DNA of 47,962 bases from Armatimonadota bacterium. GTDB taxonomy: Bacteria > Armatimonadota > JAAZEB01. Positions 1-47,962 of the stretch are shown one piece after another. The position numbers and the translations under genes were made by a program. Location of the stretch: the NCBI GenBank assembly GCA_012512505.1, contig JAAZEB010000042.1:1-47962 (forward strand). The letters run 5' to 3'. Every line of letters starts with the position of its first letter. The first letter of the stretch is position 1. The notes beneath the pieces are model-generated. The model saw nothing but the letters and a program-made list of their open reading frames with translations, had not been told where the DNA came from and made no database searches.

Positions 1-607
1 CCACCAGCACCTGGATAGCGTGGGGGAGGTAATACTCGCCGTTGGCCACCGGCTGAATCCGCTCGATCGCCCCGAAAATGCGCTCGTCGAACGCGTACAT
101 CCCCGCGGAGGTGTAGGGGCTGCGGGCTTCGTCAGGGCGTTCCTCGATCTTCACCACGCGGTCGCCTTCCACACTGCCGACCGCCTGCTTGTGCCAGTCG
201 CCATCCTCCGAGAGCGCCAGCAGACTGCCGCCGCCGTGGCGCTGGTAATCCCGCACCAGGCGCGAGAGGCGATAGCCGGTCATGTTGTCGCCAAACACCA
301 GCACGAACGGCTCGTCGCCGATGGCGTTGCGCGCGGTGTAGACCGCGTTGGCGGTGCCGATGAGCTTCTCCTGGCCCACGTAGGTGAGGCGCACGCCGAG
401 CGTGCTGCCGTCGCCGAAGTGCTCTTGAACCTGTGGAGTGTTGGCGTTAATAACCACCACGATGTCGGTGATGCCGGCATCGCGCAGGTTCTCGATGTTG
501 TACTGGAGGATCGGCCGACCGGCAATCGGCACGAGCGGCTTGGGCCGCGTGTTGGTGAGCGGACGCAGGCGACTGCCCTTGCCGGCGGCCAGGATCAGGC
601 CTTTCAT
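1..607 (-). CDS. Sugar-phosphate nucleotidyltransferase, partial (3' end outside window)
   Basis: Reading leftward from an ATG at 607, the protein opens with MKGLILAAGKGSRLRPLT, the signature nucleotide-binding loop of NDP-sugar pyrophosphorylases (RmlA/GalU/GlmU type). KPLVPIAGRPILQY follows at about residues 23-36, and a VFGDNMTGY segment carries the Asp that normally binds Mg2+. Such enzymes make NDP-sugars from a sugar-1-phosphate and an NTP in the cytosol. About 202 codons are present and the frame runs off the left edge, so the C-terminal domain that would separate thymidylyl- from uridylyl-transferases is not visible. A GGGAGGGGAGAGG ribosome-binding stretch lies immediately upstream of the ATG. 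It fits with the other sugar-nucleotide genes in the window (aminotransferase at 13.9 kb, dehydrogenase at 27 kb). The family is secure; the substrate is not. Confidence 0.9.
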   Translation of the reverse strand, partial: MKGLILAAGKGSRLRPLTNTRPKPLVPIAGRPILQYNIENLRDAGITDIVVVINANTPQVQEHFGDGSTLGVRLTYVGQEKLIGTANAVYTARNAIGDEPFVLVFGDNMTGYRLSRLVRDYQRHGGGSLLALSEDGDWHKQAVGSVEGDRVVKIEERPDEARSPYTSAGMYAFDERIFGAIERIQPVANGEYYLPHAIQVLV

Positions 608-637
608 ACCTCTCCCCTCCCAATACCCCACAATCGG

Positions 638-667
638 AGCCCCCGGGGCGCTCGCGTCGCCGGGGCT
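638..667. other. Intergenic stem-loop between two minus-strand genes
   Basis: AGCCCC (638-643) pairs with GGGGCT (662-667), with further GC-rich pairing inside. It lies between the stop of the DUF433 gene and the start of the nucleotidyltransferase. No T-run follows it on either strand, so it could be a weak terminator or only a leader structure. Confidence 0.3.
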
Positions 668-748
668 GCCAGAGTGCTGCCACGGAGACCTGGCCTGACG
701 CCCCCGCCGCACTCACGATCAGCCGGGCATGCCGGCTGCCAGAACTGC

Positions 749-982
749 TCACGCTGCATACGCCACCGTCTGTCGTAGGTTTGCTATCGCGTACTCAACG
801 CAGGCCCGTGCCTGCGAGCGCGTGATGGCACCGCCGAACCGCTCTACCACCTCGTCGAGGGACAGCCCCTCCCGCAGTAGCTCCAGCACCCGGTAGGCCG
901 GGATCGCCGTGCCGGTGATCACCGGCTGTCCACTGCACACGAAGGGATCGGCCGTGATTGGTGTTCGCGTGCGCGGCACCAT
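749..982 (-). CDS. DUF433 (VapB-like antitoxin) family protein
   Basis: With the ATG at 982 this is a 77-residue protein, the usual DUF433 length. It contains the family core: CSGQPVITGTAIPAYRVLEL, then LREGLSLDEVVERFGG, and a helix after TRSQARACVEYA. DUF433 proteins are small winged-helix proteins, often antitoxins paired with a PIN-like DUF5615 toxin. No such partner is encoded on either side here, so this may be an orphan. The frame is open further upstream to 1114, but that longer form would overlap the end of the transposase-like gene. The ATG at 982 has GGAAGGA about 10 nt upstream and gives the family length, so I prefer it. The DNA-binding or antitoxin role is inferred from the family only. 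Confidence 0.75.
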   Translation of the reverse strand: MVPRTRTPITADPFVCSGQPVITGTAIPAYRVLELLREGLSLDEVVERFGGAITRSQARACVEYAIANLRQTVAYAA

Positions 983-1001
983 CCCCGTCTGTTCCTTCCA
1001 T

Positions 1002-2534
1002 TCACACGGACCTAGCTCCCACTGGGTCCAGGATTCCCGTCTTCCGTTCGTCATAACGTGTCGCTGTTCGCCCAGCCTCCGCGAGGTGGAGGGGGGGATC
1101 TGCCCATGGCGCACGATCCGGCGGCGAATGATGCACCCACGGCCGCAGCCACAGCGCCACCATCAGCAGCCGGCCGAGCCCGACGAGCTGGTCCTCCCGC
1201 CGCACATGCTGCAGTGCTTTCTGCAGCGGCGTGTCGCGCAGCAGGGAAGGCCCGCGTCCGGCGCCCTCGTCATCCTGACAGTAGGCCACCGCCTCGGCCA
1301 ACGGCAGCACCTGTGCCGGCAGCGAGGTGGCCTGAGCGCGCCAGCCGAGCCGCTCGCGTGCTTGCTGAATGCTGGCCTCCCGCCGCTTCACCTCCTGGAT
1401 CGCCAGGCAGACGCGCGTCTCGCGGCAGGTCGGCCGCATTGGGCCACCACGGCCCCGCCCGATGTAGCGGACCACCGTCTTCTCCTCACGGTGCCAGCAC
1501 ACATCGAGCAGTCCAGCCACCCCGAACTGCTCCAGCACCCGGGTGACGGCCGCGCCCAGCATCGCCTCATCCTGAAACTGGCGGCGCCCGCGGCCGGGAG
1601 GAGGCGTGAGTGCCCTAAGCGCCTGTTCCGCCTTCGTGAGGCGTGCCTCCATCTCCTCCCACTCGCGGCACATAAGTGACGGCGATCGCACTTCCTGCAC
1701 TCGCTCGGTCCAGCTCACGCGCCGCGCGGCCAACTCTGCCTCCAACGGCTGCCCGAACTCATAGCCGACGCCCAGCGCCTGCCCGTCACTGTCGATAGGG
1801 CGGGCGAGGTGCCGGCGCCGCAACTCGCTGTCCTCGCCGAGCGGCGCGTCGGCCGGCAGGCTCACCAGGTAGTGGTCGCCCTGGGCCACGATCTCCGCCC
1901 GCGTCTCCAGGGCAGCCAGCTCGCCACCGCCGACGAACAGGAGCCCCGAGCGTCCGAGCAGCGAACGCACTCGCCGAACCAACGCGCGGGCCCCGGCCGC
2001 GCTGGACGGATGTGGTGATATCTCGCAGGCCAACACCCGCCCAGAGCGGTGGGCGGTGGCCAGGGTGAGGCGAAGGTAAGCCTCGGCGTCGGTCTCGCGG
2101 CCAGGTGGGCAACTCCCAGGGATGGTGGTCGTCTCCAACCGTACTCCCGTCACCCGCTCGCCGGTCTTGCGGTGCGCGCACTGCCACAGTTCTGCTTCCA
2201 GCGCCTCCCAGGTGGTGGTCTGGGTGAAGCGGCGCAGGACGATCCCCAGGCGGCCGTCAGAGAACTCCACCGGCCGGAGCGGCTGTGGCAGGCGCCGCTC
2301 CAGCAGGTGCCCATGCCGCTCGGCCCAGGCGCGAACGCCTGACTTACGGTGCTCCTGCTCGGAGAGCATGCAGGCAATCCACACTGTTGCTAGCCAGCCG
2401 TTGCTGATCCCCCGGTGAAGCCCGTGGCTGCCCAGGTGGCGCTCAAGCACCTCTGGCAAGTGCAACTGCGCAGCGGTATCCAGGATAGCGGCGACGTGAT
2501 CCGCACGCTCTAGTGCCAGGCTGGTACTACTCAT
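1002..2534 (-). CDS. IS1634/DUF4277-type transposase-like protein, catalytic acids apparently lost
   Basis: The 510-residue product aligns along its length with DUF4277/IS1634 transposases as I remember them: an N-terminal helical domain with LSEQEHR (about 58-64), a DGRLGIVLRR segment (93-102), and a GLLFVGGGELAALETRA block (197-212) followed by GDHYLVSLP. Family members normally have Asp in the first block (VDSTT-like) and in VGD. Here the matching positions read LETTT (Glu134) and VGGG (Gly203), and the C-terminal Glu region reads GAGRGPSLL instead of an IERGF-like motif. The ORF is nonetheless intact. It may be a decaying copy or a domesticated protein. The frame extends upstream to 2753, but family similarity starts after Met at 2534. 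I see no clear terminal inverted repeats; a 9-bp inverted pair (2556-2564 and 2628-2636) lies just upstream. Confidence 0.7.
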   Translation of the reverse strand: MSSTSLALERADHVAAILDTAAQLHLPEVLERHLGSHGLHRGISNGWLATVWIACMLSEQEHRKSGVRAWAERHGHLLERRLPQPLRPVEFSDGRLGIVLRRFTQTTTWEALEAELWQCAHRKTGERVTGVRLETTTIPGSCPPGRETDAEAYLRLTLATAHRSGRVLACEISPHPSSAAGARALVRRVRSLLGRSGLLFVGGGELAALETRAEIVAQGDHYLVSLPADAPLGEDSELRRRHLARPIDSDGQALGVGYEFGQPLEAELAARRVSWTERVQEVRSPSLMCREWEEMEARLTKAEQALRALTPPPGRGRRQFQDEAMLGAAVTRVLEQFGVAGLLDVCWHREEKTVVRYIGRGRGGPMRPTCRETRVCLAIQEVKRREASIQQARERLGWRAQATSLPAQVLPLAEAVAYCQDDEGAGRGPSLLRDTPLQKALQHVRREDQLVGLGRLLMVALWLRPWVHHSPPDRAPWADPPLHLAEAGRTATRYDERKTGILDPVGARSV

Positions 2535-2669
2535 AGGGCATCCAGTTGGGGCCGTCGGATGAGGCCTCGGGCCTCCCGCTGGAGAAGGCTCTTGCCAGCG
2601 CCTCGGCGGATAGCCATGGCGCCGATCCCTCATCCGCCCGCACCTACACCCTAAAGACGGTTCAACCAG

Positions 2670-2698
2670 CCGGTGTGTGAAATAGCCGATTTCACCGG
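2670..2698. terminator. Stem-loop downstream of the sigma-TPR gene
   Basis: CCGG and TGAAAT (2670-2683, with a 4-nt TGTG bulge) pair with ATTTCA and CCGG (2689-2698) around a 5-nt loop. It lies 68 nt beyond the stop of the minus-strand sigma gene. No T-run follows, so termination is a guess. Confidence 0.35.
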
Positions 2699-2765
2699 GG
2701 CGATTGCGTAGTTTCCTGGCGAAAGTGTGCATTTGCATGGAGCGCGGGTCCACGTTCGGTCGCCG

Positions 2766-5159
2766 TCAGCGGGTCCAGGGCTGCGCCGGGATCGTCACTT
2801 CGCAGATGGCGCGGGCCGGCAGATCCGGGTCCGCGTCGTGGTGACGGCCTTGGGCCCCCTGCACTCGTGCCAAGCCCTCCTGCAGCGCCTCGTACTCGGG
2901 GTAGAGAACGCCGGCAGCCGCGCCTGCCTTGTAGGCCTCGACAGCGCCACGCCGGTCGCCAAGTGCCTCCAGGGCCCGCCCCAGCCAGACGTGCGCTTCT
3001 GCCACGCGGGGGCGTCCTTCCTGGCGCAGCAGGTGCACCAACTGTTGCAGGCACTCACGCGCCGGTGCCTCGTGGCCGAGCGCCATGTGGCAGCGTGCCA
3101 GCCAGAAGGCACCCCGGGCTGCCAACTCGCCGGCGCCGTCTTGCGGGAACAGCTCCCAGCCGCGCTGCAGTGCCACCACAGCTTCCGAGTAGCGCTGGGC
3201 GAGTGCCAGCACCTCCCCATACAGGAGCCAGGCGGCGGCAAGCTGTGACTGCTGCGCCGGCGCCTGGGCCGCAACCTCGCAGCCGCGTTCCGGGTTGCCC
3301 AGGGCACCGGCAAGGGCAAGGCCGGCGGCCGCGTAGGTATCCCAGCGTCCAGGGAAGCAGGTCAGCAGGCGCTCGGTCATTAACTGCAGATCAGCCGTAC
3401 GGTTGGTGAGGGAGAGGATGGCACACGCCCAGTGGGCGATCGGGAAGCTGCGGGGGTGCAAGGAGTGCGCAGTGAGGATCGCCTCCGCTGCTTCCTGGTA
3501 GGCGCCGGTAGCGGCCAGCCAGATGGAGTAGTGGTACCATCCCTGCGGGCACTGGGGGTGGCGGGTGGTGAAGTCGCGCAGCACGGCCCGGCCTTCCTCC
3601 CACTCGCCGCGGCGGATATGGAACTGCGCCAGGGCTGCCCAGGGATCGGCGGAGTCGGGCACCAGGTGCAGCGCGCGGGCGATCAGGCGCCGGGTCTTCT
3701 GTCCATCGCGGCCCTTCGCCAGCCCGCTGGCACAGCGAGCATTGGCCAGCAGGGTGAGGCCAATGGCGCAGTCCGGCCGCAGGGTGAGCGCGTGTTCGAG
3801 GCGCCGCTGCGCTTCCCCGAGTTGGCCCGCGGTCACCAGGGGGCTGTAGCTGTTGAGCAGCGCCACCCGATCATCCGGGTTGAGCTGGAGCGCCTGGTCG
3901 TAGGCTTGCAGTGCCTCCTGCGGTTGCCCGGCACCCAGGTGGGCGCGCGCCAGGGCGTGCCAGTGGATCGCGTTGGCCGGCTCGGCGGCCGCCGCGGCGC
4001 CGAACTCCTTGGCCGCCTGTTGGTACTGCTGCTCGCACAGTGCCAGTTGGCCACGCAGGTAGTGCTGAGTGGCTGCCCGGCGCGACAGCTTCAGGGCGTC
4101 TTGATAGGCTTGCCGGGCCTCGCCAAAGCGGTGCATCAGGCGGAGCATCTCACCCAGGCGCAGCCAGCTCTCCAGCAGGTGCGGTTGCTGAGCCAGCACG
4201 CGGCGATACTCGGCGATCGCCTCATTCCACTGCCCAGAGGCATAGTGGATCTGGGCCAGCTCCAGGCGGCGGCGCCAGCCGCGGGGATGCCGCTGGAGGT
4301 AGCGGTGGATCGTCTCCAGGCGCACCTCTCGCCGCGCCGGCTTGTAGTCGAGCACGAGCGGGAAGTCCCTCACCGTGCCCGACTCCAGCTCTACGCGCAC
4401 CAGGCGCAGCTCCACTTCGCGCCAGCGGATCTCGTAGGGATTGCGCGCCAACGCCTCCTCTGCCAGGTCGCCAATGTCGGCCACGTAGTTGCTCCCCAGC
4501 CCAGTGGGAGCCCCAGAAAGGGACGGGGCGATGTCCGCGCCGGCGTTAGGCCGGCGGGCGGCTAGGCGCAATGCCGCCGGCGAGGGAATGCTGACGTTGG
4601 GATCTGCCTGGCGCAGTGCCTCGCGTGCCTGCTGGATGCGCTTCCGCAGGTTTGCCTCTGAGATGCTCAACTGGCTGGCGATCTCAGGGTACGATTTGTC
4701 CTGGAACACGTAGAGGACGAGGGGATCACGCAGGCGGGGAGGCAGCCCCCCAATCACCCGCACTAGCTGCCCGTACTCCTCGCGCTTGAGCAGCAGGTCC
4801 TGTGGGTCATCCGGAGCTTGGCTCTCGGTAACCGCGTGCGCGCCGGTCTCCTCCAGCACGTCGCTGTAGTGAACCGTGCGCCCACGGTCCCGCCACCAAT
4901 CCATGCAGACCCGGTAGGCCACGCGGGCGAGCCACGCGCGCAGGTTGCGGATCTCCGCGGCGCAGCGCGGCAGCCCTTCCCAGGCCTTGAGCATCGTCTC
5001 ACTAAGGACATCATCCACGTCGTCGCAATGTCCGCGGAGGAGGCCCAAGCACAGATGGCGCAAGTGGTCGTGGTGCTCCTGCCACAGCAGCCAGAAGGCG
5101 TTCCGGTCACCGCGGGCCAGGTGCTCAATCAGGGCCCGCTCATTCTCGCGTGTTACCAT
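2766..5159 (-). CDS. ECF-type sigma factor with a long C-terminal TPR domain
   Basis: Residues 1-90 hold sigma region 2 (DVDDVLSETMLKAWEGLP, then LRAWLARVAYRVCMDWWRDR). Residues about 125-190 hold region 4, with the helix-turn-helix KSYPEIASQLSISEANLRKR. After a linker, roughly residues 270-780 are TPR helices in tandem (for example EAIAEYRRVLAQQPHLLESW and EALQAYDQALQLNPDDRVAL), with occasional 34-residue periodicity breaks. ECF sigma factors direct RNA polymerase to alternative promoters. A TPR tail probably acts as a built-in regulatory or protein-docking module, since no anti-sigma gene is adjacent. A TTG at 5165 is in frame, but the ATG at 5159 has GGGTGA 7 nt upstream and is preferred. 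The whole protein is 797 residues, four times a minimal ECF factor. Target promoters are unknown. Confidence 0.88.
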   Translation of the reverse strand: MVTRENERALIEHLARGDRNAFWLLWQEHHDHLRHLCLGLLRGHCDDVDDVLSETMLKAWEGLPRCAAEIRNLRAWLARVAYRVCMDWWRDRGRTVHYSDVLEETGAHAVTESQAPDDPQDLLLKREEYGQLVRVIGGLPPRLRDPLVLYVFQDKSYPEIASQLSISEANLRKRIQQAREALRQADPNVSIPSPAALRLAARRPNAGADIAPSLSGAPTGLGSNYVADIGDLAEEALARNPYEIRWREVELRLVRVELESGTVRDFPLVLDYKPARREVRLETIHRYLQRHPRGWRRRLELAQIHYASGQWNEAIAEYRRVLAQQPHLLESWLRLGEMLRLMHRFGEARQAYQDALKLSRRAATQHYLRGQLALCEQQYQQAAKEFGAAAAAEPANAIHWHALARAHLGAGQPQEALQAYDQALQLNPDDRVALLNSYSPLVTAGQLGEAQRRLEHALTLRPDCAIGLTLLANARCASGLAKGRDGQKTRRLIARALHLVPDSADPWAALAQFHIRRGEWEEGRAVLRDFTTRHPQCPQGWYHYSIWLAATGAYQEAAEAILTAHSLHPRSFPIAHWACAILSLTNRTADLQLMTERLLTCFPGRWDTYAAAGLALAGALGNPERGCEVAAQAPAQQSQLAAAWLLYGEVLALAQRYSEAVVALQRGWELFPQDGAGELAARGAFWLARCHMALGHEAPARECLQQLVHLLRQEGRPRVAEAHVWLGRALEALGDRRGAVEAYKAGAAAGVLYPEYEALQEGLARVQGAQGRHHDADPDLPARAICEVTIPAQPWTR

Positions 5160-5168
5160 CGGCAATCA

Positions 5169-5182
5169 CCCGACCTATCGGG
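5169..5182 (-). promoter_or_regulatory. Small hairpin overlapping the ribosome-binding site of the sigma-TPR gene
   Basis: On the minus strand CCCGA-TAGG-TCGGG forms a 5-bp stem. Its 3' arm runs into the GGGTGA that serves as ribosome-binding site for the ATG at 5159. It could modulate translation; the stem is short and may be chance. Confidence 0.3.
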
Positions 5183-5709
5183 AGTGGCAACGAGAATCGC
5201 GCCGACGGCTTTGCCTGTGCTGGTCAGACCCTGCCCCGTTCGGCTCGTCGGGCGGGCGCCCAAAGGCCAAGCCCGCCAAGCTGGTGGGGCACGGCAGATA
5301 CCTTGGTTTCCAGGAGCGGCTTTGATGCACGACGGAAGGGGTGGTGCCACCGAGGCTGGTAGGACGGTAAGGATGTCGCCAGGCGCACGCTGTTGAGTTG
5401 CCGTCTCCTTAGGTCTGTGTCCGCACGGATTCGTTGCCTGTGGGTGACATGGTTACCCCGGCCACCCGTCTGCACCTCTGTCCGGTGTGGTGCAGCCTTG
5501 TCGTCGCGCCGGTGCTGGGGATGCCCCCGGCCGGCTCGTCAGTTCGCGTGCCACGTTTCTGGGTCGTTCCCTACGCCCGCGGGATAAATGACCCTAACGT
5601 GCCATCGTGTCTACGCAAATCGCTGGCCCAATATCCTAATTTGGCTGCCCAAAAAAGGGCGCCCTGAGTGTTCGCTGGTTTACCAGGATGACCCTGGCCT
5701 CAATGCAGT

Positions 5710-5746
5710 GCTGGCGGCAATGCGCCGACGAGGCGCTGCCGCCAGC
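5710..5746. other. Strong hairpin in the gene-free gap
   Basis: GCTGGCGGCA (5710-5719) pairs perfectly with TGCCGCCAGC (5737-5746). Inside it GCGCC (5722-5726) pairs with GGCGC (5732-5736) around a GACGA loop, leaving only a two-base AT bulge. It is flanked by AAAAA on the plus strand, which is the wrong base for an intrinsic terminator in that direction. Confidence 0.6.
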
Positions 5747-6115
5747 AAAAAGCTCGGAACCCCGGAATGTGGCCCTTATGCAGAGGGGTCTGCCAGTACC
5801 GGCATGTCGGGCGGCCTTTCCCTGGCTCTCGTACGCCTTCTTCCTCGGCGGTCCCAAACGACGACCGCCGCCCCCGCAGGCACCGGCCATCGCCGATGCC
5901 ACCGCGCGCTACTCTCCTCCACCCACATGCAGGACAGCTTGCCCGGATGCGGCCCTGCCTCCAAGCCCGGTAGTACCAACAGCTACGTGCTTTGCCCGGG
6001 GTGCACCGGGGATGTCACTGCCCAAAAGCCCCCGCTGGCATCGGCTGAAGTCCTGGCCTTCTCGCCTCTAGCGAGGCCGCGAGGTACCTACCGATGCAGG
6101 GCAAGCACACGCCTT

Positions 6116-6124
6116 ATTATAGCA
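6116..6124 (-). promoter_or_regulatory. Extended -10 promoter element reading leftward
   Basis: The minus strand reads TGCTATAAT: a perfect TATAAT preceded by TGn, the extended -10 form that can work without a good -35 box. No convincing TTGACA lies 16-18 nt upstream. In DNA this GC-rich an exact match is notable. It points toward the sigma-TPR gene, whose ATG is about 950 nt away. Confidence 0.45.
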
Positions 6125-6430
6125 CAGGTTGCCCTTTGAGGGAAGGCCCCTGTACTCCTCTGCGCACGATTCCTTTCACCCACCTAGGGATTAGGCGGCT
6201 CACCAGCACCTCGACCTGGGTGGCCACTCTCGCTACTCCTTCCTCCAGTGCTGGGGCGAAATGGATTTGCGCTTTTGCGCGAGGCGATTCACGGAATCGA
6301 CGGCCGAAGGTGCCAAATTCACAGCGACCGCCGCCACCCGTCCTGCCAGTAGATTCCTGTGGTGCGGCCCCGGGCATGGTGCCCCGAAGCGCCGTCTCGG
6401 GGCCTGGCCGCCCCTCCGGTTAGGTGGAAT

Positions 6431-8128
6431 ATGAGAAAACCGAAGCCACGAGCCCTCGGATTCGCTCTGATCTTTCTGCTGTTGCCGCCGATGGTCTGGC
6501 TGCTCTGGATGGCGGCGACGTTCAACGGCCTCCCCAGCCCCGACGCGATGGACCACGCCCAGGCGGCGCGGAACGTGGCGGTGGGCAACGGGTTCGTCAC
6601 CTCCGCCATCTCCCCCTTGAGCCTGGACCTGGTGCCGAACGTCACCCGTCACCCGGTTCTCTTCCACTCGCCGCTTTTCTTGGCCTGGGAGGCGGTCTGG
6701 TTTCGCATCAGCCAGCCCAGTGATACCGTGGCCGCCTTTGCTTCCGGGGCAATGTGGATGCTTGCCTGCTGGATGGTCTACCTGGTGGCGCTGCGCCTTT
6801 TCACTCCCAGCATCGGCCTCTTCGCCGTGCTCCTTTTCCTGGCCAACGCCTCACTGCTGCGCTTCGCCGTTTCCGGGTTGCCGCACCTGATGGCCGGCTT
6901 CCTGCTCACCGGCTTGCTGTGGAGCCTGGCTGGGCCGAGGGAAGAGAATGACGACCCGTTGGTGCCACCCTGGTGGTCGCTGGTCGCCTCCGGCGTCTTC
7001 GTCGGGTTGGCCGGCCTGGCGGAGCAAACGCTCGTATGGGTGATCCTGGTACCGGTGGCTCTCTACTGGGCGCTGCGCCCGCGCTGGGCAGCTCGGGAGT
7101 ATGGTACCCGTGTGTCGCCTGCCCGGGCCCGCCGTGCCGGCCTGATCGCCGTCGTCGCTCTCTTGGCGATGGTGTGGGTGTGCCTGGCGCCGTGGATGCT
7201 GCGGAACCACCTACTCGTGGGATCGCTCTTCTGGACGCCCGACCGCTACGACGTGCTGACGCACACCGCCACTTTCCCCGGGCAGACCGCCTATCGGCGT
7301 CTGGCTAGTTCCCTGCCGGGCCCGCTCGAGTTCGCCCTGGAGCACCCGGGCGAAGTGCTGCGCAAGTGCGTGTCCGGCGCGCTCCGTCTGAGTGACACGG
7401 CACCGTCGCTGGCCGGGTGGGTCGTGCTGGCGCTGTTCCTGGCCGGCTGTCTCTTCCCGCCGGCGGGGGTTGCCGGACGCATCCAACGCTACCTGCTGCT
7501 AATGCTCGGGTTGGCCTCCGGCGTCCTCTGCCTCACCTCGCAGCAGTTCGACCGGCTGGTCGTCTTCCTGCCTGGCCTGACCCTGTTTGCTGCCGCTGCG
7601 GCCTACCGCCTGCTCGATACCGTGCGGGAGACGGGCGGCGCTGAGAGGCTCGCACGGCGAAGGATGGTAGCATCCCTTGTCGTCGTGTGGGTAGTGGCGG
7701 CTGCGCCGCTGATCACCGCCCGGCAGCAGGCGCGACGCAGCGTTCGCCTGCTGCCAACCCGGAACGTGATCGACCTGGCAGAGAAGATGGAGCGGGGGAG
7801 TGGGGTGATCACTGATGCGCCCTGGCTGGTGGCCTGGTACACCGGTCGCCCGGCCGTGTGGCTGCCCCAGGACGAGCAGGAGTCGCGCGTCTTGCTCGAC
7901 AGGACCGACAAGCTCTCGTGGATGTATTTCACCTATTACCGGCGGTGGCTGGCCCCCAATGAGGTCGCGCGGTGGTGGATGCGGGCGGTACGCCCGCCCG
8001 GCGGTTTCGGACCGTTTGTGCCACAGGAGTCCAAGGCGCCGGGTGAGGTAGTGCTGCGGCGCAAGGCGGCGCAAGGAGACCGGGTGGGGGCGGCGCCTCG
8101 CCCGGTGGTGCGGCAGCCGCGCGGTTGA
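6431..8128 (+). CDS. GT39-like (ArnT/PMT-type) integral-membrane glycosyltransferase
   Basis: The 565-residue polytopic membrane protein has an N-terminal membrane segment (ALGFALIFLLLPPMVWLLW) followed by a DAMDHAQAARNVAVGNGF loop. That loop matches the first extracytoplasmic loop of the GT39/ArnT/PMT superfamily, where an Asp is catalytic. About ten further hydrophobic segments follow, then a C-terminal soluble stretch (ITDAPWLVAWYTGRPAVWLP) typical of the family. Such enzymes transfer a sugar from a polyprenyl-phosphate donor to lipid, protein or glycan on the outer face of the inner membrane. The frame is open from 6359, but the ATG at 6431 follows AGGTGG at a suitable distance and begins a signal-anchor, so it is chosen. 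The exosortase gene starts 13 nt after its stop, suggesting an operon that glycosylates or builds exported surface material. Acceptor and donor are unknown. Confidence 0.8.
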   Translation: MRKPKPRALGFALIFLLLPPMVWLLWMAATFNGLPSPDAMDHAQAARNVAVGNGFVTSAISPLSLDLVPNVTRHPVLFHSPLFLAWEAVWFRISQPSDTVAAFASGAMWMLACWMVYLVALRLFTPSIGLFAVLLFLANASLLRFAVSGLPHLMAGFLLTGLLWSLAGPREENDDPLVPPWWSLVASGVFVGLAGLAEQTLVWVILVPVALYWALRPRWAAREYGTRVSPARARRAGLIAVVALLAMVWVCLAPWMLRNHLLVGSLFWTPDRYDVLTHTATFPGQTAYRRLASSLPGPLEFALEHPGEVLRKCVSGALRLSDTAPSLAGWVVLALFLAGCLFPPAGVAGRIQRYLLLMLGLASGVLCLTSQQFDRLVVFLPGLTLFAAAAAYRLLDTVRETGGAERLARRRMVASLVVVWVVAAAPLITARQQARRSVRLLPTRNVIDLAEKMERGSGVITDAPWLVAWYTGRPAVWLPQDEQESRVLLDRTDKLSWMYFTYYRRWLAPNEVARWWMRAVRPPGGFGPFVPQESKAPGEVVLRRKAAQGDRVGAAPRPVVRQPRG

Positions 8129-8141
8129 GGAGGTCGGCTGG

Positions 8142-9767
8142 ATGGAATCTACAGTGAGGGCGCGCTGGCCCGCCGACTGGGCCTGGCTGGCCCCGGCCGT
8201 GGTGACGGGTGTGGGTCTTGGCCTGCTCTTCTGGCCCCTTGCCTCCGCGTTCGCGATCTCGCGTGAGGCCGACGAGGGACTGGCGTTCTTCGCACCGCTG
8301 GTGGCGGCCGCCCTGGTATGGATCCGCCGCGATACCCTCCGGGAGACGCCGGCCGCGGGAGACGCCCGGGGGTGGTGGCTGATCGGGCTGGGGTGCTTGA
8401 TCGCCATCGCGGCGCACCGGGTGGGCTCGCGCTTTCCCCTGGCCGTTGCCCTACCGCTGGTGCTGGCCGGGATGGTGTGGTATCTACGCGGGCGGGCCTG
8501 GCTTGGGCAGCTCTGGTTTCCCCTGCTGATACTGGCGGCGATCACACCGCTCCCCAGTCCGCTGGTGAAGGCGATCGCCTTCCCCTTGCAGGCGATCATC
8601 GCCCGCCTGGCTGCCATCGTGCTGGAGGTGGTGGGCTTGCCGGTGCAGCGTGAGGGGGTCATGCTGGTGGTGGCCGGCCATCCGTTGCAGGTGGCTGAGG
8701 GGTGCTCCGGCTGGCGGGGGTTGTCTGCCGCGTTCTGGCTGTCGCTCATCTTCGTCTACTGGCAGCACCCAAGCCGCTGGTGGCAGTCGCTGTGGGTATT
8801 GCCGCTGCTGCTGCCGCTAGCGATGGTGGCGAACCTAGCGCGGGTAGTTACAGTGGGCATCCTCACCGCGCACGGGCAGGCCTGGGCCGTTCAGGCGCCC
8901 TGGCACGAGCTGATCGGCATTGCCTACTTCGTGCCCTCGGTGTGGCTGGTGCTGCAGGTGGCCGGCCCCGAGGAGACACCGGGCGCTGACACCGCCCCCG
9001 ATGACCCAACCCTCGATTCGGCTGGCGAGCAAGCCCCCACCGAGGCGGGTGCCACCCCTGCGTCAGGCAGCGCCTCGGCGGCCGCTCCCGATGCCCCTGC
9101 CGCAGTGCCGGCCCCAACGGCTGATGGACCGACGCCCCCACCAGCGGGCTTGCAGCCGGTGCGGCGGGAGTCGCTATGGCGCCTGGCGGTAGCGTGCTGC
9201 CTGCTGGGCGGGGTCGCAACCATCTGCACCCTCCAGGCGAACCAGCCGCAGGGCCCCACACGGCTTCCCGACCTGCCGCCGCGGCTCGGCGAATGGCAGC
9301 GCGACCGGACCAAACCGCAGGCGGCAATGCTTGCCGGGGGGTGGCAGGAAGACGCCACCTACCGCAACGCCGCGGGCGAAGTAGTGTGGGTCTTCTGGCA
9401 ACTGCCTGTGACTAAGCACGGGCAGCCGTTCCGGATGGTCAACCTCTGGCTGAAACGGGCGTATGAGCTTATCGGCGAGCGGCAGCAGTGGATCGAGACG
9501 CGCTACCGCCGGACCCCCGTGCGGGTAGCCACCCTCGTCAAAGGGCGAGAGCGGGCGATTGCCGCGGTGACGCACCTGCACCCCCGGCGCGCGACCGTCT
9601 CCGACCTGGGGGCGCGCCTCTGGCTGCTGGAGGAGCGCCTGCTGCGAGGGCGCGTCCGGCCGTGGGTCACCGTCTCGGTAACGGCCGGCGATGCTGCCAC
9701 CGCCCTTGCGGTAGAGCGGCTCCTGATCGAGCACACTGAGGATTGGCTTCGTGAGGGCCAGCGGTAG
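8142..9767 (+). CDS. Exosortase fused to an EpsI-family domain
   Basis: Residues 1-275 form an eight-helix exosortase carrying the catalytic triad expected of this cysteine protease family: Cys188 in AEGCSGWRGL, Arg234 in ANLARVV and His255 in PWHELIG. A proline/alanine/acid-rich linker (about 278-345) leads to another membrane segment (LWRLAVACCLLGGVATICTL). An extracytoplasmic EpsI-type domain follows (about 380-541, with PRLGEWQ near its start). Exosortases recognise C-terminal PEP-CTERM signals, cleave them and pass the protein on for surface attachment; EpsI domains accompany them in exopolysaccharide loci. The ribosome-binding site is GGAGG 9 nt before the ATG. The PEP-CTERM gene directly downstream is the obvious substrate. 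EpsI is often a separate gene, so the fusion is noteworthy but not unique. Confidence 0.92.
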   Translation: MESTVRARWPADWAWLAPAVVTGVGLGLLFWPLASAFAISREADEGLAFFAPLVAAALVWIRRDTLRETPAAGDARGWWLIGLGCLIAIAAHRVGSRFPLAVALPLVLAGMVWYLRGRAWLGQLWFPLLILAAITPLPSPLVKAIAFPLQAIIARLAAIVLEVVGLPVQREGVMLVVAGHPLQVAEGCSGWRGLSAAFWLSLIFVYWQHPSRWWQSLWVLPLLLPLAMVANLARVVTVGILTAHGQAWAVQAPWHELIGIAYFVPSVWLVLQVAGPEETPGADTAPDDPTLDSAGEQAPTEAGATPASGSASAAAPDAPAAVPAPTADGPTPPPAGLQPVRRESLWRLAVACCLLGGVATICTLQANQPQGPTRLPDLPPRLGEWQRDRTKPQAAMLAGGWQEDATYRNAAGEVVWVFWQLPVTKHGQPFRMVNLWLKRAYELIGERQQWIETRYRRTPVRVATLVKGRERAIAAVTHLHPRRATVSDLGARLWLLEERLLRGRVRPWVTVSVTAGDAATALAVERLLIEHTEDWLREGQR

Positions 9768-9973
9768 ACCGCGTGCGCCGAAGTGCGGCACGCAAGTGCA
9801 GAAAATCACGACAGCGCCGGTTGTGGCGTCATCTCTATGGCGGGTTGCTGTTCTGATTTGCTTTCACCCGGGAGTGGGCACCGGGCGCCCAACTCCGCTG
9901 CGTCGGCAGGCCGATTGGCCTGTGACGACCGGGTAAGGGGCCGCAGTACGCACGGCGCTGTGGCCAGGAGAGA

Positions 9974-9991
9974 GGCCCGCGGAAGCGGGCC
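9974..9991 (+). promoter_or_regulatory. Leader hairpin just upstream of the PEP-CTERM gene
   Basis: GGCCCGC (9974-9980), loop GGAA (a GNRA tetraloop) and GCGGGCC (9985-9991) form a perfect 7-bp stem ending 3 nt before the GGGAGG ribosome-binding site. Likely roles are transcript stability or translation control. Confidence 0.5.
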
Positions 9992-10005
9992 AGAGGGAGG
10001 TTACT

Positions 10006-10782
10006 GTGCAATTCTGGCAGAGAGCTGGTTGGCAGGGGGTGTCGCTGGCGGCACTGTTGTGGATTAGTGCCGCGACGGCAACAGCGGCACCGAACTGGAG
10101 CCAGGTCTGGGATGGCTCTCAGATTGTGCAGGTGCAGGTCTCACCATTCTTCGTAGGTACCGACTATGCGAGCGCCAGCCAGGTCGGGCTCAAATGGACG
10201 CTGACCGGTTTTCAGTGGGGGGGCGTGCAGTACGCACCGCTCGACAGCAGCGGCACCAACCTGGCGGTAGTGACGGACTCGAAGCTGTTTGGCTTCATGG
10301 TCTACGACCCGGTTCCGGGGGAAGCGCTAGGAACTCCCGCGCTCGAGAGCTCCACCGACTGGAAGTCACACTCCGATGGCAACGTGTTCTTCGGGTGGAA
10401 GAAGAAAGGGGACAACTATATCGTGCCGCCGGTGCCAGACGGGGATAAGAATCTCCCCTGGTTCGAGGCTGTCTTCTCCAAGGACGACTTCGAGACGGCG
10501 TATGGGAAATACGACCCGGATCTGGAGGCGTGGCTGCTCAATGGGAACGAGAAGCAGGTCGCGTTCCACCTCGCCTGGGACAGCCCCGATCTGTCGGGTA
10601 TCACCAATGACCCTGATGCCGCAAACGGTGATTTCACGAGCTGCTGGATCAAGCCCAGTTTTGGGCAGAGCCAGCCGCCGCCAAAGCCGCCGGCTGGCAC
10701 GCCGGAGCCCGCTACGCTCCTGCTGCTAGGTTTGGGCGTGCCGGCGATCGCCGCCCGCCGCCGGCGGAAGGGGGCCAAGTAA
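10006..10782 (+). CDS. PEP-CTERM sorting-signal protein, probable exosortase substrate
   Basis: The 258-residue protein starts at GTG 10006 with GGGAGG 5 nt upstream. It has a signal peptide (WQGVSLAALLWISAATATAA, about residues 9-28). The mature domain has no family I recognise and is rich in Asp, Trp and Gly, suggesting a beta-sandwich surface domain. The C-terminus is a textbook PEP-CTERM signal: a PEP motif at residue 233, the hydrophobic stretch ATLLLLGLGVPAIAA, then RRRRKGAK. A proline-rich spacer (SQPPPKPPAG) precedes it. It is encoded right after the exosortase and ends at a strong bidirectional terminator, so it is probably the dedicated substrate of that enzyme. Its role on the cell surface or in extracellular polymer is unknown. 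Confidence 0.9.
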   Translation: MQFWQRAGWQGVSLAALLWISAATATAAPNWSQVWDGSQIVQVQVSPFFVGTDYASASQVGLKWTLTGFQWGGVQYAPLDSSGTNLAVVTDSKLFGFMVYDPVPGEALGTPALESSTDWKSHSDGNVFFGWKKKGDNYIVPPVPDGDKNLPWFEAVFSKDDFETAYGKYDPDLEAWLLNGNEKQVAFHLAWDSPDLSGITNDPDAANGDFTSCWIKPSFGQSQPPPKPPAGTPEPATLLLLGLGVPAIAARRRRKGAK

Positions 10783-10829
10783 CGACCGAACCCGCCTCTC
10801 TCAGCGGGAGCTACCGCCGTGAAGTCAGC

Positions 10830-10864
10830 AAAAGGGGTCGAGGGCACTGCCCTCGGCCCCTTTT
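10830..10864. terminator. Bidirectional intrinsic terminator between convergent genes
   Basis: AAAAGGGG-t-CGAGGGC-act-GCCCTCG-g-CCCCTTTT gives about 15 paired bases with one internal mismatch, flanked by A4 and T4. It therefore serves both the plus-strand PEP-CTERM gene and the minus-strand protease gene. It is the clearest Rho-independent terminator in the window. Confidence 0.92.
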
Positions 10865-10884
10865 ATCACCGGTCGGCGGCACGC

Positions 10885-12606
10885 TTACCGAGGCACGGCC
10901 ACCTGCTCTGACGACATGACCCGGCCCGAGGAGTCGACCGCATCCACGCGGTAGCGCCTGCCCTCTCCTCGCGGTGGCGCCTTTCGGTCGATGTACCGGC
11001 AGGCCCCACGCCGATCTGGCTGGACCAACGAGGGGCAGACCTGGATCCAGCGGCCCCCAGCCGGTCCGGTTCGCCAGATGCGGTAGCCGACCACGTCCGG
11101 TCCGTCCGCGGCAGACCACTGCAAGCGCACGGTGCCATCGGCCACGCGGGTGGCACGCAGGCCGCGCATGGCAACTGCCAGCGCTCCGGGAGGGGAGGAG
11201 AGATCATCGAGCCAGGCAGTGTCAAGGCCAGCCGCTACTGATCCATCCTTGACGTACTCCCAGCGGTAGGTGTGTGTGCCTGCCGTAACGGCGAAGCGCT
11301 GTGGCGTCGGGCCCCAGGTCTGCTCGCCGTGCCACTGCCCCTTCTCCTCCCCGTCAATCAGGAAGCGCAGGCGATCGCCATTGGGCTGCGAGGAGACACG
11401 GCGGTAGAAGCTCACCTCGCCAGCCATTCCGGTGAGGGTGACCTCCAGCCACGACACCTGGCGGTTCCCGATGGCGCCGGCCCTCACGGAAAAGCGCGGG
11501 CTGTGCGGCTCGGCGTCGGTGACGCTCCAGGGGGCGTCGCCGCCCGTCTGCCAGGCGCACCGCGTCAGATCCCCTGTCTCGAAATCCTCGTCGTAGACTG
11601 CGCCGGGCGCCGCCAACCGGAAGACAGTCACGGCGAAGTGTCGCATGTTCTGGCCGTTGTTGTAGTAGCCACCCCAGGGCATCGTGTGGGACGTGTGGGG
11701 ATTGTAGTCCCAGGTGTCTCGCAAGTAGACGAGATTCCCCGTGTCGCTATAGCCGTAGCCGACCATCGTGTGGCCCTGCACCTGGATCATCACCGGGCGC
11801 CCGGCATCGATCTCGGCCTTGTAGTCGGCGAAGGTGAAGCCCTGGGTGATCTGCGTGTAGACGGGGTTCGGGTAGATGCACTGCGAGAACGCCTCACTCA
11901 CCGTGTAGCCCCGTGAGTTGGCAAAGAGCTTCATGCCGTAACATCCGTCTCGGATTGGGCCCAGGTAGTCGTCCAGCCGCGAGCCATCCGTCGCGATGGC
12001 AAACAGGGTGCTGCCGTCCGCGTTCCCCCGGGCACGCTGGCTGGTGCCCATGAAGTCCGCGCAAGAGTCTGGCGCGTGTTCCACCCGGCCGTACGCCGAG
12101 AACGGATCGACCCCTGTGTTGTTGAAGTCGACCCAGTAGTCGTCGACGTGCCCAGGGGTGGTGCGTCCATCCACACCCTGGTGGCTGGCACTGAGAGGGC
12201 ATTCTCCACACATGACGCTCGCGTATTGGGTGAACCCCCAGGTGCTGTTGGTCTGGGGACAGACGCCGCCGTTGGCCGGACCGGTGTACAGATTGGGGTA
12301 GCCGTTGAGGTCGTAGTAACCCATCATCATCGCCGCCGCGGTGGGCGAGCAGCCGTACGACCAGTAGAACGCCGGCATCGAGGCCAGTATGTTGGTCTCG
12401 GCCGCCGGCGCCATGAACGGCACCCGAACCTCCGGGGCACGGTTAGCCGGTGGGCGTCCGGGGAAGACATAGACGGCTACCTCCTTACCGCCTACAACGA
12501 TCGTGTCTACCTGGTAAGGGTTCTGTGCCAGGGAGCGCGCCGGTAGGCAGGCCAAAAGGCAAGCGACCGGCAGCAGCATACGGGCCAACTTGGTGTAGCG
12601 ATGCAT
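10885..12606 (-). CDS. Secreted C39-like cysteine protease with C-terminal beta domains
   Basis: The 573-residue protein has an N-terminal signal peptide (MLLPVACLLACLPARSLA, about 10-27). A papain-like C39-type domain follows: Cys86 in SYGCSPTAAAMMMGYYD, His279 in VQGHTMVGYGYS and Asp297 in YLRDTWDYNPH form the expected triad. Residues about 340-475 are a beta-sandwich of the kind that begins DEDFETGDL and ends AWLDDL. Residues about 480-573 look like a fibronectin type III module (VRLQWSAADGPDVVGYRIWR). The enzyme presumably acts outside the cytoplasm on peptide or cell-wall protein. It is not near the RiPP exporter and lacks an ABC module, so a role in leader removal is unlikely. No clear ribosome-binding site precedes the ATG, so the start is the weakest point. 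Confidence 0.85.
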   Translation of the reverse strand: MHRYTKLARMLLPVACLLACLPARSLAQNPYQVDTIVVGGKEVAVYVFPGRPPANRAPEVRVPFMAPAAETNILASMPAFYWSYGCSPTAAAMMMGYYDLNGYPNLYTGPANGGVCPQTNSTWGFTQYASVMCGECPLSASHQGVDGRTTPGHVDDYWVDFNNTGVDPFSAYGRVEHAPDSCADFMGTSQRARGNADGSTLFAIATDGSRLDDYLGPIRDGCYGMKLFANSRGYTVSEAFSQCIYPNPVYTQITQGFTFADYKAEIDAGRPVMIQVQGHTMVGYGYSDTGNLVYLRDTWDYNPHTSHTMPWGGYYNNGQNMRHFAVTVFRLAAPGAVYDEDFETGDLTRCAWQTGGDAPWSVTDAEPHSPRFSVRAGAIGNRQVSWLEVTLTGMAGEVSFYRRVSSQPNGDRLRFLIDGEEKGQWHGEQTWGPTPQRFAVTAGTHTYRWEYVKDGSVAAGLDTAWLDDLSSPPGALAVAMRGLRATRVADGTVRLQWSAADGPDVVGYRIWRTGPAGGRWIQVCPSLVQPDRRGACRYIDRKAPPRGEGRRYRVDAVDSSGRVMSSEQVAVPR

Positions 12607-12700
12607 GGTGGGACTCTCAGTGGGTCGCTGCTCGTGCGCAATGCCCGCTACCGAGTGGGGCGGGCAACGCCAGATCTAAGGGTACGCTTCGCCGGTGGGG

Positions 12701-12757
12701 CAACCTGCGGCCGCGGTGGCTGTGGGAAGCCTGCGTCTGGAGCCACGCGGCAGGTTG
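12701..12757. other. Imperfect hairpin upstream of the C39-like protease gene
   Basis: CAACCTGC (12701-12708) pairs with GCAGGTTG (12750-12757), and GTGGC (12716-12720) with GCCAC (12742-12746), with a short CGC/GCG stem between. It lies 95-150 nt upstream of the minus-strand protease start and may be part of its leader. The rest of this 250-nt gap holds no gene that I can see. Confidence 0.4.
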
Positions 12758-12817
12758 GGCAGCAGGCCCGTGTCAACCGGCCATTTCTCACTTCGCCAAC
12801 CGAGGAGGCACTCCTTT

Positions 12818-12840
12818 CCCGTGCCAGTGGTGGGCACGGG
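12818..12840. terminator. Stem-loop after the DegT aminotransferase gene
   Basis: CCCGTGCC and GGCACGGG form a perfect 8-bp stem around a 7-nt loop, 15 nt beyond the stop of the minus-strand aminotransferase. There is no T-run after it. Confidence 0.45.
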
Positions 12841-12854
12841 CGATTGGTGTTTCC

Positions 12855-13916
12855 TTAGCACGTGGCAGCCCAGCGGGCAAGGGTGCCGACGATGTGGTCT
12901 ACCTCCATCGCCGACAGCGCGGGGTAGAGCGGCACGGAGAGGATGGTCTCGTGGATTGCGTCGGCAGCGGGGCAGTCCACGCCCGACAGGTAGTGGTGCA
13001 GCGGTCGGTAGACCGGGCGCTTGGCGTCAATCCCTTGCTCGCGAAACCAGCGCGCGGCCGCCTCCACGTCGCGTACCCGCAGCAGGTAACGGTAGTAGAG
13101 ATGGCCGTCGCGGGGGCCGTGCCAGTCGGCACAGCCTTCCTGACGAAAGCGCTCGGCCAGTGCCCGGCGGCGCGCGACGAAGCCGGGCAGGCGCTGGAGT
13201 TGCTGCCGCCCGATTGCCGCCTGTAGGTCGGTAAGGCGGTAGTTGTGGCGCACCTGGTAGTCATCGCGGTTGTCGTACTCCACCAGATCTCGCGCTCGCG
13301 CCAGGAGGTCCTGGTTGGTGGACACCAGCATTCCCCCCTGCCCGGTGGTGATCACTTTGGTGGCGTAGAAGGAGAAAATGGCGACCGCCCCATAGCTTCC
13401 CACGCGCTGGCCGCGGTAAGTGGCGCCAGCGGCCTGCGCGCAGTCCTCAATCAGCGGCACCTCCAGCGCCGCGAGGCGGTCGAGGTCGGCCGGCAAGCCG
13501 TTCAGGTGTGGCACGAGGAGCGCGCGCGTTTGACGTGTCCGGGCGCGCGCGGCCGCCGCCGGGTCGAGGTTGCCAGTGGCCGGGTCCACATCCACCACCA
13601 CAGGGCAGGCGCCGACGTAGTGGACGGCGTTCAGCACGGCGGCACACACCCAGGATGGGAGAATCACCTCGTCTCCCGGGCCTACCTCCAGGACGCGCAA
13701 GGCCAGGTGCAGCGCGGCCGTGCCAGACTGGACGGCCACGCCGCCGGCCGCCCCCACGAACTGGGAGAGCTCCGCCTCGAACGCGGCCACTTGCTCTCCT
13801 GCCGCCAGCATCCCACTCGCCAGCACGGCAGTGACCTCCGCTGTCTCCTCCACGCCCAGGCACGGCCGGGAATGGGGGATCATCGACCCCGTGCCGGCTG
13901 GTGTGCGCTGCTCCAT
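12855..13916 (-). CDS. DegT/DnrJ/EryC1/StrS-family sugar aminotransferase
   Basis: The 353-residue PLP enzyme has the family landmarks: IPHSRPCLGVEETAEV at the N-terminus, AVQSGTAALHLAL (about 61-73), LIEDCAQAAGATY with Asp158 for the PLP ring nitrogen, and FYATKVITTGQGGML with Lys187 as Schiff-base lysine. These enzymes aminate keto-sugars bound to nucleotides for lipopolysaccharide, capsule or glycoprotein sugars. The frame is open to 14084, but the ATG at 13916 follows AGGAGAGGAAG and matches the family N-terminus. It is downstream of the EEP-family gene on the same strand with a 164-nt gap. The substrate sugar cannot be read from sequence. Confidence 0.92.
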   Translation of the reverse strand: MEQRTPAGTGSMIPHSRPCLGVEETAEVTAVLASGMLAAGEQVAAFEAELSQFVGAAGGVAVQSGTAALHLALRVLEVGPGDEVILPSWVCAAVLNAVHYVGACPVVVDVDPATGNLDPAAAARARTRQTRALLVPHLNGLPADLDRLAALEVPLIEDCAQAAGATYRGQRVGSYGAVAIFSFYATKVITTGQGGMLVSTNQDLLARARDLVEYDNRDDYQVRHNYRLTDLQAAIGRQQLQRLPGFVARRRALAERFRQEGCADWHGPRDGHLYYRYLLRVRDVEAAARWFREQGIDAKRPVYRPLHHYLSGVDCPAADAIHETILSVPLYPALSAMEVDHIVGTLARWAATC

Positions 13917-14080
13917 CTGCCGCTTCCTCTCCTTTCTTTGGTTGTTGCCCTCGCCCTCACCACACCCATCGCCATCACCGGCCCGCCAGCGCTGGTGTCC
14001 GCCAACCGCGGCCGCCCGCAGGGGATGCCAACGGGGCGGTGCCGCATCCAGTCGCCCCGAGGGGATCGCCCCGTCGCTAG

Positions 14081-15100
14081 TCACAGGTCGATCTCGGCGA
14101 CCACCGGCCGATGGTCGGAAGCCCGCAGCCGAGGCACGAAGCAGCGGTGCGCGTGGAGGTCCCGCGTTGCCAGCAGGTAGTCGATCCGCAACAGCGGCAG
14201 GGGCGCCGGGAAGGTGCTGCCCAGCCCCAGGCCCGCTGCGGCGAAGAGATCGCGGTGTTCGATGGTCACCTGCTGGTAGAGGAGCCCACGCGGTGGCGTG
14301 TTCAGGTCACCGGCGATCACGACCGGCGCCGGCAGCCGGCGAGCAACCGCCAGCAGCGCTGCCGCCTGAGTGTTGCGCGTGGTGGTGGTCTGCCGTAGCT
14401 CCTCCAGGGCACAGCGGAAGCCGCGCGCCAACGAGCGGGGATGAGCCGCGGTGCTCAAATGGGTATTCACCAGGGAGAGCCGCCGACCTTTCAGCGAGAC
14501 TTGGGCAGTCAGAAACATGCGCCCGCCGCCATTCGGTACCGACTGCCCATGGTAGGAGAGCACCGGGTAGCGGGTGAAGATGGCCGCTTCCCCATGGCGC
14601 ACGACCTGCCAGCCAGGCAACAGTGCCTGCAGTCGAGGCACCGGGTCGGGCCATGGCCGCAGCGCCCCCGCCTCTTGCAGGCAGACGATGTCCGGGTCGA
14701 TCTGCCGGATGACGGCTGCCACTGGCGCCGCGCCTGCCATCGCGTGGTGGATGTTGTAGGTCATCACGCGCACACGGACGCCTGTTGGCTTTGGCGTAGA
14801 GGGAAGCGGCACGGTGAACCCCATGAGCGCCACCAGCAGGAACGCGCCGGTGGCCAGGGAGATGCCGCCGAGGAGCCAGTCGCGCCGCCGGGCGGCCACT
14901 AGCAGGAGCAAGAGCGTGGGGAGGCCGAAGGCGTGCTGTGGCAGGTAGGTGACCAGGGTAGTGAGCCAGTGGCGCTCGGCGACGAATGCTTCCACCAGCC
15001 AGAGTACCCACACCACGACCGCGTTCGCCGCGGCCAGCCGCCACCACCATGCGCGGCGCTGGCGTGTCCGCCAGGCAGTCCGCTCGTTTCCTGGATGCAT
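14081..15100 (-). CDS. Membrane-anchored endonuclease/exonuclease/phosphatase (EEP) family protein
   Basis: Residues 1-100 carry three hydrophobic segments (AANAVVVWVLWLVEAFV; AFGLPTLLLLLVAA; GAFLLVALMGFTVPL), a membrane topology seen in EEP proteins of polysaccharide loci. Residues about 108-339 are the EEP fold: RVMTYNIHH, IVCLQEAG, SLVNTHLS, VIAGDLNTPPRG, RIDYLLA and ASDHRPVVAEI, together the metal-binding and catalytic set. The family cleaves phosphodiesters in substrates ranging from DNA to phospholipids. With an N-terminal membrane anchor the catalytic domain probably faces the periplasm, but the substrate is open. There is no obvious ribosome-binding site. An aminotransferase follows and a small membrane-protein gene precedes. 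Confidence 0.88.
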   Translation of the reverse strand: MHPGNERTAWRTRQRRAWWWRLAAANAVVVWVLWLVEAFVAERHWLTTLVTYLPQHAFGLPTLLLLLVAARRRDWLLGGISLATGAFLLVALMGFTVPLPSTPKPTGVRVRVMTYNIHHAMAGAAPVAAVIRQIDPDIVCLQEAGALRPWPDPVPRLQALLPGWQVVRHGEAAIFTRYPVLSYHGQSVPNGGGRMFLTAQVSLKGRRLSLVNTHLSTAAHPRSLARGFRCALEELRQTTTTRNTQAAALLAVARRLPAPVVIAGDLNTPPRGLLYQQVTIEHRDLFAAAGLGLGSTFPAPLPLLRIDYLLATRDLHAHRCFVPRLRASDHRPVVAEIDL

Positions 15101-15193
15101 CCGCTGAGTCTATGCCCCGTTTTCGCGCGCGGGCCATTCCTGGCCCGGCGCTGCAGCGGTCGGGTGAAGGGCATGCAGGGGGTTAGAGAGCCG

Positions 15194-15355
15194 CTAGCTC
15201 TGCCAGCGGTGACGCGTTGCCGCGAGGACGAGGTCGGCAGCCAGGACGAGCGCCATGGCCACGACCGCCACCACCGTGTGGAAGACCGCCTGCACCTGCC
15301 CGGCCCACCGCACTCGCAGGCTTTGTTGCTCTTTTGCCAGCAGCCATTCCGACAT
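15194..15355 (-). CDS. Small single-span membrane protein, 53 residues, unknown function
   Basis: From ATG 15355 to TAG 15194 the frame encodes 53 residues. A charged N-terminus (MSEWLLAKEQQSLRVRW) is followed by one hydrophobic helix (about residues 24-46, VFHTVVAVVAMALVLAADLV) and a short basic tail ending RHRWQS. The start is backed by GGAGGAG 7 nt upstream, among the best ribosome-binding sites in the window, which is the main reason to believe it is translated. I recognise no family. It lies between the secreted giant protein gene (stop 15494) and the EEP gene, all on the minus strand, so it may be co-transcribed with them. Confidence 0.6.
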   Translation of the reverse strand: MSEWLLAKEQQSLRVRWAGQVQAVFHTVVAVVAMALVLAADLVLAATRHRWQS

Positions 15356-15493
15356 GCTCGTGTCTCCTCCGCGGCTTGCGAACCGCCTCTATCCCTCCAT
15401 TCGGCTGCAACCGCCCGCACCTTGAGTGCCCATGCCTCACCCGGCACTGCCCGCCTCTGGTGCCGGCGTTGCGGTCGTGATACCGCTCCCCCG

Positions 15494-18400
15494 CTACCGG
15501 ATCAGGTAGTCCACCACGTCCTCGCCCGGGATGATCTGGAGGCGTCCGTCGTCCAGCAGGCGTGTCCGGATCGGGCGTGCCGCGCCGGACTCGGTGCGCC
15601 CGACCACCCGCAACTGCGCCGCCGGCTTGCCCAAGAGCGCCTGCGTGTCGAGGACTAGGTGGCGGCAGCCGCGGTCCGCCGGCACCCCGGCTAGCCGGAA
15701 GTCCTGGAAGTTCGCGGGCAGGCCCGGCGGAGGGAAGCGCTCCCAGGTTCCCAGGTCGCCGCAGGGGATCAAGCGCCAGGCCTCTCCCTCGCGCTTCAGC
15801 CACGCGGCGCCCTCCACCTCCAGCGGGCCCTCGGCTGCCCGCACCCCGCCGGTGTTCAGGTAGCTGTACTCGGGGCAGCGCACGAAGTCCACCCGTGCTC
15901 CCTCACGGCGCGCACTGTAGGCCAGGATCGAGCCAGGCTTCTCGATTAGCCAGCCGTAAGGCGGCAGCTCGTAGACGCGCCCGCCTTTGCGGATTCGCCA
16001 GGGCCGCTCGGCGTTGTAGTTCACCCAAACGCCCAGCCCTTGAGTATAGCGCACGTAGACGCGCCCCAGGCGCAGCGAGTCGTCTGCCAGGGCACGGCTG
16101 GTGGAGAGGAATGCTCGGCCGTTGTGGTAGCGAATCTCGCGGGCGGTATCGACCAGGTATTCGCTTTGCACGCCCTGCATCAGCGCGTAGTAGTGGAGGA
16201 AGCGCGCCAGCGGAGGCGTGTACCAGTAGCCCAGCATCGCCATGTGCCCGTAGGCCAGGCTGGCAGCAACGTACTTGTAGAAACTCTCGGGCGCGGGCCC
16301 CCGCCCGGGGTCCTGGTAGAGGGCGGCCTGATCCACCGAGCCCAGGAAGCGATCCGGGTGATGCCCCATCATCGTGCCGTGCTGGAACGGGTGGATCTTC
16401 AGCAGGTCGAAGTCCACCAGCGGCGGCAGGTCGGCGGCAGTGCCGGTGGTGATCAGAGTCGCGTAGTCCATGTCACACAGGCCCGCGTACAGCCAGCGGT
16501 AGAGGCCCTCGCTGATCGTGGCGCCGTAGTGCCGGCGTGCCTCCAGGATGCAGTCGCCATTCGCAATCACCTGGGGGCGCGCCATGCCCGCGCCCGGGGT
16601 GCCGGCCTCGAAGTCGAGGGCCTCGGGACCACGGTTCGTGTGTACATCCAGGTAGACGCAGTCGGGGGGATAAAGTGCCTTCGTCTTGCGGCCCACGGCG
16701 CGGACTAGCTCCGGCATGGCGGCGGGCTTCACCACGTAGTTGCCCCACCAGCCGTCCAGCAGGTCGCCATCCGGCCGGAGTGCGATCCGGTTCTCGTCCC
16801 AGTACTCGTTGCCTGGGAAGAGGTCGGTGGCGTCCAGGTAGGTGCGGAAGAGGAAGCCCAACGCCTTGATGCCGCGGCGATAGCCTTGCACCTGCGCGAC
16901 GCTGAGGGAGGGGTGGGGGCGCCAGCGGGCGGCAAAGCCCTGCGCGTAGTGGTTCGCCACGAAGAGGCAGGCGAAGTCACTGGCGATCAGGTGATCTACC
17001 CCGTAGCGCTTCAAAACCTGGTAGAGGTTTGGGTTGAGCTGGTCAGCCATGAAGAAGAGGTAGGGAGCCAGGCGCTGGCGGTTGGGCGAGACCGGATTGC
17101 GGGCGTTTGGCAGCGTCTCGTGGAACTCCGGGGAAACCGTCACCAAGACGCGGTCGCGCAGGGGGTTGCGGCGGCCGTTCGTCAGGGCACGGTAGGAGGT
17201 GCCCCGCACCAGGCCGATGCGATCCCCTCGGGGCGGCGTCACCGCCGTGTCGACCAGGGAGAAGTCGCTGTGGTACCAGTCCGGGAGCACCGAAACGAAC
17301 AGGCCGCCGGCGCAGGCGATCCAGGGCCCGGGCTTCTGGCCCATCAGCAGGTAGGGTACCTCGATCCCCCGGGGCTCCGGGAGGCCGGCCACCTGCCCCA
17401 GCGCCAGCCCGGTGGCCGCGCCTCCCGGACAGCGCACCTCGACTACCAGCGTCCGCCCCCGCAGCTGGTAGTCGGCCTCCCACACCACGCGCTCCTTCCC
17501 GCGCCAGCGAACCGTCAGGCATCCGCCACGGAGCGTGGAGGAGACGATCGTGCCCCCGGCGGCTGGCGTGGTGCCGCTGCCTTCCAGCGTGAGGCCGCCG
17601 TCTGCCATCGGGCGGAAGCGCGGGCCCTCGTTCCAGCGGGCGGTCACGCCGTGCAGGCAGCCTTCCTCAGGGCGGACCCGGTACTCCAGCCGGTCGCGAC
17701 CGACCTGCGCGGTGAAACGGGCGCCCTGGCCCCATCGCTCGGCGCGGGTGCGAACGCCTGCCGGGGGCGTCGGCAGCATGCCGTCGTCCGAGGTGGGGAA
17801 GGGGGCCGGCCGGGGCCGTGGCGGCGCCGCGAAGGGCCTCCGGTTTCGTTGGTAGAATCGAAGTGACTCCAGGTAGGCGTGCCGCTCCCCCTTCGCCCGG
17901 CAGTTGGTGATCCGCAGTGCCGTGAAGCGCAGCGGGAACTGGGCTTTGGCGGCGAGCCTCGGGGAGAGCACGCCGTGCTGCAAGCCCCAGTAAGACGCCG
18001 TCACCTCGCCCAGGTCGATCACGAACTCGCGCCCCGCTTGGTCCTCCAGCGCGGCGAAGATCCTCAAGGGCCGGTCGCCAACGCGGTCCCACCCGCCGTA
18101 GAGCCACAGGTTGGCCGCGTCGAAACGCCCCGGGATCAGGATCGGCTCCGGGGGGCGAATCTCAACTGCCGTGTCGGTGGTTCCCCCGCCGTAGGAGAAC
18201 TTTGCCAGCTTCGGCCGCCACAGGCGGTGGTCTACGGAAGCGGAAAGCGATACCGCCGCGTCACCGAGGGCGTGCAGCGTCCAGCCTGTCAGGTCGTCAA
18301 AGGCGACCTGCGTGCCCGGTGGCTCCTTGCGCCCCGACCAGACGATCTCGTAGGGACGCTCCCCCGGCGTCGCGCCGACCGGCAGATTCGGATCCACCGG

Positions 18401-19072
18401 CACCGAGCGCAGCCGGTACCCCTGCTGCACCTCGCCCCGAAGCCGCTCGACTTCCGCGCGGGCCATCACCCCGATCACGGCGCCCTCCAGGGTGAGGGGC
18501 GCGCGCGCGACCCCCAGCGCCGCCGGGATACCCGGGTTCAGGTAGCGGAACCCCAGGCGCACCGTCTCGCCCGTCGTGACGAGACCGGTCAGGTCAAACA
18601 GGTACTCGAAGTCGCGGCCGCTGCCGCCCCAGTTGCCCTCCCAGGAGGGCGAGAAAACGGTCATCCACCCCTGCTCCTCCGGGCTGTACCAGGAGAAGTG
18701 GTAGGAGGTGCCCGGCGGGTCGAACCACGGCGCTTTGTTGAGCAGGCGCGGGCGCATCGGCGACTCGGTGAGGGGAACCCCCTCAACCAGCACCTGCAGC
18801 ACGTAGTTGCATCCCCCGAGCGATGGCGTTTGCACCCGGGCCCGCAGTGAGAGCACCGGGGCTTCGTCTGCTGCCAGGCGCGGCACCGCCACGCGCGTTG
18901 CCCACGCCTTGCCGGCCTCGATCTCCAGCGTCTCGACCCGGACGGGCACCTGCCGGCGCAGCCCGGGGGCGCTTTCACTCCCGCGCGCCGGGCCGATGCC
19001 GGCCAGCGCCGCCAACAGGCACCCGGCCCACAACCCCTTCAGCCGCCGCGCTTTGCTTCCCGCTGCTCTCAT
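15494..19072 (-). CDS. Large secreted protein, probable glycoside-hydrolase superfamily member, family unassigned
   Basis: The product is 1,192 residues from the ATG at 19072, which has AGGTGA 5 nt upstream and opens a signal peptide (LKGLWAGCLLAALAGIGPARG). An upstream in-frame start at 19177 would overlap the GH95-like gene and is rejected. Residues roughly 40-430 are beta-rich with jelly-roll-like stretches (FDLTGLVTTGETVRLGFRYL). The middle (about 460-640) resembles a beta-supersandwich. From about 660 a TIM-barrel-like region follows (YLFFMADQLNPNLYQVLKRY; DCVYLDVHTNRGPEALDFE; ISEGLYRWLYAGL), with acidic residues placed as in retaining glycosidases. A C-terminal beta domain ends the protein. 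The closest picture I have is DUF5696/GH101-like proteins, held loosely. It lies in a run of polysaccharide-degrading genes. Confidence 0.6.
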   Translation of the reverse strand: MRAAGSKARRLKGLWAGCLLAALAGIGPARGSESAPGLRRQVPVRVETLEIEAGKAWATRVAVPRLAADEAPVLSLRARVQTPSLGGCNYVLQVLVEGVPLTESPMRPRLLNKAPWFDPPGTSYHFSWYSPEEQGWMTVFSPSWEGNWGGSGRDFEYLFDLTGLVTTGETVRLGFRYLNPGIPAALGVARAPLTLEGAVIGVMARAEVERLRGEVQQGYRLRSVPVDPNLPVGATPGERPYEIVWSGRKEPPGTQVAFDDLTGWTLHALGDAAVSLSASVDHRLWRPKLAKFSYGGGTTDTAVEIRPPEPILIPGRFDAANLWLYGGWDRVGDRPLRIFAALEDQAGREFVIDLGEVTASYWGLQHGVLSPRLAAKAQFPLRFTALRITNCRAKGERHAYLESLRFYQRNRRPFAAPPRPRPAPFPTSDDGMLPTPPAGVRTRAERWGQGARFTAQVGRDRLEYRVRPEEGCLHGVTARWNEGPRFRPMADGGLTLEGSGTTPAAGGTIVSSTLRGGCLTVRWRGKERVVWEADYQLRGRTLVVEVRCPGGAATGLALGQVAGLPEPRGIEVPYLLMGQKPGPWIACAGGLFVSVLPDWYHSDFSLVDTAVTPPRGDRIGLVRGTSYRALTNGRRNPLRDRVLVTVSPEFHETLPNARNPVSPNRQRLAPYLFFMADQLNPNLYQVLKRYGVDHLIASDFACLFVANHYAQGFAARWRPHPSLSVAQVQGYRRGIKALGFLFRTYLDATDLFPGNEYWDENRIALRPDGDLLDGWWGNYVVKPAAMPELVRAVGRKTKALYPPDCVYLDVHTNRGPEALDFEAGTPGAGMARPQVIANGDCILEARRHYGATISEGLYRWLYAGLCDMDYATLITTGTAADLPPLVDFDLLKIHPFQHGTMMGHHPDRFLGSVDQAALYQDPGRGPAPESFYKYVAASLAYGHMAMLGYWYTPPLARFLHYYALMQGVQSEYLVDTAREIRYHNGRAFLSTSRALADDSLRLGRVYVRYTQGLGVWVNYNAERPWRIRKGGRVYELPPYGWLIEKPGSILAYSARREGARVDFVRCPEYSYLNTGGVRAAEGPLEVEGAAWLKREGEAWRLIPCGDLGTWERFPPPGLPANFQDFRLAGVPADRGCRHLVLDTQALLGKPAAQLRVVGRTESGAARPIRTRLLDDGRLQIIPGEDVVDYLIR

Positions 19073-19163
19073 GTCTTCACCTCTCCCGCTCCCATCGCCA
19101 CTTGGGGTGAGGGGCTGCCGCGGGCGACGGGTGGACGCCCCGGGGCGGCCCTGGCGGCTGCCG

Positions 19164-21431
19164 TCAGCGCAGGCCAAAACGTGAAGTATCGCTCGCCCGG
19201 ACGGCGGCGGCGGCCATGTCCAGGTCGCCGGTCTCGCCCTTCAGGCAGAGGATCACCTCCTGCCCGGCGGCCAGCTCGCCCACGTAAAGGTCGCCCTCCC
19301 GGTGCAAGGTTCCGCCGGTCACGCGGATGGGCGCGCCGCCGAACGGATCCCGCAGGCGCAGCGTGCGGTCCACGCCGGCTCCCACTTTCACCCACACGGT
19401 GCGGCTGTCGCGGCGGATGGCCGAGACGCGGAACGCCCCCTCGGCGCGCAGGTCGCGAAAGGCAACGTCGCGCCAATGCGTAGGCAGGGCGGGGAAGACA
19501 CGGACGATGTCGCCCCAGCCCTGCAGCAGCATGTCGCTGATGCCAGCGCTGATGCCGCAGCTTGCCTCCATGGTGAAGGGGCGGTCGTCGCCGCAAAAGC
19601 AGGTCACCCCGGTGCGGCGCATATCGCGGTTGAAGTGGAGGCCGTTTGGCCCCACCCAGTACTCGGCGAAGTGCCTCAGGCAGTCGTAGGCGAATTCACC
19701 GCGTCCGATGACGGCGCCGAAGCTCGCCATCTGGGCGTAGGTGTGTCCGGCCCACTGGTATCGCCCCAGCGAGAGGTAGTGTGCCAGGCTGGCGTCGATC
19801 ACCTCCCGGGCCTCCTCGCCCCCCTCCACGGTGAGATCCATCGCCGGGTGGATCGCCATCAGATGCGAAGGGTGTCGGTGTGACTCGTCCAGCGCCTGCC
19901 CCGGCCACAAAAGCAGCGCCTTTGTCTCCGACAGCGCGTAGGGCACGAGCTTCTCCCGTACCTCCACGGCCGACGAAGTCAGCTCCTGCATGCCGAGCGC
20001 CGCCTCCATCTCCACCACCCAGTCACAGCAGCGGCGGATCAGCGCCAGGTCGATGTTGGGGTCCTGGCTCCAGGCGTCGGGGCGGTTGTCGCGATACTCG
20101 GGGCTGGTGGAGAGCGGCACGTGCAGGCGGCCATCCTCCCCGGGCTGCAGGTTCTCCTGGTAAAAGCGAAAGACTTCCGCGACGAGGGGATAGCCGGTCC
20201 GCGCCAGCCACTCCCGGTCCATGCTGTAGCGCCAGCGCAGCCAGACCAGCCAGGCGAGCCACCCGGAGTGGCTCCAGGCGAACATGACGGTGTACCAGCT
20301 CCGGATTGGCGTGAGGCGCGGGGCGAAGCTGCAGGGCCAGAAGCTGCCCCCGGTGCCGAAGAAGCGGCGCGTGAACGCCTGCGCCTGCGGCAGGCAATCG
20401 CGCATCAGGTCACACCAGCAGTCGAGGAGATCGAGATGCCCCGAGGCAAGCGCCGGCCAGAACGCTTCCTGCAGGTTCATGTCGGCGGCGTACTCGCCGC
20501 GCCAGGGGGGAAGCACGCCGTCCATCGCCCAGAGCCCCTGCAGGCCCGGGGGGAGCTCCCCCTGACGCGCCGCCGACGCCAACAGGTAGCACCCCAGGTA
20601 CCAGAGGAGCTCGATCGGCTCCTCCGGCAGGTAGACTGCCGACGCCCCCCAGAACTCCTGCCAGGCCTCCGAATGTCGCTCGTAGAGCGCGTCGAGGCCT
20701 GCCGTGGCGGCCGCGCGCCACGTCGCCATCGCGCGGGCGCGGGCGTCTGCCGCCGTCTCCGCGCTCTCGATCGCCAGGAAGTGGTCCGGGCCGGCCGGGT
20801 TCCAGACCACCGCGTAGGCGGGGCCGTCCGGGATCGCCTGGGTAAGGATGCACAGCTCACCCGCCTCCTCGATCAGGGGATCCGGATGCCCCAGCGCCGC
20901 CAGCGAGTCGTTTATCTTCGCCAGCGGCCGGAGGGTAAGGCGTGCCCCGGCCGGGGGCGCCGTCACCCGCAGGCAGACCACGTTCGCCTCACGCGCCACG
21001 AAGGCGAGGATCCGGTGCTCTCCCTCGTTGGTCCGCAGGACCCCCGTGACGCTTGCCGTGCCCAGTTCGAGGCCAAGCTCGCACGCCGTCGCCTCGCCCA
21101 GACAAAGCTCCGCGCGCCCGATGCTGATCTTCGTGGGCCCGATCGGGTTGTCGCGCAGGTAGCGCCCCTCGAACACCTCGAAGGCGTCCTCAAAGCGCCC
21201 CTCCGAAACCAGGCGGCGCAGGCCGGCGTAGCTGAAGTCCGGGTGCTCCAGGTAGGCGTCGTTGCTGCGCAGGTCCCACAGGTCGGCCTTGTCCAGGGTG
21301 AGGCAGAGGGGACTGCCGTCACCCCAGAGCATCGCCCCGATGCTCCCGTTGCCCAGGGGGAAGCCGTCGTGCCACTCGCGCGGCGCCCTCCGATGCACGA
21401 TCCGGTGTCTCGATGCTTCGCGTTCGTTCAC
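19164..21431 (-). CDS. GH95-like glycoside hydrolase (alpha-fucosidase/galactosidase family), predicted cytosolic
   Basis: The 755-residue protein has GH95 landmarks: PLGNGSIGAMLWGDG near the N-terminus, NLQEAFWPALASGHLDLL in the (alpha/alpha)6 barrel, a HRHPSHLMAIHP loop, and MEASCGISAGISDMLLQG near the active site. GH95 enzymes invert alpha-L-fucosides or related galactosides. The longest frame begins at 21479, but a GTG at 21431 has GGAGGAG 7 nt upstream and starts just before the conserved N-terminus, so I choose it. From this start there is no signal peptide, unlike the flanking hydrolases, so it probably trims imported oligosaccharides in the cytosol. Tryptophan-rich loops and several substitutions relative to the classic fucosidase motif mean the sugar specificity could differ. 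Confidence 0.8.
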   Translation of the reverse strand: MNEREASRHRIVHRRAPREWHDGFPLGNGSIGAMLWGDGSPLCLTLDKADLWDLRSNDAYLEHPDFSYAGLRRLVSEGRFEDAFEVFEGRYLRDNPIGPTKISIGRAELCLGEATACELGLELGTASVTGVLRTNEGEHRILAFVAREANVVCLRVTAPPAGARLTLRPLAKINDSLAALGHPDPLIEEAGELCILTQAIPDGPAYAVVWNPAGPDHFLAIESAETAADARARAMATWRAAATAGLDALYERHSEAWQEFWGASAVYLPEEPIELLWYLGCYLLASAARQGELPPGLQGLWAMDGVLPPWRGEYAADMNLQEAFWPALASGHLDLLDCWCDLMRDCLPQAQAFTRRFFGTGGSFWPCSFAPRLTPIRSWYTVMFAWSHSGWLAWLVWLRWRYSMDREWLARTGYPLVAEVFRFYQENLQPGEDGRLHVPLSTSPEYRDNRPDAWSQDPNIDLALIRRCCDWVVEMEAALGMQELTSSAVEVREKLVPYALSETKALLLWPGQALDESHRHPSHLMAIHPAMDLTVEGGEEAREVIDASLAHYLSLGRYQWAGHTYAQMASFGAVIGRGEFAYDCLRHFAEYWVGPNGLHFNRDMRRTGVTCFCGDDRPFTMEASCGISAGISDMLLQGWGDIVRVFPALPTHWRDVAFRDLRAEGAFRVSAIRRDSRTVWVKVGAGVDRTLRLRDPFGGAPIRVTGGTLHREGDLYVGELAAGQEVILCLKGETGDLDMAAAAVRASDTSRFGLR

Positions 21432-21563
21432 GAAACTACTCCTCCAGCGGCCACACTCGGTACTGCAGCACCCGCGCATCTCCCGAGAACCCCTGCGTCG
21501 TATCTGCCGCCAGGGGGCAACTCCACCCGGCGTTCGAGAGCCTGGCCGGTTTCATTCGTGTGC

Positions 21564-21587
21564 GCGCGGGACCGGGGGATCCCGCGC
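21564..21587. terminator. Stem-loop after the CBM9-containing hydrolase gene
   Basis: GCGCGGGA and TCCCGCGC form a perfect 8-bp stem around an 8-nt loop, beginning 16 nt beyond the minus-strand stop. No T-run follows. Confidence 0.4.
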
Positions 21588-21602
21588 CATTCGCGCGCCG
21601 GA

Positions 21603-24600
21603 TCAACGGTAGACGTGCGCTGCCAGGGGCGCGAACGTGTCGCGCAGGCGCCCTCGCTCGATGGGCTGCCTGCGACCCTCGAACAGCACCTCGACGCTCT
21701 TGCCCGCGAGACCGGTGAAGGTGGCCTCTACCGGCTGGTCAGTCGGGTTCACGGCGATCAGCACCTGCTTCCCGCGGTGCCGCCACACCTGGGTAATGAG
21801 GGCTGCCTGGTCACACCGGGCGGGGCCCAGGGCCTCTCCCTCCAGGATCACCGGCGCCACGGTGGCAATCTCGGCGTTCAGGTCGCGGAACGCCTCCCAC
21901 AGCGGGCTGTCTGGCAGGAACCAGTAGTTGAGGCCGCGCGGGTTCGCCGCGTAGGGCTCGGGCGACCAGTAGGCATACCACACCAGGCCGGTGGCCCCCC
22001 GGGCCAGGCAGAGGTAAGCCTGGCAGCGCAGCTCCGCGGGCGTTGGCTCCGACCACGGACTGCCATCCACGGTGAACGCCTGGGGCACCATCCAGATCGG
22101 CGCCAGACCCTTGCCGGCCGCCAATCCCTCGTCGATCCAGTCGGCGATGCCAGAGAGGGGCGCGTGCCGGATGAAGTAGGGATCCATCATCAGCAGGTCG
22201 TAAGCCCGCAGCGCGTCCGCCGCGAGGCGGGGCTGGTTGATCGCCGCCGAGACCGGTCGGTGTGGATCGAGGCGGGCGTAGCGCGCGTGGGCGTCCATCG
22301 CCCGCTGGAGACGCTCGCCGGAAGGCTCGTCGATGCCATACCACATCAGCACGTTGTTGAACCGGTTGGCCAGGGCCACGTAGCGCTCCAGCGTGGCGTC
22401 GTCCGGCGCTCCCACTTCCGGCAGCACGTAGAGGCCCAGCTTCTGCGCTACCTCCAGGTCTGCCTCGTCCGGCATCCCCCAGGTGTGGAAAGCGACGTTG
22501 AAGCCGTGCTCCTTGAGGCTCTTCAGCGTCTCCTCGATCCCCACGGCCGGCAGCCCCACCTCCTGTGCCCGCGCGTTGATCCGGTCCAGGCTGGCCCCAT
22601 AGGTGTGGTAGAGGCCGATCGGGAAGAACGGCTGGCCATTCGCGTAGCACACCCGCCGGTGGTCGAACGTCACCTCCATCGCCGCCGGCGGTAGGACGCG
22701 CACCGGGGGCAGTGTCTCCGCCGCCAGTTGCCGGTCGCCTGCCGTCAGCACCAGGCGCGCCGAGTACTCCCCGGGCGGCAGCGTCTCCAGGGGCACCTGC
22801 AGCTCAAACGCCCGCCCGGCGCGGACCCGGGCCGAAGCCTCGCCCACCCGGCGCGCTTCTCCCGCTACGGTCACCGTCAGGCGCGCCACCAGGCGGGTGG
22901 CATCGGTGTTGGCGCGGCCGCGCACCCACAGCAGCTTGCGGGGATCGCGCGACTGCACCAGGCCGCGGAACGCCGGCATCAGCACCTGCGTCTCCAGCAG
23001 CGGCACGGGCGCGACCCGCAGCACCGGCCCGCTGGCCAGCACCCGGCCTGGCTCCTCGGCATCGCGCAGCACATACTGGCAGAACCGCACTTCCCCGGGG
23101 GCCAGCGCCAGCCGGCAGCGGATCGCCGCCGTGGCCCCTGGCCGCACCCGCTTCACGCCGGGAAGGAGCACCTCTTCCCCGGTGCGCGCGTCCACGCACG
23201 CCACCCGCACCCGGGCGCCCTGGCGGGCGGCTACCGCCGGCGTGAGCTGCACCCGGTTGTTGCCGGGCTGCCAGCGTGCCGGTGCTTCTACGGTCAGCAA
23301 CGGCTGCAGCGGGTAGCGGTCAGCATCCACCCGCACGCCCTGAAGCACGCCGAAGCCGGCGGGGTCGTTGAACATCCCTCCGTTGGGCGCCCACGCCGTT
23401 GCCTCCCGCCCGATGCCGGCGCGGTCGCGGCGGGTGCGGCAGAAGTTGGCGAGCCAGGTGCTTGCCGGGGGTGTCGCGGCGGAGATGCCCAGCGAGGTGA
23501 ACGGGATTCGGATCTCGGCGCGCCAGCCGTCGGGCCCGCGGCTCGTGCGCGCGGCCCAGTAGCCATCCCAAGAGCGATCCGGACCCAACGCCTCGGCGCG
23601 CGTGCCCGTGGCGTTCACGGCGAAGACATGGCAGCGCTCGCCCTTGCCGCCGGGGTCCAGGAACACCTCTACGCAATCATCCACCCAGAGCGCGTCGTCG
23701 TGGGCGGTGGCCGTCTGAGGCGCATCTGCCCCGGCCTCGTCGTGGCACTCGAAGGCAACGTAGAGGTCATCCGGTCCCTGGGCTACCCGGCACACGGTGC
23801 GCTGCCTCGGCGCCGCGCCGCTCACGCTGGCAAAGCTGGTGAGGACGGCGGCCTCGGCCCACTCCCGCGAGTCGATCACCCCATCCAGCACCGGCGCGGT
23901 GGAAAGCATCGGCACGTGCAGCTCCGGGCGCGCGGGGGCCACTGGCGTCGCCGACTCCGCCGGCTCCGCCGGGAGCGCCGCCAGCCGGGCTGGATCCCGC
24001 ACCCACGACACGAGGTTCCGCAGAAAGCGGATGCCCGGCCAGCCCTGTTGAGAGTAGAGGGAGGCAACTATCACCAGGCCCTTCCCAATTGCGAGGCTGG
24101 CCACCATCGGCCGTCCATCCGGGTCGAGCACCAGCGGCGTCAGCGCCCGCGACCAGACCACTGGCTGGGTCCAGGAGAGGGCCGGTGCCGGCACCCCGGC
24201 CATCAGCGGGTGGTCGGAGGCGATCCAGGGGGCCGTTTCCGTTTCCCGACCGGTCGGCTTGCCGCTACACGCCCAGCGCAGCCTCGCGTCCAGCGCCGCC
24301 AGCCACTCGTACTGCTGGGGGTAGTTGGCATCGCCCGCCAGCAGGCAGCCACCCTCCGCCACGTAGCGGCGCCAGGCCGGCGCGTCCCGCCGCAAATCCT
24401 GGGGGTTGGCGTAGTTGTAGCAGCCATCCAGCACGACCACCGTGTAGTCGCTCAGCCGTGGGAACAGCTCCGCCAGCCTCACGTTCTCGTAGTGATCCAC
24501 GGGCCAGCCCAGTTCGCCGAACACCGGGTTCAGCGTGTCGCGGAAGCCGTAGTTGGCCCACGCGCTGTAGACTATCGCCGCCCGCGGCTCCGCTTGCGCC

Positions 24601-24659
24601 GGGTGGGCGAGTGCCGCGCAGGCAGTGAGTGCCACGATACCGGCCAGCATGTTGCTCAT
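21603..24659 (-). CDS. Secreted multidomain glycosidase with CBM9-like module
   Basis: ATG 24659 has GGGAGG 6 nt upstream; the 1,018-residue product opens with a signal peptide (LAGIVALTACAALAHPAQA). Residues about 25-225 have a class I glutamine-amidotransferase/ThuA-like fold (YTVVVLDGCYNYANPQDL; VAEGGCLLAGDANY). Residues about 245-440 match a CBM9-like sugar-binding domain (APVLDGVIDSREWAEA; DDALWVDDCVEVFLDPGG; GWRAEIRIPFTSLGI). Beta-sandwich repeats follow. Residues about 665-960 form a TIM barrel of the GH2/GH5/GH42 type (GQPFFPIGLYHTYGAS; NNVLMWYGIDEPSGERLQ with a candidate acid/base Glu; GATGLVWYAYWSPEPY). A small C-terminal beta domain ends it. It probably attacks plant or algal polysaccharide outside the cytoplasm. 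Confidence 0.82.
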   Translation of the reverse strand: MSNMLAGIVALTACAALAHPAQAEPRAAIVYSAWANYGFRDTLNPVFGELGWPVDHYENVRLAELFPRLSDYTVVVLDGCYNYANPQDLRRDAPAWRRYVAEGGCLLAGDANYPQQYEWLAALDARLRWACSGKPTGRETETAPWIASDHPLMAGVPAPALSWTQPVVWSRALTPLVLDPDGRPMVASLAIGKGLVIVASLYSQQGWPGIRFLRNLVSWVRDPARLAALPAEPAESATPVAPARPELHVPMLSTAPVLDGVIDSREWAEAAVLTSFASVSGAAPRQRTVCRVAQGPDDLYVAFECHDEAGADAPQTATAHDDALWVDDCVEVFLDPGGKGERCHVFAVNATGTRAEALGPDRSWDGYWAARTSRGPDGWRAEIRIPFTSLGISAATPPASTWLANFCRTRRDRAGIGREATAWAPNGGMFNDPAGFGVLQGVRVDADRYPLQPLLTVEAPARWQPGNNRVQLTPAVAARQGARVRVACVDARTGEEVLLPGVKRVRPGATAAIRCRLALAPGEVRFCQYVLRDAEEPGRVLASGPVLRVAPVPLLETQVLMPAFRGLVQSRDPRKLLWVRGRANTDATRLVARLTVTVAGEARRVGEASARVRAGRAFELQVPLETLPPGEYSARLVLTAGDRQLAAETLPPVRVLPPAAMEVTFDHRRVCYANGQPFFPIGLYHTYGASLDRINARAQEVGLPAVGIEETLKSLKEHGFNVAFHTWGMPDEADLEVAQKLGLYVLPEVGAPDDATLERYVALANRFNNVLMWYGIDEPSGERLQRAMDAHARYARLDPHRPVSAAINQPRLAADALRAYDLLMMDPYFIRHAPLSGIADWIDEGLAAGKGLAPIWMVPQAFTVDGSPWSEPTPAELRCQAYLCLARGATGLVWYAYWSPEPYAANPRGLNYWFLPDSPLWEAFRDLNAEIATVAPVILEGEALGPARCDQAALITQVWRHRGKQVLIAVNPTDQPVEATFTGLAGKSVEVLFEGRRQPIERGRLRDTFAPLAAHVYR

Positions 24660-24904
24660 GGTCAACCTCCCTCTCCAGATTCGGGAGCCTGCTCGCTAAT
24701 CCTGGCCGGCCAGAACCGTCGCCAGCACCCGACAGGTTCTCACCCGGTTGGCGGCGAATGGCAGGGCGAGGAGGTGTGTCACCTGCCTTACCCAGGCCCG
24801 AGGACCCACAAGGCCGCTCGGGTCTCAGGGGTGAGCCGGGGCGACACGCCCGGCGATTCCATCCCGCCGGTCGCGGCACGATGGACGAGGAAGCGAGAGC
24901 AGAG

Positions 24905-25801
24905 ATGAGCCAAAAGGAGATCCGCCTGGGGATCGCGGGGTTGGACGGCCATGGGCCGGTCTTTGCCGATGTGGTCAACGCGCAGGGGCTGCTGCCCGGG
25001 GTACGGGTGGTGGCGGCGATGCCATATCCATCGGTAATGATCTCGACAGAGCAGCTCGCCCAGAACGTGGAGCGCACGCGCGCGCTCGGGATCCAGATTG
25101 TCGACGAGCCGGAACAGCTTGCCGACGCCGTTGATGGCATCCTGGTGCTGCACGACGACGGCTCGAAGCACCTGGACCTGGCGCGCCTCTTCGCGCCCTT
25201 TGGCAAGCCGATGTTTGTGGACAAGCCGTTCGAGGTGACGGCAGAGCGGGCGTGGGGCATTGTCACGGCCTGCCGCCAGCACTCCACGCCGGTGTTCAGT
25301 GCGTCATCGCTGCGCTTCTCGCGCGAACTGACGGCGGCGCTGGCCGACACGGCGGGCGGGGCGATCACCTCTGCTATGACCTACTCTCCCTACGCGCCGA
25401 AGCCGACGATGCCCGGCTGGATCTACTACGCCGTCCACAGCGTGGAACCGCTGTTCCAGATCCTCGGCCGGGGCTGCCAGCAGGTCGCCTGCGTTGCCGC
25501 CGACAGCGGGCCGGTGGCTATCGGCCAGTGGGAGGACGGGCGCACCGGGATCGCCAAGGCGCACCAGCGCGCTCACTGGGGCTACGGCTTCACCATCTGG
25601 CGCGACCAGGCCGACGTGCCCGGTATCGTCGATGCCGCCTACATCTACCCGGCCCTCCTGGCGCAGATCCGCGACTTCGTCCTCACCGGCAAGGCCCCGG
25701 TCGATCCCGAGGAGTCGGTGGAGATGGTCGCCTTCATGGAGGCGGCCAACGAATCGATGGCCCAGGGCGGCCAGACGGTGATCCTCAAGCGCCCGGCCTG
25801 A
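24905..25801 (+). CDS. Gfo/Idh/MocA-family oxidoreductase
   Basis: The 298-residue protein begins IRLGIAGLDGHGPVF, a Rossmann loop slightly off the GxGxxG consensus. FVDKPFEVTAERAWGI follows at about residues 99-114, where the family EKP-type lysine lies. The C-terminal half has the family substrate-binding sheet (GWIYYAVHSVEPLFQILG, with a His in the expected active-site region). Such enzymes use NAD(P) to oxidise or epimerise sugars and cyclitols. The frame is open upstream, and an ATG at 24881 is possible, but the family N-terminus starts at 24905. It is divergently oriented from the CBM9 hydrolase, with 245 nt between holding no gene, and is followed by a sugar isomerase, suggesting a two-gene catabolic operon for released sugars. 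Confidence 0.88.
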   Translation: MSQKEIRLGIAGLDGHGPVFADVVNAQGLLPGVRVVAAMPYPSVMISTEQLAQNVERTRALGIQIVDEPEQLADAVDGILVLHDDGSKHLDLARLFAPFGKPMFVDKPFEVTAERAWGIVTACRQHSTPVFSASSLRFSRELTAALADTAGGAITSAMTYSPYAPKPTMPGWIYYAVHSVEPLFQILGRGCQQVACVAADSGPVAIGQWEDGRTGIAKAHQRAHWGYGFTIWRDQADVPGIVDAAYIYPALLAQIRDFVLTGKAPVDPEESVEMVAFMEAANESMAQGGQTVILKRPA

Positions 25802-25820
25802 GAGCGATGCGATCCACCCC

Positions 25821-25842
25821 GGAAGAGCGTTCGCGCGCTTCC
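25821..25842 (+). other. UUCG-capped intercistronic hairpin
   Basis: GGAAGAGCG-TTCG-CGCGCTTCC forms a stem with one A/G mismatch and the exceptionally stable UUCG loop, between the oxidoreductase and isomerase genes. It may tune relative transcript stability. Confidence 0.4.
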
Positions 25843-25883
25843 AGGGAGGGAATCCCGGGAATGCCCCGGCGAAGGGAAGCACG

Positions 25884-26639
25884 ATGAAACCAATTGCACT
25901 GCAGGCCTACACGTTGAGAGACGCGTTCGAGAAGGACGTAGTCGGCACCATGAAAGCCGTCGCCGCGATGGGCTTCCGGGGGGTGGAAGTGAGCGGCACC
26001 TATGGCCTGACGCCGGCGGAGCTGGCGAAGCTGATCGCCGACCTGGGGATGGTAGTCTGCAGCAACCACGCCGGCCTGCCGACGCGCGAGAACCTGGCCC
26101 AGGTAGTGGACACCCAGCAGGCGCTGGGTTCCACCCGCCTGGTGAGCGGCTTCGGGCCGGACGACATGAAGACGGTGGATCAGTGCAAGGCGTGCGCCGA
26201 GCGGTTTGCCACCGCGGCGGCGCTGCTGAAACCGCACGGGATCACCTTCCATTTCCACAACCACTACTGGGAGTTCCACCGCGTGGAGGACGGGCGCACC
26301 CCCTACGAGATCATCATGGCCGAGGCGCCCGGGGTTTTCAGCCAGCTCGACCTTTATTGGGTGGCCTACGGCGGTAGCGACCCGGTGACGGTGCTCCAGC
26401 AATACGGCACCCGCATCGAGCTGCTCCACGTCAAGGACGGGCTCCTGGGCGGCGAGTACCACTTCAAGGCGCTGGGCGCCGGTCAGGTGGATCTGCCGGC
26501 GGCCATTCAGGCGGCTAACCCCGCCACCACCGAGTGGCTGATCGTCGAGCAGGACTTTAGCGACGGCGACATGCTGGCCGACGTGCAGACTAGCTACCAG
26601 TACCTGACCGCGCGCGGCCTGGCCGCCGGCAACCGCTAG
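25884..26639 (+). CDS. Sugar phosphate isomerase/epimerase (xylose-isomerase-like TIM barrel)
   Basis: The 251-residue cytosolic protein has the AP-endonuclease-2/IolE fold: QAYTLRDAFEKDVVGTMKAV, GFRGVEVSGTYGLTPAELA, FHFHNHYWEFHRVEDG with the His/Glu metal site, FSQLDLYWVAYGGSDP with the Asp ligand, and ELLHVKDG near the C-terminus. Members interconvert keto- and aldo-sugars or dehydrate inosose with a divalent metal. GAAGGGAAGCACG precedes the ATG. It follows the Gfo/Idh/MocA gene by 82 nt on the same strand, a pairing common in sugar and inositol breakdown. The exact substrate is not readable. Confidence 0.9.
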   Translation: MKPIALQAYTLRDAFEKDVVGTMKAVAAMGFRGVEVSGTYGLTPAELAKLIADLGMVVCSNHAGLPTRENLAQVVDTQQALGSTRLVSGFGPDDMKTVDQCKACAERFATAAALLKPHGITFHFHNHYWEFHRVEDGRTPYEIIMAEAPGVFSQLDLYWVAYGGSDPVTVLQQYGTRIELLHVKDGLLGGEYHFKALGAGQVDLPAAIQAANPATTEWLIVEQDFSDGDMLADVQTSYQYLTARGLAAGNR

Positions 26640-26898
26640 AAAGCCACCGCGAGCCGGGTTTGCCCGGCCCGCCCCTGGAGGAGGGTAGCCCTTACCCTCC
26701 CCCCGCCACCCGATTGCCCGCTGCCCCGCTGTACCGGCCTCCGTGGCGGTGGCCGATGGAGCGAACTCCCTTTGCTAGCCCGCAAATTCACAGACCGTCT
26801 GCCTGGCCCGTCCTGAGGATAGAGCCCGGTGGCAAGGGGGATGCCTCGCGCACCGGGGCTGTCCGAATGCTGCCCTGCCGTGTGGTTTGGCCTGGGGA

Positions 26899-26927
26899 TT
26901 GCCAGGCAGGCCCCCGGTTGCTATTCA
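26899..26927 (+). promoter_or_regulatory. Candidate sigma-70 promoter for the nucleotide-sugar dehydrogenase
   Basis: TTGCCA (26899-26904), a 17-nt spacer and TATTCA (26922-26927) lie 46 nt before the ATG. The match is fair (four of six in each box). The rest of the 26640-26973 gap shows only a GCCGGG/CCCGGC hairpin at 26653-26668 and no gene. Confidence 0.35.
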
Positions 26928-26973
26928 GCCCATACCTTGTGGGTGAGGAAGCGCGAAAGAGGAGAGTGGGTTC

Positions 26974-28383
26974 ATGAAGTCAGATGCGTTGCGCGTGGCA
27001 GCGGAGCGCGCCGATCGCGGCACGCCCGATAGCGCCCTGGCGCTCGCGACGACCCACCGGGGTTCCCCGGTTCACCGGTTCAAGGAACGAATCATCGCCC
27101 GCGACCTGACTGTGGGCATTGTTGGCATGGGTTACGTGGGGCTGCCCCTGGTGCTGCGCTTCGGCGGCGTCGGCTTCCGCGTCCTCGGCTTTGATGTGGA
27201 CCCGGCAAAGGTGGATCGCCTCAATGCCGGCAGCAGCTACATCCAGCACGTGCCCACCGAGCGCGTGGCCGACATGGTCAGCACCGGGCTGTTTGCGGCT
27301 ACCAGCGACCTGCAGCGCCTGGAAGAGCCGGACGCCATCATCATCTGCGTGCCCACGCCCCTGACGCGCCACCGCGAGCCGAACCTGCGCTACGTCGAGG
27401 CGACCGCGGATGCCGTTGCACGCGCCCTGCGCCCCGGGCAGCTCGTCTGTCTGGAGAGCACCACCTACCCGGGCACCACCGAGGAGGTGGTACTGCCGCG
27501 CCTCGCCAGCGGTGGCCTGCAGGTGGGGGATGACTTCTACCTGGCCTACTCGCCAGAGCGCGAGGACCCGGGGAACCCCAGCTTCCACACCGCGATCATC
27601 CCCAAGGTGGTGGGCGGGATGACCCCCGCCTGCCTGGAGGTGGCCTGCACCCTCTACTCGCAGGCGATTGAGCGGGTGGTGCCGGTCAGCAGCACCGGCG
27701 TTGCCGAGGCCACCAAGCTGCTGGAGAACATCTACCGCTCGGTGAACATCGCCCTGGTCAACGAGCTGAAGGTGGCTTTCGACCGCATGGGGATCGATAT
27801 CTGGGAGGTGATCGAGGCCGCCAAGACCAAGCCGTTTGGCTTCCAGGCGTTCTACCCCGGTCCTGGGCTGGGCGGGCACTGCATCCCCATCGATCCCTTC
27901 TACCTTACCTGGAAGGCGCGCGAGTACGGGATCTCCACGCGCTTCATCGAGTTGGCGGGGGAGGTCAACACTTCGATGCCCGCCTACGTCGTCCAGAAGG
28001 TGGTCGAGGGCCTCAACCTGCAGGCCAAGCCACTGCGGGGCTCGCGCGTGCTGGTGCTTGGCCTCGCCTACAAGAAGGATGTGGATGACCCGCGCGAGTC
28101 GCCCTCGCTGGTCCTCATGGAACTGCTGGCCGCCGGGGGTGCGCGGGTTGATTACAGCGATCCCTACTTCCCGAGCATCCCGCCGATGCGCAAATACGCG
28201 TTCGACCTGGAGTCGGTGCCGCTGACGCCGGAAACGTTGGCCAGCTACGACGCGGTGGTGCTGGCCACCGACCACACCGCCTTCCCCTACGAGCTGATCC
28301 ACGAGCACGCCGCGCTGATCATCGACACCCGAAACGCCTTCCGCAGCCGGCATCTGCGGGGCGAGCACGTGCTGCCAGCCTGA
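26974..28383 (+). CDS. UDP-sugar 6-dehydrogenase (WbpA/UDP-N-acetylglucosamine dehydrogenase type)
   Basis: After a 40-residue non-conserved leader, the 469-residue protein shows [18 protein letters not shown] (NAD-binding loop, about 46-63), [40 protein letters not shown], and the catalytic [12 protein letters not shown] with Cys303. [18 protein letters not shown] marks the C-terminal domain. It oxidises a UDP-sugar at C6 in two steps to the uronic acid using 2 NAD+. The SPERED and DVDDPRESP blocks are typical of the UDP-GlcNAc/ManNAc branch rather than UDP-glucose dehydrogenase. GAGGAGAG precedes the ATG. It would supply acidic sugars for exopolysaccharide. Confidence 0.93.
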
Positions 28384-28398
28384 GCAGGTCTGAAGCAA

Positions 28399-28432
28399 CG
28401 CGGGCGCGGGGGGCCAGTACCCCGCGCCCGCG
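28399..28432. terminator. 13-bp perfect hairpin between convergent genes
   Basis: CGCGGGCGCGGGG pairs perfectly with CCCCGCGCCCGCG around an 8-nt loop, 15 nt after the dehydrogenase stop and 25 nt from the deacetylase stop. There is no T-run, but the position between convergent genes argues for a shared terminator. Confidence 0.65.
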
Positions 28433-28456
28433 CCACTCTGGGCGGGATGGCCGGCC

Positions 28457-29881
28457 TCAGTGGGCCGCGGGCTCGCCTTCGTGATACGGGGGCATTGCCC
28501 CTGCCACCGCCGACGGCGACAACGCGACCGGGGCGCCGGCGAGCCCCCGGCTGGCTGCGCAGCCCAGTGCGGCCCCCAGCAGCGTCACGAGCACCGAGAG
28601 CTGAATCCAACCAGTCTGTGAGTCGTACAGGCAGTACGCGAGGGTGAGCGCGAGGCCGGCGGCAGAGAGGGCGAGCGCCAGCGTGGCCACGCGCCGCCGC
28701 CGTGACGGCGTCAGCAGGCGTAACGCCCCGAAAGGCAGGGCAAACGCGGTTCCCGCCGCCGTGAAGTAGAGGAGCGCCGAGAGGCGCGTCGCCCGCCAGC
28801 GCGCCAGGACGATTGCCTGTGGCTCGCGGTAGACTGCCGCGCCGGGCCGTGGCGCGCCGGTGAACGGCAGCAGCAGCGGGCCCGGCCGCTCGATGTAGTT
28901 GGCGGCGAAGCGGTCTGCCCCTAGCGGCATGCCCTCCGCCACGAGGTCGTCCAGCGTCCGGGTGACCACGTCCTTCTGGCCCGCCAGCCAGGCAAACAGC
29001 TCCTCCAGGGCGCTGTGGGAGAGGTTCCCCTGGTCGCGATCAAGTTCACTGACATCGTACGAGTGGAACAACACGGTGATCAGCGAGCGGGCGTCGGGAA
29101 GGCGCCGGGCCTGTGCCACCGCCTGGCGCAGACCGGCCAGGTCGCACGTTGCCGGCGCGAACTGCAGCGAGCTGGTTGGCAGTATTGGCCGATCCGGCTC
29201 CGCGGAGAGGATGGTGTAGCCGGCGGTTTCCAGGGCGGTCAGGGTGTTGGCGTCATAGCTGTTCCAGGGGGGCACGAAGGCGGTCACCGGCTGCCCCAGC
29301 GCCTGCTCCACCTCCCGCCGTGCCGTGGCCAGCCGCTGCGCCTGTTCCGCCTCGGGCAACCCGGCGAACTCCGACCACTGCCCCGGTTGGTCCGGGCGGG
29401 TTGTCTGGTGGGTCAGGCCGTGAACGGCGGCGCCTGCCACTCCCCCTTTCATTGCCCGCCGCAGGATCGCCGCCTTCGTGGCATCGAGGGGCACGACATC
29501 CTGCGGGCGAGGGTCATAGGCGTTGCCGGCGCATATCCGGGGGATGACGGCAAAGGTACAGCGGATCTGGTAACGGTCGAGGACCTGCATCAGCCAGGTC
29601 TCGAAGTCGGTAGGGCTCTGGCTGCAGTAGTCATCGTAGCGTAGCACCACGGTGATCCGCCGCCCGCTCTCCGCCGCCAGAGGGCCCTGGTCGGGGATGC
29701 CCAGCATCGAGCCGGCCAGCAGCAGGGCATGCCGGGCCAGGGCCAGGCAGCGGCGGAGCGCCCGGCCCGAGGGACGATCGTCTGGGTCACTCGGGGCCAC
29801 GGCCACGACGGGGCCGCGGCGGGCGCTCCCGCAGCTCCGGCGACGAGTAAAGGCGCTCCAACATCCAACGGGAGAAGGCAT
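28457..29881 (-). CDS. Membrane-bound polysaccharide deacetylase (DUF2334-like)
   Basis: The start at ATG 29881 has GGAGGT 6 nt upstream. The 474-residue product has a hydrophobic stretch (LALARHALLLAGSMLGI, about 47-63) and then a NodB-like catalytic fold: VVLRYDDYCSQSPTDFE with the paired Asp, CTFAVIPRI, AAVHGLTHQTTRPDQPG with the HxxTH-type metal site, and FVPPWNSYD. The C-terminal 130 residues add three membrane segments (LSALLYFTAAGTAFALPFG; TLALALSAAGLALTLAYCLY; LSVLVTLLGAALGCAAS). These enzymes remove N- or O-acetyl groups from glycans; the topology puts the domain outside the cytoplasm. It converges with the UDP-sugar dehydrogenase, so modification of the same surface polymer is plausible. 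Confidence 0.82.
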   Translation of the reverse strand: MPSPVGCWSAFTRRRSCGSARRGPVVAVAPSDPDDRPSGRALRRCLALARHALLLAGSMLGIPDQGPLAAESGRRITVVLRYDDYCSQSPTDFETWLMQVLDRYQIRCTFAVIPRICAGNAYDPRPQDVVPLDATKAAILRRAMKGGVAGAAVHGLTHQTTRPDQPGQWSEFAGLPEAEQAQRLATARREVEQALGQPVTAFVPPWNSYDANTLTALETAGYTILSAEPDRPILPTSSLQFAPATCDLAGLRQAVAQARRLPDARSLITVLFHSYDVSELDRDQGNLSHSALEELFAWLAGQKDVVTRTLDDLVAEGMPLGADRFAANYIERPGPLLLPFTGAPRPGAAVYREPQAIVLARWRATRLSALLYFTAAGTAFALPFGALRLLTPSRRRRVATLALALSAAGLALTLAYCLYDSQTGWIQLSVLVTLLGAALGCAASRGLAGAPVALSPSAVAGAMPPYHEGEPAAH

Positions 29882-29988
29882 CACCTGACCTCCGTTCTGC
29901 CGCGCTCGCCAGAAGGGTGAACCGCAGCCTACTGCATGGTGATCTTGTCTCAATGCGGTAATGACAGATCCGGTCGTGCGGTGGTAGT

Positions 29989-30052
29989 GGCGAAGCCTCT
30001 GCGGGCCGGGCGCCGCGCGTTGCTGCGAGCCTCGGGCGGCAAAGGCTTCGCC
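29989..30052. repeat. Imperfect palindromic element with GGCGAAGCCT/AGGCTTCGCC ends
   Basis: GGCGAAGCCT (29989-29998) is the exact reverse complement of AGGCTTCGCC (30043-30052). The 44 nt between are GC-rich. A second element with related ends (GGCGAGGC ... GGCTTCGCC) occurs at 31560-31624, so both may belong to one dispersed palindromic family. The rest of 29882-30156 shows no gene. Confidence 0.4.
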
Positions 30053-30156
30053 GCGACAGGGTCTGCCGTTGTAATATCAGGGACGGTGGGCGTGATCCCG
30101 ACGTGAGTTTGTGGCTTTGACGCTTGCAAACAGGCCAATTCTTTTCGGGAATTGCG

Positions 30157-30186
30157 TTGACAGAAACGGCATCCTCATGGTATAGT
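30157..30186 (+). promoter_or_regulatory. Near-consensus sigma-70 promoter for the RiPP maturation arm
   Basis: TTGACA (30157-30162), an 18-nt spacer and TATAGT (30181-30186) match 11 of 12 consensus bases, the best promoter I found in the window. It reads into the structured leader and then the chaperone and precursor genes. Confidence 0.8.
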
Positions 30187-30192
30187 CAAAGC

Positions 30193-30736
30193 AATCGTAT
30201 GCCGCCCAGGCGGATGTCACTTATCCGCCCGGTGTGCGTGCCTGATTACCAGGCGCGTAGGCACCGCACGCTCCTCGGTGCGGTGTGTCATGCCGGTGCT
30301 TGCCGTGATGGCGCCGGCCTCGTCTGCGGCAGCTATGGTTTACCGCACTTCTGTTGCTTCCGCGCTCACCGGGCGACAACTCAGGCCCGACCTGCGGGAA
30401 GCGTGCCGCACAACACTGCGTTGGGATGCCGGCCAGGCCGGCGCCGGGGGCGCACAGCCCCCAACGATGGGGGGTGGTTGAGGGACCACGGAGTCCCTTC
30501 ACGGAGTTGAGAGCGGCCCGTGCCCCTCACCAGCTTGCCGGACGTAGTCAGCGCCTCCCTGGGAAGAGCCGTGGTGCAGCGTTTGTCTCGCCAGGCTCAA
30601 CTCATGGAGCGCCAACGGCCGCAGTCGGCGAGCGGCGCGGCCCACACCGGTTCCCGGAGTGTAGAGCACCGGCGCGGCGGGAAGCCACCGGCATCGGTGG
30701 CCGACCGGGCGCCCACCGGATCGGGAGGAGTGAAAC
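30193..30736 (+). promoter_or_regulatory. Structured 5' leader of the RiPP operon, candidate cis-regulatory RNA
   Basis: About 540 nt lie between the predicted transcription start and the first ATG, with no credible ORF. It contains a series of stems: GGCGGAT/ATCCGCC (30209-30229), CGTGCCTG/CAGGCGCG (30237-30257, one G-U), CACCGCAC/GTGCGGTG (30262-30285), GGGGGC/GCCCCC (30446-30462) and AGGGAC/GTCCCT (30481-30498). The C-run at 30458-30462 can instead pair with GGGGGG at 30469-30474, so two exclusive hairpins compete, as in riboswitches and attenuators. It does not match my recollection of cobalamin or SAM riboswitch cores. Confidence 0.55.
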
Positions 30737-31141
30737 ATGGCGAGTGCGGAGATCACCATCCAGGATGTGTTGGACTTCGCGCGGGTGAGCGGCGCCTTCG
30801 CCGCGGTCTCGCGGGAAGTCGCGGCTCGCAAGACGGCGGTTGCCGCCGCCCGGGCGCGGGGCATCTGCGTCACCGACGACGAACTGCAGAAGGCGGCCGA
30901 CGCCTTCCGCATCGTGCATGGCCTGAAGAGCGCCGCCGACACGGAGAAGTGGCTGAGCGGCTCCGGGCTGACCGTCGAGGCGTTTGAGGAGTACCTGGTC
31001 ACCAACCTCCTCATCATGAAGTTGAAGCAGAGCCTGGTGGCGGAAGCCGACAAGGCGCAGATCATGGATTCGGAGCCTGCGCGGACCGCCCTTGGCGACG
31101 TGCTCTACCAGCAGTGGCTTAGCCAGCAGATGGGTGCCTAG
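30737..31141 (+). CDS. Free-standing SurA-N-like chaperone domain protein of the RiPP locus
   Basis: The 134-residue protein has no signal peptide. Residues 41-100 align without gaps to residues 51-110 of the parvulin-type protein at 38250-39023, with roughly half the positions identical (shared blocks include TDxELQxAADxFRxVHGL, WL and GLTV). That region is the helical N-terminal chaperone domain of PpiC/SurA-type proteins. The catalytic parvulin domain is absent here. GGGAGGAG lies 6 nt before the ATG. It is the first gene of the operon, 74 nt before the precursor gene. I infer that it binds the unmodified precursor or its leader in the cytosol; it could also be an adaptor for the radical SAM enzymes. 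A long-leader precursor is an alternative, but the strong homology to a chaperone and the lack of a GG motif argue against it. Confidence 0.75.
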   Translation: MASAEITIQDVLDFARVSGAFAAVSREVAARKTAVAAARARGICVTDDELQKAADAFRIVHGLKSAADTEKWLSGSGLTVEAFEEYLVTNLLIMKLKQSLVAEADKAQIMDSEPARTALGDVLYQQWLSQQMGA

Positions 31142-31150
31142 CGCCGTCCC

Positions 31151-31173
31151 CGCCGGCGCAACACTCGCCGGCG
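31151..31173 (+). other. Hairpin between chaperone and precursor genes
   Basis: CGCCGGCG (31151-31158), a 7-nt loop and CGCCGGCG (31166-31173) form a perfect 8-bp stem in the 74-nt gap, 43 nt before the precursor start. It could protect the precursor message from 5' decay. Confidence 0.45.
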
Positions 31174-31215
31174 CGACTGGCCCAGGCCACGCGCTGGCGC
31201 GAAGGAGAAGCGACC

Positions 31216-31458
31216 ATGGCAAGGATCCAGATTCGGGATTTGACCGACGAGTCGGTAAGCGCCGAGGAGATGAAGAAGGTGTACGGCGGCCTCAGTACTA
31301 TCCGAGTGCCGACGCTTGGAACCAACCAGCCGCTGCCTCCGGGCTCCTTGGTGATGGACCTGTGTGGCGGCACCCGGAGTGGGTGCCAGGGGGTGATGGG
31401 CAGCTTCCTCAACCCCGGCGATCTGGTCTCTCTCCCCGGCATGAACACCAAGCTCTAA
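31216..31458 (+). CDS. RiPP precursor peptide with Gly-Gly leader
   Basis: The 80-residue peptide reads as leader plus core. The leader (residues 1-25) is MARIQIRDLTDESVSAEEMK followed by KVYGG: an amphipathic EEMKKVYGG end with a double-glycine cleavage site, the type cut by C39 peptidase domains such as the one in the exporter at 42036-45098. The predicted core (26-80, 55 residues) begins LSTIRVPTLGTNQPLPPG. It has two cysteines (Cys50 and Cys57, DLCGGTRSGCQG), six prolines and many Gly, Thr, Ser, Asn and Leu, and shows no repeats. AAGGAG 8 nt before the ATG is a strong ribosome-binding site, fitting high expression. The cysteines and neighbours are plausible thioether sites for the SPASM enzyme; carbon methylation by the B12 enzymes is possible. 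All modifications are inferred. Confidence 0.82.
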   Translation: MARIQIRDLTDESVSAEEMKKVYGGLSTIRVPTLGTNQPLPPGSLVMDLCGGTRSGCQGVMGSFLNPGDLVSLPGMNTKL

Positions 31459-31485
31459 CGGTGTGGCCGGGAAGCCGCCCGTGAA

Positions 31486-31521
31486 CGCGTTGCCGGGCGC
31501 ATGAAGACGCCCGGCAACGCG
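31486..31521 (+). terminator. Strong gene-end hairpin (attenuator) after the precursor gene
   Basis: CGCGTTGCCGGGCG (31486-31499) pairs perfectly with CGCCCGGCAACGCG (31508-31521): a 14-bp stem and 8-nt loop, 27 nt after the precursor stop. The following bases are GGGGGTTCTG, not a T-run, so partial termination or 3'-end protection is likelier than a full stop. It would let the precursor be made in excess over its enzymes. Confidence 0.7.
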
Positions 31522-31559
31522 GGGGTTCTGACATCAGGGGCGCAACCTGATCTGGTGGC

Positions 31560-31624
31560 GGGGCGAGGCGTTCGCGTGAGGGATGCTGCGGCCCCGGCCT
31601 GGCATCCCGCGAAGGCTTCGCCCC
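31560..31624 (+). repeat. Long imperfect palindrome between precursor and radical SAM genes
   Basis: GGGGCGA (31560-31566) pairs with TCGCCCC (31618-31624), TTCGCG (31571-31576) with CGCGAA (31608-31613), and GGATG (31581-31585) with CATCC (31603-31607). The end sequence GGCTTCGCC resembles the element at 29989-30052. It may be a dispersed repeat that also serves as a processing structure. Confidence 0.5.
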
Positions 31625-31750
31625 GCCCCCCCTGGTGTTGGAGAACAGTGGCCGGGAACAGAGACGACGCCTGTTCGCGGGCATTGACGGCTTCTCCGGC
31701 CAGCTCTCGACACCGATGCCCGCTGCCCAACTCACGCCGGAAAGACAACC

Positions 31751-32782
31751 ATGGCCGCCACGGAGAACGCCCCGGCAGGCCCTCAGCGCGTTTCAGTCGT
31801 TCTGACGGGCCCCTGCAACTATCGCTGTTTCTACTGTTGTGTCGGCCACGAGCGGCTGCGAGGTGCCCGCTTCGGCCGGCTGGCGACCCCGGAGGGCGAG
31901 CGGCAGCTCCTGCAACTGCTGGACGGCCTTGGCTCCTGCGTGCTGAACCTGTGTGGCGGCGGGGAGGTGGCGCTGCTGCCGAACTTCCTCTCCCTGTGTG
32001 GTGGCGCCGCCCGCAACCACCGCCTGGAACTGATCTCCAACTTCTCCTGGGATCCAACGCCGTTCCGCCGTGCCGTTCCCGCCGACCGGGTGGATAGCCT
32101 GATCCTCTCCCTGCACCCGGAGGCCGAAAGCGACCTGGTCGGGTTCCAGCGGCGGGTCCTGGAGCTTGGTGAGGCCGGCTACCCGCTGCAGATCATCTAC
32201 GTGGCGCACCCTACTCGCCTGGGGGCGATCCCGGAGTACCACGGCTTCTTCACCCGCCACTCGCTGCTCTTCCGGGTGATCCCGTTCCGCGGCGAGTTCG
32301 AGGGACGGCACTACCCGCAGGCCTACACCGCCGAGGAGCTGGCGCGGATCCTCCCGTACGTGGTGGACTTCTCCACCCACTACGGCTTCACGCGCGGCGC
32401 GCGCCTGCACTGGGGCAGGCCTTGCGCCGCCGGGCACCGCAGCTTCCTCCTGTTCGAGGAGGATGGGCGGATCCTGCGCTGTCAGCACAGCCGTACCGTG
32501 CTTGGGAACCTGTACGACGGATGGCTGCACGCCCTCGACCGGCCGGCGCCCTGCGATGCTCTCGTCTGCCTGTGCGGCCAGTGCCAGGCAGAGGAGGCGT
32601 TTCTCCAGGCCTACTACCGGTGTGGCGGCCAGTTGGCCGCGCCGCTGCCCGAGACCTCCCTCCGGGAGTACGCCGCCCTGTGCGAGCCGGACTGGGAGTT
32701 CTACGAGCCCTACCGCGAGGCCCTCGCCGCGCAGCACCTCCATTGGGGAGCCCGGCCCTCCCCCCGGGATACCAGCTCATGA
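31751..32782 (+). CDS. Radical SAM protein 1 of the RiPP locus, compact with C-terminal cysteine cluster
   Basis: The 343-residue protein has the CX3CX2C cluster at Cys22, Cys26 and Cys29 (GPCNYRCFYCC), which binds the catalytic 4Fe-4S cluster, and a CGGGEVALL motif (68-76) for the SAM amino group. The C-terminal part holds Cys225, Cys244 (ILRCQHSRTVLGN) and a Cys268/273/275/278 group (CDALVCLCGQC). This looks like a short twitch/SPASM-type auxiliary cluster domain. Such domains are typical of radical SAM enzymes acting on peptides. GGAAAG lies upstream of the ATG. Its stop overlaps the next start by 4 nt (ATGA), indicating translational coupling. Substrate is inferred to be the upstream precursor; reaction type (thioether, C-C or epimerisation) is unknown. 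Confidence 0.85.
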   Translation: MAATENAPAGPQRVSVVLTGPCNYRCFYCCVGHERLRGARFGRLATPEGERQLLQLLDGLGSCVLNLCGGGEVALLPNFLSLCGGAARNHRLELISNFSWDPTPFRRAVPADRVDSLILSLHPEAESDLVGFQRRVLELGEAGYPLQIIYVAHPTRLGAIPEYHGFFTRHSLLFRVIPFRGEFEGRHYPQAYTAEELARILPYVVDFSTHYGFTRGARLHWGRPCAAGHRSFLLFEEDGRILRCQHSRTVLGNLYDGWLHALDRPAPCDALVCLCGQCQAEEAFLQAYYRCGGQLAAPLPETSLREYAALCEPDWEFYEPYREALAAQHLHWGARPSPRDTSS

Positions 32783-34329
32783 CCGCACGCGCTTTGACCC
32801 TCGACCCGCTCGACGCGCTCACGCCGGAGAACGTCCACCTCTTCGAGTACCAGGGGGAGCCTTTCGCCTTCGTGATCCCGACCACTCGCCGCTTCGCGCT
32901 GCGGGAGGAGACCGCCTACCTGCTGCGCCACGCCCTGGCCGCCGGGGGGGCACGGCTCACCGTCGGCCTCTGGAAGTACACCCCGCAGCAACTGCTGGCC
33001 TCCTATGCCGGCCTGCAGCGCCTCAACGAGGCGGTGCGCGTGAGCGTGGACGAGATGAAGCGCCTGGAGCAGCGCCTGCGCGAGGAGGCAGCGGAGACCG
33101 ACGACCCCGAACGCCTCATCTCCATCGTGCAGAACACGCGGCGCGACCACTACGTCTACATCACGCGCCGCTGCAACCTCGCTTGCTCCTACTGCTGGAA
33201 CGATGGCGGCCGCGTCGACGGCGAAGGCCCTGACGAGCCGGACGACGCGCTGCTGGAGGCGATTGCCGACTTCATCATCGCCAACTCCGGCGAGCGCAAG
33301 GAGCTCGAAGTCATCTTCTTCGGCGGCGAGCCGCTGTTCGGCATCGAGAAGATCGCCCACTTTGCCGAGTACGCCCGGCGCCGGGCCGCCCCCGTTGGCA
33401 AGGAGTTCCGCTACCTGCTCGATACCAACGGCACCATCTGGAACGACCGCATCGCCCAGGTGGTGAAGGAGCACCGGATCTACATCCTTGTCAGCCTGGA
33501 CGGCGCCGCCGAGACGCACAACCCGCACCGACCGTTCCGCGACGGCCGGCCGTCGCACCATGTGATCCTGGCGAACGTGGCGCGGATGCTGCGCGACGTG
33601 CCCGGCCAGGTGGGCGCCCGCGCCGTGCTGGGGGATCCTAGCTACTCGCTGACCGACACTCTCAACTTCCTCCGCCCCTACCGCTTCCAGGAGCTGCAGG
33701 TCCTTTACTACTCCTTCGCCGGCTTCAGCGGCGGCTCTCGCAACCGGGTTCTCGGCACGGAGAGCGTGGAGCAGTACCGCGCGGCCCTCGCCCAGGAGGT
33801 CAACTTTATCCTGCAGCGGTTGGGGGAGGGGATCGCCACCCAGGTGGAGATCGCCTTCCTGCGGGAGATGAAGTTCCGGCTCACCGGAACGCGCCACTTC
33901 CACCGCTGCTACCTCGGCCGGTCGCAGATGGTGTTCCAAACCAACGGGCGCATCTACCCCTGCCTCTATCTCAACGACGACCGCCACTGCCTGGGCGATG
34001 TCTACCGCGGCATCCACCGCTGGGACTTGATCCGGGAGTATGGCAAGGCGACCGTCTTCACCGAGGAGCAGTGCCGCCACTGCTGGGCCCGGTTCGCCTG
34101 CGGCGGGTGCTGCCTCGCCCGCAACATCGCCTTCATGGGAGACCCTTACCAGCCGATCCCGCTGCAGTGCGAGCGACTGAAGGAGGAGGTGCGCGCCCAG
34201 GCTTACCTGGCTTCCCGTCTGGCGGAACGCGGCGTAGACGTGTTCAACCGCTTCCTTCAGGCCATGACCGGCGAGCTGCCGCTGGACCCGGCCGCCCCGG
34301 TGGCAGGAAAGGGCGAGCAATGCGCTTAG
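32779..34329 (+). CDS. SPASM-domain radical SAM peptide maturase
   Basis: The start at ATG 32779 overlaps the previous stop. The 516-residue protein has an N-terminal region (1-120) resembling the leader-recognition segments of SCIFF- and QhpD-type maturases (HLFEYQGEPFAFVIPTTRRF; LREETAYLLRHALAAGG). The radical SAM core has Cys132, Cys136 and Cys139 (CNLACSYCWNDGG), GGEP at 182-185 and DTNGT at 215-219. The SPASM domain (about 375-465) shows Cys377, 395, 404, 432, 435, 441, 444, 445 and 464, for example QCRHCWARFACGGCC, enough for two auxiliary 4Fe-4S clusters. Relatives install thioether or carbon-carbon links in RiPP cores; the two precursor cysteines fit a thioether role, but this is inference. 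Confidence 0.92.
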   Translation: MTARALTLDPLDALTPENVHLFEYQGEPFAFVIPTTRRFALREETAYLLRHALAAGGARLTVGLWKYTPQQLLASYAGLQRLNEAVRVSVDEMKRLEQRLREEAAETDDPERLISIVQNTRRDHYVYITRRCNLACSYCWNDGGRVDGEGPDEPDDALLEAIADFIIANSGERKELEVIFFGGEPLFGIEKIAHFAEYARRRAAPVGKEFRYLLDTNGTIWNDRIAQVVKEHRIYILVSLDGAAETHNPHRPFRDGRPSHHVILANVARMLRDVPGQVGARAVLGDPSYSLTDTLNFLRPYRFQELQVLYYSFAGFSGGSRNRVLGTESVEQYRAALAQEVNFILQRLGEGIATQVEIAFLREMKFRLTGTRHFHRCYLGRSQMVFQTNGRIYPCLYLNDDRHCLGDVYRGIHRWDLIREYGKATVFTEEQCRHCWARFACGGCCLARNIAFMGDPYQPIPLQCERLKEEVRAQAYLASRLAERGVDVFNRFLQAMTGELPLDPAAPVAGKGEQCA

Positions 34330-36239
34330 TGCTGGTGCCGCCTTCCACGACCGTCGTCAACACCCAGGTTCCTGTTGAGGTGCCGTCGGGCATCCTGCGC
34401 CTGGCGCAGATCGCGCGCCGCATGGACGGGGTGGAGTGCATCCTGCAGCCGGTGCCGCTCTACTACCCCGACCGCCGGGCGCTGGAGGGAGCCGCACTGA
34501 CGATCGCCTGGCGCGAACCAGACGTCGTGGGCTTTTCCACCTGGTGCCACACCTACCCAGCCCAGGTGGCACTGGCGCAGGAGTTGGCGCGGATCCGGCC
34601 CCAGTGCCGCATCCTCTTCGGCGGCCCACAGGCGACTGCCACCGACGTGGAGACGCTGCGCGCCTTCCCCTTTGTCGACCTCGTGGCCCGGGGCGAAGCG
34701 GAAGTCACCTTCCCGCGCCTCTTGACTGCCCTCGCCGCCTCCGACCCCGTGCTGGACGACATCCCCGGACTCTCCTTCCGCCGCGGCGACCAGATCGTCC
34801 GCACCGGCGATGCTACGCCCGTCACCGACCTGGACGCGCTGCCCTGGCCGGCCTACGATCTGATGCCGCCTCGGGAGATGCTCTACCTCGATTCCGGGCG
34901 TGGCTGTCCCTACGCCTGCAAGTACTGCTCCACGTCCGTCTTCTTCCGCCGGCAGCACCGGCTGCGCTCTCCCGCCAGCATCCTCGACGAGATGGAGTAC
35001 GTCCACCGCCGCTACGGCACGCGCATCTTCCATCTCACTTGCGATAGCTTCACCGTCAACCGGCGCTACGTCGAGCAGTTCTGCGAGGCGTTCCGCGCCC
35101 GCGCGCTGCCGGTGCGCTGGGGCTGCATGACGCGCGTGGACTGCGTGGATGCCCCGCTGCTACAGTTGATGGCCGACTCCGGCTGCCTCACCGTCCTCTA
35201 CGGCATCGAGAGCGGCTCGCCGGCGATGCAGCGTAGCATCGGCAAGCGGCTGAATGTCGCGCAGGTGCGGCAGGCCACCGAGGGCGCCGTGCGCGCCGGG
35301 CTGATGACCTACTGCTCCTTCATCCTGGGCTTCCCTGACGAGACCCCCGAGGACCTGGCGCAGACCCTGGCGATGATGCAGGCGGCTGTGGCCCTGGGCG
35401 CAAAGGTCTACGCCCACACCCTCGCGGTGATGCCCGATACCGCCTACGCCCGTGAGTACGGGGCGCAACTGCGCTACGACGGCGAGTTTTCGTCCACCTC
35501 GATGGCCTACCTGGGCGCTGCGGAGGAAGCGTTGGTGCGGGCGCACCCCGATATCTTCTCGCCGTTCTACTACCTGCCCAGCCCGGCGGCATCCCGCCCC
35601 GCCCTGCTCGCCGCCACCCGGGCAGGGATGCTCCTCAACTGGTTCCGCTTCACGCTCTTGCTCCTCGACAGCGCCACCCCGGAGCGCAACGTCTACCAGG
35701 AGCTTTGCCGCCGCGTTGATTCCGGGCAGATCCCCATCGGCGGGCCGGAAGACAGCCTGCAGGAGGGCCTGCTGCGGGTTCTGGAAGAGCAGGTGGCCGC
35801 GGCCGCCCCGGAAGGAAGCCTCCTGCGCGAGGTGTTTGCCCTGGAGCGGGAGGTGCTGGTCCACCGGCAGGCGGAGCTGGACCCGGAGGCCGCCGGCATC
35901 GCCGGAACGGGGAGCGAGCACGACACAATCCGCAAGCCGCGCTGTTGCTTTACCCTGACTGCCAGTTACGACCTGGCGGCTTTCTTCCGCAGCGGCAACC
36001 CGGAGGAGGCCACCCGCGCGCGGCACGATTACCTGATCCAGCCGGTGTGGGATGGGCACTTCCGGCTCTATCCGTTGAGCCCGGAGAAGCGCGCGGCCTA
36101 CGAGGCACTGCACGACGGCAGCACCATCGCCGAGGCGCGCCAACTCCTGGCGCGCTACCTGCCGAGCGACGAAGCCAGCCGCTTCCTGGACAACTGCCTC
36201 CAGTATTGGGTGCTGCACCGGCTGGGAGGGGCGCGATGA
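34320..36239 (+). CDS. B12-binding-domain radical SAM protein A
   Basis: ATG 34320 overlaps the SPASM gene by 10 nt; the product is 639 residues. Residues about 1-145 form a cobalamin-binding Rossmann domain (VVGFSTWCHTYPAQVALA; CRILFGGPQATATD; FVDLVARGEAEVTFP) lacking the DxHxxG loop, as is usual for B12 radical SAM enzymes. The radical SAM core has Cys196, Cys200 and Cys203 (GRGCPYACKYCSTSVFFRR), YGIESGS and SFILGFPDETPEDL. A 200-residue C-terminal region ends in a small helical domain (LSPEKRAAYEALHDGSTIAE) shared with protein B. B12 radical SAM enzymes usually methylate unactivated carbon or phosphorus, though some catalyse rearrangements. It is paralogous to the next gene. Target residues are unknown. 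Confidence 0.9.
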   Translation: MRLVLVPPSTTVVNTQVPVEVPSGILRLAQIARRMDGVECILQPVPLYYPDRRALEGAALTIAWREPDVVGFSTWCHTYPAQVALAQELARIRPQCRILFGGPQATATDVETLRAFPFVDLVARGEAEVTFPRLLTALAASDPVLDDIPGLSFRRGDQIVRTGDATPVTDLDALPWPAYDLMPPREMLYLDSGRGCPYACKYCSTSVFFRRQHRLRSPASILDEMEYVHRRYGTRIFHLTCDSFTVNRRYVEQFCEAFRARALPVRWGCMTRVDCVDAPLLQLMADSGCLTVLYGIESGSPAMQRSIGKRLNVAQVRQATEGAVRAGLMTYCSFILGFPDETPEDLAQTLAMMQAAVALGAKVYAHTLAVMPDTAYAREYGAQLRYDGEFSSTSMAYLGAAEEALVRAHPDIFSPFYYLPSPAASRPALLAATRAGMLLNWFRFTLLLLDSATPERNVYQELCRRVDSGQIPIGGPEDSLQEGLLRVLEEQVAAAAPEGSLLREVFALEREVLVHRQAELDPEAAGIAGTGSEHDTIRKPRCCFTLTASYDLAAFFRSGNPEEATRARHDYLIQPVWDGHFRLYPLSPEKRAAYEALHDGSTIAEARQLLARYLPSDEASRFLDNCLQYWVLHRLGGAR

Positions 36240-38179
36240 AGCTGCTGCTCATCCCCCCGGCCCGCAGCCAGGCCAACTACGGGCAGGGTGTCTTCATCCC
36301 CACCGGCCTCCTCAGCCTGGCCGCGGTGCTGCGCCGGGAGGAGCACGTCACCTTCGAGATCCCGAACGTGCCGCTCTTCTTCCGCGACCCGGACGCCATC
36401 GAGGCGGCCGCGCGGCAGATCCTCGAACGCGCGCCAGACGTGGTCGGGTTCTCTACCTGGTGCCACTCTTACCCCGGGCAGGTGCTCCTCGCCCGCGCGA
36501 TCAAGCGGTTGGCGCCCAGGTGCTGGATCCTCTTCGGCGGGCCGCACGCTTCCATCGCCGACTGCCAGACGTTGGAGGCGTTCCCCTGGGTGGATCTCGT
36601 CTTGCGCGGCGAGGCCGAGGAGTCGCTGCCGATCCTCCTGCGGGCCTTGAGTAGTGGCGCGGCGCTGGACGATTGTCCGGGCCTGACCTGGCGCGCCGAC
36701 GGCACCATCCGACGCAACGCCGATGCCCCGCCGATCACCGACCTGGACGCGCTGCCGCTGCCGGCCTACGACCTGCTGGTCGACCGGCGGACCCTGACGG
36801 TGGACGTGGGGCGCGGCTGCCCGTACAACTGCAGCTACTGCTCCACCAGCTCCTTCTTCCATCGCCGCTACCGGCAGAAGTCGGTGGCGCGAGTGATGGA
36901 GGAGTTGCGCGTCATCAGCCGCCAGTACCGGCCCCAGATCCTGGCCTTCACCCACGACCTGTTCACCCTGGACCGGCACTACGTAGAGTCGCTGTGCGCT
37001 CAGATCACCGCCGAACACCTCGCGCTCCACTGGTGCTGCATGACCCGCATCGACGCCGTGGACCGCCCACTGCTGCAGACGATGGCGCGCGCCGGCTGCT
37101 TCAACATCGGCTACGGGATCGAGACTGGCTCGCCCCGCCTGCAGCGGAGCATTCGCAAACGCCTGAACCTCACCCGCCTGCGCGAAGTGATGCGCGAGAC
37201 TCGCGAGGCCGGCATCCTCGCGAGCTGTTCCTTCATCACCGGCTTCCCGGACGAGCAGCCCGAGGACCTGAACGACACCCTGCGGTGCATCGTTGCCTGC
37301 GCACGCGAGCGGGCTTCGGTGGGCCTGAACCTCCTGGCCGTGCTGCCGGGCACCTCCCTCTACACCGAGCATGCCCAGCGGCTGCGCTACGACGACTACT
37401 CGTCGGTCACCAGCGGCGCCTACCTCTCGGAGCTGGAGCGCGACCTGGTTCGCCGCCACCCGGCGGTGTTCAGCTCCTTCTTCCATCTCGACAGCCCCGC
37501 TGCGCCCCGGCCGGTGCTGGTCGGGCTGGCCCAAGTTGTGTTCGTGCTCAGCTTCCTGAAGCTCACCCTCCGCGGCGTGCTGGATACCTGCGGCCTGGAT
37601 CCCGATCAGGCTGACCTGCTGAGCCTGGCGCAAACCTACCTGCTGGACCACCTGCCCGAGGGCGAGCCGGTCCATGACGCGGCGCTGAGGGCGGTCCACT
37701 CGTGGTTGCGCGAGCTCGAAGCCGGCCCCTGGCGTCTGCCGCCTTACCTGAAGGAGGTGCTGCGCGCGGAAGAGGCTAGCTTCCGGCTCACCCTGGCCGA
37801 GGTGGAGACGGACTTGTCGCGCCGCTTCGAGGCGCAGGCAGCGGAGGATGTCGCGGCCGGCGGGCGGCTGTACAGCCTGCGCAACTGGACCCTCCTGGCC
37901 TCGCGCTACCCCCTGGCGGAGATCCTCATCAGTCTGGCGCGCGGCGAGTACGATGACTGGCAGCCGGCCGCCACGGAGACACTCTACGCGGTGCAGATGG
38001 TGGGGGAGAACGACGTGCGCGCCTTCTCTGTTTCGCCGGAGAAGGCGGCAATCCTGAACGAGCTGCCACACACGCTGACGGCGGCTGAGCTAGACGCCCT
38101 GTGCCGCCGCCACCTGCCTCCGGCGGAGGCACAGGCGTTCCCGGAGCGGCTGAGGGCACTTCAGTTCATCGCCGGCTGA
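36236..38179 (+). CDS. B12-binding-domain radical SAM protein B, tandem paralog of protein A
   Basis: ATG 36236 overlaps the previous stop (ATGA), with GGGAGGGG upstream; 647 residues. The architecture matches protein A domain for domain: DVVGFSTWCHSYPGQVLLAR, WILFGGPHASIADCQTLEAF, LVLRGEAEESLP, then Cys195, Cys199 and Cys202 in GRGCPYNCSYCSTSSFFHRR, YGIETGSPRLQRSI, and a C-terminal SVSPEKAAILNELPHTLTA domain. Residues 68-78 are nearly identical to protein A (DVVGFSTWCH). The pair clearly arose by duplication and has diverged most in the C-terminal half. They may modify different residues of the precursor or work as a heterodimer. It is the last gene of the plus-strand arm and is followed by a hairpin. 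Confidence 0.9.
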   Translation: MKLLLIPPARSQANYGQGVFIPTGLLSLAAVLRREEHVTFEIPNVPLFFRDPDAIEAAARQILERAPDVVGFSTWCHSYPGQVLLARAIKRLAPRCWILFGGPHASIADCQTLEAFPWVDLVLRGEAEESLPILLRALSSGAALDDCPGLTWRADGTIRRNADAPPITDLDALPLPAYDLLVDRRTLTVDVGRGCPYNCSYCSTSSFFHRRYRQKSVARVMEELRVISRQYRPQILAFTHDLFTLDRHYVESLCAQITAEHLALHWCCMTRIDAVDRPLLQTMARAGCFNIGYGIETGSPRLQRSIRKRLNLTRLREVMRETREAGILASCSFITGFPDEQPEDLNDTLRCIVACARERASVGLNLLAVLPGTSLYTEHAQRLRYDDYSSVTSGAYLSELERDLVRRHPAVFSSFFHLDSPAAPRPVLVGLAQVVFVLSFLKLTLRGVLDTCGLDPDQADLLSLAQTYLLDHLPEGEPVHDAALRAVHSWLRELEAGPWRLPPYLKEVLRAEEASFRLTLAEVETDLSRRFEAQAAEDVAAGGRLYSLRNWTLLASRYPLAEILISLARGEYDDWQPAATETLYAVQMVGENDVRAFSVSPEKAAILNELPHTLTAAELDALCRRHLPPAEAQAFPERLRALQFIAG

Positions 38180-38197
38180 GGCCGCCCGCCCGGCGAG

Positions 38198-38230
38198 CCG
38201 GGTTGCCCCCGTCGGGAGGGGACAACCCGG
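38198..38230. terminator. Hairpin between the two convergent RiPP arms
   Basis: CCGGGTTG (38198-38205) pairs with CAACCCGG (38223-38230), with CCCC/GGGG inside. It lies in the 70-nt gap between the convergent protein B and parvulin genes, so it would end both transcripts. There is no T-run. Confidence 0.6.
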
Positions 38231-38249
38231 GCATCAGCGCTGCCGCCGC

Positions 38250-39023
38250 TCAGAGCTGGGTGAGCACCGGCTTGCGGATCTGGGCCTTGCCCCGCTCGGC
38301 GGCGAGCCACTCGACCATCAGCCGCGCCTTGATCACCTCCCGCAGCATCGGCGTGAGGGTGGCCGGCTGGCGCTCCTCGACTTTGATCAGCACCCAATCG
38401 TCACCGTTGCGGATCGGCCCGATCACCTCGCCCGGCTGCGCCCCGAAAACTGCCGCTTGCAGATCCGCGCTGAGGTCGGCGCGGGTGACCCGCCCAAGAT
38501 AGCCGCCGGCCGCGCGTGTCGCGGCGTCGGTGGAGTACTGGCGGGCCAGGGCGCTAAACTCCGCGCCCTCGTCGATGATCTGCGCCCGCAGTTCCTCGGC
38601 CACGCCCTCGTCTTTGGTGACGAGGCGGGAGACTATCGCGGCCTCGTAGGCCAGGCGGTTCTCCGCGAAATACTGCTCCACCTGCCCCTCAAACAGGGCA
38701 TCGCGCACCTTCGCGATGAGCACGCACGACTCGAGATACTGCTCCCAGTCGTCAACGGTGAGGCCGTTGCTGGCCAGCCAGTCGAGGGTGGTGCTCGCCT
38801 TGTGGAGCCCGTGGACGGCACGGAACTCATCCGCCGCGGCCTGCAGCTCGGCATCGGTGGCGGTGATGCCCCGCCGGGCGGCCGCCTGCTCGATGATGGC
38901 GGCGTCGGTTATCTCATCGAGGAACCCCAACTGCCCGCGCCAGAAGGCAAACCGCAGCGCCTCCTGAAGGCTGATCGCCTTCCCATTCACCTCCACGGCC
39001 ACGATCTCGCTCAGTTCCGGCAT
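38250..39023 (-). CDS. Cytosolic SurA/PpiC-like parvulin of the RiPP locus
   Basis: The 257-residue protein has an N-terminal helical chaperone domain (about 10-120) homologous to the free-standing protein at 30737-31141. A parvulin peptidyl-prolyl isomerase domain follows (about 128-225), with EFSALARQYSTDAATRAAGG, YLGRVTR, AVFGAQPGEVIGPI and WVLIKVEERQ. It lacks a signal peptide, unlike true SurA or PrsA, so it acts in the cytosol. I recall PpiC-related proteins annotated as putative peptide-maturation components beside radical SAM RiPP genes. The six prolines of the precursor core make an isomerase partner sensible. GGAGGGAG lies 8 nt before the ATG. It is the last gene of the minus-strand export arm, separated from it by 245 nt containing two repeats. 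Confidence 0.85.
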   Translation of the reverse strand: MPELSEIVAVEVNGKAISLQEALRFAFWRGQLGFLDEITDAAIIEQAAARRGITATDAELQAAADEFRAVHGLHKASTTLDWLASNGLTVDDWEQYLESCVLIAKVRDALFEGQVEQYFAENRLAYEAAIVSRLVTKDEGVAEELRAQIIDEGAEFSALARQYSTDAATRAAGGYLGRVTRADLSADLQAAVFGAQPGEVIGPIRNGDDWVLIKVEERQPATLTPMLREVIKARLMVEWLAAERGKAQIRKPVLTQL

Positions 39024-39146
39024 GCTTCTGCTCCCTCCATCATCGCTACGACTGGCGCTCGGTGAAGAGCGCGCCGCGCTGCCGCCGCCGCACCACGGGG
39101 CACCTCGGGGGCGTCCCGCGGTGTTCTGCGGGGCGCCCGGTCTGTT

Positions 39147-39232
39147 CGTAATCCAGGTATGGCCGGCGAGACGCCGGCGCTCCGACCACTCGTAATCTCA
39201 GGTATGGCCGGCGGGATGCCGGCGCTCCGACC
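39147..39232. repeat. Two tandem copies of a 42-bp palindromic repeat
   Basis: Copy 1 (39147-39188) and copy 2 (39191-39232) share CGTAATC, then CAGGTATGGCCGGCG, then GCCGGCGCTCCGACC, differing at only a few bases. Each folds on GCCGGC/GCCGGC. The two copies are separated by 2 nt and sit in the gap between the parvulin and lipoprotein-adaptor genes. This resembles dispersed REP-type elements of GC-rich genomes. I found no further full copy in the window. Confidence 0.75.
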
Positions 39233-39268
39233 GCCGCGCAGCGGGTGCGGTGGCTTACGGATCGATCC

Positions 39269-41017
39269 TTAGCGCGGTGCCCCACCGGCAGCCAACTGCA
39301 CCCGCACCGGCCGCCCCTCCTTGAGTAGTTGCTGGCCCTCCACGACCACCAGCTCCCCCTCGGTCAGGCCGGAGAGGACCTCCACTCGCGCGCCCAGGCG
39401 TGCCCCAAGGCGCAGGCGGCGCCGGTGGGCCACGTTGTCTCGCACGATCCACACCTCGCCCGCGCGCGCCTCCGGCTCGTCGGCCAGGAGGGCCGCCACT
39501 GGCACGGCGAGCACGTCCGGACGCGAGCCGGCCTGGATCGTCCCGGAGGCAGACATCCCGGGGCGCAGTCGGCGGTCGGTGGTTCCCAGGGCGATCTTCA
39601 CCCGGAAGCCACGCTCCTGCGGGCCGGCCGGGGGAAGCACCTCGCGCACCCGCCCCGGCACTGTCTGCCCGCCCAGGAGGTCGAATCGCAGCGTCACCGG
39701 CTGCCCCGGCGACACGCGCGGCACGTCGCGGTCGAGCGCCGTGGCCTCCACGTAGAAGGAGGTCGGGTCCAGGATCTCCAGCAACGGCTGCCCGGCCTGC
39801 ACCGTTTCGCCCGGCTCCACCTGGCGCACTGAGACGACGCCGGCGATCGGGGCGCGGAGGCTGGTTTTCTCCAGGTCGCCACGCGCCAGCCGCACGTTCG
39901 CCTCGGCCAGTTCGGCCGCGTAGCGAGTGGCCTGCGACTCCTGGTGGCTCTTGCGAACGCGGGCGTCACCGCGCCGGGCCGCCGTCAGCAGCTCCCGCGC
40001 CCGTCGTAGCTCCGCTTCCGCCGCGAGCGCCGCCTGCTCCTTCTGGGCCAGCACGCCGGCATCGGCCTTGGCGGCGGCCAGGCGCTCCTCTGCCGCGCGC
40101 ACCTCTGCCTCGGCCTGCGCCAGTTCTTCAGGCCGCGAGCCGGCCTCCAGCAGCTTCAGAGCCTCCTGCAGGCTTTCGAGCTGCGCCTTCGCCTGTGCCG
40201 CCTCGGCGCTGGCGCGCTGCCAGTCGCGCTCCGCGCTCTCCACCACCTGGCGTGCCACGTAGCCGCGCGCCAGCAGTTCACTTTTCCGTTTCCAGTTGCG
40301 CTCGGCCAGCGCGCGCTCTTCCTCGGCACTTTCCAGGCTGGCACGGGCCCCCGCCACTTCTGCCTTCGCCCGCGCCAGCTCCTGCGGGCGCGCCCCGGCT
40401 CGCAGCAGCCGCACCCGCGCCGTCGCGGCGGCGAGCTGCGCCTGCGCCAGGGCCACGTCGGCCTCTACGCGCTGGCGCGTGGTGCGCACCTCCTGGCGGG
40501 CCTGCTCTAGGCCGGCTTCGGCAATGCGCACTTGCTCTGCCGCTTGTGCCTCCGCGACGCGCACTTCAGTACCGGTGACCTCGGCGTCTGCCTCGGCGCC
40601 GCCCAGCCGGTGCCGGGCCGCGCGCAGCTCAGCTTCCGCCGCCGCCAGGCGCGTCCGGTAGTCGCCATCGAACAGCGAGACGACCACCTGGCCCTGCTCC
40701 ACCCGCATCCCCTCCCGCGCCGCGACTGAGACCACGCGCCCGTCGATCTGCGAGGCAAGGGTGGCCCGCCGCTCGGCGGTGAGGGTGCCGACCACCTGCC
40801 CCGTGTCGACCAGCGTCTCGCGGGTCGCGGTGACCACTCCCACCGGAACGGCCTTGGCCGCCGGCGGTGCCGGGGCGCGGCTGGCGGCGACGGCGCGCAC
40901 CGGGGCACGCCGGGCGCACCCGCCTGCCAGCAGGCAGAAGGGAACGAGGAAGGCGATAGCCAGCCGCCACCCGCCCGGCAGCGGCCCCCTCCGTCCTGCG
41001 GCTCCCGCGGTGCTCAT
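39269..41017 (-). CDS. MacA/AcrA-like periplasmic adaptor lipoprotein of the export arm
   Basis: The 582-residue protein has a lipoprotein signal with lipobox LAGGC (Cys34), predicting a lipid-anchored periplasmic protein. A barrel-sandwich half follows (GTLTAERRATLASQIDGRVV, then VEQGQVVVSLFDGDY). A long alpha-helical coiled-coil hairpin runs from about 120 to 385, full of AEAQAA, ARAEVAG and LESAEEERAL type heptads. The second half of the lipoyl domain comes next (LRAPIAGVVSVRQVEPGE), then beta-barrel and membrane-proximal domains (LDRDVPRVSPGQPVTLRFD; LRPGMSASGTI). The hairpin is unusually long, able to reach far toward an outer-membrane channel. AGGA lies 8 nt before the ATG. It follows the NHLM-type HlyD gene by 22 nt, so it probably forms the same exporter or acts as a second adaptor. 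Confidence 0.88.
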   Translation of the reverse strand: MSTAGAAGRRGPLPGGWRLAIAFLVPFCLLAGGCARRAPVRAVAASRAPAPPAAKAVPVGVVTATRETLVDTGQVVGTLTAERRATLASQIDGRVVSVAAREGMRVEQGQVVVSLFDGDYRTRLAAAEAELRAARHRLGGAEADAEVTGTEVRVAEAQAAEQVRIAEAGLEQARQEVRTTRQRVEADVALAQAQLAAATARVRLLRAGARPQELARAKAEVAGARASLESAEEERALAERNWKRKSELLARGYVARQVVESAERDWQRASAEAAQAKAQLESLQEALKLLEAGSRPEELAQAEAEVRAAEERLAAAKADAGVLAQKEQAALAAEAELRRARELLTAARRGDARVRKSHQESQATRYAAELAEANVRLARGDLEKTSLRAPIAGVVSVRQVEPGETVQAGQPLLEILDPTSFYVEATALDRDVPRVSPGQPVTLRFDLLGGQTVPGRVREVLPPAGPQERGFRVKIALGTTDRRLRPGMSASGTIQAGSRPDVLAVPVAALLADEPEARAGEVWIVRDNVAHRRRLRLGARLGARVEVLSGLTEGELVVVEGQQLLKEGRPVRVQLAAGGAPR

Positions 41018-41039
41018 CGTTGGTCCTGCTCTCGCTTCC

Positions 41040-42029
41040 TCAGCGCACCCCGGCCAGGTCGCCCCGCAGCTTGCGGAACGGCTCGGTAAACAGCGCCAGC
41101 ACGCTCTTGCGCTCGGTGACGATCTCGGCGGTCAGCGACAGGCCGGGGCGCAGCGGCACCGGGCGTCCGCCGGCGGTGATCGTCGCCTTTTCCGGGGTGA
41201 TCGTCACCTTGTAGAACGACGAGCCCAGGCGCTCGTCCGCGCGCGCGTCTGCCGCCACCGCGGTGACGATCCCTGGCACGGTGCCGTAGTCTTGAAACGG
41301 AAAGGCGTCCAGCTTCAGCTTCGCCGGCAGGCCCGGCTCCACGAAGGCGATATCCTCGTTGGAGACCTGTACCTCGGCCACCAGGCGGACGCCATCCGGG
41401 GCGATGGCGGCCACCTGCTGCCCCGGCTGCACCACCGCTCCCTCGCTGCGCACGTCGAGGGTGGTGACCACCCCGGCGGCCGGCGCGGTCACGGTGGTAT
41501 GCTTCAGGGCAAGCGAGGCCGCCACCACCTCGCTCTCCAGTTGGGCGAGGCGGTTCTGGCTGGCCAGGATCTCCGGCACCGGCGCGTGCCCCGCCTGAAG
41601 CTGCCGGAGCTGCTCCTGGTGCGTCGCCAGCTCCTCCTGCAGGCGCGCGTGCCGCGCCCGCGCCTCCGTGTCGTCGATCTGCAGCAGCGCCTCTCCCGCC
41701 TCCACGCGGTCTCCCTCGCTCACCAGCACGTAGCGGACAATGCCCCCGACCGCCGCCTGCACCGGCCGGACGTAACCCTCCGGCACCAGCCGGCCACGCG
41801 CCTGCACCAGCACATCGAGCACGCTGAAGTGGGCCCAGATCAGCGCCACCAGCACGAAGCCGCCCACCACGTAAAGGAGGCCGCGCGCGGCCCACCAGGG
41901 CATCTCCCCCAGGATCTCGGAGACCTCGGGGGTGGTGTCGGCCCCTTGGGGCGCGGTCCACGTCCGCCCCAGCGCGCCCAGGTCGATCTCGCGCTCCGGC
42001 GGGGCCTGCTCTTCTGCCGTCGTCGCCAC
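41040..42029 (-). CDS. NHLM-type HlyD secretion adaptor
   Basis: The 329-residue protein starts at GTG 42029; its GGAGG ribosome-binding site is embedded in the last codons of the upstream ABC gene. An N-terminal cytosolic stretch leads to one membrane helix (about 48-68, ARGLLYVVGGFVLVALIWAH). A short HlyD fold follows: VRPVQAAVGGIVRYVLVSEG (lipoyl), a brief coiled coil (ARLQEELATHQEQLRQLQ), VTAPAAGVVTTLDVRSEG, and a C-terminal beta barrel (RLVAEVQVSNEDIAFVEPG; LRPGLSLTAEIVTERKSVL). This is the membrane-fusion protein type that accompanies C39-ABC exporters in NHLM bacteriocin systems. It would dock on the ABC exporter in the inner membrane. Confidence 0.88.
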   Translation of the reverse strand: MATTAEEQAPPEREIDLGALGRTWTAPQGADTTPEVSEILGEMPWWAARGLLYVVGGFVLVALIWAHFSVLDVLVQARGRLVPEGYVRPVQAAVGGIVRYVLVSEGDRVEAGEALLQIDDTEARARHARLQEELATHQEQLRQLQAGHAPVPEILASQNRLAQLESEVVAASLALKHTTVTAPAAGVVTTLDVRSEGAVVQPGQQVAAIAPDGVRLVAEVQVSNEDIAFVEPGLPAKLKLDAFPFQDYGTVPGIVTAVAADARADERLGSSFYKVTITPEKATITAGGRPVPLRPGLSLTAEIVTERKSVLALFTEPFRKLRGDLAGVR

Positions 42030-42035
42030 CGGTGC

Positions 42036-45000
42036 TTATCCCTCCAGTTGCTGGCTGTTCAGGTAGTAGTACAGCCCACGCTGCTCCATCAGACTGTAGT
42101 GTGTGCCGCTCTCGACGATGTTCCCTTGGTCCATCACCACGATCAGGTCGGCGTTGCGCACGGTGCTCAGCCGGTGGGCGATGATGATGGTCGTCCGGTC
42201 TTTGAGGATGTGCTCCAGGTTCTGCTGGATGGCGCGCTCGCTCTCCGTGTCGAGGGCGCTGGTGGCCTCGTCGAAGATCAAGATCCGCGGCTTGTGGAAG
42301 AGGGCGCGGGCGATGGCGATCCGCTGCTTTTGGCCGCCGGAGAGGCTTTGCCCGCGCTCGCCGATCTTCGTCTCGTAGCCCAGCGGCAGTTCACTGATGA
42401 ACTCGTGCGCGCCCGCCAGCATCGCCGCTCCCACGACCTCCTCCAGCGGGGCATCCGGCTTGCCGAAGGCGATGTTCTCCCGGATGGTGCCGCTGAACAA
42501 CACCACGTCCTGCGGCACCACCCCGATCTGCGCCCGCAGGCTGGCCAGCGATACCTGGCGCAGGTCGTACCCGTCCACGTAAATGCGGCCGGCGGTCGGC
42601 TCGTGCAGGCGCAGCAGCAGGTTGGCGAAGGTGGACTTGCCGGCGCCGCTGCGCCCGACGAGCGCCACCGTCTGCCCGGGGTACACCTCCAGGTTGATGT
42701 TCTGCAAAGCGTTGCGGTCTGGGCGCGTTGGGTAGCGGAAGGTGACGTTCTCGAAGCGCAGGTGCCCGCGCAGGGTGGGGAGGCGCATCAACGCCTCGCT
42801 GTGGCCGTCTTCTTCCGGCTTGGCGTCGAACACGTCGTTGAGGCGCTCCAGAGCAACGCTGACTTCCTGGAAGCTATCCCACAGGCCGATCAGGCCGAGG
42901 ATCGGTCGGGTGACGTTGCCCACCAGGGCGTTGAACGCCATCAGTTGGCCCACGGAGAGCTCGCCGGCGATCACCAGATGGGCGCCGTACCAAAGCAGGA
43001 AAGTGGTATTCAGCGTTTGCAGGGTGGTGCCGGCGGAGAAGGAGGCCATGTTGATCAACGCGCCCCGGAACTGCACGTTGAGCGCCTTCACCATCAGCCC
43101 TTCCCAAGCCCAGCGGACACTCTGCTCCGCCGCCGTCGCCTTCACCGTGCCGATGCCGGCCACCGCCTCCACCATCTGCGACTCTGCCGCTGCCGAGCGC
43201 TCGAACGACTCGCGATACTGCCGCTTCATGATCGGCGTCGCCACCAGCGTCAGAATCGCGTAGGCGGGGATGAAGGCGATGGCGACGAGGGCCAGCTTGG
43301 TGTTGTAGTAAAGCATCAGCCCGAGGTAGACCACCACCATCAGGCAGTCGAGCACGGCGCCCAGGGCCCGGCCGGTGAGCATCTCGCGGATCTTGGCGTT
43401 TTCGCCGAAACGCTTCAGGATGTCGCCGACGCGGCGCTCCTCGAAGTAGCGCATCGGCAGGCTGAGCACGTGCCGGTAGAAGGCGACCACCATCTCCAGG
43501 TCGATCCGCCGCGTGGTGTGGACCATCAGGTACTCGCGCAGGGCGGTGGCGGCGGTCTGGAAGAAGGCGATGACCACCATGCCGACCAGCATGATGTTCA
43601 GCATCGACACGCTGCGGTGGACGAGCACCTTGTCGACGATCACCTGGGTGAAGATCGGGGCGGCGAGCCCGAAGAGCTGGATCAGCAGCGACGCGAAGAG
43701 GATCTCCAGCAGCAGGCGCCGGTGCGGGCGCAGCAGCGGCAGGAACCGCCCGAGGGTGGTGCGCGAGGGTTCCACCTGCTCCAGGGCGGGCGTCGGCGTC
43801 AGCACCAGCAGGTAGCCGGTCCAGCCCTGGGTGAACTCCTCGCGCGTCATCCGGCGCAGGCCGATCGCCGGGTCGGCCACCACCACGTGGTCCGGATGCA
43901 CCTCATAGAGGACGATGTAGTGGTAGCCCTCCCAGTGGGCGATGGCGGGGAGCTCCACCCGGGCGAGGTGCTCGTAGGAGACGCGCACGCCGCGCGCGCG
44001 CAGCCCCAGCGTTTCGGCGGCCTGAGCGACGTCGTAGAGGGTGGCGCCCTCGCGGCCCACGTTTGCCAGGTCGCGCACGCGGTTGATGCTGACGTACTTG
44101 CGGTAGTAGCGCAGCACCATCGCCAGCGACGCGGCGCCGCAGTCGGTCTCGCTCACCTGCAGCAGCACCGGGTAGCGTCGGGCGCGCCGCGGCCGGTAGT
44201 TGCTTTGCTCCTCGGCAGGTGCTGCTGTCGGTGCTGGCTCGGATGGGGGAGGGAGCGCGGCCACCGGCTCCGGGGCGGCCTCCTCGTCTGGCGGGAGCGT
44301 CTGGCCGTAGCCGGCCGCCGCCGCGGCGATGGCATCTTTCAGCTTTGGCGCCGAGGCCAGGATGCGGTCGAAATCCGCCTTCTCCAGGCGCAGCACCGTG
44401 CAGGCTTCCCGGGCCACGATGGAGGCGGCGCGCGGCTGCCCGGTCAGCAGGGCCAGCTCGCCAAAGCTGGCACCCGGCTGCAAGTGGGCAATCGGCTTGG
44501 GGCCGGCGCTCTCCTTCAGCACGTCGGCGCTTCCGGTGCGCAACACGTAGAAGGCGTCGCCCGGGTCCCCTTCGCGGATGATCACCTCCCCTGGCTCGAA
44601 CTGACACTCCTTGACGGCGGAGAGGAGGTCCTGGATCTCCTTGGGTGACAGCGGCGAGAAGACGGTACACAGCTTGAGGAAGTTGCGCACCGAGGTGTCG
44701 GAGATGTAGCTGCGCAGGTAGTCGCCTAGCTGCGGCTGCTCTTTCAGGAGGGCATCGAACTCCGCCTTGCCCAGACGGAGCAGCGCCAGGTCGCCGGCCG
44801 CCCGGATCGTGTAGTGGCGGCGCGAGTCCGTCAGCAGGCCCTGCTCGCCGAAGTGATTGCCGCGCGTCAGGATGCCAACGGTCAGCTCCTCGCCCTGGGC
44901 CGTCTGGCCCACCACACGCGCCCGCCCGGAGTAGACGATGTAGAACGCGTCCGCCTCGTCTCCAGCGCGGCACACCGTCTGGCCCAGCGAGAAGTGCACC

Positions 45001-45098
45001 AGCGTGAAGGCTCCGACCAGGCGTTCCAGCTCCGCGTCTCCCAGAAGCGCGAAGAGACCGGTCTCGCCAATAATCGCCTTGAGGTCAGTAAGTTGCAC
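42036..45098 (-). CDS. C39-peptidase ABC exporter with two N-terminal cyclic-nucleotide-binding-like domains
   Basis: The 1,020-residue protein begins with two cNMP-binding folds (about 12-130 and 143-265; GDEADAFYIVYSGRARVVG, FGEQGLLTD; GDPGDAFYVLRTGSADVL, FGELALLTGQPRAA). A proline/alanine-rich linker (270-300) follows, then a C39 peptidase domain (about 305-435) with an intact triad: Cys320 in SETDCGAASLAM, His393 in GYHYIVLYEV and Asp409 in VVADPAIG. A six-helix ABC membrane domain (about 455-730) and a nucleotide-binding domain complete it (GRSGAGKST Walker A, LSGGQKQRIAIARAL, ILIFDEATSALD). The C39 domain would remove the leader after Gly-Gly during export. Paired cNMP-like domains suggest gating by a nucleotide or a structural role. 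The GTG start at 45098 has only a weak ribosome-binding site. Confidence 0.93.
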   Translation of the reverse strand: MQLTDLKAIIGETGLFALLGDAELERLVGAFTLVHFSLGQTVCRAGDEADAFYIVYSGRARVVGQTAQGEELTVGILTRGNHFGEQGLLTDSRRHYTIRAAGDLALLRLGKAEFDALLKEQPQLGDYLRSYISDTSVRNFLKLCTVFSPLSPKEIQDLLSAVKECQFEPGEVIIREGDPGDAFYVLRTGSADVLKESAGPKPIAHLQPGASFGELALLTGQPRAASIVAREACTVLRLEKADFDRILASAPKLKDAIAAAAAGYGQTLPPDEEAAPEPVAALPPPSEPAPTAAPAEEQSNYRPRRARRYPVLLQVSETDCGAASLAMVLRYYRKYVSINRVRDLANVGREGATLYDVAQAAETLGLRARGVRVSYEHLARVELPAIAHWEGYHYIVLYEVHPDHVVVADPAIGLRRMTREEFTQGWTGYLLVLTPTPALEQVEPSRTTLGRFLPLLRPHRRLLLEILFASLLIQLFGLAAPIFTQVIVDKVLVHRSVSMLNIMLVGMVVIAFFQTAATALREYLMVHTTRRIDLEMVVAFYRHVLSLPMRYFEERRVGDILKRFGENAKIREMLTGRALGAVLDCLMVVVYLGLMLYYNTKLALVAIAFIPAYAILTLVATPIMKRQYRESFERSAAAESQMVEAVAGIGTVKATAAEQSVRWAWEGLMVKALNVQFRGALINMASFSAGTTLQTLNTTFLLWYGAHLVIAGELSVGQLMAFNALVGNVTRPILGLIGLWDSFQEVSVALERLNDVFDAKPEEDGHSEALMRLPTLRGHLRFENVTFRYPTRPDRNALQNINLEVYPGQTVALVGRSGAGKSTFANLLLRLHEPTAGRIYVDGYDLRQVSLASLRAQIGVVPQDVVLFSGTIRENIAFGKPDAPLEEVVGAAMLAGAHEFISELPLGYETKIGERGQSLSGGQKQRIAIARALFHKPRILIFDEATSALDTESERAIQQNLEHILKDRTTIIIAHRLSTVRNADLIVVMDQGNIVESGTHYSLMEQRGLYYYLNSQQLEG

Positions 45099-45185
45099 AG
45101 TGAGGTGTCCAGAGCTGCTGCGTTCTGTCGTGGGGGTGTTCGGCAGACGCCTGTGCCTCTCCTTTCGGACGCCTGCAGCGAACGC

Positions 45186-47366
45186 TCAGCGGGTTGGCGC
45201 CGGGTCGCCCACGGTGACCAGCGCCGTCTCGCCGGCCCCAAGCGTCAGCGTGAACTCCGTGATCGCCTCGCCGAGGCACTGGTTGCCGATGACGTCCACG
45301 ACGCGCGCGGGGCGCGGCAGGCGGAGGCGCTTCGTGCCGGGCGTCGCCGCGTGCAGGCTGAGCCAGGAACGGTTGACGGCCAGGTTGTCGCCCGTCTCGC
45401 AATAGAGGTGAACGCCGGCCTCCCGGTAGATCTGATTGAGCACCGCCCAGGGCAGGTTGGCCGTCGGGCAGTAGACCGACCGCCATCCCTTCATCTGCTT
45501 CACCACCAAGGCGGGTTCGCCGGTGTCGGCATAGGTGCCCCACACCACGCTCGCCGGGTCGTCCGGCACAAAGCGCGGCGCCAGCTCCCGCACGGGGCCG
45601 AAGCCCTCCCGCCAGCCCTGGAACGTCTCCGGCGCGTCTGGGAAGCGGCCGGGCTGCAGCCGGATGGTGGCGAATGGCGCTGCCTGCTGGCGGAAGCGGA
45701 TGCCAGTGAGGCGCTCCATCGCCGCCAGGGAGAGCCCATCCGGGGTTACGAAGCCGGGGGCGAAGAACCACACCAGCGTGCGGCCGTCGCCCTTCAGGCG
45801 CTCGATGGCCCGCCGCTGGCGCGGGGTGGGGGCGTAAGCATCCCAGAAGAGGTACACCTTCCGCTTCGGCACCAGGCCCTCTTCCAGGTCCTCGATCAGG
45901 TAGCGGTCGAAAGGTGCCCCGCCGCGGCAGAGCTGTTCCAGTTGGGCAACGTAAAACTGGGCGGTGACGTCGGCGGCCGCCGCCAGATAGCGTTCGGCCC
46001 CGGGGTCGGCGATGAGGGCCACCTCCGCCGCCGACCCTCGCGGCCGCTGCAGCGCGGCATCGGCCCACTGCTGGTAGCGGGCAAAGTCGGCAAAGAACGC
46101 CGGGTCTGCGTACCAGGCGCGGGAGGTGTGGTCCATGTACCACATGCCGGCGCCCTGGGTCACCACGTTGGCGAAGGAGCGCCGCAGGATCTGCAGCGAT
46201 TCGTCCAGCGTGTTCACCTTCCGGAAGAGCTGCGGCGTTGCCAGGTGGGTGCGTTCGTCGGTTTCATCGATGAACAGCTTGCCGCGGGCGCTGAGGCTCT
46301 GGGGGAAGTGGCGGATGGCGCCGTGCTCGCCCAGGCCGCGGTGCCAGTAGGAGTGCGGCGAGGAGAAGCTGTCGATGCTCTTCAGGCGCAGCGCCGTCGC
46401 CGGGGCACGGTGGTGGATCTCCTGCGGGGCATAGGGCATGTCTGGCTGGTAGGCGTAGTTGACGCAGGTGAGCAGCCGGCCGCCGCTGGCCTCCTTGACG
46501 ATGCGGCAGAAGTGGTCCAGCACCTCCACGGTGACCGCGTGGAAGCACTCGTAGTAGTCGGTCACCCGCCGCGAGCGCGCCGGGTCGCGGAAGAGGCCCA
46601 CCTGGGGCGTTTGCCGCTCCGCCTGGTCGGGAATGGTGACGGTCTCGAACGTCACCGTGGGGTTGTTCCAGGCGCGCCGCAGCGCCGCGACGCGGCCGCG
46701 GTAGTTGCGCTTCAGGTAGCGGACGAAAGCGCGTCGCATCGGCTCGCTGGTATCGGGAAGGCTCTCCGCGGCCCAGGGATGCCACTCGCCGAAGGTGCCG
46801 CCGGCGACCATAATGCCGAGGACGCGGTCGGCATACGGCGCCGCCATGACGTGGCGCACCAGCCGCCGCAGCCCCTCGCCGGCCTCGGCGCGCCACCGCT
46901 CCGAGGCGAACGACTCGTGCTTCGGCCCGCTGCCGATGACGTACTCCCCGTGCTCGGGTGGGATCAGCAGGCCAACCGCCTCCTCCGGGTGCCGGTCGAT
47001 CCACCACTCGGGGGCCCAGAGGTGGAGCTTTGGCATCACGTAGCAGTCGGGCAGGCGGCGCTGGAACGCCATCAGCACCCGGTCGAGCTTGGAGAAATCG
47101 AACTGGTAGTCGTCGGTCCAGCCCAGGTCCAGGAAGGAGTGCTCCTCAATGCAGGCGTAGAAGCGGAAGCCTGCCTGGCGGAACCCTCGGGCGTAGTCGT
47201 CCAGGACCTCCTGTGAGAAGTGGAAGAGGGGGAAGTGCGGCTTGCCGTTGACGAAGAGCGCCGGCGCGCCCTGCCACGGTCGAACGGCTACGTTGGGCGG
47301 CGCCGCCGCGCCCGCCGCGCTGCCCACCAACGCGAACAGCCCCAGCACCAGCACCGCTCGCCTCAT
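45186..47366 (-). CDS. Secreted GH42-like glycosidase (beta-galactosidase-type)
   Basis: The 726-residue protein starts with a signal peptide (VLVLGLFALVGSAAGAAA). A TIM barrel follows: FRFYACIEEHSFLDLGW, VMPKLHLWAPEWWIDRHPEE, Glu194 in AGGTFGEWHPW as candidate acid/base, and Glu368 in LFIDETDERTH as candidate nucleophile. A trimerisation/Rossmann-like domain comes next (YLFWDAYAPTPRQRRAIERL; TLVWFFAPGFV), as in GH42. A C-terminal beta-sandwich with LVTVGDP ends the protein. GH42 and its relatives release terminal beta-galactosides or similar sugars. It is transcribed leftward toward the exporter gene with an 87-nt gap, so read-through into the RiPP export arm is possible, but there is no functional link I can see. 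Confidence 0.8.
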   Translation of the reverse strand: MRRAVLVLGLFALVGSAAGAAAPPNVAVRPWQGAPALFVNGKPHFPLFHFSQEVLDDYARGFRQAGFRFYACIEEHSFLDLGWTDDYQFDFSKLDRVLMAFQRRLPDCYVMPKLHLWAPEWWIDRHPEEAVGLLIPPEHGEYVIGSGPKHESFASERWRAEAGEGLRRLVRHVMAAPYADRVLGIMVAGGTFGEWHPWAAESLPDTSEPMRRAFVRYLKRNYRGRVAALRRAWNNPTVTFETVTIPDQAERQTPQVGLFRDPARSRRVTDYYECFHAVTVEVLDHFCRIVKEASGGRLLTCVNYAYQPDMPYAPQEIHHRAPATALRLKSIDSFSSPHSYWHRGLGEHGAIRHFPQSLSARGKLFIDETDERTHLATPQLFRKVNTLDESLQILRRSFANVVTQGAGMWYMDHTSRAWYADPAFFADFARYQQWADAALQRPRGSAAEVALIADPGAERYLAAAADVTAQFYVAQLEQLCRGGAPFDRYLIEDLEEGLVPKRKVYLFWDAYAPTPRQRRAIERLKGDGRTLVWFFAPGFVTPDGLSLAAMERLTGIRFRQQAAPFATIRLQPGRFPDAPETFQGWREGFGPVRELAPRFVPDDPASVVWGTYADTGEPALVVKQMKGWRSVYCPTANLPWAVLNQIYREAGVHLYCETGDNLAVNRSWLSLHAATPGTKRLRLPRPARVVDVIGNQCLGEAITEFTLTLGAGETALVTVGDPAPTR

Positions 47367-47444
47367 CGGCTGGCCCGCGCGCTTTCGTGGCAGTGGCCCC
47401 CGCCAGTTCGGCTGGTCGTAACGAGAGAGAGCGGCAGAGCGTGA

Positions 47445-47962
47445 TTACAGCGGCAGCACATCGCGGCGTCTTCCCCCGGGAGTGAGTGTCGCCTCTCTCT
47501 TCGCCGGGGGTGGAGTGGTCTCCTGGGCACGCCCGCGCTGGCGCCAGGCCGGCCCGGCCAGCGCCGTTGCCATGCCGGCCCCCGGGCGGCGCGAGCCGCC
47601 GGTCGTGGTGAAGGTCCAGCGTGCTTCACGGAAACCGTCGGTGGTCTCCACCAGGATGGTGGCGCGGTAGGTTGCGGCCGGCCGCAGCGGCTCGCGCGGC
47701 AAGAGGAAGACAGAGTTGCTGTGGCGCAGCGCCTCGTCGTTCAGGCGGTGGCGGGCGTAGCAGGGTACCTCCGCGCCGTCCACCTCCCGCAACTGCATCC
47801 GGTGCACGCGCTTGACCTCCGCGGGGAAGTGGGCGCTCACCGTGTAGCCGACCGGCGTCGGTGCCCCCGCCGGGATCGGACTGGGAGACTCCAGGCCGGG
47901 CCAGGAAAGCGGCACCTCGCGCTCCTCGGCCGGAGGGCACAACGCCACCGCTGTCGTCGGCG
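47445..47962 (-). CDS. C-terminal part of a probable CAP-domain (SCP/PR1-type) secreted protein, 5' end outside window
   Basis: The frame runs off the right edge, so only about 172 residues are present. The fragment VALCPPAEEREVPLSWPGLE, then SPSPIPAGAPTPVGYTVSAH, resembles the beta domain that follows CAP domains in secreted bacterial proteins as I remember them (YPPDGQ..VPLSF..E.PDP....GYPIT pattern). SNSVFLLPREPLRPAATYRA and RWTFTTTG are the usual closing strands. A basic, low-complexity tail (RRPGAGMATALAGPAWRQRG) extends past the fold. The gene lies upstream of the GH42-like gene on the same strand, 78 nt away. The CAP domain itself is not visible, so the family is a moderate-confidence call. 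Confidence 0.5.
   Translation of the reverse strand, partial: PTTAVALCPPAEEREVPLSWPGLESPSPIPAGAPTPVGYTVSAHFPAEVKRVHRMQLREVDGAEVPCYARHRLNDEALRHSNSVFLLPREPLRPAATYRATILVETTDGFREARWTFTTTGGSRRPGAGMATALAGPAWRQRGRAQETTPPPAKREATLTPGGRRRDVLPL

Follow-up and report, generated by a model that had tools for sequence, protein, structure and literature searches.

Does the 80-residue open reading frame at the center of this locus encode a RiPP precursor, and would the radical SAM genes that follow it act on its product? We addressed this question in a 47,962-nt stretch of DNA from an Armatimonadota bacterium (contig JAAZEB010000042.1), referred to here in its entirety as the window. The frame is a real gene, and it almost certainly encodes a double-glycine (GG) peptide precursor. 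Given that it adjoins candidate modifying enzymes, with four radical SAM genes directly downstream, it is very probably a RiPP precursor as well.

An earlier reading of the sequence alone had drawn attention to the frame, and its description of the gene held: the start codon, stop codon, and length were as claimed, as were the GG boundary with its 55-residue core and the positions of the two cysteines and six prolines. The leader ends in KKVYGG, with the glycines at residues 24 and 25 and the upstream pattern of acidic and hydrophobic residues that is expected of a GG-leader exporter substrate. All of the prolines (residues 32, 39, 41, 42, 67, and 74) fall in the core, which lacks Tyr, Trp, and His. 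The G+C content by codon position (57/47/81%) resembled that of the neighboring genes (GC3 of 81%). Among the 183 window ORFs of 60 to 150 aa, the precursor ranked third by codon score, with ORF134 ranking first, and the five alternative frames across the same stretch scored more poorly. It was also the only window ORF of 35 to 130 aa to combine a GG-leader pattern with a Shine-Dalgarno match. When we searched for other GG peptides in the genome using a leader profile and the precursor as queries, the core matched nothing in its own genome except itself, and nothing in plasmids (Table 1).

Table 1. Features of the precursor block and of the convergent exporter set, in window coordinates.
Feature	Coordinates	Strand	Remarks
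Promoter-like site TTGACA-18-TATAGT, TG before second hexamer	30157..30186	+	11/12 consensus positions; 0.1 expected in shuffles
Strongly folding noncoding stretch, 544 nt, from promoter-like site to ORF134	30193..30736	+	z = -4.08
ORF134, stand-alone SurA-type chaperone domain	30737..31141	+	PpiC paralogue without PPIase module
Shine-Dalgarno AAGGAG	31202..31207	+	8 nt 5' of precursor ATG
Precursor ORF	31216..31458	+	ATG at 31216, TAA ending at 31458, 80 aa
Precursor leader, residues 1-25, MARIQIRDLTDESVSAEEMKKVYGG	31216..31290	+	Homologous GG leaders beside same exporter in G001 and G193
Precursor core, residues 26-80, and stop	31291..31458	+	Cys50, Cys57, six Pro
14-bp hairpin in gap between precursor and maturase genes	31486..31521	+	No T-run
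rSAM343, radical SAM protein, weakly STM4011-like	31751..32782	+	CxxxCxxC present
rSAM516, radical SAM/SPASM putative peptide maturase nearest NlpM and PapB	32779..34329	+	Below every curated cutoff
B12a, ApyD-like B12-binding radical SAM enzyme	34320..36239	+	Family-model matches
B12b, ApyD-like B12-binding radical SAM enzyme	36236..38179	+	About 43% identical to B12a
PpiC, TIGR04500-related protein with SurA-type chaperone and PPIase	38250..39023	-	Conserved with exporter in G001
HlyD/RND-type periplasmic adaptor	39269..41017	-	50% identical in G001
Peptidase-containing ABC exporter (two cNMP-binding domains, C39 peptidase, ABC)	42036..45098	-	69% identical in G001, 59% in G193

The same reading had taken a strong ribosome-binding site and a downstream hairpin to fit high-level expression. 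Both elements are real, but they do not establish high-level expression. The hairpin has a perfect 14-bp stem and an 8-nt loop, and the 102-nt segment that contains it folds with a z score of -2.95. It was absent from the list of a terminator scan, and we rejected it as an intrinsic terminator because it has no T-run.

The strongest evidence for a real precursor is that its leader matches those encoded next to the same exporter in two further genomes. In G001, a representative of a sister genus, the exporter, HlyD, and PpiC are 69%, 50%, and 49% identical to the window proteins, respectively. About 470 nt upstream of PpiC, on the same strand, lies a 53-aa ORF (MAKVQPTDRPKPQKELSPDEAKQVQGG-ASNAKEMLKRLNKQAGDILTGDKENK) with the top codon score among the local short ORFs and the ribosome site GAGGAGG. 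The alignment of its leader with that of the precursor had a BLOSUM score of 38, which was reached by none of 20,000 shuffles (mean 5.2, standard deviation 6.4) that held M and GG in place; the alignment was made once the candidate had been seen, so this count does not fully correct for selection, although the selection was confined to short ORFs of that module. The two cores aligned no better than expected by chance. We then built a profile from the two leaders. Across 291 genomes, its one further noteworthy match was a GG peptide in G193 (E = 0.109, nonsignificant alone); the other weak matches lay inside long reading frames and were discarded upon inspection. The G193 peptide is encoded 291 nt from that genome's sole C39 exporter, which is 59% identical to the window exporter, and this proximity provides independent support for the leader match. 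Its core is Thr-rich and unrelated to the window core.

The window genome, G001, and G193 each have one C39 gene, and the exporter modules of G001 and G193 each have one small GG peptide. No homologue of the window radical SAM proteins was seen in either module, so GG peptides of this leader family are exported without them. Because the leaders are alike, the cores are unlike, and the relatives have no radical SAM genes alongside, the leader belongs with the exporter family, whereas the maturation cassette is, among the genomes searched, confined to this one. The claim that the precursor is novel is therefore best divided: the core and the cassette are new, but the leader is not unique. The short GG peptides of these two genomes of the phylum differ greatly in their cores, one being charged (L016:10639-10800, minus strand) and the other Thr-rich (L079:5928-6131, minus strand).

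In the window, ORF134, the precursor, and the four radical SAM genes form a codirectional block, in which 292 nt separate the precursor from the radical SAM frames and the latter overlap successively by 4 to 10 nt. The PpiC, HlyD, and exporter genes are convergent to this block, placing the precursor and exporter 7 to 14 kb apart on opposite strands. In the 5.66-Mb genome, no Peptidase_C39 gene other than that of the exporter was found, and the exporter's C39 domain has intact catalytic motifs (DCG, H, and DP).

From sequence comparisons, the four downstream proteins can be assigned to superfamilies, not to reactions. rSAM516 has a CxxxCxxC motif and a SPASM-like tail, and its top family matches were exclusively to peptide- or protein-maturase families, with scores below the curated cutoffs for NlpM (206 of 519 bits), PapB (177 of 340), and the SCIFF maturase (161 of 425). 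Its nearest solved structure was 5wgg, a radical SAM domain protein. The B12-binding pair scored 320 bits (B12a) and 347 bits (B12b) against the ApyD model, for which the cutoff is 750. Searches for homologues of rSAM343 gave none in 100 relatives (at 1e-20), in plasmids, or in the PDB, and its single-sequence structure prediction was unusable (pLDDT of 35). Searches with Pfam and NCBIfam, a weak test, detected no RiPP recognition domain (RRE) in the terminal parts of rSAM516, B12a, or B12b.

The gene upstream of the precursor suggests a further participant. ORF134 is 45% identical to the window PpiC over 95 aa, with the PPIase part gone and the last helix retained. Its AlphaFold (AF2) model is all-helical (pLDDT of 80.8), and its best PDB matches in Foldseek were Cj1289 and SurA (probability of 0.95 to 0.99), with E values of 0.2 to 0.3; together with the PpiC paralogy, these matches, all SurA-like, support a chaperone fold. 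Against the TIGR04500 model, ORF134 scored 44 bits (E = 1.6e-11) and the window PpiC scored 130 bits, both below the curated score of 180 bits. The two proteins are thus relatives of the TIGR04500 partner proteins, not members. In one member, MirC, on which a RiPP-forming enzyme depends as its partner protein, the chaperone-like parts are similar to Cj1289 (PMC13097080), the top structure for ORF134 as well. With a score under the TIGR04500 cutoff, what ORF134 has is therefore a likeness to MirC, not family membership. We propose that ORF134 is a partner protein of precursor modification.

The promoter-like site upstream of ORF134 is the only one of its kind within 29900-31800. The noncoding stretch that follows it was more stable than all 100 shuffles and is possibly a structured 5' leader RNA. 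It matched no Rfam family, and Rfam scans returned nothing relevant, a subthreshold miRNA match being disregarded. No full-length copy was present in 21 genomes, where a DNA search gave only short, chance-level matches.

The core had been described as unlike those of known peptide classes, and the comparisons that we made support this: on the features that were tested, the precursor falls outside the known classes considered. Against a nif11-like peptide or proteusin, it matched no nif11, SCIFF, or NHLP leader model, the sole match being a weak one to TIGR04149 (E = 0.06). The putative maturase falls under the curated score for a ranthipeptide (PapB) or SCIFF system. Among the proteins scanned, there was neither the MNIO expected for an aminopyruvatide nor the ATP-grasp ligase expected for a graspetide. 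Tyramine excision needs an XYG site, and we rejected this modification since a core without Tyr has no such site. We therefore read the product as a probable RiPP of no characterized class, whose modifications we infer from the enzymes encoded beside it.

Comparison with named systems places parts of the locus in context. Like the window locus, the rosaritide (mir) graspetide cluster encodes a GG/PCAT-exported RiPP with a TIGR04500 protein, and MirC, which is needed for modification in mir, shares SurA/Cj1289-like chaperone parts with ORF134 (PMC13097080). However, the modifier in mir is an ATP-grasp ligase rather than four radical SAM enzymes, and MirC carries an RRE-like domain at its N terminus in addition, whereas ORF134 is the chaperone domain alone, with a separate PpiC gene. 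B12a and B12b belong to the same broad family of B12-binding radical SAM enzymes as ApyD of the aminopyruvatide cluster, which converts a peptide Tyr to beta-methyltyrosine by methylation at the beta carbon (PMC10635010). Because this core has no Tyr, beta-methyltyrosine is impossible here; moreover, the window enzymes occur in tandem and below the ApyD cutoff, and the cassette proteins that could be assigned include no MNIO or P450. rSAM516 shares its radical SAM and SPASM architecture, and its best scores, with the maturases of PapB ranthipeptides and NlpM nif11 peptides, but the window leader and core differ from those of these systems, and here the maturase is accompanied by a pair of B12 enzymes and by a radical SAM protein of a third type. 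On the export side, PteB, a C39 protein of Synechococcus elongatus, secretes the small GG proteins EbfG1-4, for which no maturase is reported (PMC4997328), and HetC of Nostoc is a C39 exporter with an N-terminal cyclic-nucleotide-binding domain for which ppGpp binding has been reported (PMC10986499). Unlike the window locus, neither system has a maturase cassette, and the vicinity of hetC yielded no GG peptide. The two N-terminal cyclic-nucleotide-binding domains of the window exporter are HetC-like, which suggests ligand control of export.

Across 291 genomes of this phylum and 395 of a different one, together with plasmids and viral contigs, no relatives of the cassette were found; the pattern-based scans are insensitive, so this absence is no proof. 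Neither rSAM516 nor B12b had a homologue across the 291 genomes, the plasmid searches gave only distant radical SAM proteins, and a scan of a collection of genome contigs for rSAM516 returned nothing. The corresponding scan for the B12 pair gave one match, to a different cluster in a Desulfomonilaceae metagenome-assembled genome (MAG). There, at L024:6164-11806, an ApyD-like B12 radical SAM gene adjoins a set that by eye looks to be of the lasso-peptide type, with asparagine synthase-like, PqqD-like, and protease-like genes.

Three other explanations bear on the proposal that the core is modified. We consider it highly improbable that the precursor frame is spurious and that the cassette acts on another substrate, such as ORF134 or some peptide from another locus. 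Open frames near 80 aa in length abound in this G+C-rich DNA, as the 183 ORFs noted above illustrate, and the core has no homologue in its own genome or in plasmids, but chance would have to account for the codon score, the good ribosome site, and a leader that matches those next to the same exporter in G001 and G193. A real peptide could still be exported unmodified, as are the EbfG proteins or the GG peptides that G001 and G193 encode, in which case the radical SAM genes would act elsewhere and Cys50 and Cys57 would form an extracellular disulfide. This has precedent, both in the modules of the two relatives, where a GG peptide occurs with no radical SAM genes close by, and in the secretion of EbfG1-4 by PteB (PMC4997328); two cysteines six residues apart are also able to form a disulfide. 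Nevertheless, we judge it quite unlikely: the precursor and the radical SAM genes share a strand across a gap of 292 nt, the following three genes overlap, the SPASM enzyme comes from a superfamily of peptide and protein maturases, and a chaperone gene of a known RiPP-partner type lies directly upstream.

Somewhat less unlikely, though still doubtful, is that the product belongs to a known class (ranthipeptide, sactipeptide, or nif11-like), with rSAM516 an unusual PapB, SCIFF-maturase, or NlpM member and the other enzymes accessory. The top scores of rSAM516 are to those three models, and the two cysteines of the core have Thr, Ser, and Asp nearby as potential acceptors. The scores themselves, however, amount to less than about half of the cutoff for NlpM and SCIFF and about half for PapB. 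In addition to the missing leader-model matches and the lack of an XYG site for tyramine excision, the core has none of the typical repeated Cys-x3-Asp/Glu motifs.

Building on the observed coding signal, leader homology, gene order, enzyme superfamilies, and single C39 exporter, we think it probable that the product is a RiPP with the GG leader of an exporter family, modified in its core by the four radical SAM enzymes with ORF134, cut by the C39 peptidase, and exported. The 25-residue leader would be a double-glycine signal for export, belonging to a family that accompanies a single kind of exporter within the phylum. The chaperone domain of ORF134 would hold the 55-residue core while four translationally coupled enzymes modify it in the cytoplasm. 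Most likely, rSAM516 would make at least one cross-link using Cys50 and/or Cys57, the B12a/B12b pair would carry out C-methylation or other B12-dependent reactions, and a further change would come from rSAM343. The C39 domain would then cut after Gly25, and the ABC transporter and HlyD would export the peptide. The action of the enzymes on this core, their chemistry, the order of steps, and any biological role are what we infer. Several findings count against the proposal: no second example of this precursor with these maturases was found in the collections searched, the precursor and exporter are distant and on opposite strands, rSAM343 has no good assignment, related GG peptides lack adjacent radical SAM genes, and an RRE was not detected, albeit in a weak test.

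We see an even chance that the locus represents a novel class of RiPP, where a stand-alone SurA domain would present the core to four radical SAM enzymes and the cargo of an existing GG exporter would have been replaced. The enzymes would comprise a tandem B12-dependent pair, an NlpM/PapB-like SPASM protein, and an STM4011-like type with no assignment to a known peptide class. If this is true, four radical SAM enzymes, including two that depend on B12, would have a defined substrate, and ORF134 would be a minimal example of a chaperone domain in the role of RiPP partner protein. It would also exemplify a route by which a maturation cassette is added to an exporter, with the leader kept and the core and enzymes changed. 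A comparison of G001 and G193, which have cargo without these enzymes nearby, with the window genome would test this directly.

Elsewhere in the window, we noted an exosortase (EpsH family) gene at 8142-9767 and, at 2766-5165, a gene for a long TPR-repeat protein fused to Sigma-70 regions 2 and 4.
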